NCBI RefSeq assembly: GCF_012489685.1
Contig: NC_080041.1
Location: 24,107,780-24,171,779 of the forward strand
DNA length: 64,000 nt
DNA from: Lotus japonicus
Lineage: Eukaryota > Streptophyta > Magnoliopsida > Fabales > Fabaceae
Reading direction: 5' to 3'
Within the stretch, counting starts at the first letter, position 1; each line of letters starts with the position of its first letter. Below the pieces are notes generated by a model. The model did not search any database, was not told the origin of the DNA, and worked only from the letters and a program-made list of their open reading frames with translations. This document shows, in pieces, positions 1-64,000 of the stretch. Position numbers and translations under genes: made by a program.

Positions 1-154
1 AATGGTATGGTCTCTTTGCTCCTTGGTGACAGGATTTACATACTAAGGGGATCACATTCATTTTTTCTTCGAAAGAAAGCCTTGAAAAGATATCTCCAAT
101 AGCGTCCGTTATAAATAACTCATCCCAAGGACGGAAATCAGATGTCATTTCCAT
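1..154 (-). CDS. FBW2-like F-box protein, N-terminal exon (cut by window edge)
   Basis: Read on the minus strand from ATG at 154 the frame stays open for 51 codons to the window edge. It opens MEMTSDFRPWDELFITDAIG and continues into an F-box core (IFSRLSF, then NVIPLVCKSC). The pattern WDEL, DA.G.IFS.LS and VIP.VCKS is that of plant FBW2-type F-box/LRR proteins, which act as substrate receptors in SCF ubiquitin ligases by binding SKP1/ASK. The start fits that family, where only a few residues precede the WDEL motif. The same frame is open upstream to a TAG near 219, so this ATG is the first usable one. The leucine-rich repeats would lie to the left. Whether the gene is intact cannot be judged from here. 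Confidence 0.72.
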   Translation of the reverse strand, partial: MEMTSDFRPWDELFITDAIGDIFSRLSFEEKMNVIPLVCKSCHQGAKRPYH

Positions 155-244
155 AGAGCCTAAAAAAGAAGATAATTTTGCAATGTCGCGTTTCTTGTTA
201 GGACAAAAGAACTTAATACAGATCTACCCATTATAAGAGTCAAA

Positions 245-1275
245 GAGAAACAACATGTGTCACAATGGATGACCACAAGACTTAAAAGATTCACATTTCT
301 GAAAATGGTGTTTCTTTTATCTAGGTTGAGAATGAGACATTCAATTAAACATGAAATATATAAGACATGATCAAATTCAAGATTTGATATTGGAAGTAAA
401 AAAATGCTAGATCATTCATATAAAACAAAGCTCTTGAAGCTTGGGAGAATGAAAAAACACACATGCATTCCAAGTCATTGACATATGGATCCAACATTCC
501 AGGTCATTCTAAAAGATAAAAATGGCAGGATTCAAAACAAAAAACTAAAATGAAGCTTCAGTTTCAATTTGGAAAACCCATAACACAAAAACATTTCTCC
601 GATTACAAGATCTATTTCCACCTCTTTTCCTAATTTCCTAGAAAACCATTTAGAGCGAAAGACAAAAAACATAAATTATTCACATACAGCCAAAAAGAGT
701 GGAAATTTTCCTCATGTAAAAAAAATTGTGGAAATTTACCTGAGGGAATTTTTGGGGCAGTGCCTAGTGAACCTTCCTGAACCTAAATTGGAGAGAAACA
801 ACATATGTCACATTGAATGATCACCAAACTTAAAATATTCAAAGTTTTGATAGCACACTTTATAACCAACTAAAAAAGGTCTTTCTTTTTAACAAGGTTG
901 AGAAGGGGCCATTTATTTAAATGTGAAATATATATAAGACACGATAAAATTCAGGATTTGAAGCTTGGGAGAATGGAAACACAGATACATTCCAAGCCAT
1001 TGTCATATAAATCCAACAGTCCAAGTCATTTTAAAAAAATGGCAGAATTCAAAACTGAAAACACAACTGAAGTTTCAGTTTCAATTGAAAAACCCATAAC
1101 ACAAAAACATTTCTCCGACTACTTGACCAATTTTCCCCCTTTCTTAATTTCCTAGAAAACCAGATAGAATAAAAGACAAAAAAACATAAATTACTCACAC
1201 ACAGCAAAAAGCAGTGGAAATTTACCAAAGGAAATTTTCGCGGCGGTGCCTGTGAACCGTCCTGGATCTGAATTA
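245..1275. repeat. Tandem duplication upstream of the F-box gene (about 500 bp, two copies)
   Basis: Two diverged direct copies lie head to tail, roughly 245-785 and 786-1275. Shared landmarks in the same order are gagaaacaacat, the acttgggagaatg block, the stretch around aacccataacacaaaaacat, and tggaaatttacc followed by agtgcct or ggtgcct. The block lies in the leader or promoter region of the F-box gene, so one copy is probably a duplicated leader or intron segment. No convincing coding frame runs through it. Confidence 0.7.
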
Positions 1276-1924
1276 TGAAAGCATTCACCGGGTAATCTGC
1301 AACATGCACCAAGAGAAAGATGAGAGAAATAAGTGACAAAAAATGGTGAAAAAAACTAAAAGAATAAAGATCTCAATCAACCAATACACACTTACCCAAA
1401 GCGTCAAATGAAATCACCAAAAAGAAGAACAAAAGTGCATGTGTATGTATATGTATGAAGGAAGATAACTAAAGAGTAGAGAGTACAAAAGCCTAGAAGA
1501 CTAAATGGACAATGATGTTGTATCTAAGTTGCAAGAAAAATGTTACTGTGAAGTTGAAAGGAGGTAAGATATATGTATATATAGTGAAAAAAAAGGTAAT
1601 AGTATGAGGGAATCCGGAAAAGAAAATGTTGACTTTCCTGCCACACAGGAAATGTAAAAGTTGTCTTGACCAAAAATATTCATATTAAGAAAAAATAAAT
1701 GATATAAAATTTAAAATATATTCATTATCTAGTATAATACTTATATACATCATAAAACTTAGTTTAATGTTGTAAAACCATTGACTATAAAACCTTGAAA
1801 ATATTTATTAAAAATATAATATTAATATTAATATTATTAATGTGTAAAATATAATTAATGTTTATTGAAATATAAATTTCATCTATTGAGAGAATTTTAT
1901 TTAAGTATGTACCAACTAATATTG
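1276..1924. other. AT-rich intergenic DNA
   Basis: Apart from the possible TATA box at 1575-1584 no gene, tRNA or recognisable transposon end is seen in this stretch. Confidence 0.5.
1575..1584 (-). promoter_or_regulatory. Possible TATA box of the F-box gene
   Basis: On the minus strand the sequence reads CTATATATAC, the only good TATA element between the F-box start codon and the AT-rich relic DNA. It lies about 1.4 kb upstream of the ATG, so use of it would require a long or intron-bearing 5' leader. Tentative. Confidence 0.25.
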
Positions 1925-2490
1925 TAAAGCATTGACTAATAATCGTCTGACATTCATTTCACATTTGGTCAAACTACATTATAAATGCTAGTATTTAATG
2001 TCAAAAAGCATTAATAATTCTTTAATATTATTAATATATTAACTACTAAATATTGATTTATAATAATATTTCTATACATAATTAGGATTTTTTATTTTTT
2101 ACTATTATATAACTTAAATATTTTGAATTTAAATTAGCGACATTTTTCCTAATGTAAGTTTTTAAGTGAGTGTTCCATTTTATGCTCTTGTGATTTACCG
2201 TTTTCACGGAATCAAAGAGTATCATTCAAGGAGAATTATGTCTTGTTCCATTTCATTTCAAAATTTCAATAAAGTGTTAAAGTTAGTAACTTTGGTCCCA
2301 TAGAAAAGAGATTGGCAAATTAGTATTTGGTTCATTAAAAAGTTTGTCGTGTTGGTCTACTAGTCATTCTCTGTCATCAAATGTGCTTACTTGGATGTTA
2401 ATGTGCTTATGTGAAGGTTAATGGGTCAAGTATGAATTCAACACAGGCAAGTTAACGAGGATATGAACTTAAATCTATATATATATATAT
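1925..2490 (+). repeat. Copy A of a dispersed/tandem AT-rich repeat of about 560 bp
   Basis: The block holds landmarks that recur in the same order at 13865-14246 plus 27726-27947, at 38954-39470 and at 39477-39790: attcatttcacatt, tagtatttaatgt, aaaagcattaat, ttaatattattaatatat, aaggagaattatgt, tcattctctg and caaatgtgcttac. There is no coding frame. It resembles a decayed tandem repeat or non-coding transposon interior. Confidence 0.65.
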
Positions 2491-2764
2491 ATATGAAAAT
2501 AAGGTTTTCTTCTAGAAACCTATGACATATGGCACCTCCAAAGTTATCCATTTTCCCTCCAAGAAAAAAGACCAATCTACTTTTTTGACACAACATTCAC
2601 TCATAACTCACCTTAATTATTGTGGTCTAATTTAATTACATTTTAATTTTCAGTTTTCTTTTATAACCATAATTTTGAAAACATTGCAAAAATAATGCCT
2701 AACACTCATTGAATTAAATAATACGAAAATATAGATTTGAAAATAATAATTGCATAATTTTTTA

Positions 2765-3375
2765 AAATGTTAAATAAATAATGAAAAATTATACATTTAA
2801 CAATTATATGAAATTAAGAAGTTGAACATTTTAATTGAATAATGTCTTAAAAAAACTGATATTAACGAAAAAATAACATGAAATCCAGATTTTTTTTTAC
2901 AAATATTACCAAAAAAACAAAAATATTAAAATAATAATTCATTAATTTAAAAAATAAACATATATTAATGAAAAAAATAATGACATTCATATGTCGTTTC
3001 TTTTTATATATTAAAATACAACTATATTAAAAAAAAGTCATTCAAATTAAAAAAAATATATTTCTATTTTAAACAACCATTAAAACAATCATTATTAGGT
3101 TTCTCCATACTCATTATTAAGTTTCTACAATCACTACATAAATTTCAAATTTTTTTCTATTTTAAACAACCATTAATGCACGTTAAAAAAAACGTTAATG
3201 CTAAAATTGATTGAATAGCTTTTAAAAATAATAATTGAATATTGTAATAAAATATTAAATAAATAATGAAAAGATATAAATTATACATTTAAAAATTATA
3301 TGAAATTAAGGATTTGAACATTATACTTGAATAATGTTTTAAAAAAAACCCGATATTAAAGAAATTGACATGATC
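2765..3375 (+). repeat. Direct repeat of about 130 bp, copies near 2765-2890 and 3245-3375
   Basis: Both copies share aatattaaataaataatgaaa, then tatacattta, attatatgaaattaag, gaacatt, gaataatgt and gatatta, in that order. The pair lies just upstream of the OB-fold pseudogene and may belong to the same decayed element. No ORF of interest is present. Confidence 0.6.
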
Positions 3376-3513
3376 CTCCTGGATGCTAAGGTTTAAATTT
3401 ATAAACAAATTCATGCCCTTGCATTTTTCAAGATATGAGCATGTTGATCTGTTTTCAAAACAAAATAATATTTCATTCATTTTTTTTTTTAACGAAAATC
3501 CAACAATTTCCAG

Positions 3514-4020
3514 GGTGACAAGATTCAGGCTACAGTGTGGAGTAGCCACGTTGTAAAATTTGAGTTAGCCTTAAAAGAGGGGTTGTGCAATGAAATTGTC
3601 ATTCTCAGCGTCGCTATCAATAATTACAAATACATACCTTGCACTCATCCATGCAGGTTGTATTTCAAGTTGCAAACTAAAGTGAAACCTATAGAAACTC
3701 AAAAAATTCTCTATTATGGGTTTAGCTTGGCACCATATGGTTCAATATTTGAAAATCTTAAAGAAGACGAGGAATTGATCGGTATGTGTAAAAAGTATTT
3801 GTATTTTTTAAATAAATATAGAGATCATCACTTTTGATATTTTGATGCAGACGCCATAGGTGTTGTCGTAGCCAAATGACAACTATCGGACTTCAAGAAA
3901 GAAGATACTACAGTCAACAATGGGAAGATTTTGCTCAACAATTTTTACAATATGTTGCTGAAGGACACGATGGTCCAGTGGTTCTTATTCTGCAGTTGGC
4001 TAAAATGAAAATGTACAAAG
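3514..4020 (+). pseudogene. RPA1/RFA1-like OB-fold protein pseudogene (Helitron-associated type)
   Basis: After a splice acceptor (ttccag at 3508-3513) the frame reads GDKIQATVWSSHVVKFELAL, then RLYFKLQTKV and LAPYGSIFENLKEDEELI, ending at a GTATGT donor at 3782. A second exon begins after gatgcag at 3851 (DAIGVVVAK) and contains WEDFAQQFLQYV and GPVVLILQLAKMKMYKG before a GT donor at 4021. This is the layout of two OB folds of replication protein A large-subunit-like (RFA1, DUF223) proteins, which bind single-stranded DNA and are often carried by plant Helitrons. A TGA follows the first residues of exon 2 and the WEDF part is in another frame, so the gene is dead. Degenerate exon-like pieces may continue to about 4260. 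Confidence 0.7.
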
Positions 4021-4465
4021 GTACTGACATATATTACCAAAAAATTCGTATTTTATTTATTAGTAAATACTTGGGTGTGTAGGATTATATCTTCCGAGGT
4101 GAGTCTTCAGCCATTGACAATTATATGTTGCTATATCTAGAGCAAAAAACAAACAAGGGCTACGGATCCTAATAGAAAATCATGATGATCTACCTTCTGA
4201 CAAACCAATTAATGTTGTGTTCGAGAACGTATTTTCAAATATAACTCTATAAGGTATGGTTTATAGAGTACTATAGATTCATTTTCATTCGGTATTATAA
4301 ACAATTTATGTGTCTGTTAATTCTAACATGTAAAATATTTTTGGCTGTTTAAGTGGTTTGTATATTATATTTTTTTCATGCATCATCTGAGTTTAATAGG
4401 CTCAGGGAAGGAAGAACAACCGTAAGTATATAACGTACATGATTCTTTGTATTATAGTCATATAG

Positions 4466-4614
4466 TTTTTTTTTTATAGGCAAATGTTAGTGGTTAGTTG
4501 TTAGTAAGTTAGAAAATCCCTTCAAATTTCCCTTCCAGGATTCGAACCCTGGACCTTCCCCTCCCCAACCCTAATGTCCTCTAACTCTTACCACTTGAGC
4601 TAACTCTCGGGGAC
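4466..4614 (-). mobile_element. tRNA-derived SINE with 15-bp target-site duplication
   Basis: On the minus strand the element starts GTCCCCGAGAG, has an RNA polymerase III A box (TTAGCTCAAGTGG) and B box (GGTTCGAATCC), and ends in an A-rich tail (gcctataaaaaaaaaa). It is flanked by attatagtcatatag (4451-4465) and attataggcatatag (4615-4629), a 15-bp TSD with one mismatch. The length of about 149 bp and the box spacing fit plant tRNA-derived SINEs, mobilised by LINE proteins. It sits inside or beside the OB-fold pseudogene. Confidence 0.85.
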
Positions 4615-5051
4615 ATTATAGGCATATAGTATTCTATGAAAATAGTATTAATTGTTCTTTTTACTAAATAAATATTACAAAATTCACTTAATTATATTGG
4701 ATGTGAATTTATGCAGGCCAAGAAAGCATGCGCGAAGCAACAAGAGATTTGTGTCAGAAGATTCTGGATCGGTGTCTTATGTGCAGTTCATGTTTTACAC
4801 CGCAATTCCGCTCCTTGCTGTTCTTTATGAATGAAGACCATTTGTTAATATTTTTTATTATTACACAATAATCTAACCATTTGTTTCATCAGCCTTTCAA
4901 TTTCCACTTCAAGACTTTAGACATTACGCTCGAGTACATTTATGTATGCATGTTTACAATATCTATCATTCAGATTGGGTGCTTTTATTGAAGGAAAACA
5001 AATTGAAAATAAGGACTTATTGAACTAAAAATAAAGAAATAGAAAGATCAC

Positions 5052-5162
5052 CTGTTTTACTGCTCTTGAACTTGCACCAGAAACTCAATTCTTGATCATC
5101 CTTTTCTGCCTCCTATCAACAGTCTTTTCCACCATGTCCTCAAGAGCCATCATTTTCCTTCC
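5052..5162 (-). pseudogene. bZIP (ABI5/AREB-like) basic-region exon relic
   Basis: On the minus strand the frame reads GRKMMALEDMVEKTVDRRQK and continues RMIKN, stop, VSGASSRAVKQ. The VEK.V.RRQ.RMIKN string followed by A.SRA.KQ is the hallmark of the DNA-binding basic region of group A bZIP factors (ABI5, AREB/ABF), which act in abscisic acid signalling. The piece ends CAG followed by GTGATC, matching the exon-intron border that family has just after the basic region. An in-frame TGA inside the basic region and the missing rest of the gene mark it as a dead scrap, probably captured or left by an old duplication. Confidence 0.7.
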
Positions 5163-5743
5163 ATGTTTCTGTATATTAGACACATCATAGGTGGAGGAAG
5201 TGCAACTTGGTTAAAAGCATCAAAAAATCTTGAGCGAAGCACAGCCATTCAACAAGCTGCTTAAGGCTGTTCATATTTTATAAGCACAAAATGAATGAAA
5301 TAAAGAAAACGCATGGAAGTAAGAAGCATGAAGAAATTAAGAAGACAAATTGAAGTGTTTGAGAAAAAGAGATGGACATGGCGTAACCATTCTCTCTTTT
5401 TTCCAAGTCTTTTGGGTCTCACCAAATATAAACCAAGCAATACATTTTTTTTGGGTAAGCAAAATTGTATTGAAACAAAACCAGTTCCAAGCTAGAGAAT
5501 CCATGGAAGAAAGAAATGGTGCAGGTTTAGGGCTGATGAATTTTACGATTGAGAGAAACATAGGATAAAAAATGTCGATTCTGAAAAATGCTGATGGAAG
5601 ATAAAAGGATGAGCTTTTTGGGGCCATTTTGTAATGTGAGAGAGAAATCATAATGAAAAAACAAAAATGTTCAGATAAAATAAAATACATTTTTTTTGAA
5701 AGGAAAAAAGAACACTAAAACAGGGACGGAGGTTGTTGAACAA
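5163..5743. other. No gene seen; possible LINE tail stub near 5450-5500
   Basis: Short overlapping ORFs occur but none has a recognisable domain. On the minus strand 5450-5500 reads a run ending gcttacccaaaaaaaa, which looks like the 3' end of a LINE with its A tail. No target-site duplication could be assigned. Confidence 0.35.
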
Positions 5744-5797
5744 CCATAGACTAGATATTTTTTTGGTTACAAGAGGAAAATTCCATAGACTAGATAT
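5744..5797 (-). mobile_element. Micro-retroposon stub, 24 bp insert with 15-bp TSD
   Basis: ccatagactagatat occurs at 5744-5758 and again at 5783-5797. Between them lie 24 bp that on the minus strand end taaccaaaaaa. A short A-tailed insert between long direct repeats is what target-primed reverse transcription leaves when it stops almost at once. Confidence 0.6.
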
Positions 5798-6039
5798 AAT
5801 TGAATTGAATTGTCTTTTTTTTTTTTTTAAGAAATTTGGTGGTCAATGAGTCAATCTATCTAAGATTTAAGAATTTAATTTCAAAAAAACATTTGGCAGT
5901 TTTAATATTATATCTTCTACCTTTCGAAATAAAATTATCTCTCTCTTATTTATTTAACAAAAAAAAAGTTATTCCTCTTATATTTTATTTCACAACTTTA
6001 TAGTTTACAATTCAAATGAATTAAAAACAGATTTTGACA

Positions 6040-6210
6040 CGTTGAGTGAATTTAAGTATTTTAAAAAATTCTTAATTTCTTTCATAATTAATTAACTAAA
6101 AATTTAGGTTAATTAATACAAAATATTCACTATTAAGAATATATATTTAAAACATTTGTTAAAAATATATTTACTAAAAAGATAAAAAAACATTATAAGT
6201 ATGGTTAAAT
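6040..6210 (+). repeat. AT-rich repeat, second copy at 7830-8000
   Basis: The block gtgaat, ttaagta, aaaaattta(g/t)g, ttaatac, tattaagaa, atttactaaaaagata recurs in the same order at 7830-8000, immediately left of the Helitron start at 8005. It is non-coding and its family was not identified. Confidence 0.5.
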
Positions 6211-6567
6211 GGTTAAGTATGTATGCCAAAATTTAAGTAAAGAAATACTTTCAGTTTGGTTTGGATCGGTTCGATTTTGAACATGGGAAGAAAATATCGA
6301 TTTTTACGGTTTTCAGTTTTTTGGTTTTGATTTTTTGGACCGGTTTGAGCGATTTTAATTGGTTTGGTTCCGTTATGAACATCCCTATTTCATGATCCTA
6401 TTATTTACTCATTCTTCTATTGTCGATTCACAATTATATATTGTTCACCCCTTTTTTAAATCATGAATGGGAAAAACAGAAAACCTTCCATTTATCTTCT
6501 TGGATTGATAAAATGGATTTTTACTCCATCGTCCCTGGTAGTCGGTTGTTACCAAAGGTATGATCAA
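6211..6567. other. AT-rich stretch with a GGTTTGGTT-type repeat fragment
   Basis: 6240-6390 is a low-complexity run rich in ggtttgg and cggttt, of the kind found at ends of old DNA transposons. No terminal inverted repeats or TSD were found, so no class is assigned. Confidence 0.3.
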
Positions 6568-6614
6568 AGAGACAAAGACAACTTTTCAAAAAAAAAAAAA
6601 AGAGCCAAAGACAA
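6568..6614 (+). mobile_element. Micro-retroposon stub, cttttc plus A tail, 14-bp TSD
   Basis: agagacaaagacaa (6568-6581) and agagccaaagacaa (6601-6614) flank a 19-bp insert made of cttttc and 13 A residues. There is one mismatch between the duplicates. Confidence 0.5.
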
Positions 6615-6785
6615 AAAAGGGGAACGGGTTCAAACTTAAAAGTAATAGTCACGTGAGACTTTATTCAAAAATAAGAGAAGTCTTTGGATCTAAATAATTT
6701 TGGTAAATTATCTATTATTTTGGTTTATTTAATCTGGTGATTTATTCCTATGATTTGATTTGCGTTTTATTAGAAGTGGGGTTTC

Positions 6786-7703
6786 ATTTTTTTGTTTTTT
6801 TTGAAAAGGAAATATATAGATAAAAGAAATACTTGGGAACAAACTCTCCCAAATGAGTTGAAGTCCAAGCAAAGCAACAATAGCAAAAGAAAAAAAACAA
6901 CAGTAGAGAAACTAGACAAGGGCTAGAAAAGAAAGAGCAAACAATAAAATAGGGAAAAGACGATAAAAATGCAGCAGCAACAGCAGCAAGGACCATCTTG
7001 ATCTCACCAAGGGCAGCAAGACCAGCATGCATCATCATCCAGATCGTCAACCAGCAATGCAGCATTAGAGAACATAAATAATTGAAGAGACCACCCTCAA
7101 AACTAGCTAGCAACCAACGAGGCCCTCTCAACAGCAAGCTGCTCTTTCACCTCCAAAGCATAGCTAAGCCTCCTGCTGCTCCACATACATCGCCTTCATT
7201 GCATCCTTAGTCATAAGATGCGAAGCAGGACCCATATTTGAGCACCGAGAGCCCCCAAACTACCCAGGCAAAGAACATCCCCTAAGCTATTAACGAAGGC
7301 TTTCACATACCCAAATAGTATCAGTTCTAGTGCAACCTTTTTTGGCTAAGAAATCAGCAATTCCATTTGTTTCCCGAAAATTATGCTTCACTTCCAAGCA
7401 AGATACCACCTTCATGAGATAATCTATCTCGTTTAATATATTTACCCATTTCCAAGGCCTATTTCGGTGTGAATTGACCCATCCGACAGCAACAGTCGAA
7501 TCGCTTTCAATGATAAGATCCCTGAAGTGGAATTGGTTGCAGAAAATGAGTGCTTTCCAAATCGCTTTTAACTCAGCTTCAGCTGCCCCTCCATGACCCA
7601 AATTGATGGAGAAGAATCCCAGAATCTTTCTATCTGAATTTCGGAGGACACCACCTATGCCGCAACGAATTGATTTCTCTTTGAAATTAAATTTTTGAAT
7701 CAA
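6786..7703 (-). pseudogene. L1-type LINE 3' fragment with RNase H domain
   Basis: On the minus strand 7703-7290 encodes 137 residues with GIGGVLRNSDRKILGFF, AEAELKAIWKAL, LIIESDS and GIADFLAKKG. These are the conserved blocks of the RNase H (RVT_3) domain found at the end of plant L1 ORF2 proteins, including an acidic residue in AEAE and the ESDS motif. The frame is cut at its 5' side near 7703, where AT-rich DNA starts. Downstream on the minus strand a 3' UTR of about 500 bp runs to a T-rich tract (plus strand) at 6786-6802, the A tail. Reverse transcriptase is missing. It is a dead 5'-truncated insertion; no TSD could be assigned. Confidence 0.75.
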
Positions 7704-8187
7704 AATATATATTATTATTATTATTTATATTGTTATTATAAATAGAAATATTGATATTAAAAATGATCAATTGAATATTAATAATTAAACATGTATTAAA
7801 AAATTAAAAATACTGATTTAATGTATATACAATTTTTTTAGTGAATCTAAGTCTTATAAGTTAAAAAATTTGAATTTTTTTATATTTAAATAAGTAAAAA
7901 TTTATGGTAGATTAATACACAATTATCAATATTAAGAACATATAGTTGAAACAATTATTAAGATATATTTACTAAAAAGATACAAAATATAATATTACAC
8001 GAAATCTATATATATTAGAAAAGAACAACTTCTTGCATGACGTGTCGCTCTCACAGGCCAAGTTAGTGACGTGTCGCTCTCAGATTAATTCTCACATAAT
8101 ATTTTACTTGTAAGCTCTTTCTCCTTGGCCCCACTTGCCACATGTGCCCTGATTTTTACTTACCTTATTTCTCCTTAATAAAAAAAT

Positions 8188-9245
8188 ACATTTTTAAATT
8201 TTAGATTTGATTAGGATTTAGGTTTTTTATTTCTTGATTTTATCTTAATTTATTTTTGATTTATTTTTAGAGTATTAATTAATTTTTATGGTATTTTTAT
8301 TGAATTTTCAGATTTTTAATTAATTCCGGATTTTATGAGTTTTTATTGTGATTAGCTTGATTTTGATAGTTTTTATCTATTTTTATTTAGTACATTTTTA
8401 AATTTTAGATTTGATTAGGGTTTATGTTGTTTATTTTTGTATTTTATCTTAATTTATATTATTATTTATTTTTAGAGTATTAATTATTTTTTATGGTATT
8501 TTTATTGAATTTTCGGATTTTTAATTAATTTCGGATTTTATGAGTTTTTATTGTGATTTGCTAGATTTTGATAGTTTTTATCTATATTTATTTAGAACAT
8601 TTTTAAATTTTATATATATTAGAAAAGAACAACTTCTAGCATGACGTGTCGCTCTCACATGTCAAGTTAGTGACATGTCGCTCCCAGATTAATTCTCACC
8701 TAATATTTTACATGTAAGCTCTTTCTCCTTGGCCCCACTTGCCACATGTGCCCTGATTTTTCCTTACCTTATTTCTCCTTAATAAAAAAATACATTTTTA
8801 AATTTATATTTGATTAGGATTTAGGTTTTTTATTTCTTGATTTTATCTTAATTTATTTTTTATTTATTTTTAGAGTATTAATTAATTTTTATGGTATTTT
8901 TATTGAATTTTCGGATTTTTAATTAATTCCGGATTTTATGAGTTTTTATTGTGATTTGCTAAATTTTGATAGTTTTTATCTATTTTTATTTAGTACATTT
9001 TTAAATTTTAGATTTGATTAGGATTTATGTTGTTTATTTCTGTATTTTATCTTAATTTATATTATTATTTCTTTTTTTTATGGTATTTTTATTGAATTTT
9101 CGGATTTTTAATTAATTCCTGATTTTATGAGTTTTTATTGTGATTTGCTAGATTTTGATAGTTTTTATCTATATTTATTTGGTACATTTTTTAATTTTAG
9201 ATTTGATTAGGATTTATGTTGTTTATTTCATGATTTTATCTTAAT
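8188..9245 (+). repeat. Minisatellite of about 205 bp inside duplicated Helitron heads
   Basis: Units starting acatttttaaatttt begin at 8188, 8392, 8793, 8995 and 9184 (last partial), with lengths near 204, 205, 202 and 189 bp. Each holds tttgattagg, agagtattaat, tttttattgaatttt, cggattttatgagtttttat and gatagtttttatct. The run is interrupted at about 8611 by a second copy of the Helitron 5' head (attagaaaagaacaacttct), so head plus two units is itself duplicated (period about 605 bp). Confidence 0.8.
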
Positions 9246-9296
9246 ATAAAATATGTGATAAGTGATTTAAATCAATAATACATCCCATCAGCAAAA

Positions 9297-11083
9297 ATCC
9301 TCTTAAAACCCTGCCTACCTCCACTATCTCCTCCATGGAATTCATCTCCTCGATGCAATTTTCATCTCATCTCTCCACTGAACTGAACCACCCCCACAAA
9401 ATCGTCTCATCTCTCAACGGAACCACTTTGCCATCGACTTGCAATCGCATCCCTCCGATTTGCTGCCTTGGACTGATTGGGAAGGTTGCAGGTGGAGGTT
9501 TAAAATTATTTTCTTCCTTTGCTTGCATAATATGTTATGGTTTTTTTCAATTTTATTTTACTTTACCTTTAACTTTCATTCACTCATGTTTGACTTCAAG
9601 GTCAATTTCGTTCATCACTTGCCATGCTAATTTCAAATTCTTTTCTTCAGGTTTTTTTTTATAGATATTCCACCAAAAGAGATTCTTTGGAAGCCATGGA
9701 TGGTGAGTCCATTTTATATTCTATATGGAATTTTGCAATATTTTGATTTGTTTTTTATGTTTTTTGATTTTCCTTTGTATGTGATTCTACAGGAAATATT
9801 TTATTCTATTTTAGAGTATAAATCAATTAGGATTTAGGTTGTTTATTTTTATCTTAAATTAATTAATACTCTAAAAAAAATCCGAATTTTTATCGTATTT
9901 TTATTAAATATTTTTTAAAGATTTTGTTTTGTTTTTATTGTCAATTTGTTAGATAGCCTCTCTTATGTTGTGCTATTTTATCTTGAAACCTGAATTTTAA
10001 AAGATTTTCCCTAATAATCTAAGATTTAAATAAATTATATTTTGAAAGAAGATTTACTACTACTCTTTACTAAATTTATAATGATGGCTTCGACGCCCCT
10101 CTTTGTCACGTTCCATGACTCAATTGGAGAGTTGGCCGGAAAAAGTGGTGAGCATTCTCCCTTTTCCTCTTCAAATTCCTTCTTTGCATAGTTTTGTTTA
10201 TGTCTAATCTTATTTTGACTCGGGTTATAGGTGATGGTTCCGCCAATCTACCTACGCGTGTTGCTCCAAAATCAGTTTCTTGATATAATATTGTAGGTTG
10301 AAATGATTTTCTTGATCTAAGACATATTATGATTTGTTTTCTCAGACTATGCTAAGGAATGAAGAATGCAGGAGATTTCAAAAAAAAATTAGAGAAGAAT
10401 TGTTGAAGTACATTAAAGGCTCGAGATAGAGTTTGGGAAGGAAAAGCATGTGGCTTAATGCTTTTAATTTCTGAGGTAGGAGAATGAATCCTTTTAGTTA
10501 AAAGTTCTTTATGTCTAGCATTTGATTCATAAGATTAATGTGTTGGTTTGAAGCTACTTATGTGTCTGTTTTTAATTTTATTCTTTATGTGTTTTGGTTG
10601 GTTCAATTAGGCTAATTTGAATCAAATGCCTTAAAGAAATCAAAGCACTACTTGAAATAAGGTATGAGAAGCTAGAAGAAGGAAATGAGTTGTAGGCAGG
10701 AGAATAGAGAGACAGAGAGAGAGAGGAGGGTGATTGCACACAAAGAATGCTAATGAAGTGGATATGTTACTTTCAAACAAAAGCTATATTGAATAAGATT
10801 TGAAAAATAATTTAAAGAAATTTTAAAATTATTTTCCAAGAACTCCTATGCCATTTTGTTATAGCCTTGCTAAACTATTCAACTAGGTTCTCTAATGCTT
10901 TGTTTGATATGGTAGTGAAAGAGAAGAGAGAAATAGAGGAGAGAGAGATAAGAGTTAGTGTGTTTGATTGGCAAGGGATGAGAGATAAAGGGGCGGATTT
11001 TGTGGGTCCAATGTATTTTTTCAATCTTCTCATTTTGAGTAGACATAGAACAAAGTTTGATCAATTTTTTTAGCTTTCCAATT
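9297..11083 (+). other. Helitron interior with exon-like scraps, no identifiable gene
   Basis: A GC-richer block at 9330-9500 ends in a possible donor (gttgcag, gtggag). 9664-9700 lies between ttatag and gtgagtcc and reads IPPKEILWKPW. 10082-10150 reads MASTPLFVTFHDSIGELAGK before gtgagc. These may be captured host exons, as Helitrons often carry, but none could be matched to a family. The rest is AT-rich and blank. Confidence 0.3.
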
Positions 11084-11134
11084 GTAATCTTATTAATTTT
11101 TTTGGTTATTGGGAGGGAGTAATCTTATTAATTT
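11084..11134 (-). mobile_element. Micro-retroposon stub, 19 bp insert with 16-bp TSD
   Basis: gtaatcttattaattt occurs at 11084-11099 and 11119-11134. The insert between them reads on the minus strand tccctcccaataaccaaaa. Its taaccaaaa end resembles that of the stub at 5759-5782, suggesting one source family. Confidence 0.6.
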
Positions 11135-11389
11135 ATTAAGCCTATCATTGTTTTTATATTTTGATATTTTTATTTTTATTTAAATGTCGATTCATGGCAA
11201 ACTAATTCCCTCTCTTATTCTCTATTTAACCCAACGATGGGAGAGAATCTACGTCATTCTTTCTCTACTATCACAGCTCTCATACAAACAACTTATATAA
11301 TTTACTCTATACCACACGTATTTCTCTATACACATCACATTTTGTTATATTTTTTATTAATGTCAACTCCAACAATCAATTTGCCGTGC

Positions 11390-11412
11390 AACGCATGGGT
11401 AAAAAACACTAG
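11390..11412 (+). mobile_element. Helitron-like 3' terminus (internal)
   Basis: A hairpin CCGTGC-aac-GCATGG is followed by gtaaaaaacaCTAG ending at 11412. The next base is G, not T, so this end is probably a junction with another copy. Confidence 0.55.
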
Positions 11413-11649
11413 GGGATAAACAAGGGGTAGTTTCAAACTCCAAGCGCAATGTTGTCTACCAAGAAGTTTTTGAGAACATATGAGTGGTTAGTTTAAATTT
11501 TTTATCTTAATAGTTTTTTTTAATACAAACTGACTTCTAAGTGACCTAACTTTATTTCATTGTTAACATGATGTCTATGACATCTTATAAGTTGATGAAC
11601 ATCTGATGCAAAAATATTATTGTCGGTTTAAGGTTCGTTCTATTTTCCC

Positions 11650-12303
11650 TTACAATGAAATAATTCTTTATTGATTAAAACAAGTATGTACAAAGTCTGA
11701 TATATATCTTAAATTTTGTAGGCACCCTGCAATATTGGCTCAAACATGGATGACTTGAAATAAAAAAAATGAGGTCATACTTTATGATTTATCTTTCACA
11801 ATTCAGATTTGTGCTACTATCACGTTCTTTTTTTTCATGATTAATATGTATTTATCATCTACTTTATTGGTGATTCTTTTTTGTCCACTTTCCTTAGCAT
11901 TTCAGACTCTTCTATTTCATCTATTGTTTAATAATCACTTTTTTTTTAAAATTAAATATGTAACAGAATCACAGTTGTTATCTAATGTATTGACACGTTG
12001 AATTTTTTGAAAAAGAATCACGTGCTATTTCTTCCATTTTCAAAAAAAGAATAATTTTTTAATGAATGTACTAAGGGTGGAATCACTTTGTGGTAATAGG
12101 ACAGTCGTCACCCTTAGACACAAAATTGTTACTTGATATACTATAAAAGATCATAAACTCCCTATATATTTCGGCTCTTCTCCTTTAGAAGACAAAGTTC
12201 AAGTAGACGAATCAATATATATTTCTTACACATTTTATTATTATATGCAACTAAAGTAGTGTTGACAAACTACTAATAAAAAAGTCAAACTTTTTTTTTC
12301 GAA

Positions 12304-12340
<37 letters not shown>

Positions 12341-12860
12341 CAAAAGGCTTGAGAGCAAACTCTTAAGCAGGAAATACAAACTAACCAACACCGGCGGAAA
12401 AAACCCGAAAGTATACCCAAAGATCGAGCCAGACAAAAACCAAACAGAAGAAACCCAAAGACAGAAAGATAGGAAAACCTAGAAAGTGCCGGAAAGAAAA
12501 CAGGACAGAGCAAACAAACCAAAAAAAAAATTCTGATATATTTCATAAATTTTGTAGGTACCTTGCAATATTGACTCAAACTTGGATGACTTGGTATAAA
12601 CACAAAATGATGTCATACTTTATGATTTATCTTTTACAATCCTGATTAGTGTTACTATCACATCTTTTTTTTTTCCATAATATGTGTTTATCGTTTGCTT
12701 TATTGGTGATTCCTTATACCTATTATTTGTGTCATTGTTTTCATGTTCATGAAGAATGTGAAACGATTTCATCTTGATCTCAATCAGGCTTAGATGACAA
12801 GTCTTTTGGTCCACTTTGCTTAGCATTTGAGACCCTTCTATTTCATATGTTGTTTAATAT
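11650..12860 (+). repeat. Segment of about 300 bp present twice (11650-11945 and 12535-12860)
   Basis: Both copies share aaattttgtagg, tgcaatattg, ctcaaac, ggatgactt, gtcatactttatgatttatc, ttggtccactt-like and cttctatttcat. The repetition supports two related Helitron tails, each with its own hairpin end, placed one behind the other. Confidence 0.65.
12288..12535 (-). mobile_element. LINE-like 3' end fragment with (TA)n and A tail
   Basis: On the minus strand the piece runs from a T-rich start to a (TA)n run and ends tatctttcgaaaaaaaaa. GC content is higher than the flanks. The end resembles tails of the LINE fragments in this window, but no coding part remains and the TSD is unclear. It separates the two copies of the 300-bp Helitron segment. 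Confidence 0.4.
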
Positions 12861-12912
12861 ATTTTAAATAATCAAATAATTGATTGATGTATCAAATACG
12901 ATAGACATATTC

Positions 12913-12943
12913 CCCGTGCAACGCGCGGGTAAACAAACACTAG
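12913..12943 (+). mobile_element. Helitron-like 3' terminus (internal)
   Basis: Hairpin CCCGTGC-aac-GCGCGGG (12913-12929) with one mismatch, then taaacaaacaCTAG to 12943. The next base is A. Confidence 0.6.
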
Positions 12944-13769
12944 AATTTCCCCTTCTATATTGATTTATGAAATTTATAAGATTTTGTTTCTCTGATAAAT
13001 GAGAATCCATTGAGTAAGATGATTTGCATTTAAGTCTGCTCTGAAACCTAAAAGTGGTTGTTGTTTGTATTTGCGTATAATTTTCAATTGTATGTTTTAA
13101 TTTTAAAGTACTATAATGCTATCTACGTGAGATTTTTTTTTATATAAAAAGTATCATTATACTTTTTTTATACAATCATTATATTCTAAACTAATTAATT
13201 GATATTATTTTAATAGAATAAATTTAATATAATTAACTTTAGTATTATTTTCAAAATTTTAAGAGTGTATATTTATATAAGTATATAACTATAATAATTT
13301 GATAATAAGAAAAGTAAGAGGAATACAAAATATTAATACATATGTACTATAAAATTATGACATGAATTTATTAGTGCTAACAAATTAGAGTTACGAGATC
13401 TCACGGGGAGAAACATTTTACATGAAAATGAAAATTTGTACGAGTTAAAAAAAAATAAAATTCATTTTCTATAACTTAAGTGTATTTTTAATGATTTAAA
13501 AAATAATTATATATTTATGTATTGTTATATATCTAAAACACAAAAGCATTACCCTTTATGCAACACGAGTATACATCTTCACAAACAAAATTCAGTTATA
13601 CCTCACATATGCAAAAATTAAAGCTTTTGGTTTATTAACTTCTGTGTTTTTCAAAATTTGTGCTCTTTAAATATCTACATCTTTATTATGATTATTCTTA
13701 CATTCTTAGCATCTTAAATATTTATAATTTAAAATATGAATCGATGTATCAAATACAATAAACATATTC

Positions 13770-13800
13770 CCCGTGCATTGCGCGGGTAAAATAGCACTAG
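13770..13800 (+). mobile_element. Helitron-like 3' terminus
   Basis: Hairpin CCCGTGC-att-GCGCGGG (13770-13786), then taaaatagcaCTAG to 13800, followed by T as expected for insertion between A and T. Confidence 0.65.
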
Positions 13801-13864
13801 TTTCAATTATAAATAACAAAAATCACCCGTGCAGGGCACGGGTAATTCCGCTAGTTATTTACTT

Positions 13865-14246
13865 AAAATTATATGATCATCGTGAATTCATTTCACATTC
13901 AACCAAAAATTATTGTAATCCCTAAAGTATTCAGTTTTGGTCAAGATACATTATAAATGGTAGTATTTAATGTTCAAAAAGCATTAATGATTCTTTAATA
14001 TTATTAATATATCAACTAATATAATTTATATAATTATTTATTTTCATTTTTTTATTATATAAATTAAATATTTTATATATAAATTAATTGTATTTTTGTC
14101 GGTGTAAATTTTACAATTTGAGTATTCCATTTTGTTTTCTTATGATCTACCACTTTTCAAAAAATTGAGGTGTATCATTCAAGGAGAATTATGTAAGTTT
14201 CAATATTTCATTCTGTCCCGTTCCGACATTTCTACAAACCGCTACC
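13865..14246 (+). repeat. Copy B (left part) of the 560-bp repeat, split by retrotransposons
   Basis: The block follows the same landmarks as copy A (attcatttcacatt, tagtatttaatgtt, attctttaatattatt, aaggagaattatgt). It stops at the Sirevirus insertion and continues at 27726. Confidence 0.7.
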
Positions 14247-14251
14247 ATAAA

Positions 14252-15466
14252 TGAAGGTATGAAAAACGGTAGAAAGGGGGGGGGGGGTTTGAATAACGTT
14301 TTCAAGATAAAACTTCCACCTTAAAGATTTAGACAAATCTTTCGAGAACTTAAGTGCTAAGAAGAAGAGATAGAAAAACACACAAGGATTTTTATCCTGG
14401 TTCACTTGATAAATCACTCAAGCTACTCCAGTCCACCCGTTAAGGTGATTTCTTCCTTCTTAGAATGAAGGCAATCCACTAATCAGGTAAAGTGTTACAA
14501 CTGCACTTGAAACCTACAAGTGACTAACAATTACACTGACTTAGCTCACACTAAGATTCACTCTCTTAGTCTTCTCTAGGATCCGATCAACCTTGATCTC
14601 CTAAAGGAACTAAACAAACTGTTTATCAAAGAATTGTTTACAAGAGATTTGCTTCTTAAAAGCTAATAGTAAACACAATGAATTTCAGATGAAAGAAAGC
14701 TTAGAAGGATTTTAATATTTCTTGCGCGTGTGTGAATGCTTCTAGCCGCTTCTTTCAATCTTCAGTCACTATTTATACTCCAAGGATTAGGGTTGAACGT
14801 TGCATGGGAAATGCTACCGTTGGAGGGCAGTTCTGGAAATTCCAGCTTCTGCTGTGGCTGAGAACGTTAGGTAGGTCGTCAGGATGGTACAGTTGCTTTT
14901 GTACTTGGATAGTGACTTGACCTTTAAACCTAGGAGACTTCTGATCAGGGGAATGCTTCATGTTGGAACTTGTGAAGCCGGTTGATCAGAGTCAGAGGGA
15001 AAGCACAGATCCTCTGACCGTTGTATCTTCTGATTCTGAACTCAGAGGGAAGTACATGGTCTTCAGAGTTTCTTGCTTCTGGACTTCAGAGTTTCCACTA
15101 TTCAGCTTCTGTATCTTCAGAGTCTTCTACACCATCAGAACATCTGAACCTTCAGTGTTTCTTGGTTGTCAGAACTTCTGGATCTTCAGAGCTTCTAGTG
15201 ACTGAGTCCATATCAGAGTTTGTGTAACTTCAGAACTTCTGAAGCTTTTCCACTGTTCATTTTGAACATGGTCAATGCGAAAGCGTTTCTTGGGTCACTC
15301 TTTATGCACAGTGCTTCTGATTCGTGTAGGATTGAATTGAGGTCAGAGCCTGTAATTAGCACACTCAGAAAAACACGTTAGAGTACCATAATTGTTCATA
15401 TCAAAAGGTTAACTTGTAATCATCAAAACATAGAGTTGTACTACTAGATCAAAACTTGATCTTACA
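14252..15466 (-). repeat. Sirevirus 3' LTR
   Basis: In element sense the LTR runs TGTAAGATCAAG to CATACCTTCA, with TG and CA ends. It has a run of G (plus strand) near 14277-14288 and many cttcagag-type motifs. It carries the promoter region of the element. Confidence 0.9.
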
Positions 15467-15480
15467 ATCTCCCCCTTTTT
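15467..15480 (-). promoter_or_regulatory. Polypurine tract of the Sirevirus
   Basis: In element sense AAAAAGGGGGAGAT directly precedes the 3' LTR start TGTAAG. It primes plus-strand DNA synthesis. Confidence 0.85.
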
Positions 15481-16209
15481 GATGATGACAAAACTAAGAT
15501 TTTTGATGAACAATTCTTAAACATTAAACTGAATTCACTCAGAGTTTAGAGATATAGAATAAGACTTATCCTTATGTGAATAGTTTATCTTGCTCATTCT
15601 GAATTCAAGTCACTGCTTGATTCTGAGCTTAGCTCCCCCTGAATCTAATACTTGATGAAAACGTTAGAAGAGTCTAGATTCTGAGCTAAATAATATAAGA
15701 GTTCAGAGTGAAAATCTTATGACATAGATGAAATAGAGTAATCAGAGCGCATAAGTAATCAGAGTCAACGGACAAGGTATCAGAGTCTTGGGTATCAGAG
15801 TCAAACTAAAATCACTTCAGAAGAAGTGAAATGTATTCCTTGTATTTGCCCAGTGACACATCTATGGTCATAAAGGTGGAACTCTTAAATTCTCCAAAAG
15901 AAAAAAAAAATCACACTAACACATCTTACACATCAAAAACTGGGTTGTACTCCCCCTTTTTGTCATAAGCAAAAAGCTTGGGGTGTGAAAAACTTAGCTT
16001 GACGTACAAGGTACTCCCCCTTAGAGAAGGTCTAAGTTTGAAGAAAATTAAAACGATGCATGAAACAGAGTTAGGCGAAATAAATAGAAGAGTTAATGCA
16101 AGAGAAGAACGTTTACCACCGGCCAAGGGAGTAAAGAAAAGGGTCAGTTACCAAGAACTTAACCTCGAGAAACTGTAGGAGCATTAACTTTCAGAGAGAA
16201 AGTGAAGTC

Positions 16210-16218
16210 TATATAAAG
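16210..16218 (+). promoter_or_regulatory. TATA box of antisense mini-gene A
   Basis: tatataaag lies 64 bp before the ATG at 16274. The mini-gene in the Gypsy element has its TATA 63 bp before its ATG. Confidence 0.6.
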
Positions 16219-16273
16219 CTATGGAGAAAGAGGTAAGCTTCACAACTCGAGCGATTTTCAGCAAAGAAAAAAA

Positions 16274-16666
16274 ATGGCATCATACATGGTAGCACTAGAG
16301 GAGCTGAGAAAGAAGGCCTTTGAGGAGGACTTGTTCCTTAACATTAGGCATCCAGAGGGTACAAAGACCATCTCAGAGCTTACACGGACACTGCTGGAGG
16401 AGGACCTGCGTCCAGAGTTGAAGAAAGACTTGAGGGAATTCCTTGCCTTCGTGGAGGAAGTGCAAGAACTCAGCCAGCTTGAACTAAAGCTGCTGGGAGA
16501 AAAAGAGATCATAGAAGGAATGCTCAAGACTTCAGAAGAGGTTCTGGAGAGGAATGAGCTGATCGTCAATTTTAACAACATCCAGTATTCACTGGATCGT
16601 CTGGAGAAAGAGAGGTCAAAGCAGCGCCAAGAGTGCAGAAGAATGAGGAGGGATCCTCCATTCTAG
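16274..16666 (+). CDS. Antisense accessory ORF (mini-gene A), unknown conserved protein
   Basis: An intact 130-codon frame runs opposite to gag-pol, between the 3' LTR and the envelope-position ORF. The protein is charged and predicted mostly helical. Its recognisable blocks are LRKKAFEEDLFLNIRHPEG, then LREFLAFVEEVQEL, and a C-terminal coiled-coil-like part ending CRRMRRDPPF. The ORF at 31141-31530 has the same blocks in the same order and nearly the same length (129 codons). It has its own TATA box and an aataaa signal at 16718-16723, so it looks like a complete transcription unit. No known domain is recognised; function unknown. It is intact although pol and the envelope-position ORF around it are broken. 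It could be an element-encoded regulator or a captured gene. Confidence 0.75.
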   Translation: MASYMVALEELRKKAFEEDLFLNIRHPEGTKTISELTRTLLEEDLRPELKKDLREFLAFVEEVQELSQLELKLLGEKEIIEGMLKTSEEVLERNELIVNFNNIQYSLDRLEKERSKQRQECRRMRRDPPF

Positions 16667-16717
16667 AATTTAGGAAAAGAGATAAATTATGTATGATGTA
16701 AACATAAACGGATTATG

Positions 16718-16723
16718 AATAAA
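16718..16723 (+). terminator. Polyadenylation signal of mini-gene A
   Basis: aataaa 52 bp after the stop codon, in AT-rich DNA, before the convergent end of the envelope-position ORF. Confidence 0.5.
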
Positions 16724-16875
16724 GAAAGTATTTTGCAAACACAATGTGACAGAGAAATATAGATATATGCATAGATAATCACAAACGAGCAAAGTAAAGT
16801 AATTAAAAAGAGAGAAACAGAAGTTAACGAAATAAAACAAAGTTAAAGAAAAATAAAAGCGAAGAGATCCTAAGG

Positions 16876-19758
16876 CTAGGGTTTATCAGATCGACGCAGA
16901 AGTTCCATCATCATTTGCTTCATTTCGATCAGCATAGACTCATGAGTGTCAAGACGTTGTTCCATGGTGTCGAGTCTGGACGAGCTGGAATGAGTGGAGC
17001 TGGAAGGAACATTCTGAGCAGCTTGATTAGCAGGAGTGGAAGCAGAAGCAACCGGAGTAAAAACCACTGGTGCCAGTCTACGGGCTTCAGCTTCAGCTTC
17101 AAGTCTCTCTGCCTCTAATCTGGCTTGTTCAGCTTGAGCTGCGGCTTGACGTGCAGCTTCTTCAGCTTCCTCTTGCTTTCTTCTGGCTTCTTCAGCAGCT
17201 GCAAGAAGCTTCTGTCTCTGTTCTTGTTCATGAAGAGCCACCCTTCGAGCAAACCTTTGCTTTGCAGCTTCGATCCTCTGACTTCCCTCTGTATGCAGGA
17301 GCTGCATCATAACTGGAACTTGAGCCACTAGCTAAGTGCTCAGACTGTTCCACTCTTCAGCCACATAGTCAGCATTCTCGCTTAGGTCAGTCTGACCTTG
17401 CACATTGCGTAGCATCAAAGAAGCTTCATGATGGAAAATATTGATGCACTCAGAGAGAGATGTGGGTCGGAGGTGAGTGTAAGGAATTATAGAGAGGTTG
17501 GTTTCAGGAGAGGCTGGATGATTGCTGCTGTGAGCTTCAGAGACACCTTGGGGAGAGCCAATGTCACAGGTTTGGACATGAGGTTCAGAGGCTCCAAGGT
17601 GTGGTTCAGAAGTTGCAACCAAAGGATTTGGTGATCTAACCGAAGAGTGGTTAGACACAGATTGTTCTGGTTCGGGTTCTGGTTGAACTGGCTCTTGTTG
17701 GTCAGGGGCAGGTTGAACTTGTTGAGCCAAAGGGTCTGCCTCATGTAAAGGATTGGCCAAGATAGGTTCATCTGGGTCTACTAGACGTTCAGGTCTAGGG
17801 CCAGGATATCTCCTAGGGCTTGGACAAGTGAGATAGTACTCTTCTAAGGTAGACACCTTTTCTTTTCTGACCTCCATGAATTTTCTAAGGGATTCAGAGT
17901 TATTGGAGGGAAAAGAGTCAGCAACATTGGTTGGGAAGGATACAGGTGTGTAGGCTGTGGAAGAGTCTGTATCAATAGTTCTGGGAGCCAGACGTTCTGA
18001 TGCTCTTGGGACAGAGTGATCAGAGGTTCTGGGTCCAGGTTCTGTTTGGTTGGGCTCTGGTTGTTCATGGATGATGGGTTCAGAAGTTAATGGGTTATAC
18101 TGGATAGTGATGGGTGAGGTTGGATCAGAGGGTCCGGTGGGTTGGTTCTGAAGCATATTCCAGAGAGGTGCTTCATTGGGAGAAGGTTGGAAAAATGAAG
18201 ACCTTGGGGAATGTGGTGGAGAGGTGGTTTGTGCAGCTGGTTGGGACTCAGGAATGGGAGTGAGTGGATTTGAAGATTGTTTGAGCAAGGCAGAGATGGG
18301 GAGTGCATCAAATAAATTCAAATCATCATCAGAAGCAACTGCAGACTTACTTGATTGTGCTGATGATCTAGTCACTCTGGCAGGAGTTTCAATCCTTCTG
18401 ATCACTTCAGCAGCTGGTTCCACCCGGGTAGGCTTCACCACTATTCTGACCTGCTTCTTCTGCTTCTTGGGAGAAGGAGGACCATCATCATTATCACCAT
18501 TGTCACCATCATCAGGCTTGCTGGTTTCATCATGTTTTCTCTTGGATTGACCAGCCTTCTTTCCTTTGTTCAGAGGGATATCTGATTCCTCAGAGGATTC
18601 TTCTAAGATCATCTTCCTCTGAACCTTCTTCGTGAGAGGAGGATCAAACTCTGGTGCAGGAGGCAGCATTCTGACGAATTCATCAACATCAATCTCGAAG
18701 CCTTGACTCCTCAGATCATCAACGAAACACCTGATTGCTTCAGGGTTGTCTGGCTGGGTCCACAAGGGAAAGTCATTCAGAGGGACTCTTCTTCTTCTGA
18801 TTTTAGAAGATGTGTCTTCATGGGCAGGAGCAATCTTCTTCTGGACAAGACCCATCTTCTTCAGAGAATTTGCAGTGAAGACATCACTGACAATAGTGGT
18901 CAGATCCTCTGTGCATCCAGCATTGACCAGATCTTGAATGAGGCCGCTCTCAATGAAGATATCAGACAGCAATCTCCCAAAAGGGATATACTTGATTGCG
19001 GACTTGATGGAGGCAGTAGTTCTCGACTTCCTGATGCATTCCTTCAGGTAGGAGAACAAGAAGAAAGGGAGGCAGAGTTTCCTCTTGTCTTGGATGAAGA
19101 CTAGCATTGCCTTCTGGCAGAAATTGATGTAATCTGGGGAACTGCCTTTTGGCCTCTGGTTGATGCAGTTCAGAAGAATCTTGTGCCAGATTCTGAGCTT
19201 GGGATGAAGATCCATCACTTTGTAATTAGTCTTGCCCGGTTTGTAATTGGTGTACAGGGCCTTGTTGGTCTCCTCCTTCGTTTGGGGTTTCAGCTTCGAT
19301 TCAGTGAACTGGAATCGATACCCACGAGCAGTTTCTGGACCAAGCAGATTCACGAAGGACTTCTCAGTAATGATGATCTTCCTTCCAAGAATGTGAGATA
19401 CCACCTGAGTATCATCGCAGTCGGCGTGCTTCCAGAATTCCTTAATCAATTTGTCATACACCGGTCCTCGAAGCCTGTTGAAGTAATTTTCCCAGCCTTG
19501 AGCTTGAACTTCAGGACGAATATCATACCCATTTGTAGCCAGATTGTCGAGATCAAATCTCCATTCTGCCAGTACTTGAAGTTCCTCAGGAGCATATACG
19601 CAGTGAATGGCACAGCCCCGTTCTGCAATCGGAATTGTCTGCTCTTGAGCTTGATCTTGAACAGGAGCTTCAGGACCCAATTGGCCTGTAGCTTGACCAA
19701 CTACTATATGAGGGAACTGAGTTGCATCTGCAGTAGCTCTTCTGGTTTGTCTCACCAT
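16876..19758 (-). pseudogene. Sirevirus envelope-position ORF (env-like), one nonsense codon
   Basis: The frame opens at ATG 19758 and runs 808 codons to a TAG at 17334-17332; the same frame then stays open to 16876, another 150 codons. The N-terminal third is globular (motifs FNRLRGPVYDKLIKEFW and LHPKLRIWHKILLNCINQR). A long Pro/Ser/Glu-rich middle follows with basic clusters, and the C-terminal part beyond the stop is a strong coiled coil rich in Ala, Glu, Gln and Arg. Sireviruses often carry an ORF of this size here, called env-like from its position; similarity to a true envelope protein is not evident and no clear membrane span is seen. The TAG most simply reads as damage. It ends close to the convergent mini-gene A. 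Confidence 0.75.
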
Positions 19759-20196
19759 TGTTGAAGAGGTTGAAGGTTTTGGGTAGAAGATGAAGGTTGA
19801 GGATGAATAGAGTGCGAGAGAGAAATTGAAGGTAAGCGGTTTTGAAAATACAAGAGAGAGTAAAAACCAAAAGTGTAGGAGATCGTGTGTGTATAGTGGG
19901 TTTTATCAAGTAACCGTTGTTGATTCAAAAGGCATTTTAAGATCAACGGTTAAAAATTAAAGACATGATAGTAACAGTAAATACACGTATCACACACAGG
20001 AGAGAAGCACATCTACACGCATCATGACAGACTGTCACACGGGCACAAGGAACTATGCATTAGAGATACTGACACACGTGTTACTGTCTCAGCTTCAGAG
20101 TCAGCACCAAAGGGTACACACACTCTGATTGAGTTACCTTCTGGACTAGACATCTTCTGATCAAGAAGTATCATAGTCAGAGGTTCTGATCCATCT

Positions 20197-23100
20197 TCAC
20201 TCTGGACAAAAATCCATGTTCAGATTTTTCAGAATAAAATTAAATCTATCCTCTGCTAAGGGCTTTGTAAAGATATCTGCCCATTGATGGTCAGTATCAA
20301 CAAACTTCAGAAGAAGTACGCCCTTCTGTACATAATCTCTAATAAAGTGATACTTTACCTCAATATGCTATGCCCTTGAATGCAAGATAGGATTCTTACT
20401 CAATGAAATTGCAGCAGTGTTATCACAATAGATTGGGATATTGCTCTCAAGGATCTGATAATCCTCCAGCTGATGTTTCATCCAGAGCATCTGAGTGCTG
20501 CATATAGCTGCTGAGATATATTCTGCCTCTGCAGTGGACAGTGCAATGGTTGATTGTCTCTTGCTTGCCCATGACACTAGATTACTTCCTAGAAATTGAC
20601 AATTTCCAGAAGTACTTTTTCTCTCTGTTCTATCTCCAGCATAATCAGCATCACAATAACCTGAAAGCTTATACTCTGATGTTTTCTTATACATCAAGCC
20701 AAGGTTAGTGGTGCCTTTCAGATACCTTAGGATCCTCTTAACAGCAGTTAAGTGGGTTTCCCTTGGGTCTGATTGGAAACGAGCACATAAATGAACACTA
20801 AATAATATATCAGGCCTAGATGCAGTTAAGTATAGAAGAGATCCTATCATGCCACGATAGAGCTTCTGACATACTTTACCACTTTCATCTTCTTTCTCCA
20901 TAATGCATGTTGGATGCATTGGAGTCTTGGCCACTGTAGATTCCAGCATGTTGAACTTCTTCAGAAGTTCTTTAGTGTACTTGCTCTGATGGATATATGT
21001 TCCTTCTGGTGTTTGATCTACTTGTATTCCCAGAAAGTACTTTAATTCTCCCATCATACTCATCTCAAATTCAGCCTGCATCATCTCAGAAAATTCTTTG
21101 CATAGAGATTGATTAGCAGAGCCAAATATATATCATCAACATAGATTTGCACAATTAAGATATCATCTTTATAAGTTTTGCAAAAGAGAGTTGTATCTAC
21201 TTTACCCCTTACAAACTCATTTTCCAGAAGGAATGAGCTGAGTCTCTCATACCATGCTCTGGGAGCTTGCTTCAGACCATAGAGTGACTTTTTCAATTTG
21301 AACACATGGTCTGGCTTCTTCTCATCTTCAAAACCTGGGGGTTGATGAACATAAACTTCCTCTGAAATTTAACCATTTAGGAAGGCACTTTTCACATCCA
21401 TCTGATGAAGAACTATGTTGTGATTTACTGAGAAAGAGATCAACAGTCTGATTGCTTCTAGTCTTGCTACTAGAGCAAATGTTTCTGTGTAGTCTATTCC
21501 TTCCTGCTGACTGTAGCCTTGAGCAACTAGCCTCGCCTTGTTTCTGACTACATCTCCTTTCTCATTCAACTTGTTTCTGAACACCCATTTTGTTCCAATT
21601 ACATGGACACTCTCAGGCTTCTTCACTAAGCTCCAAACATCGTTCTTGGAGAATTGATTCAATTCTTCTTCCATGGCCAGAATCCAATCCTTATCCTGAA
21701 GAGCTTCATCTATGGACTTGGGTTCAATTAAGGATACCAATCCTTTCAGACCAAGCAAGGTCTCTTCAGAGGGTCTGAAGGCTGATCTGGTTCTGACTGG
21801 TTCGTCTTTGTTTCCCAGAATCAATTCCTTAGGATGAGCTGCAGTGATTCTGCTCTTCTTCAGAGTTTGAGAATCAGAGGGACCAGCTTCTTCTTCTGGT
21901 TCATCTTCCTCTGGCTCAGCTTCCTCTGGAGCTTTGCCTTTGTCAGAAACATTTATGCTCATATCTGCAAACTTCTCAACTAGCTTTGACTGGTCAGAGT
22001 CAAGCTCATCGTCAAATCTAACATGAATAGACTCTTCAATAGTCTTAGCATCAGTATTATAAAATCTAAAGCCTTTAGATCTTTCAGAATAACCAAGTAA
22101 TAGACATTTAGAAGACTTAGCATCAAATTTATGCAATCTATCCTTAGTATTAAGAACATAACAAACACAACCAAAAGGATGAAAATAAGAAATGTTGGGT
22201 TTTATGTTCTTCCACAATTCATAGGGAGTCTTATTCAGAATTGGTCTCACAGAGATTCTGTTCTGAATGTAACATGCTGTATTTACTGCCTCTGCCCAAA
22301 AGTGCTTAGCCATGCCAGTTTCTTGGAGCATGGTTCTAGCCATCTCCTGAAGAGTTCTGTTCTTTCTCTCAACAACACCATTTTGTTGAGGAGTTCTGGG
22401 ACAAGAGAAATCATGTGCAATTCCATAGGAATCAAACAGACTCTCAAACTTGTCATTCTCAAACTCTCCACCATGATCACTTCTGACACGCACAATCCTA
22501 CAAGCCTTCTCGTTTTGCACTTGGGCTATAAAGGTAGAGAACACAGCATGAGACTCATCCTTGCGGGTTAGAAACTTTACCCATGTCCAGCGGCTATAGT
22601 CATCAACGATAACCATCCCATATCTCTTGCCACCTATAGATTCAGTTTTCACTGGTCCAAAAAGGTCGATATGCAGAAGTTCCAACGGCCTTGAGGTTGA
22701 GACAACATTCTTTGCCTTGAAAGGGACTTTAGTGAATTTGCCTTTCTGACATGCTTCACAAAGAGCGTCTGAAGCGAATTTCAGATTGGGTAAGCCCCTG
22801 ACAAGGTTTAGCTTGCTTAGCTGAGAAATTTTTCTCATACTGGCATGCCCTAACCGTCTATGCCATACCCACTGCTCTTCATTAACAGAAAGAAGGCACT
22901 TCACATTCTGAGCCTCCAACTCAGATAATCTGATCTTATAAATGTTGTTCTTCCTCTTGCTGTTAAACAGAACAGAGCCATCGATCTGACTTACAGCCCG
23001 GCAGGACTTTTGATTAAAGATAACATCATAACCCTTGTCAGCTAATTGACTTATAGACAATAAGTTATGAGTTAAGCCGTCTACCAATAACACATTATCA

Positions 23101-23300
23101 ATGCATGGACTACTATCTACACAAATAGTACCAGTACCGACAATTTTACCCTTTTCATTTCCTCCAAAGCCAACTTCGCCTCCATGCTTAAGTTTTAGCT
23201 CTTGGAACATACGCCTTTCTCCCGTCATGTGACGCGAGCATCCACTGTCCAGATACCATGATTGGTGTTTCAGTGGAGCTATCAAGGATATCTGCAACAT
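20197..23300 (-). pseudogene. Sirevirus pol (protease, integrase, reverse transcriptase, RNase H), broken
   Basis: In element order: aspartic protease motif LDSGCSRHM near 23240; GAG-pre-integrase zinc region WHRRLGH near 22865; integrase catalytic blocks with HIDLFGP, RSDHGGEFEN and QQNGVVERKNRT (22680-22350); reverse transcriptase with NKARLVAQGYSQ, SLYGLKQAPRAWYE and the YVDD active site at 21143-21132; RNase H with YCDADYAGD and STAEAEY. The domain order integrase before reverse transcriptase marks Copia. Damage: a stop at 21371-21369 inside RT, a one-base frameshift just after YVDD (near 21125), and a nonsense codon near 20366 in RNase H. The gag and pol frames overlap near 23190-23300. 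It cannot make full-length pol. Confidence 0.9.
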
Positions 23301-26300
23301 AGATAATCTTGTCCTTAGGTACCCACTTTCTGGGTCCTTTCTTGTTAGTTACCCCAGAGGTTCTGATCACCTTGGGTGTCTCAACATGATATTTTAAAGG
23401 AATTTTTGCATGATATTTGGACATAGAGAAAGATCCCTTTTTGAGAGGGGTTTTAGCAACTTTAGTAGGTAAAGGGTCAGGCAATATGGTACCAGAGGGA
23501 ACAAAGCATTCATACAAAGATTTAGCTTTAGGTACAGAGGGTTCATTTCTAATTGGTTTAGAATACCCAATGCCATGCATTCCATTTCTGCTTACGCCAT
23601 AGATCATTGAAGCCATCAAGCTTCTATCTACGCTCTTAGCTAAGAATCTTTGAAAAGACTTTTCATACTTAGATTCGTTTCTACAATCAGAGGCATCACA
23701 AGCAATTATTTCTTCTAACTTAGCGATCTGGTTCTTAAGCACAAAGTTAGAATTGATCAAAGCATGATTATCATTTTTCAAATCAGAAATAACCTTTTCA
23801 TGTTCAGAAGGAGTTTGAGAAACAGCAGATAAGTTCTTTTTCAACTTCTTATGCTTAGACAATAAAGAGTTATACTTATCCATGATATCAGACAAGGCAT
23901 GTTTCAGTTCAGAGGTAGAGAAAGAAGCGAATACCTCATTTTCATCGTCTGAGTTAGGATCTCCTTCTGATTCTGAGTCAGAGTCAACAGCTTCCTTTGA
24001 CTCTGCTCCTTTGTCTTTGACAATGGCCATGAGTCCTTGGACTTCACCATCAGAGTCAACATCCTCTGACTCTGATTCATCAAAAGTCACCATCAGACTC
24101 TTCTTTGTCTTGAAGTGCTTCTTTGGCTTCTTGTCCTTCTTCAATTTTGGACAATCACTTTTGTAGTGCCCTGATTCTTTGCACTCAAAGCATGTGACTT
24201 CCTTAAGTGAGGACTTCTTCTGGCCTGAGGATTTAGACATTCCTTTTGCCTTTCCAGAGCCTTTGTACTTGCTCTGCCTGTGCTTCCAGATGCGGTTGAG
24301 TCTCTTAGAGATCAGAGTCAGCTCATCTTCATCAGAATCTTCTGATGCTTCTTCAGATTCTTCTGCTTCAGCTTGGAGAGCCTTTGACTTCTCAGCCTTA
24401 GCCTTTTCAGATTTGGATTTCAAGGCTATAGATTTTTTCCTCAGATCTTGCATCTCAGAACGTTTCAGCTCATGGCATTTCAAAATGCTGATGATTTCTT
24501 CTAAACTCATATTCTCAACATCTCTTGTGAGCTCAATTGATGTCACTAAAGGCATCCAGCTTTCAGGAAGACACCTGATGACCCTATTTTAGTAGTGTTT
24601 TTAAGGTCATTTCTTTGGTTGTTTTGAGTCTTTTTGTTGAGTCTCATGTAGTGTTTCATGCATTCTCATGCATTTTTATTCTTTTCTTTAGTTTTTATTT
24701 CGTTTTGGTAATTTAGTAGTTTTTTAGGTAGTTTTCTTGCATTTTAAGTAAAGTTTAGGACTTGCATGGTTTTGTTGTGTTTTATGAGGGACTTCTTGTG
24801 CTAATGAGCTCTTGGAGCTTCTAGAATCTTCCTTGTCTTGTTGGTTAGGTTTGGAGTGCAGAAACTGAAGGAGAAGGAAGGCCAAGAAGCATGGAATTGA
24901 TGAAGAACTTAAAGAGAATTGAAAAGAGGAGTTTCAGAAGCCAAAAAGTCATTTTCAGGCGAGCTAGAGCGCCTAGGCGCTGGGAGTGGGCGCCTAGGCG
25001 CCAATAGGGTCAGAGAGCATGTTTTTCAACATGCAATTGGCGCTCAGGCACTCTGAATTGGCGCCTGAGCGCCCAGTTTCGTTTGTTTTGCCTATAAATA
25101 AGGCTTAGGCCAATTTCTTTGATTCATTTTGACATTTCACTCATTTTTGGTCAAGTTTGAGAGCTGAGGAGAACTTTGGGGCCAAGGGAGGCTTCCAACT
25201 TGTACTTTTCCTCAGGTTTTATTTACATTTTCTTCATGAATTCACTAGCCATGAGTGGCTAGTTCTCTTTTTGCTTTGGGTTAAGAGATTCTATGAAATT
25301 TTAGTTTGTTAAATCCTATCTCTATGCATGAGTCTTGATTCAATCTTGTATTTCAATTCCTTATTGCATGATTAGCTTTGGTGCACCTTTGCTATAGGCT
25401 AGATTATAATCAAATGGAAATTTGTTATGATTTAGGGACATGAATTGGAATAGATCCTTCTATACTTGCTTCTATGAATAGAGTGAGGGTAGGGTTTTGT
25501 TGGCCTGAATAGCCATGCTATCATACCTCTTATGAATGTTTAAGTAACACAAGGAATTGGGCTTATCTTTCAATTTGAGAGAATTACTTTTGTGAGGAAT
25601 CAACTAGTAAGTACATAGGCTATATCAACAAGAGTGTAATCAAGGATTCACATGCATAGGATAGGTGGACTAAAATGGATTAGATGATCAAAAACCCAAG
25701 GCAATTTTCCATCAATTGTTATTTACATCATTTTCAACATTGCTCTTATGCAAATCTTTTGTCACAATCAACCAAAATCAATTTCTAAATTTTACTGTTT
25801 TAAGAACTTGCAAACTTTAGGCTTAAATCAACAATTCTCACTCACAATCCCTGTGGTTCGATATTTTAAAACCCGGAGGTATTCGTACACTTGCGAATTG
25901 ACCAACAACACCTGATGACCCTTATGACATGATCTTTAGTTGTGTAGCTCTTGTTGAGAGGTCGTATGCCAGCTACCAGCAACTGAAATCTGGAGAACAT
26001 TTCTTCAATAGACTCATTTGGCTCCATGATGAAGGATTCATACTTTTGGATCAAAGATAATGCCTTTGATTCTTTAACTTTCTTGTTTCCTTCATGAGAC
26101 ATCTTCAGAGATTCAAAAATGCCTTTTGCAAACTCACGATCTGTAATCTTCTGGTACTCTTCATAAGAAATAGCACTTAGAAGAATTGCTCTTGCTTTGT
26201 GATGTTTTGAGTACAGCTTCTTTTGATCTGCAGTCATCTCTGACCTTGGGATCTTCTTGCCATCTGCATTAACTGGACGCTCGTAGCCATCCACAATAAT

Positions 26301-26435
26301 ATCCCAGAGATCTGCATCGAAACCAAGAAAGAAACTTTCCAGACTATCTTTCCAATATTCGAACCTTCGACCGTCGAACATAGGAGGCTTTGCATTGTAA
26401 CCATCTCTTTGAGTTTCACTGGTGGTGGCAGCCAT
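23301..26435 (-). pseudogene. Sirevirus gag, split by a solo LTR
   Basis: ATG at 26435 opens MAATTSETQRDGYNAKPPMF; the capsid-like part (FEYWKDSLESFFLG, MSHEGNKKVKESKALSLIQK) runs to 25923. There a 1332-bp solo LTR interrupts the frame; gag continues from 24570 with the CCHC zinc knuckle CFECKESGHYKSDC (about 24192-24151), an acidic Ser/Glu region and a coiled-coil part. Gag packages element RNA in cytoplasmic particles. The copy at 62897 has the same start and is uninterrupted, which confirms the insertion borders. Confidence 0.88.
24576..25907 (+). mobile_element. Solo LTR (Gypsy-like) inside Sirevirus gag
   Basis: 1332 bp with TG and CA ends (TGATGACCCTATTTT to ttgaccaaca) flanked by acacc at 24571-24575 and 25908-25912. 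A TATA box (tataaataag) near 25093 shows plus orientation. No internal domain remains, so it is the product of recombination between two LTRs. It contains palindromes gcgcctaggcgc (24969-24980) and ggcgcctaggcgcc (24989-25002). Confidence 0.85.
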
Positions 26436-26490
26436 TGTTTTTCACACCGGCCCGGATCACTGAACACTGTTAGGTGTGGTAATCAGAACT

Positions 26491-26505
26491 TGCGCTCTGA
26501 TACCA
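26491..26505 (-). promoter_or_regulatory. Primer-binding site (initiator tRNA-Met) of the Sirevirus
   Basis: In element sense TGGTATCAGAGCGCA, two bases after the 5' LTR end; complementary to the 3' end of initiator methionine tRNA. Confidence 0.88.
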
Positions 26506-26507
26506 AT

Positions 26508-27720
26508 TGAAGGTATGAAAAACGGTAGAAAGGGGGGGGGGGTTTGAATAACGTTTTCAAGATAAAACTTCCACCTTAAAGATTTAGACAAATCTTTCGA
26601 GAACTTAAGTGCTAAGTAGAAGAGATAGAAAAGCACACAAGGATTTTTATCCTAGTTCACTTGATAAATCACTCAAGCTACTCCAGTCCACCCGTTAAGG
26701 TGATTTCTTCCTTCTTAGAATGAAGGCAATCCACTAATCAGGTAAAGTGTTACAACTGCACTTGAAACCTACAAGTGACTAACAATTACACTGACTTAGC
26801 TCACACTAAGATTCACTCTCTTAGTCTTCTCTAGGATCCGATCAACCTTGATCTCCTAAAGGAACTAAACAAACTGTTTATCAAAGAATTGTTTACAAGA
26901 GATTTGCTTCTGAAAAGCTAATAGTAAACACAATGAATTTCAGATGAAAGAAAGCTTAGAAGGATTTGAATATTTCTTGCGCGTGTGTGAATGCTTCTAG
27001 CCGCTTCTTTCAATCTTCAGTCACTATTTATACTCCAAGGATTAGGGTTGAACGTTGCATGGGAAATGCTACCGTTGGAGGGCAGTTCTGGAAATTCCAG
27101 CTTCTGCTGTGGCTGAGAACGTTAGGTAGGTCGTCAGGATGGTACAGTTGCTTTTGTACTTGGATAGTGACTTGACCTTTAAACCTAGGAGACTTCTGAT
27201 CAGGGGAATGCTTCATGTTGGAACTTGTGAAGCCGGTTGATCAGAGTCAGAGGGAAAGCACAGATCCTCTGACCGCTGTATCTTCTGATTCTGAACTCAG
27301 AGGGAAGTACATGGTCTTCAGAGTTTCTTGCTTCTGGACTTCAGAGTTTCCACTATTCAGCTTCTGTATCTTCAGAGTCTTCTACACCATCAGAACATCT
27401 GAACCTTCAGTGTTTCTTGGTTGTCAGAACTTCTGGATCTTCAGAGCTTCTAGTGACTGAGTCCATATCAGAGTTTGTGTAACTTCAGAACTTCTGAAGC
27501 TTTTCACTGTTCATTTTGAACATGGTCAATGCGAAAGCGTTTCTTGGGTCACTCTTTATGCACAGTGCTTCTGATTCGTGTGGGATTGAATTGAGGTCAG
27601 AGCCTGTAATTAGCACACTCAGAAAAACACGTTAGAGTACCATAATTGTTCATATCAAAAGGTTAACTTGTAATCATCAAAACATAGAGTTGTACTACTA
27701 GATCAAAACTTAATCTTACA
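26508..27720 (-). repeat. Sirevirus 5' LTR
   Basis: 1213 bp, nearly identical to 14252-15466. The small difference between the LTRs indicates a recent insertion. Confidence 0.9.
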
Positions 27721-27725
27721 ATAAA

Positions 27726-27947
27726 TTCAGTAACTTTGGTCTCATAGAATATATATTGCCAAATTAATATTAGGTTCATTAAAAGATTTCTCGTGTTTGT
27801 CTACCAGTCATTCTCTGCCACCAAATGTGCTTACTTGGAGCTTAACATGCTTTTGTGGCTATTAATGTATCTAGTATGAATTCAACATAGGCAAGTTGAT
27901 GATGATATGAACTGAAATTGATTTCTTTAAATAATATGATCGTCAGA
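27726..27947 (+). repeat. Copy B (right part) of the 560-bp repeat
   Basis: Continues from 14246 after the Sirevirus: taactttggtc, tcattctctg, caaatgtgcttac, tatgaattcaacat, then aataatatgatcgtc. It ends at the Gypsy insertion. Confidence 0.7.
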
Positions 27948-28222
27948 TGTTCCATCATGAACATTGAGATGAGGTATAGTACCTAAGGTGCAAGGAACGT
28001 GATGTGAGATTCCTAGAGAGAGTGAGAGTGTAACCGCTTAGAGAGAGAAATTAACTGAATTTCAAGCTTGTTATTTCTCAAATGAGCCAAAAGTCCTTTA
28101 CAATTGGTAATCCTCCCCTATTTATAGTTGGGGGAGTTGGGCCTAGCGCCTATTAATCATCCTAATGGGCCAATTGGGCCTCAGGGACAAAGACCCAAGT
28201 CCCTGATGCGCTCCTCGCCCTA
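27948..28222 (-). repeat. Gypsy 3' LTR, truncated
   Basis: Matches 38652-38930 with several substitutions and one small indel, then breaks off at ccctaggc and continues in internal-type sequence. The outermost 5' part of the LTR is therefore deleted. A TATA element (ctatttatag, read on the minus strand) lies near 28116. Confidence 0.75.
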
Positions 28223-28905
28223 GGCATGAGAGCTAAGTGTGTCTTTAAACAAAAGAGACAAGGTGATGGACGTAAGAAACTGACTAATGCTAAACATAAG
28301 GCACGGAAGTAAAGAGCAATTGCCAACATGGTTTAGTAATCTAAAGCCTAAAAATTTAAAATTTTGAACGCCTCGTCACGTTCCCTTGGCGGCTTGAGTC
28401 CACAAGCCAGCTTGTGGTGATGACGCGTGATTTGCTCGCCCCGTCGTGGCCACGCACGCGCCTTGCACCTTGAGACCTTAAAGCCTTAGGGCCTACGACA
28501 CGTGGCGGCCTAGGTCTGCAAAATCTCAACTGCTCCCCTAAACGTCCCTTCGAATCCTCAAAAAGCCTGTCAGTTTTGGATACTGGGCCAATTATCTGCA
28601 ACCGTTCGCAATTTCCACTTACTGAGTCATTCCCATTTCCCGAAATCCCGCAACAACAATCATTTCTTCCGTTGTTATGGGGCACGATCTTCCACCTTTC
28701 CTCCACATTTTTCCAACAACTTCCCTCAACCATTACCCTTTGCTTATAAAGACGTTGTTCCCCTTACCTCCTGATCTTTTCACGACGCGCGCATTTCCCT
28801 CTGCAAACCATTGTCTTTGCTTTCATAACTTCCCACGCGCTGCCCTTCCTTCCGGCAGACCTCCACACCGTTGAAGTAACCCTTACTCCTTATACCCCTT
28901 TCGTG

Positions 28906-30720
28906 ATGACGCCGAAACGCCGTACCAGAAACTCCAATCGCGACGTCACCGTCGCCACCCCTTTACAGTGCGTTCCTCCTGCTGACCTGCCTCCCCCAGG
29001 GGGAGCTCCGCTTGAAGAAAAAGACATCGTTGCCTTCTGAACAAGGACCTGGGAATCCTTGTCGGCCCCTGCCGCTAGGGATCTGCCCGTCGGGACGATG
29101 CCCATCCAAATATCTAGCTTGTATTAGTGGTCATCCATTTGTGCAATTTCTACGGAATCCGGTGGGTTTTTCCATGAGAAACCTCTTGACGCTCTTATGT
29201 ACTACGGCGTGTGCACGGCCACCGAGCATCCTTGGCTCCGTCCTCAAGACAACCACGTGGGTGTTCCACACTTCTTCTATGCGTATGGATACATGTTCAC
29301 CAGTTTGGGAATTAGGTTCCCCTTTTCTCCCTTTATCTGCTCCGTGCTGCATAGCATCAATGTCGCAACCAGCTAACTTCACCCCAACAGTTGGGCTTTC
29401 CTACGATGCTTTGAAATCCTCTGTGGCGTGATTCAACAAGAGCCTGAACCCTCCCACTTCTTCTATTTCTATCGCGTGTCCACCCAGCCATCGCCTCCAC
29501 GTAACTGGGTTTCCCTTGAAGCTAGACCTGAACGTCAGCGCTTTAACCCTTTTTGGTCCAACATTACCGTCGATTTGGCTCGGAAGTTCTTCAGGGTCGT
29601 GGTGTCCCATGAGTATCCCGAGGTTTTTACCCATAGGGACGGCACCGCCCGATTTCCCTTCTACTGGACCCAAGAGGTGCTCCAAGTAATTGACCCACCT
29701 GAGGATTCCTTAACCCCTGAGGACAAAGCTGTCATCGGCTTCCTGGCCAGACTCCTGGTTTTAGACTGCACTCGTGTAATCGGTAAATCCCCTTTTTCCT
29801 TATTTACTTCGTCCTTCCCGCTTTCTGCTAGCTTACCCTCACCGCTCTTTGCCTCAGGAAAAGTACGCCAGGCCAGTGAGGGCCTCCTTGCCGCCTTTGA
29901 GAAGAAAGGGAACGTCTCGTTCCCCCCTCCCCCCACCAAATTAATTTGAAGGGCGACAAAACGTCCTTGTCAAAAGTAAGTGGGAAGAGGCCTCTCGGCG
30001 AGGAGGCTCCTCGCCCCTCCCCAAAGAGATCGCACTCTGTGGCTGCTGCATCGTCCTATGGCGGGGAAAGAACTCCTGTTATCTCCGTAGCTTTTTATGA
30101 ATCTGAGGAGACTCCCAAGTCGAACCAGCCTGGCGGACCCTTAGAGGTGGCTCCAGTTTCTTCGCCTCTTGCCCGGGACGGTTCCATCGACATGCCTTCC
30201 CCCTGTGCGAAAGTTATCCTACCACCTTCTGTTCAGAACCCGATGCCATCTGCCAGTGCACCATTGCCCAGTCATAGTCCCGCCCCGCCTTCGGGCTCTG
30301 CAAATCGAGAGCTGCCATATTCTCTGACCCTGACGTCAACGCAAATTATGAGAATGGATGAAATGGTCAAGCAACAAGGCTTGGACAGGGTTCAGAAAGT
30401 GCACTGGCAATGGCGTTCCACGTTTTTCTTCATTATAAGAAGTCCGCACAGGATGCCGAAGTGTTACGATCAGAGGTGGCGCGCCTCCACGCCCTCAACG
30501 CTGAATTTGTTGAGGAGCGTAGGGTGCTCCTCGCCCAGCTAGATGCCAAAGAAACCTCGTTTTCCAAAGAGTTGGCCGAGCAAACTGGTCGTGCCGAGGT
30601 TAGCCTGGAATTCCGAGACAAGAGAATTTCTGATTTGGAGAAGGCCCTTGCGAAGCTTTAACAGGAGGTTCAGAAAGAATCCGAAGCAAAAGAGGATCTG
30701 AAGATGATGTAGAGGGAAAC
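28906..30720 (+). pseudogene. Antisense ORF with gypsy-type putative transposase (PF04195-like) domain
   Basis: Antisense to gag-pol. A TATA box (tataaa, 28745-28750) precedes ATG 28906. The reading frame gives a Pro-rich start (PPPGGAP), then GIRFPFSPFICSVLHSIN, HPNSWAFLRCFEILCG, HFFYFYRV and NWVSLEARPE. This is the pattern of the plant family called putative gypsy-type transposon domain (Transposase_28), whose function is unknown despite the name. A GTAAAT...CTCAG intron of 75 bp at 29783-29857 is likely. The C-terminal part (30410-30660) is a coiled coil. Three nonsense codons (29037, about 29125, about 29372) and frameshifts near 29940 and 30400 make it a pseudogene. Confidence 0.65.
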
Positions 30721-31077
30721 AAAGAAAGTTAGCGGTTTTTAGGTTGATTTTGTAATTACGATTTATTTTTTGTGGTTTATCTTTTAATGCAAATTCTATT
30801 TTTTTTTTTGAATATTCCTGCTTCCCTTCCCCGCCGACGTCGTTCCTGCTACGAGCTTTTTCGCCGCAGAGTTCTAGGTTGTGAACCGTGCGGGTCACCC
30901 TTCCTTTAGAGTCTTAACCCTTGTACCTGAAACGCCTCTTTCCCAATTTTCAACGGAGGGTTACCATTGACCACCGGCCAGGAATACTTATGACTTTATT
31001 GTGAGGTGCACCATTTCTCAAGGAAAACTCCTCGAGAAACTGCCTTGGCAATAACTCTTGGAAACTGAACTTAGTGT

Positions 31078-31083
31078 ATAAAT
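31078..31083 (+). promoter_or_regulatory. TATA box of antisense mini-gene B
   Basis: tataaa 63 bp before the ATG at 31141, matching the spacing of mini-gene A. Confidence 0.6.
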
Positions 31084-31140
31084 GGCTGTTAGCTCATAAC
31101 AGTCTTCACATCTCATCTGTTTCCCGACTCAAACATCACA

Positions 31141-31530
31141 ATGACACCCTTCGAAAGTTGTATTAGCAAGCTGAGGAAAAAAGCTTTTGATAAGGACCTC
31201 TATATCAACGTTAGGCACCCAGAGGATCCTAGCGTCTACCAGCTGACCAATCGGTTGCTGGGCATGGGCCTAAGCCCCGAGATGGACAACAAACTCAGAT
31301 GGTTCCTTGCATTTGTGGAGGAGCTCCAGAATTTGTTCCAGGGGGAGCCGGACAATTATGCCGATATTCGAGCGGCGGAGGCTTTACTGAAGGCCGCGGC
31401 GGAGAGTCCTGAGAGGCAGGAAGCTCGTCAGAGTTTAGTCCAGTTGGAGTACAAACAGCACCGCCTAAAGCTTGAAAAAACAGAGTTTCATCGTCAATGT
31501 AGGATTATGAGAAAAAATCCTCCATTTTAA
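31141..31530 (+). CDS. Antisense accessory ORF (mini-gene B), homologue of 16274-16666
   Basis: An intact 129-codon frame antisense to gag-pol of the Gypsy element. Blocks shared with mini-gene A in the same order: LRKKAF..DL..N.RHPE, LT..LL...L.PE, LR.FLAFVEE.Q.L, then a helical C-terminal part with ER and QY...RL, ending RQCRIMRKNPPF against a similar CRRMRRDPPF. By eye somewhat over a third of positions are identical. The conserved Cys near the end and the PPF terminus are shared. It has its own TATA box and an AT-rich 3' flank. Everything else in this element is broken, yet this ORF is open. No known family is recognised. Confidence 0.75.
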   Translation: MTPFESCISKLRKKAFDKDLYINVRHPEDPSVYQLTNRLLGMGLSPEMDNKLRWFLAFVEELQNLFQGEPDNYADIRAAEALLKAAAESPERQEARQSLVQLEYKQHRLKLEKTEFHRQCRIMRKNPPF

Positions 31531-31559
31531 GATGTAATAAGAATGTTATGAATAAGTTT

Positions 31560-32350
31560 TTATTTTATTTTATATAAATGCCTCTAGATGTGTGTTGATA
31601 TGAATGCGAGAGCAGATAAATAATGAACGGAAAAAATGAAAACGAGTGAATAGATAGATGGGCGAGGCGAGCGGGCCACCCGGCCATGATTGCCATAACA
31701 TGGCGAGGCGAGCGGGCCGCCGTGATTGCGGGCGGTGTCGCCATGAATTCCGCCTTTCGTTTCCTTGTAGCGTAGCACGTGTTTTCAGTGCTTAAAGCTT
31801 TGAGAGTGTGTCACATATAACTAGGACTTCCGCTCGGTATTGGACCGAGGCTTTTGTTCACACGCATATTTCCCGTAAGAGCAGGTGTGGCCCCACCAGC
31901 CTTATTAGACAGGGTCTTACAGTTGCTCGAGGCCCAATGGCCATATAGGTTGCCCGAGACTTTCTGCCTAGTTAAAAGTGCTCGCCCGCGTTTCGGGAAG
32001 ACTTGACTCGCGCATATTTCGAGGAGGTTCTTTGGATAAGAAGCTTATCCGCACACGTCGCCTGCAGGGGCTATGGTCAGCGCCGGACTTTCTGGAGCGA
32101 TCCCGAGACATCGAGGTCGTGTTGGGATCGCCACCTTTAGGGAATTTTTTCCACCAAGCTGCCGTCTCAGTTTAATCATTAGCAGTATTGCTGAGAATAT
32201 CCTTTTGTATTTGATTTTCGTAAATTTTTACATCGAGGGATGCCTCGTTAAAAAACTCCCGTGTCGGAGAAAAAGAGTGCATCTTTAGTTTTAGTCCTAA
32301 TTTTTCGGTTGTTTCCTCGTCATATTCCCACTTTGCGACCGCTCCCTTGA
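31560..32350 (-). other. Non-coding Gypsy interior; RT/integrase region deleted
   Basis: Contains in element sense gatgcactctttttctccga and a following gagttttttaacgaggc, a stretch typical of the region behind integrase in Tat-type Gypsy elements. No RT, RNase H or integrase motif is found between it and the protease ORF. Confidence 0.5.
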
Positions 32351-33651
32351 TCAGAGGATCGTACCCAGTATTCCGTCCTTGTCGCCCTGCTGGGTGCGTC
32401 GGGCTGATTTCATTGGCCTCTTACTCCTATCATCGGATTGTCCGCATTTTCTCTTATCCTGACAACACTGCAACTGACTATCCTTTCCTTCTGCCTCTCC
32501 CTTTCCTTCAGTCCCAGCTTGCCGGCAAATTCCCTTTTTTCCTGCCTTCAACGCTGCCCGTTCTTCCCTCTCTCTTCCCTTTTGCTCGGGTGGGCCGAAT
32601 GTGGGCAACCCCCCGAAAGTGGTTTCATTTCGTTCCCAGCTGAAAAGGTCAACGTTGTCCTCTACCAACTCACTCAAGCGCCGTTCTTGCTCAAGGGTGA
32701 GCCTAGGCTTGATCGCCAGTACGCCTCTTCTGGATGCATCCATGTCCCAGCTCTCCCCATACCGCTCGCTATTTCTACGAGTAAAGTATCTGTCTCGCCC
32801 AGCCTTCCGGGCCCCCTCGCCCTGACTTCCCCCTTTCTTTGTCTTATTCGCTATCCTCCCGCAGACCAGTGGATACTTTACCGCAAGGTGGGGCGTGGAT
32901 GTCACTGCATGGAGGCGACTTAAAGTGTCCCGTCCTACGATGACGTCATAAACCGCTTCAACCTGCAAGACCAGATATCTTACCCTCAGGAGCTCGGCGA
33001 CCTCGCCCTCTCCAAAGACTGTGTCCACTTCCACATAGCCGCGTACCCGAACCCGCTTTCTTGAGAATCCTACCAGGTTTCCTGTGTATGGCATCAAATC
33101 CTTGTCTGTCAGCCCCAACTGCCCGAATGCGTCCCCGTAGATGATATCCACTAACCTGCCTTGGTCCAAAAGCATCCTTTGCACATTGAAACCATTAATT
33201 CTTACCCTTACCACCAGCGGATCATCTCTATGGGCCTCGACTCCCTCCAAATCTGCGGATGATTCTACTATATCTGGGTGTCGGCACCCGAATGGAGCTA
33301 GATATCCCTGGACCGATGCCACCGTCTCTACCCACTTTTGCCCCGCTGCTGATGTGATGTCACCATCGTAAAGGCCCTCTGGGATTGCGTTAACCGTTAT
33401 GGCTATCGCCCCGCCCCTGTCGTCGACGTCTTCCTCTATTTCCTTTCCTTTCGCCATATTCATCTTCTCATTCACTGCATTTGGCGCTCGCTTCATGCTG
33501 TCCCTGTCCAACCCATGTCCTGCGACTCGTGGTTGTCTCGCCTTGATCAACTGCCTAATTTGGCCCTTCAGAGATAAACAGTCACTGGTGTTATGGCCTT
33601 CCAGGTTGTGGTATTCACACCACTTGGACCGACCCTTGACGTTGTGCCGGG
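32351..33651 (-). pseudogene. Gypsy protease region with zinc-knuckle-like motif, C-terminal part degenerate
   Basis: On the minus strand the frame up to the solo LTR starts with WCEYHNLEGHNTSDC, a zinc-knuckle-like CxxH/GH/C motif, then LKGQIRQLIKA. From about 33250 it has a retropepsin pattern: LVVRVRINGFNVQRMLLDQG (where Asp-Gln-Gly replaces the usual Asp-Ser/Thr-Gly of the active site), VDIIYGDAFGQLGL, VGFSRKRVRVRGYVEVDT, VIVGRDTL. Then LTLEQERRLSELVEDNVDLFSW, the usual linker to reverse transcriptase, appears, but RT itself is absent and the frame runs on through low-quality sequence to 32351. The changed catalytic motif suggests an inactive protease. Confidence 0.75.
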
Positions 33652-36280
33652 TGTAAGACCCCGAAATAAATAACTAGTTTATTTATTTAATTTCATTATA
33701 TTAAATAATTGAGTGTTTATATTCTATTATTTTAAAGTTATTTTCCTGACTTGATTGTAATTACGAATCAAGGAAATTATTTAAATGATAATATCATTAG
33801 TCTTTTTATTTTTAATAAGCCATAACTTTTGTTTTATTTAATAAGCTCAATTCAACGCTCTGTGAGCCATCTGACAGTTGTCTTTTTCTCTCAAATGATG
33901 ATAAGTACTATTGTCATTTTCTTATAATTTATACTAAGCTTATACGCATAATATGACGACGTTATATTTGTTCTAATTGTCTCACAGTTATTCTTTAGCT
34001 CAGTTTCTACTCATTTCTTGTCCATGAATCATTTTATTTTGCTCAAAATGATTCAAATTTACATTTCATTATTTCATAGAGTCTCTCGAAATTTTTGGTA
34101 TAGTAATATATCAACTCTATATTTTTTTCTCTTAACTTTGTGAACTAAATTCTACAGTGTCTAAATCAATTCGTACCCATTTACAAAATATCTTCCTAAA
34201 ATATCTATTTCACCATCCATATCCTCACACTCGACCTTATCTCTCCCTCTGTCATGTTCACACTTTCCTTCTCATCCATTTACGTCCCTTTCTTCCAATC
34301 TTTCCCACAACTAGCTACATATTTTTCCTTTCCCCTACACACTTATAGCACCATCAGACAAGGCACAAAACAAAAACACTCTCCTTTCCTACTTTACGTA
34401 GCCTTCATTCTCTTCATCACCCTGAGCAGCACAAAATCTCATCATCATTTTATTTCCTCATGACCAACTAGCGAGCACCTTGTGCCTCCTTCCTCACCAC
34501 CATGAAACCACTGTGGTTTCACCTTCTTCATTTTCGCTGGTCACCAACGACATCCACCATCTCCTTCCTTTCTCATGGCTGAACACACCACCATGTTCTC
34601 CTTTTCTTCTTGCCATGAGACAGCTACCACCGCCCCTGTTTCTCTCCATGGAAGCACCACTTCACCATCCACCATGAACACAACACGCGCGCACCACCAT
34701 GGCCAGCCACCACCTTGGTTCTCTCTTCACCCACGCGAGGCACAAGCCACCACCATCCCTCCTTCGCCATGGCTGCAATGTCACGAGTCCCTCGGTTCAG
34801 CAAGCACCACGACGCGTGCTTCTTTCTCTGTTTCTGCACCCACGGACTCCACCTCTGTTTCCGGCGAGAAAAGCCACCAATCAATGAGCCCAACGACGCC
34901 ACAACACCACCGCATCACCGTTGGAAGCCACCACGGCCAACATGAACAAAAACATTGGAGAAAGCAACGTAAAACAGAGGAGAACGACGTCGCTGCCGTC
35001 GCCGACGTCGCCAACTTCGGCCTTCATTTTCGGTGTCCTCGGGCCTCCGTTCACAGCGAGGTTAGTACCGTTGGAACCCTTGTGACGTCCACAATAAAAC
35101 CCATGTTCCGAATCGTCGACCGCCGCCACTGCCGCCTTTGAAGCCGATTTCCAGTCAACTCCGGCGACCGATGGAGAAACGGAGTGCACCACGACGATCC
35201 TTACCGCGAGGAGAGCAATAGCCCTCAATCAATGTCAGTTTTGGACAAGTTTTGTCGGTGAGTTCCGCCGACCTACAATTTGACTGTCTGAGTAAACTGT
35301 CGACTTTTTCGGGAAACGGACAGCGCCAATGAGTTTCTGGCCGCGAAAGAATAAAGAACTACTATCTCTTTTGTGTCTCCGGCGACAATTCCTTTGTCAA
35401 CCACCGCGAACCACAACTTTCTCCGGCGACTCTTCGCCGACAAGCTTTCAGAACTTGGATTTCGTAAGCCTTCAACCTTTGTATATGTTTTAGCTTCGGA
35501 CAAGCAAGTTTTAAAGAAAAATAAACCATTTCGTTGTTATTGTGAAAATCAAAGTTTAAAAGTTGATTAGTGAAGAGTTTTGATTTATTTTACAAAATGA
35601 TTTAAATTTCAAAAGAGATATGTACTCTATTATTTTTTTTTGTAACTGTTGACTGAGAAAGAGTTGTTTAAATTGCGTGTGCTTCGGGTCAATTGTCTAA
35701 AGTCGTAGTTAAGACCTTGAGTTAGTGGGTTAACTTAGTTAGTGATTTCCTTAAGTGTACTGATGAAGGGTACGAATAATGGGAGCGCTTGGCGACGAAG
35801 CCAAATAATAAAAGGAAGCAAGACGACACGGGAAAGCAAAGATGTGATCGAAATGAAGTCACCGTTTAGGAAGAAAATTGGCTAAGGTAAGGGTAACTCG
35901 GTTTTAGCGCGTCTTTGAGTCCTGCGTGCTTTTATCGCACTGCCTGCGTTTGAGATGAAGATGTTTATATTGATTGGCATTGGATTATGATTATTATGCT
36001 TGCAATGTTGTATGCTTGCTTATATTGACTGTTTCTGAGGCTTGTGCCAAATGTTTTCTGAAGGCTTCGGCCGAGTAAACTTATTGAGACGTGTGTCTCC
36101 GTTTTCTGAGAGGTTTTGGTCGTTTACTGGTTTCTGTCATTGAACTGAGTTGGTATGTAATTGAATTGATTTATGTTGGTTGATAATATGAATAACATGT
36201 GGTTATCCTGTTTTGATTATTGAATTTGAGATTGTTGTTTGAGTGACTACTGAGTTGGATGAGATGTTTTGATTTGCTTG

Positions 36281-36616
36281 AAGTGGCAGTGGAGTGGATA
36301 TTTTCACATGACTGTCCCGTCTTTCAGGGCGTTATCAAGTGGTAGTGGAGTGGATATTTTCACATGACTATCCCGTCTTGCGAGATGTTATCAAGTGACA
36401 GTGGAGTGGATATTTTCACATGACTATCCCGTCCTTCGAGGCGTTACTTAGTGACAGTGGACTGAATATTTTCACAGGACTGTCCCGTCTTGCGAGACGT
36501 TATCAAGTGGCAGTGGAGTGGATGTTTTCACATGACTGTCCCGTCCTTTGAGGCGTTATCAAGTGGTAGTGGAGTGGATATTTTCACAGGACTGTCCCGT
36601 CTTGCGAGACGTTATT
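36281..36616 (+). repeat. 56-bp minisatellite, six copies
   Basis: Units start near 36281, 36337, 36393, 36449, 36505 and 36561. Each contains agtgga, atattttcaca, gact and cccgtc followed by a variable ttgcgaga or tttgaggc part and gttat. It lies in the right half of the Tekay solo LTR. Confidence 0.9.
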
Positions 36617-36630
36617 GTTTGATTGATGTT

Positions 36631-36850
36631 GTTGAGGATTGTCGATATCTGATTTGATGTTATATTGTTGAGGATCATTGATATCTGATTTGTTGTTATA
36701 TTGTTGAGGATTGATGATATCTGATTTGATGTTATATTGTTGAGGATTATTGATATCAGCTGATTTGTCGTTATATTGTTGAGGATTGTTGATATCTGAT
36801 TTGATGTTATGTTGTTGACGTTATTGTTATCTGAATTAACCTATGTTGTT
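36631..36850 (+). repeat. 36-bp minisatellite, about six copies
   Basis: gttgaggat starts at 36631, 36667, 36703, 36739, 36778 and near 36814 (partly altered). Units contain ttgatatctgatttg and gttatatt. It directly follows the 56-bp array. Confidence 0.85.
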
Positions 36851-37501
36851 AAGTTATTGATTCCTGAGTTAGTTTATGTTGTTAAGTTTTGTTGGTATCT
36901 GTTTTAAAACCATATCGTTGATTTTGCTGATATACTGATATGTTTAATTCTGTTAAATATATGATTCGATTTCATGATTTATAGGGTGAGTTGTCATCTA
37001 TCCTGAATTAAATTGGTAGCTTACTTACCATGGCATGTATTAGATTTGAATAACATGCTTTTCTCTTTTATACGTGGTAATTGCATGGAGTTAACCCTTT
37101 CTGTTTGCTACTTGTTGTTTGGGCGCTTAACGCTATTAGGCGATGGAGAATCTTCGATGGAGTTTGACCTTCGTACGAGTCGGAGATGAGAGCTTGAAAA
37201 ACTGTGGAAGACTTTAAGAATAGAATCGGGTGTAGAGTTAGAGCCTTGAATTAGAGAGCAAACCATTATTGGTTTAAGCTTGCATAACGATTTTAGAAAT
37301 TTATATTTGAGGTTTCGGGTACTCGCCTTGTTCAAGACTAGATGTAATTTGATTTCCGTTGGGAGTATGCATGACATGTTTCGGAAATACTTTGAGAGAA
37401 AAAAAAATAATACTCGTTTTATAAATCCTTTTGGAAAACATTGCATATTTACTTTATCAGGTTATTACCGTAACCCGTGAAATTCGGGGCGTTACACCGG
37501 G

Positions 37502-38508
37502 GGTCAATTCCATGCTCGCCATCCTCGCTTGTTTCCGTAACCGTCGCCTCTAGGAGTGACTTTGCCAATTCTTCGCCTGCGTCTCCCTTTGGCCTTTTTC
37601 GTCGGCGAGAGTTAGTTGCCCGCCGAGAGCGCTTGCGCTCCACGCTATCTTTCCTCGAATAGAGTGGCTTTCCCCTGAATTCCTTAATTAATTGACCAAC
37701 TTGCTTCCTTGTCCTGTATCCGTTTCCTCGCCAGCGAGACCTTTGCTGCCTTCAACCGTTTCCTCTCACATGCGTCATCTTCTTCTTCTATGATGTAGTC
37801 TCTCGCTCGGACACGTACCTCCATCATCGAGCGCGCTGGTTTCCGACTCAGCTCGCAGCTTAGCTTTCCCGACGACAATCCGCTCTTAAAAGCGCATACG
37901 CATGTCCGAGGTTTCGCCTCTTCAAATCTTGCGGACGCGGCGCTGTACCGTTCCACGTACTGCTTCAACTTTTCTCGCTCTTCCTGCCAAATCTGAAATA
38001 GATCCTTGACCTCGCCGATAGAGAACTGGCTCAGGATTTTTGACGCGAAGTCGCAGAACTTCTTTATGGATCCCTGTGGCAGGGCCATAAACCAGGTCAT
38101 TGCCGCGCCTCGGAATGTGGAAGGAAGCATTCTACACTTTACCGCATCAGAAACAGCGTTGATCGCCATCTTCTCATTGAAACGTTGCAGATGATCTTGC
38201 GGATTGGTTCGTCCGTCGTAGGTCTCTAACACGAGGTTTGTCATACCGTCCGGTATGGTCACCTCTGGCACTGCTGCCGAGAACGGGTTGACCTTCGCAA
38301 CGACCTCAGCCTCCTTCTCTTCTTTATTCTACTGCCTAAGGTGATAGTACTTCAATTGCTCCCGCAGACACTCGTTTTGCAGGCTTAAGTCGCCACTCAG
38401 TGCACGGCGTGCCTCAGCCCGACGATGTCTATCTAACCTTGCGGTGCGTGGGGAAGAAACGTGGCTACGCTCTAGCTCCTCGCTGCTCCGTTGGCGAAAC
38501 GATTCCAT
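37502..38508 (-). pseudogene. Gypsy gag, broken
   Basis: ATG at 38508 opens MESFRQRSSEELERSH; a TAG at 38321-38319 interrupts. The frame resumes with VPEVTIPDGMTNLVLETYDG, then MLPSTFRGAAMTWFMALP and FSIGEVKDLFQIWQEEREKL, ESY-like YVERYSAASARFEEA and SCELSRKPARSMMEV. This is the Retrotrans_gag pattern of Tat-type Gypsy elements. The basic region after 37684 (RKRSRRATNSRRRKRPKGD) is in a different ORF, and the solo LTR then cuts the gene. Gag would form the particle shell. Confidence 0.8.
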
Positions 38509-38633
38509 CAGGCTCCGTCAATGAACCAATAATGCGACCAAAAATCTTCGAATCGAAGAAAACCTCCCAGAAAATCAAATTTCTCTAAACTAAATCGCAA
38601 TTCACGTAGTCCGGGAATCAAAATCTACCGTTC

Positions 38634-38651
38634 CCCACAGACGGCGCCAAA
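38634..38651 (-). promoter_or_regulatory. Primer-binding region of the Gypsy element
   Basis: In element sense the 5' LTR is followed by TTTGGCGCCGTCTGTGG, the form seen behind LTRs of many Tat-type elements. The exact tRNA is not assigned. Confidence 0.55.
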
Positions 38652-38953
38652 TTTTCCATCATGAACATTGAGATGAGGTATAGTACCTAAGGTGCAAGGA
38701 ATGTGATGTGAGAGCGTAACCGCTTAGAGAGAGAAAGTAACTGAATTTCAAGCTTGTTATTTCTCAAATGAGTCAAGAGTCCTTTACAATTGGTAATCCT
38801 CCCCTATTTATAGTTGGGGGAGTTGGGCCTAGCGCCTCTAAATCATCCTAATGGGTCAGTTGGGCCTCCGGGACAAAGGCCCAAGTCCCTGATGCGCTCC
38901 TTGCCCTAGGCCAGCGCCCCTGGGCGAGGGACCCTGGGGTCTCGCCCAGTTCA
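38652..38953 (-). repeat. Gypsy 5' LTR (302 bp)
   Basis: In element sense TGAACTGGGCGAGACCCC to CATGATGGAAAA; the 3' LTR ends GGAACA, so the terminal CA has mutated here. It carries a TATA element (ctatttatag in plus) near 38812. Confidence 0.75.
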
Positions 38954-39790
38954 TTGGACATTCATTTCACATTTGAAAAAATCTTGACTATGATTTCTAG
39001 ACACCAAAGTGGTGCAAGGGTGGCCAAGGCTTCTAGGTTTTTTTTGGCTTGGCCTTGGTTGTTGTCTATTATCATGTACTTTACCCAATCTACATGAGAG
39101 GATTGTTCTCATGACCTATCTTTTTTAATTAATGTATTCTTCTTTTTCTCGAAAATTAATCCCTAAGGGTATACAGTTTTAGTCAAACTAGATTATAAAT
39201 GTTAGTATTTAATGTTCAAAAAGCATTGATGATTCTTTACTATTATTAATATATTATCAAATATAAATTTATAATAAAATTTTATAAATAATTACTTTCA
39301 TGATTTTTCTATTATTATTTTTTTTGCAATAATATTAGGTCGAGAAAAACTCCTCTCAACGAATGACACAATACAACGCCAAATGGCTGCATTTTCGTCA
39401 TTGTAAACTTTATAAGTGAGGATTTTCTAGGAAAGTTGACGATAATATGAACATAAATTAATTACTTTAAATAATATGATTGTTGGGCATTAATTCCACA
39501 TTCAACTAAATATTGACTACAAATTAATATTATTTAATATTAATAAATTAAATGTTTTAACATAATAAGGTTTTAACTAATATTAATTTATAATAATTTT
39601 TCAACACATAATTAATTTTTATTATTTTTCTATTATTATATAACTTAAATGTCTTGAATACAAAATAGCAGTATTTTTGCCTCTATAAAATTTATAAGTG
39701 AGTTTTGAGCCATTATGTTCTCTTCGGATCCACCATTTTTCATTGAACTGAAGTGACCGTTAAAGGAGAATTATGTCTTGTTCTGTTATG
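38954..39790 (+). repeat. Copies C and D of the 560-bp repeat
   Basis: Copy C (38954-39470) and copy D (39477-39790) follow head to tail; each begins cattcatttcaca-like or attaattccacattc and carries tagtatttaatgtt and similar landmarks or taacttaaat, with aataatatgat near the border. They continue the array interrupted at 27947. Confidence 0.6.
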
Positions 39791-39825
39791 TCTTAAATTT
39801 AAATATAAAAAACATTGAACATAAT

Positions 39826-39921
39826 CAATTATCTCTCGGTGCTATGAGCGCCTCCATGTATAACCGGTTATCTCTCAGTGTTATGAGTGCCTCCATGTAT
39901 AGCCAATTATCTCTTAGTGCC
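39826..39921 (+). repeat. 42-bp tandem repeat, 2.3 copies
   Basis: The unit caattatctctcggtgctat and its following gagcgcctccatgtata part occurs at 39826-39867, 39868-39909 and partly after. In one frame it reads LSLGAMSASMY twice, but no gene around it supports coding. Confidence 0.7.
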
Positions 39922-40445
39922 ATAACTAACACCCTATGGGGAAGCGATACTAATAAGTAAAAGTATGCTATGAATGGTCGGTTTGAAATATAGAAGTAAT
40001 ACCAATTAAATTGGAAAACAACTACGTACCAAACAGAAATTGGAATTGACATCATCAATTATATTGTAACCTTAAGAAATATGTTTTGCCAAAAATCAAA
40101 TACATGATTAGCATGAACGAAATTGTAATCGAGGCTAATATCTTAGACAATGAGGAATAGATAAACCAATAAAGCAAGTCTCTCCACCCTCAATCTGCCT
40201 CATAGGTGTCTCCATCCTCCTCAGCCTCCACAACACTCAAAAGTACCTAGTAAGTCTAAGAAAAAATATTATTCGACCTAAGGGCTAAGACCTTTCACCT
40301 CTATTTGTAAGAGGTTAAAACGCGCTCTATCACATTTTTAATTAAGTAGGGCCAAGCTCTAAACCACTTTTGTAGCCTTACTAAAAATTAGTGGCCTCGA
40401 TCTCACTGAAACTCGGTCGTCTTCTTCACATATGGAGGCTGTTGG
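39922..40445. other. No gene seen
   Basis: Mixed AT-rich sequence without recognisable coding frame, terminal repeats or RNA genes. Confidence 0.4.
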
Positions 40446-40745
40446 ATGAACTTTGATAACAAGTTTAGGGACTTTGCAAGCGAGCTGAGGAATGTTAGAC
40501 TAGGCCTATGTCCCCACTGTATAGATCAAATTGATTATTTCCACTTGAAATATGGGGGGAGTTCTTGGTCTCACAATTATTGTTGGCCCTTTCGTCAGAT
40601 CATACTTGCAGAAGAAGTAACAGACCATTCCCAAAGAATAAGGTCGTTGTATGCGCCCATTTTTTTGAATTATGCTCATATCTGTAACTGTGTTAGTGAC
40701 TATCCCAAAGTCATAAGAGATGGTTACAATGCAAGAAAATTTTAG
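40446..40745 (+). pseudogene. Possible CACTA (TNP2-like) transposase scrap
   Basis: A 99-codon frame starts MNFDNKFRDFASELRNVRLG and continues LCPHCIDQIDYF and YCWPFRQIIL. The string FA.E.RNVRLGLC followed by Y.CWP resembles the core of CACTA/En-Spm TNP2 transposases (PF02992). The match is short and the sequence between the blocks is altered, so it can only be a decayed piece. No CACTA ends or 3-bp TSD were found nearby. Confidence 0.4.
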
Positions 40746-41798
40746 AGTTTGGAATGTATATAATAAGACTAAACAAAACATATTTTGGGAGATATTAGCG
40801 AGAACAATTCACTATAACTTGATAAGGTGATGAGACTATTGAAGGAGAGTCAACAAATCATGGGTAATGTGAGAAAGAAAGGAAGAACTATACTAATCTA
40901 CAAGAAGTATGGATTGATTGTTTAATATTATTTATATATTAACTATTTTAGGTATAAAAACTAGTACATTAATGAGTATTTGGATCAAATGATACATGTT
41001 TGATTTCGCTTAAGAAAATTTTTAAATTTGCTGCTATTGCATAAATAAAACACCGCATATAAAGCTTGTCACACTAAAATGTGAATGTACAATCCTCAAA
41101 CAAGATTGTCTCTTATTTATTTTTATCTCTCACTTTAGAACTTTGGTATGAATACCTAAAAATGATTGATTAGTCTTCATAGACCCTAAAAGATATAAAG
41201 TTTTTTCCCACTAAAGAAAATAGTAGTCCATAGTACTTCTTTCACACGTTGATAATGTTGGCGTACCAATTAATTTCTAACACCAAATGTGCTTACATGC
41301 CCATTAATGTGCTTATGTGGCCATCAATGTGTCTAGTATGCATCCTACATGTGTAATTTTAGGTGGAAAGAGAATAGCAGGGAAAGTTCATTGTGTGATA
41401 TGGTGGAACTAAAGCAGAAATGCTACTATGACGATATTATAATATTTTTATAAGAAGTATTGTAAGTTATCATGCGGAGTTGTTCTCCGTAATTGGATAG
41501 ATGTATTATCCCTTTCAAATCAGCTTTCATAATGACCTTTCAACAAATTAGTAACCCAACAAATTTTAGGGATTAGCTCAGATTTTTTTCCAAAAATTGT
41601 ATATATTGTTAAGAACCAACCCATCTTCACCTAAGTTTAGATAAGCTTTATCTGCCACCTCACTTGAGAAAATAGTTCAATTTTAAATTTTCAAAACGCT
41701 AATATAATATCAATTTCAAAATAGATATCTAGGACTCATGTGCTTCAACAAAACCAAATCAACTAAGGTTCAAAAGAGTATATAACAGGATGATATAA
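40746..41798. other. AT-rich DNA with a fragment of the 560-bp repeat
   Basis: 41255-41360 contains caccaaatgtgcttac, attaatgtgctta, gtgtctagtatg in the order of the repeat end. Otherwise nothing is recognised. Confidence 0.45.
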
Positions 41799-42399
41799 CT
41801 AAGGTTTCTTCTTAGCCTTCGCATCAAAGAAGAAGTCATAGATCTCCATATTCGCTGCCTCAAGCTTCCCGTCGATTCTACGCTCAATCATCGAGTGGTT
41901 CTTCTCATCTAAAATGGCGTTAGGTGCCCAAACAACAAGTAGCAAACATAAAAAGGATCAACTCAAATAAATCTAGCAAAACAAAAAATAGTCGTAGCAA
42001 GAGATTGTTATATGAATCAAAGAATTAAACATCATCAATCTAACCAACAATTAACATTAGCAATCTACATGAGACAGTCACACAGGACAACAAACTGTTA
42101 GATTGCCTTTCATCAGAACGTCCACTATGAACTGCATCAACTCCAACGGTACTGAAATACCATGAAACAAGTACCAAATATCATGAAAATATTTCCAACA
42201 ATTCATGTTAGCATCAATAGGCAAACAACCTCAAATACTAAAAAATTCTCAAGCAATCAAACAAACCATGAGTCAAATTTCAATCAAGAATTCGCAAAGA
42301 AATTTTAACACCTTCATCCCAAACTAATGCAAGATATATTAAGCACACAAGACTTAAGACCTCTAGGACCGAGTTACCCTTACCTTCATCACTTTTCAT
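41799..42399 (-). CDS. Possible small spliced gene, unknown protein
   Basis: Exon-like pieces on the minus strand: 42399-42384 (MKSDE, then GTAAGG donor); about 42151-42096 after ttcag (VPLELMQFIVDVLMKGNLT); 41908-41799 after ttttag (DEKNHSMIERRIDGKLEAAN, then MEIYDFFFDAKAKKKP and a stop). A TATA box (tatataag on the minus strand, about 42562-42570) lies upstream in good distance of a transcription start. Phases agree at the first junction; the donor of the middle exon is weak (no clean GT in the needed phase), so an exon may be missing or the gene is damaged. The protein would be about 60 residues, charged and helical. I do not recognise it. Confidence 0.4.
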
Positions 42400-42599
42400 C
42401 CTAATAGCGCGTCCTAGATTATCGCGAACCTTGCTAACTGAACCGGACTAGAATGGTTAAACCATTGCCCTAGCAGAGCCCCAATATCTCCAGAGCAAGA
42501 CCTTTGAAGTCCCAACATGTTTCAATGTGAAAAATGTGATAAAATTCGCAAAAACGGAGCTTATATATGAAACTGGCAACTATGACCTATTTTCGTAAA

Positions 42600-43960
42600 T
42601 TAATCAGTACAGACTCGTTATCCGTTGGATCAGTTGAAACTTTTATATGTTATTCACAACTTATTGATATCCAATTTTACTGGACATATAGTCAGTTAGA
42701 TGTCTATACTAATAGAAACAAATATGCAGCCATGTCCTACCCGTTATGCTCTTGAACTAAGAAGAAAAAAGAAATTCGGTAAACTAGCAGTGTTATTAGT
42801 AGTACATTACATTCCCAAATGACTTCCTATAAAGTGAGAGTTGAAATAATGCTCCGGGTCAAACACTAAATGATTTCACCGAATAGGAGTAATAATAATT
42901 ATCCAGCTCCTGCTCATCTGACTCTAGCTAGGGGCAACAGCCACATATGATAAAGAGAGTGTATTGATTAGAACTAGATGAGGTGGCGCGTACTTTGTAT
43001 TCCTCATTGTGTTTGTGGGTGACATGTTATGTCTATCTCATGAGATTTGTTTCACTAACTGACTTGTAGCCTTGATTAGGCTTATTGCTATATTCTACTA
43101 TGTTGGTAGCTCACTCTTTCTATGCGGTTAATATTTTGTAGAATTTGTCACACGCCCATGCTAATATGCTGTGGTAGAATTCGGCAGGAGAAAGTATTGG
43201 AACTCAAGATCATGTAACTTTGAGAACAAATTAAAGAATTAAGCTTAAATGAACTTGTAGCTTGAGCTATGAATACATCTTAATTATATTTTCTGAAGTA
43301 CATTGAGATTGGAGTTTATTGCTTTAGATCTCGTATGAAGCTTTAGTTTTATGGAAAATTCAATCAGTCCATAAAAAGTAATGCAAAGTAGTAACAATAG
43401 TTGACATTCAGGGGAGAACACCTCTTTTGGGGGAGGACATGTTGTGGACTATGATTTTTTCTTCCTTTCTCTGCGGTGCTTGAGCTATATAGGGCTCTAG
43501 AAAACAAAATGTCTCGACCCAATTAGTAGAGATATATTAATTGAGCACAACATCACGATGAAACAAGCCAATTGGAGTCACTGACTTTGGTTACAGAAAA
43601 TATAGTTAAGGATATCTGATGTACCTACAGATGCCAATTAGTTATTAATGTTGCTGAATCAGAGGAAATATCCAAGCATAAAATGAAAAAGAAAGAGAAA
43701 AGAAGTAGTGAAGGGGATGCAAATAAGCAATAGATCAGATTGGTGATCTGATGAAACTACTTCGAGAAAACTCTAAAGCCTCAAACAAGTTGCTGAATAA
43801 ACCAAACACTGAAAAATAGAGAATTTGAATGAAGATAAGTTCCAGAAGACATCTAACGAGCAAGCTAATATGCGCGGCAGCGGATGTGTACCTTGAGAAC
43901 GCTACTGAGAATTAATCTTCTGTGCAGAGGTCAAGTGAGCAAAAGTCAGCAAAGCCCGCA
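42600..43960. other. No gene seen
   Basis: AT-rich sequence with short frames only. No domain, tRNA or transposon end recognised. Confidence 0.4.
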
Positions 43961-44330
43961 TTATTTTTTTTGAAAGCAAGGACGGTTCTGAATGCTATTA
44001 AGTGCATAAATATCCTGATAAAAACACATTGCATCAATTAGTTCCAACTCAACTTCGCTAGACACACCGAGAGAACCAAGAGCTGCCATCAATTTGCGGC
44101 CTGAAGGATACTCTACACGGGCAAAATCAGTGTGGGCATTAGGCAAATTACTAGGGCTTCAGTTCCATGGACCAGACTCTGTGGGGGAGGCAGGTCTGGA
44201 AGAAGAATTGAGGATGCTTCGCCAAACTTGAGCTGGTATGATGGAGGGCTGCTGCACCCGTGGAATGTACGATGGCTTGGGGGGCGGAAAAGAGGAGGTC
44301 TGTGAAGGATAATTAAGAATTTCAACCCAG
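43961..44330 (-). other. GC-richer minus-strand coding-like scrap with A tail
   Basis: Minus frame 44146-43961 reads NAHTDFARVEYPSGRKLMAA, then LGSLGVSSEVELELIDAMCF and ends PCFQKK at a run of eight A. Upstream in the same frame comes PSYIPRVQQPSII with a stop between. It borders the Copia LTR. It may be the 3' end of a retroposed sequence; the family is not recognised. Confidence 0.35.
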
Positions 44331-44343
44331 TTTTTGTTTCTTA

Positions 44344-44665
44344 TGCAAGAGATGGAAATGGGAGATCGAACAAAGGAGGTTTCAGAATTTTGCTAATCAA
44401 AGATTTCAGAGAAGAAGAGTGAAGAAGATGAAACGAAACTTGAACTGAAAATCAATTTTTCACTTCATGAATCTGATTACAAGAGAGGAACACTATTTAT
44501 AGTGTTAACCATTGATTAACTACTCTAACCAATTCAGTTACTCTAACTAACTATCTTAGCTGGTGACAGCTCATTGACAGCTCATTCCTAACTGTCACTA
44601 ACTAATTATTACAATCTGAACCTTGTACTTTCCTATTTAGCATTTCCAGTCCTTATATGTTTACA
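44344..44665 (-). repeat. 3' LTR of second Copia element
   Basis: In element sense TGTAAACATATAAGG to CCATCTCTTGCA, about 322 bp, with a TATA box (actataaatagtg) near 44490-44502. The left border is inferred from the CA end. Confidence 0.65.
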
Positions 44666-47600
44666 CCCTCCCACAAGCTGAAGGTCTAAAGATATTGATC
44701 ATGCCCAGTTTTGCAACAAAACCTTGAAACACACGAGGCTGTAATTCCTTAGTAAAAATGTCAGCCACTTGAAGAGCTGTTGGTATAGGCAATAGCTTTA
44801 GAACACCAGCTTGCAACTTGTCTCTAACAACATGACAGTCTATTTCCAAGTGCTTGGTTCTCTCATGGAAGACAGGATTTGCAGCAATGTATAAAGCACA
44901 CTGATTATCACAAAATAACACTGGAGTTTTGTCACAACTGATTTTCAAATCTTGTAGTAGATATAGTAATCACTGGAGCTCACAAGTAGCATAAGCTAAG
45001 GCTCGATACTCTGCTTCACTAGAGGATCTAGATATTGTGGTTTGTTTCTTAGCTTTCCATGAAACCAAAGAACCTCCCAAGTAAAAGCAATAACCAGAAA
45101 TAGATCTTCTGGTATCTGAACACCCTGCCCAATCTGCATCTGAATACCCTTGAATAGTAATTAGTGTATTGCGAGGGAAAAACAAGCCTAAGCTAGGAGA
45201 TGTCTTTAGGAACCTCAAAACTCTGAGTGCTACTTTATAATGAACATCCATTGGATTACTCATAAACTGACTAAGTTGTTGTGTAGCAAAAGCTATGTCT
45301 AGCCTAGTGGTAGTAAGGTATAACAACCTTCCCACTAATCTTCTGTATGCTGCTACATCTTCATTCCTTGATTAAGTACCAGCTTAAGACCAGGATCCAA
45401 TGGTGTAGAAACAGGCTTGCTGCCTAAATTTCCTGTCTCAGTCAAGAGATCAAGGCAATATTTCCTCAGGCAAAGTGAAATTCCCAGTGAAGAGTGTGCC
45501 ACTTCCAAGCCAAGGAAATATTTTAGAACACCTAAGTCTTTTATACCAAAAGCCTTATGCAATGAATCTTTTACTACTTGGAATTCTGCTATGTAATTTC
45601 CAAATAGAATCACATCATCAACATAGACTAGTAAACCAGTGAAGTGTTCTCCTTGGAACTTAACAAACAAAGAATGATCAGAAATAGTTTGTACATGACC
45701 AAGATCCTTAAGATGAGAGGACAACTTTTCATACCATTTCCTGCTGGCTTGCTTGAGTCCATACAATGATTTCAACAGCTTGCAGGCTTGATTAGATTTA
45801 TTTGTGAAAACTCCAGCTGGTATGCTCATGTATACATCTTTTTCTAGTGTGCCATGTAGAAAAGCATTGTCTACATCTAACTGATGTAGATGCTAGTTCT
45901 TTGCTGCTGCTAGAGCTAGGACCATTCTGACAGTAGTAAGTTTTGCTACTGGTGAAAAAATGTCAAAATAATCCAGTCCTTCTACTTGGTTATACCCTTT
46001 GGCTACCAACCTTGCTTTGTATCTAGCAAGTGTACCATCCGCAATCCTCTTTACTCTATAGACCCATTTACTGTCTATAGGTTTCACCCCTTCAGGCAAA
46101 TCTACTATATTCCAAGTGTCATTCTTTAAGTGCCATTCTTTTCTAAAGCTGCTATCTCTTCTTGCATAGCTTCTTGCCAGTGTGGATATTGACTTGCTAT
46201 TGCATAACTGGTTGGCTCTTGGTCTAAAGAAATGTTCAAAACATAAGATTTATGATCAGCAGATAGTTGATCATGTGAGTAATGCTTGATGATGCCGTGA
46301 GCTGTAGTGCTTCTGGTTGGTAATGAATTATAGTGAAAATCTTGCAGATGCACTGACCTCTTGACAAGTCTCTTAGGCTGCCTATCAGTTGATACACCCT
46401 CTTCAACTTCTGTCTCGTGTGAATTCTCTTGCTGAGATGTCAAACCATCTGATGGATGAGAAGAAGCTAATTCTGTATTAAGAACATCCTCATGATAAGA
46501 TGTAACCTCTTGTGTGCCATGTATCTCCTCTGAAATATTAGGAGCAATGGAGGAGATACTCTGAGTCTGTGCTTGTAGATCTAAACAAGTCCAAGAAGAT
46601 GATGCTGTGCTCTTGTAAGGCAGTATTTCCTCATTAAATATCACATCTCTTGAGAGAAAAATAATGTGTGAATCTAATTCTAACAGAACATAGCCTTTGA
46701 TTCCTTGCTTGAATCCCAAGAAAACACATTTTCTAGCCCTTAAGTCTAGTTTAGATATATTAGAACTTGGGCTGCTAGCAAAACATAATGAACCAAAAAC
46801 TTTTATCGTCTGTAAATCAACTTTCTCACAAAAAATAATCTCATATAGTGATATATTTCCCAGTATCTTACTTGGGATCCTATTCATGAGAAACACAGCA
46901 TGTGAGACAACATAGCTCCACATTTTCTTAGGTAAGTTTGATTGAAAAAGGAGAGCTCTAGCTATATTAAGTATGTGCTGATGTTTTTTCTCTACCCTCC
47001 CATTCCGCTGAGGGGTATTGACACAATTCCTCTGGTGTATAATACCATGAGCAGAATAGAAGTCAGGCATAAGAACTCAGGACCATTGTCACTTCTAATG
47101 ACTTTAATATGATGATTAAAATGAGTCTTAACAAGAGCTACAAAATTCTCAATCTGCTGCTGGACTTCACTCTTGTGTTTGAGCAAAACAATCCAAACAA
47201 ATCTGCTATGGTCATCCAACACAGTTAAGAAATATCTATGATGATGAATTGATGAGACCCCAATTGGTCCCCAAATATCCATGTGTATTAGATCAAAATT
47301 CTCTTTTACATTATGTAGACTATCATGAAACATTTTCCTTTTCTGCTTTGCCATATGACAAACATCACAAACTAAATGATTGCTTACATCAATAAAAGTA
47401 TACAAAGCATTTAAAGCTTGTAATCTATCCTGTGAAAGATGTCCTAACCTGAAATGCCACAATGCAGCAGGTGGAATCACTTTGCTAGATTCACTTATTC
47501 TACTAGTCGTATTCTGAATACTAAAACAGGTACCAGAAGGTCCAATGACAGCTAAATGATAGAGTTCATCCTCCTTCAATCTACCCAAACCAATCCTCTT

Positions 47601-47921
47601 CTTGGTTTGCACATCCTGGACAAAACAAGTGAATTCACCAAATATAACTTCACATTTGTTTCCTATAGCCAGTTTGTGAACAGAAATTAAGTTGTATGTA
47701 AATTCAGGCACATAGAGCACATGTTTCAGCATAATCAGATCTGTAATACTAACTGTTTCAGCATAGCAAGTTTGTATGGATAATCCATTTGGCAATTTCA
47801 CACTAACAGGATGAATTCTGCTAAATGTATTAAAACATGCTTTATTAAAGCAAATATGATCACTTGCTCCTGAGTCTACAATCCAGTCCTTACTAGCATA
47901 CTGTTGTGATGTTGTGAGCAA
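44666..47921 (-). pseudogene. Copia pol (protease, integrase, RT, RNase H), multiply broken
   Basis: In element order: protease VDSGASDHICFNKACF near 47890; GAG-pre-integrase WHFRLGHLSQ; integrase IHMDIWGPIG, VIRSDNGPEF and NTPQRNGRVEKKHQ (47340-46970); RT with [41 protein letters not shown] and YVDDVI near 45620; RNase H with GYSDADWAG, SRSSSEAEYRALA and VLFCDNQCALYIA. Frames break near 47040 (between the integrase D and E blocks), near 46115, at a stop near 45892, near 45345 and near 44960. Integrase before RT confirms Copia. It is an old, inactive copy. Confidence 0.88.
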
Positions 47922-48045
47922 GATAAGACCAAATGCTTACCTTTTCCTGAAGTCTCTGCTCCATAAACTGCTGCCTTGGTCACATGATTTGCAAAAGCAC
48001 TTCCTTGTTCATTATGCTTCTGATAAATCACAGTAGCTCGATAGC

Positions 48046-49054
48046 CTCCCCGCCGGGGGGAACCCCCCCAGGAGGAGAAAGGTCAACCGAGGGTGAAGGT
48101 GCAGGGGTAGCGTTCTGGGAACGGGAAGATTTTTGGAGGCGGCATTGGGAAGTCATTTTTCAGAAGATGAAACGGAAAGGGGCACGGGCACAGGGATGGA
48201 AGAAGGGGTGTTGAGGTATTAAGCTCTTTGAAAGATTTGGAAAGGCAAAGTGAGGGAGCAGGGTTCAAGGGTTTTGAAAGTAACAAATGACGGGAGGATG
48301 GGGCTTTGTGAAAGGGAAGGAAGTAGTGGTTGAGATCGTGTCCGTGGGTAAGGATAGTGGGAGATCGTGCCCCATGATGACAAGGTGAAATGATTACTTT
48401 GGGGGAAGAGACGCGGATTTTGGGGAAGTGGGAGCGACACATTAAATGGGAAGCTACAACGGCTGATTGGTTTAAATTCAAATTGGCAGGCTTTATTGTG
48501 ATTTGAGGGGACGTTCTGAGGGCAACGGTTGGGATTCTGTAGATCTGCTGACCTTTGCATTTTCTCAGCACATTAAACGCGGGCTACACGCGTCAAGCCA
48601 CCATGATTCACGGCGGCTGCAGCTACAGCTGGGCGAGCGAGTCAAGTATTGTCGCCGCCAAACCCCCTTGTGGACTTATGGACTCAGGAATCTGTTGAGC
48701 AAGTAAAAATTTAGCTTTGGCTTTATTTAATACGCCATGTTGGCGACCTATCTTGATCACTAGCATTGACATTAGTTAGTTTTTCTTATGCTTGTCGCCT
48801 TTGTTTTAAAGACACTCTTAGCTCTCATGCTTCGAGCTCGGTGTCTTGTGGACTGGGCGAGACCCCAGAGGCCCTCGCCTAGGGATGCTCAACCCAAGAC
48901 GACGCACAAGTCAGGGGTCTGGGCCTCCTCCGAGAGGCCCAACCCGCCCACTAAGGACGGTTAGACACGCCAGGCCCAACCCCAAGGCGACGCACAAATA
49001 AATGGGAAGACATAAAAGTCGAATAGTGATCCAGGATGATCTTTATTCTGTTAG
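48046..49054 (+). mobile_element. Fragment of the Tat-like Gypsy family (3' part plus LTR), inverted to element B
   Basis: 48780-48846 read in reverse matches the block after the truncated LTR of element B (gcatgagagctaag, gtgtcttta). From 48847 TGTGGACTGGGCGAGACCCC corresponds to the LTR start of element B. On the minus strand ATG 48156 opens a short frame with a PPGGVPPGG stretch, the counterpart of the start of the antisense ORF at 28906 (PPPGGAP). The left border cuts this ORF at the Copia junction. The right border of the LTR is diverged. Confidence 0.7.
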
Positions 49055-49264
49055 GATGAAGTTGATGACAAAGTGAATAAATGTGACATTTTGAATGAAT
49101 ATGGAATATGTTGTACCAAAGTGAATACTTATCCAAGTGTCACGTTGAGTAGTGTAAAAGAGGAAACAAGTAGAAAATTATTACAAATGTGTAGAGTTAA
49201 TTTGAGTTTTTCTCACCGCAACAACTCTAGTCCTTTAGATGTGTTGGAGTTTTGTTTTGGATAG
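49055..49264 (+). CDS. Possible terminal exon of an unknown host gene
   Basis: After a good acceptor (tttattctgttag) a 69-codon frame runs to TAG at 49262-49264: DEVDDKVNKCDILNEYGICC, then TYPSVTLSSVKEETSRKLLQ and FSHRNNSSPLDVLEFCFG. Codon use looks coding-like, but I cannot name the family. The upstream part would lie under the Gypsy fragment, so it is either a remnant or chance. Confidence 0.35.
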   Translation, partial: DEVDDKVNKCDILNEYGICCTKVNTYPSVTLSSVKEETSRKLLQMCRVNLSFSHRNNSSPLDVLEFCFG

Positions 49265-49590
49265 TTGTGTTACTAATAAAATTTGCAATTTTGTCCTTGC
49301 ACAAATTGTATTTGAGAATGTTTGAACTTTTATCCTAGTAAAAATTGTAAGTTGAGTGATGAAATATTTTGTTGAAATCGTAGCAAATCTCTCATGATTT
49401 CCAACAAGTCTCATTTATTCAATTTATAACAAGAGAGTGATAAGCATAAAATTTTAATGTGACAACACAAAAATTTAATTATTAATTTAACAAAAATTGA
49501 ACAATTTTTTTTAAATATAAGCCAAAAATGTATAAATCAAAAGTACAAGCTACGTTCAACCCTTCTACCAAACAAAACAATGAACATATA
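49265..49590. other. AT-rich spacer
   Basis: No gene or repeat end recognised before the LINE target site. Confidence 0.4.
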
Positions 49591-49599
49591 AGAATTGGG

Positions 49600-51610
49600 C
49601 TCAAGGTAAACTATTCGAAGACTTTGCTGATTGGTTGTAATTTGGCTGAGGAGGAGGTGAATAGACTCGCGAGTAGATCTGGGTGGAGTGTAGGGGTACT
49701 GCCAATACAGTATTTGGGAGCACCTCTTGGGGGAAATCCGAGAAGATTGGATTTTTGGGCTCCGATGCTTGACAATCTTAGACGCAAGGGAAGATCATGG
49801 AATTCGAAATATATCTCTCTTTGTGGGAGACTATTCTTGCTCAAAAAAAGTCTTGCTTAAATTGGGAATTTTAAAAGCTCCAAGTGGTATAATTGCAGAA
49901 ATTGAAAAAACTATGACGGCATTCCTTTGGGGGGCCGAAAATGGCAGCAAAAAAATTGCTTGGATTGCATGGAGTCAAATATGTAGAAGTAAAGAAGCTG
50001 GTGGGCTAGGTGTTGGGTTCATTGAATGGAAAAATAAGGCTCTCTTGCTCAAATGGGGGTGGAGGTTTGGGAGAGAAAGAGAGAGCCTATGGAGGAGATT
50101 TATTATTGCCAAGTACAATTTAGATAAGAAGTCCCTATTGCTGAAAAAGGTTTGTGAGTTGAATGTGAAGTGGTCAAAGGGTGATGGAGGATATTGTAAA
50201 GGTGTTTAGGAAAGATTCTCTATTGTCAGTTGGCTTCAATGAAAGTATCATCATATCAGTGGGAAATGGTGATAACACTTATTTTTGGCAGGAGCCATGG
50301 GCATGCTCGGAGCCCCTGAGCCTGAAATTTCCCCGTATATTTGCAATGAATGATAATAAGACAGCGGTAATTTCTGATGTGGGTGTTTTTGAGAATGGAA
50401 GATGGACCTGGAATTTCAATTTTCCTCGCCCTTTCTTTGACTGGGAAAAGAAAATATTTGAGGAATTCATGAACAGTATCAATTCTATAATCCCTTCCCA
50501 AGGGATATGTGACTCACTAATTTGGTGCCTTAGCACCAATGGTTTGTTTTCTGTGACTTATTTGTGCAGGTGGGTGGAAGATCAATCTCTTGGCGAGGAA
50601 AAGTGGTGCATACCAGCAGAGATCAGCAAATGGCTACCACCTAAAGTGGGGTTGTTGCTATGGAGAGCGGTAAAGGATAAAGTGGCGTCGAAGGAAAATC
50701 TTGTGAGAAGAGGAATTTTTGGCCCAGGAAGACGCTCGTTGTGAAGTATGTAGATCTGAATTTGAATCTGCAGATCACATATTCATTCATTGCAAGATAG
50801 CGTAGACCTTATGGAATCAAGTGGCTCAAAGAGAAGTTTTTTTGTGGGTTGTCCCTGCTACACTTATGGAGTTGATGCTGGAATGGGAGGGTCTTGCAAG
50901 GAGATCAGATAGAGTTTTATGGAGCCTATCACCATATGCCTTGGTGTGGACCTTATGGAACGAAAGGAATGCTGTCACATTTAACCAGAAGCCATCCAAT
51001 GCTGTTGATTTATGGGATCTGCACTTAAATAGAATTGCTTGGTGGGTGCAATCCCATACCAATAGTTGTCTTATGAGGTTAGTCAATTTTTAAGGGACTT
51101 TACAAGCATCAAATTGTCTAGTTGTAAAGAAAAACGCAGAATTATCTCTTGGAGTCCCCCAGTTTCTGGTTTATTTAAGCTTAATGTGGATGGTGCTGCT
51201 CGTGGTAGTCCTGGTCCTATGGGGATAGGAGGTATCCTTAGGAATCACAGGAAGGAAATAATGGGGTATTTTTCAAAGAATATGAGAATTGGGTTTGCTT
51301 ATGAAGCAGAGGTCCTTGCAATGTATCATGGTTTATTATTCTGTCAACAATTCCTATTTTCCTAATTAGAAATATCATCTTAGAGAGTGATTCATCTATA
51401 TTTTCCGATGGAACAAAAAAAAAAAAGAGTGATTCATCTATTGCTATTGGTTGGGCCAGTAAGAAAGAAAATAGGCCATGGAAGTTGTTACTTAAACACT
51501 CTCAATCATATGGACTTGTTAATGCAAGAATTGAATTGTGTGGAGATTATGAATATATATAGGGTGGGGAATGGGTTTGCTGATTATTTAGCAAAAAAAG
51601 GGATGTGAAT
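49600..51610 (+). pseudogene. LINE ORF2 3' half: RT C-terminus, zf-RVT, RNase H
   Basis: Blocks in order: LKVNYSKTLLIGCNLAEEEV and LPIQYLGAPLGGNPR (end of RT palm/thumb), MTAFLWGAENGSKKIAWIAW, GGLGVGFIEWKNKALLLKWG, then GNGDNTYFWQEPWA, WLPPKVGLLLWRAVKDKV and CEVCRSEFESADHIFIHC (zinc-binding zf-RVT), then FKLNVDGAARGSPGPMGIGG and NGFADYLAKKG (RNase H). Frames change near 49855, 50190, 50740 and 51090 and a stop interrupts near 50800, so it is dead. RNase H is also split by a micro-retroposon at 51384-51441. The RNase H resembles the LINE scrap at 7290-7703. Confidence 0.85.
51384..51441 (+). mobile_element. Micro-retroposon stub in LINE RNase H, 16-bp TSD
   Basis: agagtgattcatctat occurs at 51384-51399 and 51426-51441. 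The 26-bp insert is attttccgatggaac plus an A tail. Without it the RNase H frame continues directly across the duplication, so the insertion is later than the LINE. Confidence 0.7.
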
Positions 51611-51894
51611 CATCTTCCCCTCTTTGGACTTTTAAGCAGGCTGAGTAATAGCTTTGTATTTTCCAATGATGAGGGGCTGTCCTCATCTTCCTTTCTTTAT
51701 ATTTTGAATAAAGATGTGTTTTGTTCTTTAAAAAAAAAGAATTGGGTTAACATATGAGATTATTAGAATAATAAATAAGTAAGCCACAAATAATGCCGGA
51801 CAGCAGAAGCTGTCACGATTTGGAAAACCCATCAGACATGTGTTTTTGGTGCAAGTATATAAATTGGAAATTGGCCCCTGGGTTAAACAAATCC

Positions 51895-51939
51895 ATTATT
51901 TTTCTTTGTTTTTTTTTTTGGTCAATATTATTTTTCTTT
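51895..51939 (-). mobile_element. Micro-retroposon stub, 19 bp, 13-bp TSD
   Basis: attatttttcttt at 51895-51907 and 51927-51939. On the minus strand the insert reads attgaccaaaaaaaaaaac. Confidence 0.55.
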
Positions 51940-52135
51940 TTCTCAATAAACATTTCCATTATGTGTTTTTCAACGTCCAAAACCCAAAACATAGATCCAA
52001 TGACAAAAACGTTAATGAGTCATCTAGGTCGAGCCCAAAACATTACGGGCAATCCAGAAGCTTATGAGATTAAAATTGGAACTTTTTCATTTAAAAAAAA
52101 AATTAAGAAGCACATTATAAAAAAAACACATGTAT

Positions 52136-52183
52136 AATTGACACAAGAGCCTTTCCGATGAAGAAAAAAAAAATTGACACAAG
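52136..52183 (+). mobile_element. Micro-retroposon stub, 24 bp, 12-bp TSD
   Basis: aattgacacaag at 52136-52147 and 52172-52183. The insert agcctttccgatgaag plus A tail shares tttccgatg with the stub at 51400. Confidence 0.65.
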
Positions 52184-52379
52184 AAAAAAGAAGGATAGCA
52201 ATTGAAAGTGAAAGTGGCCATGCTATTGCTAACCCTAAGGACTACATGAACCAACATAGGACCAATTTGCATTTTCAATGTAACAGATTTAGTAACTTCA
52301 ATTACTTCATTGTTTACAAAAATTTGCTCGCTGCTTTTCATATCTGGTCCACCGGTGAAGCATGGTGGAACATCATATA

Positions 52380-52845
52380 CATGAGCGTATCTAGGGAGGG
52401 GCCGGTAAAAGAATTTTGAAATTTTCACCAACTATAGGTATTTTTACATAGTTTTTTTTTATAGTCATAGTCCCGCCCCGCAAAAATTGTCGCTGTTGTA
52501 TAATTTTAGTTTAGTCTCTCAGTTATCACAAAACTTCATTATTCAAAACATTCTCTGTTTCAACATCTACAGAGTGATTTTTTTTGAAATGAAAGTTGTT
52601 AAAGACTCGGCTTCGCAACAAAATTGAAGATGATATTGTCATAAATTTATTAATTATATATATCGAGAGAGAAATTGCTGAAAAAATCTATGTTGATATA
52701 ATAATAGATAAATTTAGTTTTATGAAAGAACAAATAGTTGTATTTAAATAACTTTTTATTATTTAAATTTCATTTAATATTCAATGAAGATTTTTTTAGT
52801 CTTATATCTCGCCCTCGCAACAAGAAAATCCTGGATACGCCCCTG
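52380..52845. mobile_element. hAT-like non-autonomous DNA transposon (466 bp)
   Basis: Terminal inverted repeats catgagcgtatctagg (left) and, read inward from the right, caggggcgtatccagg. An 8-bp TSD atcatata stands at 52372-52379 and 52846-52853. The CAGGGGCG-type end and 8-bp TSD are hAT features. The interior is AT-rich with no transposase. Confidence 0.75.
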
Positions 52846-52892
52846 ATCATATATTTTTTTTTGATACATCGAAAATTTTGAAACATCATATA
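52846..52892 (-). mobile_element. Micro-retroposon stub next to the hAT element
   Basis: A third atcatata (52885-52892) follows a 31-bp segment (52854-52884) that on the minus strand ends gatgtatcaaaaaaaaaa. The duplication is only 8 bp and coincides with the hAT TSD, so this one is less sure. Confidence 0.4.
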
Positions 52893-52935
52893 CTAGACCC
52901 ATAGGCTTATAAAAAAAAACAATATACTAAACCCA
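52888..52935 (+). mobile_element. Micro-retroposon stub, 20 bp, 14-bp TSD
   Basis: atatactagaccca (52888-52901) and atatactaaaccca (52922-52935) flank taggcttataaaaaaaaaca. The cttataaaaaaaaa end resembles the tail of the SINE at 4466-4614. Confidence 0.6.
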
Positions 52936-53355
52936 GAGTCCCAGATACACATAAGATACTTTTTACCAACTTGAAGAGAACCCAATACCAGGAAAAAAAA
53001 AATGAAGAAAAACCAAAATTAAATATTTAATTTACAAGTACCAAGCTTTTTGTAAGAAAACATAATTAAAACCATCAATTACAAGTAACAAAAGAAAGTA
53101 GACCGTCAATGAATCATTACACTTCTTACACATAAAAGAGTAAAGACATAAAAGTACTGTGAGCAAAATATTTATGTAAAAATAATGATTTCAGCAAAAT
53201 AGTTTTTATCCAATTTTTTTTTTAATTTCGATAAAAATATTTTTATCCAAATTAACTCACGTTAAATGTATCAATCAACCCCAAAAAAAAATGAAAAATC
53301 ATTCAAAAAATGCAAAACCCAAATGACCAATCTTGCTTCCTTTTCAACTACCATT
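52936..53355. other. AT-rich 3' flank of the EXORDIUM-like gene
   Basis: No ORF of note. The polyadenylation region of the minus-strand gene should lie here; several A/T-rich tracts could serve, none stands out. Confidence 0.4.
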
Positions 53356-54303
53356 TCACACGAGGCTCTTGCAGGTGGAGCTGACAGGGTCCCACATCGC
53401 CGGCAACAAGAATTTCCGGCCACGCACACCCACCGCATTGTAGCTAGCACCCGTCGCCTTATCCACCAGAACGTTACCTGGGTAACCCGGATACGCCCCT
53501 TTCCCGAAAATCCCGGTGCACGCCGACACCGCCTCCAGCGGCGCAGTCGCCGGCCCCTGAAAATAACCATTGTCAAACGGATTCGTAACTGTCCCCGCCA
53601 GAACCGTTGCCAGGTTTATCACCATCCCATCGACGCCAATGTCGCCGTTCGGCGAAACCAACGGCGGCGATTGGGGTCCGTAAATCGGTTTGTGAAACGG
53701 CCACGCGCATTGACCCGGACACTGCGTAACCGGGTTACCAACCCAAGCGTATGCGACCCGTTTTCGACCCGCACCGCCCGAATCATGGGTCCCACACTGG
53801 TTCATGCAGAAATCTTCAACCGCCACGTCAGCTGAGGTGAGGATAACATGAATCGCGTGACCACCACGCGCGGATGGCGCGTGAGATTTAGCCTTCGATG
53901 CGAGTTTGAGCAGGTGGTTCATTTTGAGCGATTTTCCGAGGGAGTAGCTCCGGTGGAGGGTTTGATCTGCTACGGTGAGCGTGCGTGGGCCTCCCCTGTA
54001 GCGTTCCGTGGTTTTCCACCAGGATGAAACGGAGGGTGAGGGTGTGTGACGCGTGGCGGAGAGTGATTGGATGAAGTCGAGGAGTATGGAGCGTTGTTTT
54101 GGGGTGAATGTACCGTACCATATGAGGTGGAGGGTGATGTTTCCGTTTAAGAGTGGGCCTTTGTGGTATTTGAGAACAAGTGGTTGTTCTTGTACCAAAG
54201 CTAGTTTGCGGTTTGGGGAACGAAATTTGGCTTGTGAAGTGTTTGGTTTGCAAGATAGTAAGAGGATGAGGAGGAGGAAAAAAGAGTGAGTTAAAGGAGC
54301 CAT
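53356..54303 (-). CDS. EXORDIUM-like (phosphate-induced) secreted protein
   Basis: A single intact exon of 315 codons starting at ATG 54303. Residues 1-25 form a signal peptide (MAPLTHSFFLLLILLLSC and a cut after SQA). The body shows family blocks: LVLKYHKGPLLNGNITLHLI, WYGTFTPKQRSILLDFIQSL, SVSSWWKTTERY, AIHVILTSADVAVEDFC, CGTHDS, YAWVGNPVTQCPGQCAWPFH, PNGDIGVDGMVINLATVLAG and GFFGKG-like TGIFGKGAYPGYPG, ending in a Cys-containing tail. Length and lack of introns fit the EXO/PHI-1 family (PF04674), apoplastic proteins linked to brassinosteroid- and sugar-dependent growth. GC content is well above the neighbours, as in expressed genes. A TATA box stands about 95 bp upstream. No break is seen; this is the best host gene in the window. 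Confidence 0.93.
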   Translation of the reverse strand: MAPLTHSFFLLLILLLSCKPNTSQAKFRSPNRKLALVQEQPLVLKYHKGPLLNGNITLHLIWYGTFTPKQRSILLDFIQSLSATRHTPSPSVSSWWKTTERYRGGPRTLTVADQTLHRSYSLGKSLKMNHLLKLASKAKSHAPSARGGHAIHVILTSADVAVEDFCMNQCGTHDSGGAGRKRVAYAWVGNPVTQCPGQCAWPFHKPIYGPQSPPLVSPNGDIGVDGMVINLATVLAGTVTNPFDNGYFQGPATAPLEAVSACTGIFGKGAYPGYPGNVLVDKATGASYNAVGVRGRKFLLPAMWDPVSSTCKSLV

Positions 54304-54396
54304 TAGAATTGGTTGTAATGTACGTATAAGAGTTGATTGCTATATAGAGATTTGAGAGAGAGGTGTGTTGTGTGTTTTGGGTGTTTAGAGTTTGGC

Positions 54397-54405
54397 TTTA
54401 TATAT
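54397..54405 (-). promoter_or_regulatory. TATA box of the EXORDIUM-like gene
   Basis: On the minus strand atatataaa within CATATATAAAGCC, about 95 bp before the start codon. Confidence 0.7.
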
Positions 54406-54930
54406 GTTTGATGGAGTTAGAGGGGTCATGTGTGTGTAATTGCTTAATTGGTAAGTGAGAGTTGGAGATGGTTGATGTTAGTTAATGGGAAACGCGTTAC
54501 TTTTAAAGCAAGAGGGAGCTTCAAAGTCTGCTATACTAATATTTCTTCTACGTGCGTGCATGCATATGTTCCTAACCACTTGTAATTAAGTTCAAACACG
54601 GTTTTAATCTGTATACCTGTGGGCTGTGGCCTGTTTGTGGTACCAGAAAAATGGGTAATTATATAAGCGTTTGAAGAAGACAATATCGCCAAATGTGAGA
54701 GAGTTAAATATAAAATGATTTTAAGACCCATCCAGCCATTCAAGGAACGTCCGCCTGCGAATTTTCCTATTGTAAATTATGCTAGAAAAATGTTCTGCAA
54801 ATTTTCTTACAAATCTTTTTCAAATTTAACAATTTATAAGTTTGCAGGTAAAATTTATATATTTGAAACCAAATCGGCAACAAAATGTATGTCTTTTCCA
54901 TTGTGTTCCACTTCTTTTTTATGTCCAAAA
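54406..54930. other. Upstream region of the EXORDIUM-like gene
   Basis: Contains acgcgtt and acgtgcgtgcatgcat (54549-54565), possible binding motifs, but nothing that can be assigned. No second gene seen. Confidence 0.35.
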
Positions 54931-54960
54931 CTAGTCCTTTTACCTATGCGATGCACGGGG
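54931..54960 (-). mobile_element. Minus-strand Helitron-like 3' terminus
   Basis: On the minus strand CCGTGC-atc-GCATAGG is followed by taaaaggaCTAG and T. A related hairpin core (CCCGTGCAACGCACG) lies at about 55207-55222. The 5' end of the element, to the right, was not found. Confidence 0.5.
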
Positions 54961-57108
54961 GATTTTAATTTTTGTTTATTATATAAAAAAAAAAATTTGT
55001 ATTATGTTTATTAAAAAATAGTTTGAGTTAAAAGGACAAAAAAAATTGAATATAAGAAAACACGAATTTATAAATTTTTCCCGTGAAGAATGTGTTTGCT
55101 TTTATTTTGTAGAAGCACAACTATTTTATTTATTACTGGGTTTTGTGTTTAATGTTGCACTATTTAATTTAGTTTGTTATAGAGGGAAAAAATATATTTG
55201 GTTACTCGTGCGTTGCACGGGGTATTATGTTTATTGAGCTAAAGTTTAATAAAGTAATTTATCTTATTAGGTTTATAAAAATAAAGTTATGAATTAAAAA
55301 ATTAAAATTAATTTTAGATGTAAGTTAACTTAAATTTTTTAGTGTTTTTGTGTGTGTCGTATGTGTTTGTATTTATTTTGTAGTGACATAATAATTATAC
55401 TAATTTGTGTTTTTTACGTTTATTTCAACGTTGAACTATTTAATTCGGTCTTTTATATAACAATTTAATTTTTTATTTTAATAGATGAAATATTATATGA
55501 GTTTAATGGATGTGTACTGTCAGTGTAAATTTTTTTTTACAATGATAACCAATTATTGTATGTCACGTGGGATAAATGATTATATTGCTCATTTATTTTA
55601 ATTAAATTACAATTATAGTTTCTGATGTAATGGAAATCAATTAGACGTTTGTGTAAAAAAAGTTTACACTGACACTATATATTACCTTTTCTCATATTAT
55701 ATATGAGCTGATAAAAGACATTAGGTAAGTAATGATTATAAAAATATTTTGTTACAAATAGAAAATAGAATGATTATTACATTGAGAATGTAACTTGACA
55801 TTTTGATTGATTTACTGGCTTTCACGAAATAGCAAAAGAATGATTGAATATATTAATTAACAAATTTTGTGCAAATTAGAAAATCATGATAAAATTCTCA
55901 TTACTATAATTTGATTCAACCATTTAATAAAATAATAATCGCAATACACATCTTATCCTTAGTTTTATATTTATATAATTTTTTTAAATCCAAATTAATT
56001 TACTATGTCCTATGAAATTTTGTAAATGATATTAAAATTTTAAAGATTAATAATAATATATTATTTATTATATTATATAATTATAATCCTAATAAAATTA
56101 TCATGCATGTCCTATGGATTTCCGTAACTGATATTAAATTTTTTTAATTAGTGTGTAAATAATATTAACTAAACACCAATAAAATATCAAAGTGTAAGCG
56201 AAAGGGTTAGTAAAAGGTTTATTGTGGCATTCATACCAAAGTTAATGTTCAAATTTCAAAATTAATTGCTAAAGAATAATATTAATATTTATTTATATAT
56301 TGTATAAATTTGATAATAATTTTCTATGTCTTGTGAAATTCCGTAACTTATGTTATAATTCCCTAGAAAATTTATCGTGTATTTTGGAATTTCGTAACTG
56401 ATATTTTATTTTTATTTAATTTGTAAATAATATCAAATACACAATTAACAAAAAACTAAGTGGAGGCGCAACAGTTAGTAGAAATTTTACTGTCGCATTC
56501 ATATCATATTTAATGTAAAAATCCCAAACTTTAATATCTAAATATTAATATCAATATTGATTTACATAATTTATAAATTTGTAATAATTTACCATGTCCT
56601 AAAGAGAGTTCCATAATTGATATCACATTTTTTCAAGATTAATATTAAATATTAATTTTATATAAATTAAAAATAATTTTCATGTCCTATGGAATTCCGT
56701 ATGTGATTTTATTTTTATTTGATTTGTTACTAATATTAATTAAACTCTAACAATAAGAAATTTTGGTGTAGGTTAAAGGATTATTAGAAAGTTTAAGTTG
56801 ACATTTATAACAAATTTAATGGTAAAATCACAAGCTTGAAGTGCGGAATATTAATATGAATATTAATTAATATACTATATAAATCAAAAAATAATTTATC
56901 AAGGAATTCCATAAATCATATTAGTTTTTTTAATATTAGTACTAACATTAATTAATTTATTATATAAGACTGAAATGATTTATGATGTCTTACGGAATTT
57001 CGTAACTGATATTAAGTTTTTTTAGATTAATATTAATATTAAATAATATATATATAATAGGAAATTAAAATAATTCATATGTCCTATGTAATTCTATTAC
57101 TGATATTT

Positions 57109-57141
57109 ACCTAATTATTGCCCCAAAAAAACCTAATTATT
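57109..57141 (+). mobile_element. Micro-retroposon stub, gccccaaaaaa, 11-bp TSD
   Basis: acctaattatt at 57109-57119 and 57131-57141 with an 11-bp insert between. Confidence 0.55.
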
Positions 57142-57231
57142 TGATATGTAACTAATATTAACTATAAATTTGGTGAAGCTGGAAGGATTACTCCAACATT
57201 TATTTTGGCATTCATATTAGATTTAATGTTT

Positions 57232-57270
57232 AAACCCCTACCTTTTGCACCCAAAAAAACCCCTACCTTT
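57232..57270 (+). mobile_element. Micro-retroposon stub, tgcacccaaaa, 14-bp TSD
   Basis: aaacccctaccttt at 57232-57245 and 57257-57270 with an 11-bp insert. The cccaaaa end is shared with the stub at 57120. Confidence 0.6.
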
Positions 57271-58070
57271 AATTGTTAAAGATTAATATTAATATTAGTT
57301 AAATTTTTAATTAATATAAAAGAATTTACCATGACTTATGGAGTTCAATAATTAATATTAATTTTGATTTATTGTGTAAAATTAATTTAACTAAACACTA
57401 AATAGAAAAATCATAAGTCATATTAACCTATGAAATTCTATCTCATATTAACCATTTATTTTGATGAGTAATTTTTGCATTCTTATAAAGTTTAATGTTA
57501 AAACATCCTCCTTTATTTTTAAATAAATATTAGTTATTATATTCTAGAAATCTAAGCTAAAGGATCATGTCTTAAGGAATTTTATAACTACTAACTTTTT
57601 TTAATTTCAAAAGATTAAGAATCCTAGAATGGTATTGGTATAGTTACAGAAATAATTATTTAGAAACTATAAGGAAAAAAAATTAAGAATTCTGAAAATT
57701 CGTCATGTTACAATAGAAAATACTAAATTTGTATTAGGGTGTACTTTTCTTGTTTTCCGATAAAGAAAAAAAAATTATTTTTTCTTCAAACATCAAATTA
57801 ATTTAACCACTTTATTCATATAATTAACCACAAACTAATACCATTTAACCAACTGACCACTTACAAAAAATGATATAATTTACCGTTACCCTCTCAGTAT
57901 TGATAAAATCTGCCTTTCAATTTATCAAAAAGATCTCTCTTCAATAATAAAGTTGTATCTTTGTCAATTCACCATGAATAACTCAATTAATATTGAATAT
58001 GTTTGATACATTGTAATGGTGCCTAGACAAACTAAGAAAGCTCAAACTTTCTGATGCAATAACATGATGT

Positions 58071-58253
58071 TTATAACATACTATTTTTGTCCTGCTTCTT
58101 AGAATCATCCTTTTCTTCTTCCTCTTCTTTCTCTTCCCCCCTCTTAGTCCTCTTCAATGGGAGTCGTACCACCTGGCTTAGACCTTTCCCTTTCCCACTC
58201 CTGTCAATATATGCATTCAACAATAAATCAGCTTGTGTATTGAATGGCCACAA
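58071..58253 (-). other. Exon-like minus-strand scrap, acidic C-terminus
   Basis: After a possible acceptor (ttgacag) the minus frame reads SGKGKGLSQVVRLPLKRTKR and an EEKEEEEEKDD run, then a stop. It could be a last exon of a lost gene; no family recognised. Confidence 0.25.
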
Positions 58254-58779
58254 ATAGAGAAGAAAAATAGTTAGACTTATAAGAGAGTCAGTGGAAAGTT
58301 AGTACTTGTAATTATTGTAGTGGACAGTTTTTATTTGCATTGATATCAAATTTAATGTTTAAACGATTAACTTTTATTTTTTAGGATTAATGTCTTGTAT
58401 AAATCCTAACTAACTAATCACGGCCTCTGGAATTCCTAAATGATATTAATTACTAATATGTAACCACTAAATTCTTCAATATCCACAATAAGCACATATA
58501 AATGAAACAGAAGATGTGACATTTGGCCTTATAAGAGTGCTCTTCCAAATTGAGGGCATTGAAACTTGTAAGTGTATGAGTGGCAATTCTTGGCCTTAAA
58601 AAATTAAAAAGAATATCTTTTTAATAAAAAGTAGAAGAGAGGTTTAGTAAATAATTAGGAGATAATCAATTGAGATAACAGTATGAGGAGAGAATAAAAT
58701 GAATTATAGTATTGGGGGACTTCTTAAACCAGGGGATATTCATAAGGTATCATTTTTGAAATCATGCACCCATATGAGG

Positions 58780-60110
58780 AATAAAATAGAGAAGATAACA
58801 ACCTAATGTGAACAAAAAAATTTATTGAGGAATAAAGACTGTATCTTACTGGAGTGGAAGTGGAGAAATGAGAATAAAGAAGACAACAACCTAATGTGAA
58901 AAATAAATTGTAGAAAAATTAAAAGTCCGTACTCTGAAGTCAAAACGCAGAAAGAAAGGAAAAAAAAGGAAAGGTTCTTACCACAGTTGGAGAGAACGAT
59001 CTTGCTCTTTGTGGATTTCTTCCCTCTCGCTTTGTTTTCCACAAAACAAATGGTAGAAAAAATTAGAAGAATGGTTCTTACCACAATTGGAGAGAACGAT
59101 CTTGCCCTTCACCGTTTGCAGATCTTTAAGCTGCAGATCTTTCCTATTATGAAAATGTTTAGCTTGCCCGAAGATGGCAGCAAGTTGAATTTGTATTGTT
59201 CTATGTCTATCAAAAAAGTGCAAGAAGGTAAAATTGCAGAAAGTAGATTAAAGCTCCGTTTAGAAAAGCTTATTTGATTTTATTTAGAAGAGGTTATGTA
59301 AACAAATATTAACCTCCAACTCTGAATTATAGAAATTAAAATATTAAGGAGTTGTACTCTTATGCATAAAGAAATTAAAAATTGAGGAGGTTCTCTTTGT
59401 CTTTTGTGATCTCTTTTTGGATAAACCAGAACCTTAAAGAGTTCTGAAACTTTGATCCCATGACATCCAAAATCATGTGAACATAGAGGACAATCAAATT
59501 AGTCCGAGGAAAATGTACTCAATTAACTCATGAAAAAAATCAAATAATTTGAGACAACATGTGGTTAATTAATTTCCATTAACAAAGAGCTTGAACTTTT
59601 CAGGATTTATGGTTCTAAAATCTTCAAGCGGGTTTTGTGTGAAAGCTCCATCTCCCATGATTTTATGGCGTTTTGCACAGTCTCCTCTAATGAACCTTTT
59701 GGCCATTCCTTCAAAATAAATAAATAAAAATAGAAACTCATGAATCATGAGAAACCATAGATCAAATATAGAGAAGAAAGAAAATAAATAAAAGTGGATT
59801 GATGTGGGACTATGGTATATCCTGCATTATTGCAGAGCTGTAATCATGCAATTCTGTAATTATATCTTTAATTAGCATATGATAGCAGTTATAACAATTT
59901 AGCAAATTTTTAGGGATTGTATTATACTATATATATGAGAATCCTCCAGCAGAAGGATACTCAATTCAAACATACAATTCTCAGTTCTTGACTGCACCTT
60001 GGTAGCAGCAAGTTGAATTTAGTATTGTTCTATGTCTATCAAAAAAGTGCAAGGAAGGTAAAATTGCAAAAGTAGATAAAAGCTCTGTTTAGAAGAGTTT
60101 ATATAAATAG
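58780..60110. repeat. Local duplications
   Basis: Three pairs of direct repeats: acaacctaatgtga (58799 and 58886), a 34-bp block ggttcttaccacagttggag and continuation (58974 and 59072), and about 105 bp beginning gcagcaagttgaattt (59173-59275 and 60008-60110) containing tgttctatgtctatcaaaaa. Non-coding as far as can be seen. Confidence 0.65.
59570..59708 (-). pseudogene. Pathogen-related-protein-like exon, frameshifted
   Basis: On the minus strand one frame reads EWPKGSLEETVQNAIKSWEM followed by ELSHKTRL, and the next frame continues DFRTINPEKFKLFVNG before a stop. These strings match plant proteins annotated simply as pathogen-related protein (SnoaL/NTF2-like fold, no known activity). A small deletion separates the two frames and the rest of the gene is missing, so this is a broken fragment. 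The start of the piece follows a ttttgaag acceptor-like sequence. Confidence 0.6.
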
Positions 60111-61617
60111 CTAATCACCACATTAGCCAAAAGTAAATGATTTCATTGAGCATTTTGGTCTCTGTTAAAAGAACAATCCAAGAAGAAAAACATTGATTAA
60201 TTTTACTATTAAATTCCAGTTGTACTGAATAAAAACCGAGGAAACCAAAAGAAGAGAAGCAAACCTGAAACATTACAGAAAACTTTGGACAATCAAGATT
60301 AAATCTTTCAAATCTTCAATATGCCATCATCCTCTGTTACCCAATAAAATAACAATTTATAAATTCAAGCATGAAAGTTTAAAGGAAAGAAATACAAATT
60401 TATTAGATAACTTTCAAATCATGATTTCTTTACACATGTGTCTTACTTTACTTGTTCCCCTCATATCAATCTAATCTATCATCTTCTCCACTCGCACAGT
60501 TTGAACCTGAAATTAACAAAAACCAAATTATGATATTCTAAATTAGAAGGTCAAACATTGATAGACACACTCACTTTTTAAAAATTTGGCAAAAGACAAA
60601 GAAATGATATAATATAATAGAAGGAAAAAGCAAAAAGTACAATGAAAAGTCATTCACCATTTGAGAGTTTGATCAAGCTTGAAACGCATATGACCGAATC
60701 TACTATAAACCAAATAAAAAGCAAAGATAAAGGTAAGAAAACTGGCAAAAAAAAGTATGGAGCAAATGGCTATTTATACATGTAGTTTAAGCTTTGAAGA
60801 AGATGAAAGGTTTAAAAAAACTGAAGAATATTGAAGGTTTCTTCAAAGGTTTTTAGGACCCCATATGAATGAATGCATTGATTTTGACAATTAAGTTTAG
60901 TGAATGCATTTGAGAATGTGGAAAGACAATGAGATTATTATGAAATGGACGGCTGAAATTCAATCCAAGTGAAATAAAATGCATCTTTACCAAAATATCC
61001 ATGGTCAAGCTTCATAGTCTTTGAAATTATTTGTTGATTGACAGATTTACCCCCAAGGCTACAAAAACTCTCCCTTTATATAGTTCATAGATGTCGGGAT
61101 ATCTGGAATATCTGAATGTCCACACAAATTAAATTAGTATCTCTTCCTCTCTTATACTCGATTTTCACACCAATTGGTGTTTAATTAGCCAGCATTTTCC
61201 TACTCAAATTTATCACTTGCATTGTGATGGGTGTTCAATTTAAAGTTTGTCTAAACCACTCTAAATAATTTTTTTAATGTCCAAATAAATTAAATATGAG
61301 GTGAAATTATTTTGATTTAGGTGATAAAATTATATTTTAATATACGTTTTATGAAATTTCAGATCTAAACACATTAAAATATTATTAAATCACTTAAAAT
61401 GAGAATAATTTTACTTTATATTTATTTTATTTTGCTTAAAAAACCCCTTAAATTTAATACTGAGACAACTTAAACATGATATTATTACCAAAATACCCTT
61501 CACCAAATGTTTGGATATGAATTATATTACATCCCTTTTCATTTACTTCCTTCTTTGTTCAAATTTTTTTTCTTACTTCATTCTCAATCAATTTGAAGTT
61601 TTAACACGTACGCACTA
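60111..61617. other. AT-rich intergenic DNA
   Basis: Only short frames. No RNA gene, transposon end or conserved domain was recognised before the LTR at 61618. Confidence 0.45.
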
Positions 61618-62824
61618 TGTAAGATCAAGTTTTGATCTAGTAGTACAACTCTATGTTTTGATGATTACAAGTTAACCTTTTGATATGAACAATTGTGGTA
61701 CTCTAACGTGTTTTTCTGAGTGTGCTATTTACAGGCTCTGACCTCAACTCAATCTCACACAAATCAGAAGCACTGTGTATAAAGAGCAACCCAAGCAACG
61801 CTTTCGCATTCACCATGTTCAGTATGAACAGTGGAAAAGCTTCAGAAGTTCTGAAGTTATACAAACTCTGATGTCGACTCAGTCACTAGAAGCTCTGAAG
61901 ATCCAGAAAGTCTGATAACCAAGAAACACTGAAGGCTCAGATATTCTGATGGTGTAGAAGACTCTGAAGATCCAGAAGCTGATTAGTGAAATTCTGTTGT
62001 CCAGAAGCAAGATACTCTGAAGACCATGTTCTTCCCTCTGAGTTCAGAATCAGAAGAAACAATGGTCAGAGGATCTGGGCTTTCCCTCTGACTCTGATCA
62101 ACCGGCTTCACAAGTTCCAATATGAAGCATTCCCCTGATCAGAAGTCTCCTAGGTTTAAAGGTCAAGTCGCTATACAAGTACAAAAGCAATTGTACCTTC
62201 CTGACGACCTACCTAACAGTCTCAGACACAGCAGAAGCTGGATTTTCCAGAACTGCCCTCCAACGGTAGCATTTTCCATGCAACGCTCAACCCTAATCCT
62301 TGGAGTATATAAAGAGGCTGAAGACTGAAAGAAGCGGCTAGAAGCATTCACATACGCGCAAGACATATTCAAATTCTTCTAAGCTTTCTTTCATCTGAAA
62401 TTCATTGAGTTTACTATTAGCTTTTTAGAAGCAAATCTCTTGTAAACAATTCTTTGATAAACAGTTTGTTTAGTTCCTTTAGGAGATCAAGGCTGATCGG
62501 ATCCTAGAGAAGACTAAGAGAGTGAATCTTAGTGTGAGCTAAGTCAGTGTAATTGTTAGTCACTTGTAGGTTTCAAGTGCAGTTGTAACTCTTACCTGAT
62601 TAGTGGATTGCCTTCATTCTAAGAAGGAAGAAATCACCTTAACGGGTGGACTGGAGTAGCTTGAGTGATTTATCAAGTGAACCAGGATAAAATCCTTGTG
62701 TGCTTTTCTATCTCTTATCTTTAGCACTTAAGTTCTCGAAAGATTTGTCAAAATCTTTAAGGTGGAAATTTTATACTGAAAACGTTATTCAAACCCCCCC
62801 TTTCTACCGTTTTTCATACCTTCA
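61618..62824 (+). repeat. 5' LTR of a second Sirevirus copy
   Basis: 1207 bp from TGTAAGATCAAG to CATACCTTCA, the same family as the LTRs at 14252 and 26508 but with clearly more differences. The target site to its left ends cacta (61613-61617). The element continues past the right edge. Confidence 0.9.
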
Positions 62825-62826
62825 AT

Positions 62827-62840
62827 TGGTATCAGAGCGC
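62827..62840 (+). promoter_or_regulatory. Primer-binding site (initiator tRNA-Met)
   Basis: tggtatcagagcgc two bases after the LTR end, identical to the first copy. Confidence 0.88.
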
Positions 62841-62896
62841 AAGTTCTGATTACCACACCTAACAGTGTTCAGTGATCCGGGCCGGTGTGAAAAACA

Positions 62897-64000
62897 ATGG
62901 CTGCCACCACCAGTGAAACTCAAAGAGATGGTTACAATGCAAAGCCTCCTATGTTCGACGGTCAAAGGTTCGAATATTGGAAAGATAGACTGGAAAGTTT
63001 CTTTCTGGGTTTCGATGCAGATCTCTGGGATATTATTGTGGATGGCTACGAGCGTCCAGTTGATGCAGATGGCAAGAAGATCCCAAGGTCAGAGATGACT
63101 GCAGATCAAAAGAAGCTGTACTCACAACATCACAAAGCAAGAGCAATTCTTCTAAGTGCTATTTCCTATGAAGAGTACCAGAAGATTACAGATCGTGAGT
63201 TTGCGAAAGGAATTTTTGAATCTCTGAAGATGTCTCATGAAGGAAACAAGAAAGTCAAAGAATCAAAGGCATTGTCTTTGATCCAAAAGTATGAATCCTT
63301 CATCATGGAGCCAAATGAGTCCATTGAAGAAATGTTCTCCAGATTTCAGTTGCTTGTAGCTGGCATACGACCTCTCAACAAGAGCTACACAACAAAAGAT
63401 CATGTCATAAGGGTCATCAGGTGTCTTCCTGAAAGTTGGATGCCTTTGGTGACTTCAATAGAGCTCACGAGAGACGTTGAGAATATGAGTTTAGAAGAAC
63501 TCATCAGCATTTTGAAATGCCATGAGCTGAAGCGCTCAGAGATGCAAGATCTGAGGAAAAAGTCCATAGCCTTGAAATCTAAATTTGAAAAGGCTAAGGT
63601 TGAGAAGTCAAAAGCTTTTCAAGCTGAAGAAGAGGAGTCTGAAGAAGCATCAGAAGATTCTGATGAAGATGAGCTGACTCTGATCTCCAAGAGACTCAAT
63701 CGCATCTGGAAGCACAGGCAGAGCAAATACAAAGGCTCTGGAAAGGCAAAAGGAAAATCTGAATCCTCAGGTCAGAAGAAGTCCTCACTTAAGGAAGTCA
63801 CATGCTTTGAGTGCAAAGAATCAGGGCACTACAAAAGTGACTGTCCGAAGTTGAAGAAGGACAAGAAGCCAAAGAAGCACTTCAAGACAAAGAAGAGTCT
63901 GATGGTGACATTTGATGAATCAGAGTCAGAGGATGTTGACTCTGATGGTGAAGTCCTAGGACTCATGGCTATTGTCAAAGACAAGGAAGCAGAGTCAAAG
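62897..64000 (+). CDS. Sirevirus gag, open to the window edge
   Basis: ATG 62897 opens MAATTSETQRDGYNAKPPMF and the frame has no stop through 64000 (about 367 codons). It covers the capsid-like region, FSRFQLLVAGIRPLNKSY, an acidic Ser/Glu stretch, the CCHC knuckle CFECKESGHYKSDC and the start of the acidic tail. Protein sequence is nearly the same as the gag split in the first copy. It lacks the solo LTR, so it shows the original empty site there. The start is the first ATG after the primer-binding site in the frame. Pol lies outside the window, so activity cannot be judged. Confidence 0.9.
   Translation, partial: MAATTSETQRDGYNAKPPMFDGQRFEYWKDRLESFFLGFDADLWDIIVDGYERPVDADGKKIPRSEMTADQKKLYSQHHKARAILLSAISYEEYQKITDREFAKGIFESLKMSHEGNKKVKESKALSLIQKYESFIMEPNESIEEMFSRFQLLVAGIRPLNKSYTTKDHVIRVIRCLPESWMPLVTSIELTRDVENMSLEELISILKCHELKRSEMQDLRKKSIALKSKFEKAKVEKSKAFQAEEEESEEASEDSDEDELTLISKRLNRIWKHRQSKYKGSGKAKGKSESSGQKKSSLKEVTCFECKESGHYKSDCPKLKKDKKPKKHFKTKKSLMVTFDESESEDVDSDGEVLGLMAIVKDKEAESK

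Follow-up and report, generated by a model that had tools for sequence, protein, structure and literature searches.

A small antisense gene and its upstream motifs are common to Sirevirus (Copia) and Tat-like Gypsy retrotransposons of Lotus japonicus

Can LTR retrotransposons of two superfamilies carry the same antisense gene, and if so, how did it come to lie in both? The question is raised by a window of Lotus japonicus DNA (the whole stretch analysed here: 64,000 nucleotides, GCF_012489685.1, NC_080041.1, 24,107,780-24,171,779, forward strand), in which a Copia and a Gypsy element adjoin each other. A sequence-only reading had proposed that a self-contained accessory gene, possibly a regulator or silencing-related factor, is present in both elements and moved between the superfamilies.

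Two antisense ORFs and the elements that carry them

The two antisense accessory ORFs (aORFs) are located on the plus strand at 16274-16666 in the Copia element (130 codons) and at 31141-31530 in the Gypsy element (129 codons). Each is antisense to gag/pol of its own element and lies between the coding region and the 3' LTR, just as had been claimed. The proposed homology holds over the whole length (BLASTP 83 bits, E=2e-26), with 52 of 130 residues identical (40%) and one gap from end to end, and thus a missing match between the ORFs, named beforehand as an objection, was not encountered. Among the six aligned frames the annotated one scored best (BLOSUM score 251, runner-up 117).

The element carrying the 130-aa ORF is on the minus strand and has the features of a Sirevirus. 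Its 3' LTR (14252-15466) and 5' LTR (26508-27720) are flanked by target-site copies ATAAA on the left and right, respectively; they are identical at 1209 of 1218 aligned bases, with 2 gaps, and this copy is therefore young. Gag (23188-26435; Retrotran_gag_2 and zinc knuckle) and pol (20368-23300; integrase and RVT_2) are each present in two pieces, leaving gag-pol broken into several pieces, and Retrotran_gag_2, rve and RVT_2 are the Copia domains expected of a Sirevirus. The primer site TGGTATCAGAGC inside the 5' LTR is one that we take to be the tRNA-Met site of these elements. An env-like ORF (17332-19758, minus strand) resembles Transposase_32 with an E value of 4.9e-8, below the Pfam cut-off. 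According to the accessible part of PMC2829016, Sireviruses are marked by a AGGGGGAG polypurine tract 10 bp ahead of the 3' LTR and by several copies of it in the linker. The linker found here (15469-16021, minus strand) contains four, at 15469, 15633, 15950 and 16014, which are the only copies on that strand in the whole window, and the element fits this description.

The 129-aa ORF belongs to a minus-strand element of which parts of the 3' LTR (27941-28225) and the 5' LTR (38645-38911) were found. A primer site other than that for tRNA-Met, TGGCGCCG, adjoins the latter, and a Gypsy-type gag (37687-38328; Retrotrans_gag, PF03732) scores above the cut-off. A piece of the protease region (32354-33673, minus strand) is without Pfam match and has relatives in two other loci (L029, L031). 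Upstream of the aORF and on the same strand lies a broken antisense Transposase_28 (TRP28) gene (29128-30658). Its piece at 29128-29373 matches Transposase_28 below the cut-off (E 0.041) and the corresponding piece of the related locus L032 above it (E 7.6e-8), which points to the antisense Transposase_28 ORF that Tat/Retand elements typically carry between pol and the 3' LTR, weakly in the window itself. The enzymes of the Tat clade, namely reverse transcriptase (RT), dual RNase H and integrase, were not seen in the window element: a scan of all 16 minus-strand stop-to-stop pieces of at least 70 aa between 31530 and 38328 yielded no RT, RNase H or integrase, and the four pieces scanned in L031 likewise gave none. 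Thus, the assignment to this lineage rests on gag, the primer site and TRP28, and we use the label Tat-like because the family may be non-autonomous.

That both frames are open amid broken genes had been said to add interest. For two window copies alone this argument is weak: the openness of the Copia copy says little because that copy is young, and the Gypsy frame would be open by luck with a chance of about 0.29. The real evidence is provided by dN/dS and by the state of the many copies in the genome.

A candidate promoter and copies throughout the genome

The regions upstream of the two ORFs, 16115-16273 in the Copia and 30970-31140 in the Gypsy element (both plus strand), contain ACCACCGGCCA (16115 and 30970), CTCGAGAAACTG (16164 and 31031), TAACT (16185 and 31052), a TATA box (16210 and 31077) and CTTCACA (16238 and 31104). 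Three of these motifs have identical offsets from the ATG in both ORFs, namely CTCGAGAAACTG at -110, TAACT at -89 and TATA at -64; the TATA box had been placed 63-64 bp before the ATG, and in both cases it starts at 64. A second, overlapping TATA is found at 62 in the Copia aORF. The 200 bp upstream of the two ATGs align with a score of 37, against a maximum of 32 among 1000 dinucleotide shuffles. No such similarity was detected in the window pair 200-400 bp upstream or in the 200 bp past the stop codons, where 901 and 477 of 1000 shuffles, respectively, aligned equally well. Across 42 copies, CTCGAGAAACTG is exact in 30 with at most 2 mismatches in the others, and ACCACCGGCCA is exact in 34 with at most 3 otherwise; most other upstream 12-mers show a mean of about 3-6 mismatches. 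TTATGAATAA, which follows both stop codons, was considered as a poly(A) signal shared by the two ORFs (91 of 2000 shuffles) and rejected, as it is not kept across copies: it is present in 17 of 21 Sirevirus-1, 1 of 8 Sirevirus-2 and 2 of 12 Tat copies, a count in which at least 60 bp of downstream sequence was available for only 4 of the 8 Sirevirus-2 and 5 of the 12 Tat copies.

The search for further copies in the window's own genome (554 Mb) was successful for both forms, with at least 150 copies each. The 150 best-scoring of 4360 candidates for the 130-aa form and the 150 best-scoring of 4170 for the 129-aa form are found on all six large contigs, and by hand count 138 and 112 of these best-scoring copies, respectively, have no internal stop. 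The context was examined in 40 copies, 20 per form, and the position within the element is constant among them. Nineteen of the 20 copies of the 130-aa form adjoin an LTR and the env-like gene of one Sirevirus family (Sirevirus-1). Among the 20 copies of the 129-aa form, 11 are located downstream of an antisense TRP28 ORF in a Tat-like Gypsy element, 8 belong to a second Sirevirus group (Sirevirus-2) and one is unclassified. When the 60 best TRP28 places were inspected, 33 were followed in the same orientation by one of the listed aORFs, with 716-1137 bp between the two starts.

Transfer between the superfamilies and other explanations

In the tree of the copies, the Tat copies form one clade within the Sirevirus copies (support 100/100 for DNA, 97/99 for protein). 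They split Sirevirus-2, and the deepest split lies within Sirevirus, between Sirevirus-1 and the rest (100/100). A single Sirevirus-2 clade is rejected by the DNA (p=0.009) and not by the protein tree (p=0.325), for which the bootstrap had not settled; both topology tests were run without P0004 and the unclassified locus L037. The tree therefore speaks for a single transfer out of Sirevirus into Tat, a direction that depends on a clock-like root without outgroup, and the proposed movement between superfamilies receives support. A transfer the other way is unlikely. Antisense ORFs are usually at home in Tat elements, according to the accessible parts of PMC11963269 and PMC6317226, and the protein data leave room for an intact Sirevirus-2; however, the nested position of the Tat copies and the deepest split speak against it, as does the root-to-tip spread, which is 0.64 at best when rooted on the Tat stem and 0.22 on the Sirevirus-1 stem.

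The extent of the common sequence was determined on both strands for four Sirevirus-2 and four Tat loci. In all 16 pairs the cassette is the sole same-strand block (509-551 columns), so that only about 0.5 kb, promoter and gene, is common to the two kinds of element on the same strand. On the opposite strand, two of the four 7-kb Tat loci (L029, L032) contain nested Sirevirus DNA, and L035 has one stretch with a match in L031.

Purifying selection acts on the aORF protein, as judged from codon comparisons. For the window pair, omega is 0.11-0.13 and a value of 1 is rejected (2dlnL 38). Median omega is 0.26 within Sirevirus-1, 0.21 within Sirevirus-2 and 0.29 within Tat, and 0.135 from Sirevirus-2 to Tat, where all 15 pairs reject 1; overall the medians range from 0.10 to 0.29. 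One of the 15 pairs sampled within Tat has an omega of 1.89 or near, and two do not reject 1. A dN/dS near 1, a second outcome named in advance as contrary, is thus not what was found, the ratio being well below 1 in nearly all pairs tested. These values also bear on the idea that the antisense RNA is the product, with transcription toward pol restraining the element by way of double-stranded RNA and the ORF being secondary. This idea is raised for antisense ORFs and transcripts in the accessible parts of two reviews (PMC7264820, PMC12786077) and would agree with the conserved promoter, but it is quite improbable here, since amino acids and not DNA alone are conserved and most best-scoring copies are free of internal stops.

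Independent capture of one host gene by Sirevirus and by Tat is less probable still. Such a gene could have escaped our lists, which comprise the best 150 copies per form read without introns; against it stand the single stem of the Tat copies within the Sirevirus copies, the promoter motifs at equal offsets and the lack of any protein family or solved relative among those searched. A relic or chance origin, in which one element would have landed in its neighbour or the cassette would be a functionless hitch-hiker, might be suggested by the side-by-side position of the window elements and the split Copia gag-pol, but is largely contradicted and scarcely credible given the purifying selection, the copies on all six large contigs with constant place in the elements examined, and the common block, which is limited to the cassette also in the window, so that neither window copy looks like an insertion of the other element.

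From the homology, the copies, the tree, the common block of about 0.5 kb and dN/dS, the cassette is therefore read as protein-coding and as having moved, most likely in a single event, from Copia to Gypsy. The part of the initial proposal that called it a self-contained accessory gene agrees with the promoter motifs, the ORF of its own and the selection. Taken as a whole, the explanation that we consider probable is that an accessory gene driven by a TATA promoter of its own resides in antisense orientation in the 3' portion of Sireviruses, that the cassette was acquired by a Tat-like Gypsy lineage, in which it lies downstream of the antisense TRP28 gene, and that it encodes a putative regulator or anti-silencing protein. 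The copying may have come about when reverse transcription switched templates between co-expressed elements. The protein, predicted to be all-helical and of about 15 kDa, would be expressed from a promoter open to activation by host factors independently of the LTR, and might act in the nucleus as an adaptor helping its carrier element.

The protein and its place among known antisense genes

The predicted fold consists of helices only (pLDDT 90); folded alone, the Gypsy aORF reached only 67.6. A Foldseek search with the fold returned nothing at E<=0.001, and no protein family or solved structural relative was found for the aORF proteins. Transposase_28 (PF04195), which defines TRP28, is absent among the families matched by seven aORF proteins at E<=1. 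Matches to Mod_r (E 0.014), Prefoldin_2 (0.063), TPR_19 (0.069), Cucumovirus 2B (one protein, residues 93-127, E 0.11), the best NCBIfam entry (E 0.019), Cas11a (two members, E 0.01) and ribosomal S8 (E 0.42) were set aside, being weak and differing from one member to the next. The suggestion of a regulator or silencing factor therefore gains nothing from domain, structure or fold matches, and the net charge, which varies from -13 to +2, does not help the case for a nucleic-acid-binding role. Protein database searches gave three matches with the Copia form, none with the Gypsy form and five with an alignment of five sequences. Two of these five proteins (P0002, P0005) carry the organism label Bradyrhizobium sp. 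TM233, on which a literature search found nothing, and presumably represent legume DNA in a bacterial assembly. No relatives were found in genome-contig and viral-contig databases, nor, for the 130-aa form, in plasmids.

Antisense genes between pol and 3' LTR, present in many copies, are known from Tat/Retand elements (TRP28, bean ORF2, Grande gene23), and gene23 is described as having a promoter of its own upstream and a product found in the nucleus (accessible parts of PMC7264820, PMC11963269 and PMC4093653). The present aORF is antisense, lies in the same place and has many conserved copies; unlike those genes, it has no Transposase_28 match, is only 129-130 aa long, stands beside TRP28 as an extra gene and is found in Copia as well. 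Surveys of antisense ORFs, as far as their accessible text tells, used cut-offs of 600 bp and 250 codons and would therefore miss an ORF of this size. The Sirevirus env-like gene eORF-3'F is likewise described as an additional gene of these elements and occupies the same 3' region, but is sense and large; the accessible Sirevirus literature holds no report of an antisense ORF. Extra ORF types in unrelated retroelements appear in the available text of PMC5408684, on ORF3 genes of bdelloid rotifers in LTR and Penelope-like elements. Those are animal genes and include enzymes (DEDDy, GDSL) among others, whereas the plant aORF is antisense, without known domain and shared together with its promoter. 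HBZ of HTLV-1, an analogy named in the accessible part of PMC11963269, is also an antisense gene of a retroelement; the aORF promoter, in contrast, is located outside the LTR, and the likeness is by analogy only.

A more far-reaching version, which we put forward tentatively and hold to be doubtful, is that the cassette serves plant retrotransposons as a mobile helper, that it brings along, with its promoter, a gene for an anti-silencing protein or one that controls transcription, and that it benefits its carrier after a jump from Copia to Gypsy. Its retention by a Tat-like family seemingly without RT and integrase suggests such a benefit, rather than a replication enzyme that could be shared. 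The two conserved upstream motifs would then be a host switch used by both superfamilies.

Antisense extra genes have been described in plant LTR elements for years without having been assigned a function. A short ORF kept by selection in two superfamilies, under matching promoter motifs, offers a well-defined protein and a well-defined switch for experiments in a host that is seemingly a tractable model legume. The results indicate that a gene can be swapped, together with its promoter, between Copia and Gypsy elements of plants and that the ORF cut-offs of surveys conceal such genes. Thus, the role of the backward genes of retrotransposons becomes testable.

An antisense gene in a Copia and a Gypsy element

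The two antisense accessory ORFs (aORFs) of the window, 16274-16666 in a Sirevirus-type Copia element and 31141-31530 in a Tat-like Gypsy element, comprise 130 and 129 codons, run antisense to their own elements and have a TATA box 64 bp ahead of the ATG, as the sequence-only reading had described. The homology that it proposed is borne out by a full-length alignment with 40% identity and one gap (E=2e-26), and among the six frames the annotated one shows the strongest conservation. That reading had also considered that both copies might arise from one insertion into the other; the sole tblastx match between the two elements at E≤1 is limited to 16163-16672 and 31030-31536, and in the window tblastn gave no additional relative with E below 4. 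The dN/dS (omega) calculation that it had suggested gave 0.11-0.13 for the window pair, with omega=1 rejected (2ΔlnL 38) and dS saturated, and medians of 0.10-0.29 within and between the groups of copies. The aORF is a real gene, with a protein under selection and conserved promoter motifs.

The LTRs of the Copia element (14252-15466 and 26508-27720) are identical at 1209 of 1218 aligned bases with 2 gaps, and the element is flanked on both sides by the 5-bp target-site copy ATAAA, its end lying about 220 bp outside the 3´ LTR part of the Gypsy element. It contains Copia gag, integrase and RVT_2 domains and an env-like ORF with a weak match to Transposase_32. Its primer site TGGTATCAGAGC and the four AGGGGGAG tracts in its linker are among the features that fit the Sirevirus description (PMC2829016). 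An Ala/Glu/Arg-rich, coiled-coil-like ORF (16876-17328, minus strand) immediately follows the env-like ORF, and a second copy of the same family, about 94-95% identical, starts at 61618 on the plus strand with the 5´ LTR and the start of gag and is cut by the window end at 64000.

In the Gypsy element, the LTR parts (27941-28225 and 38645-38911) have 252 identical, 15 different and 18 gap positions; its other features are gag (PF03732), the primer site TGGCGCCG and an antisense Transposase_28 gene (TRP28) that is broken. On the minus strand between aORF and gag, all 16 pieces of at least 70 aa lacked a match to RT, RNase H or integrase, and the same holds for four pieces of locus L031, which repeats the order gag, protease region, aORF. 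The family (window 27941-38911 and L031) may thus be non-autonomous, perhaps amplified along with its antisense genes, and since these three domains are unmatched, we use the label "Tat-like". The element also contains 56-bp tandem repeats (36226-36907), and one frame through them has sub-threshold Pfam matches, for example to DUF3783 (E 7.4e-5).

Genomic copies and extent of the cassette

The search for further copies, likewise suggested beforehand, was run in the window's own genome (553.7 Mb, 65 contigs, six of them large) and returned many candidates for both forms. The best 150 of 4360 first-look candidates for the 130-aa query all showed 85-100% identity, 12 of them with an internal stop (hand count); for the 129-aa query, the best 150 of 4170 showed 65-100% identity and 38 contained a stop. 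Both lists hold the best-scoring copies, so that intact ones are over-represented, and the candidate numbers need not equal the true copy numbers.

Element context was determined for a non-random sample of 20 copies per form, including two 130-aa-form copies chosen for carrying a stop. The env-like gene adjoins the aORF in opposite orientation in 19 of the 20 copies of the 130-aa form (termed Sirevirus-1; locus L024 has only 39 aa of this gene), and the family LTR is present in 19; L026 lacks both and carries two polypurine tracts. Eight copies of the 129-aa form (L033-L036, L042, L046-L048; Sirevirus-2) are accompanied by a Sirevirus LTR and one or more polypurine tracts, and in 11 the C-terminal region of TRP28 precedes the aORF on the same strand (TRP28 confirmed in L032, E 7.6e-8), the Tat-like total being 12 with the window copy included. 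A nested LTR left L037 unclassified. Judged from the listings alone, the first 60 of the 150 TRP28 places include 33 that are followed on the same strand by a listed aORF, 716-1137 bp downstream from start to start; the other 27 have none among the best 150 listed.

When four Sirevirus-2 loci were compared with four Tat loci over 7 kb, the only same-strand block in all 16 comparisons began about 110-130 bp upstream of the ATG and ended 2-40 bp past the stop. On the opposite strand, nested Sirevirus LTR or gag DNA was found in L029 and L032. Separately, a stretch of about 0.6 kb in the Sirevirus-2 locus L035 (3691-4301, minus) matches the TRP28 side of the Tat-like locus L031 (73-683, plus) at 68%.

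Two promoter motifs are shared by the three groups. The motif ACCACCGGCCA, which lies farther upstream than the same-strand block, is exact in 20/21 Sirevirus-1, 6/8 Sirevirus-2 and 8/12 Tat copies (worst 3 mismatches), and CTCGAGAAACTG in 17/21, 7/8 and 6/12 (worst 2 mismatches); most other upstream 12-mers differ by about 3-6 bases, and motif offsets shift by a few bases within groups. We read this conservation as the footprint of selected sites, which would be candidate targets of host factors. A one-mismatch CTCGAGAAACTG on the opposite strand (31920-31931, minus), about 390 bp past the aORF stop, may be due to chance.

Selection and probable direction of transfer

Omega was calculated for random, non-independent samples of pairs. 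Within groups, the median was 0.26 for Sirevirus-1 (omega=1 rejected in 13/15 pairs), 0.21 for Sirevirus-2 (14/15) and 0.29 for Tat (13/15, highest value 1.89). Between Sirevirus-2 and Tat it was 0.135 (15/15), and from Sirevirus-1 to the other two groups 0.20 and 0.10 (10/10 each).

A tree of 45 proteins separated Sirevirus-1 plus two database proteins from all others (support 100/100) and placed the Tat copies with L037 as a single clade within Sirevirus-2 (96/93). With L037 and the database rows removed, Tat was again one clade, with 97/99 for protein (bootstrap unsettled) and 100/100 for DNA. A single Sirevirus-2 clade is rejected by DNA (p-AU 0.009) but not by protein (p-AU 0.325). With the root free along every branch, the most clock-like position was the Sirevirus-1 stem (root-to-tip spread 0.22; best on the Tat stem 0.64). 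Transfer would then have run from Sirevirus to Tat, a direction that depends on this clock-like root in a tree without an outgroup. The dS between Sirevirus-2 and Tat is about 1.6, thus the transfer was not recent. Single-pair comparisons of one Sirevirus form with the other (L036 and L033 against the window Copia element) gave a dS of 0.56 for an RT piece, 1.5-2.2 for the aORF, 1.8 for env and 1.2 for gag, making RT the odd one out; module exchange among Sireviruses is possible.

Precedents and possible function

Published surveys of extra ORFs have counted those of at least 250 codons (Neumann et al. 2019; Copia 45 groups, Gypsy 314 groups; PMC6317226) or applied a 600 bp cut-off, with shorter ORFs admitted only where they encode TRP28 (Vicient 2025; PMC11963269), and ORF2 of bean Gypsy elements has 211-939 aa (Gao 2014). 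A screen of 121 angiosperm genomes reported 15 unusual domains, all in Gypsy-type and not Copia-type elements (PMC9289625). Extra ORFs common to unrelated retroelements are described for bdelloid rotifers (PMC5408684). No report of the aORF gene was found in the literature searched, mostly outside subscription journals and largely at title and abstract level.

Relatives in a set of 5.8 billion proteins comprised P0001, P0002 and P0004 at full length plus two partial sequences. P0002 and P0005 are listed as proteins of Bradyrhizobium sp. TM233 and lie on short contigs; they probably come from retrotransposon DNA of a legume that ended up in a bacterial assembly. Across the five full-length proteins among the seven aligned, 41 of 130 positions are identical. 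The AlphaFold2 model (five-row alignment) is all-helical with pLDDT 90, and no fold matched it at E≤0.001.

Published antisense ORFs, including one with a nuclear product (Grande), have been proposed to act as regulators (PMC7264820, PMC11963269). Since the aORF is retained in a family seemingly without RT and integrase (two loci only), it would appear to benefit the element that carries it. Its product may be a small helical protein that serves its own element through transcription control or by opposing silencing.
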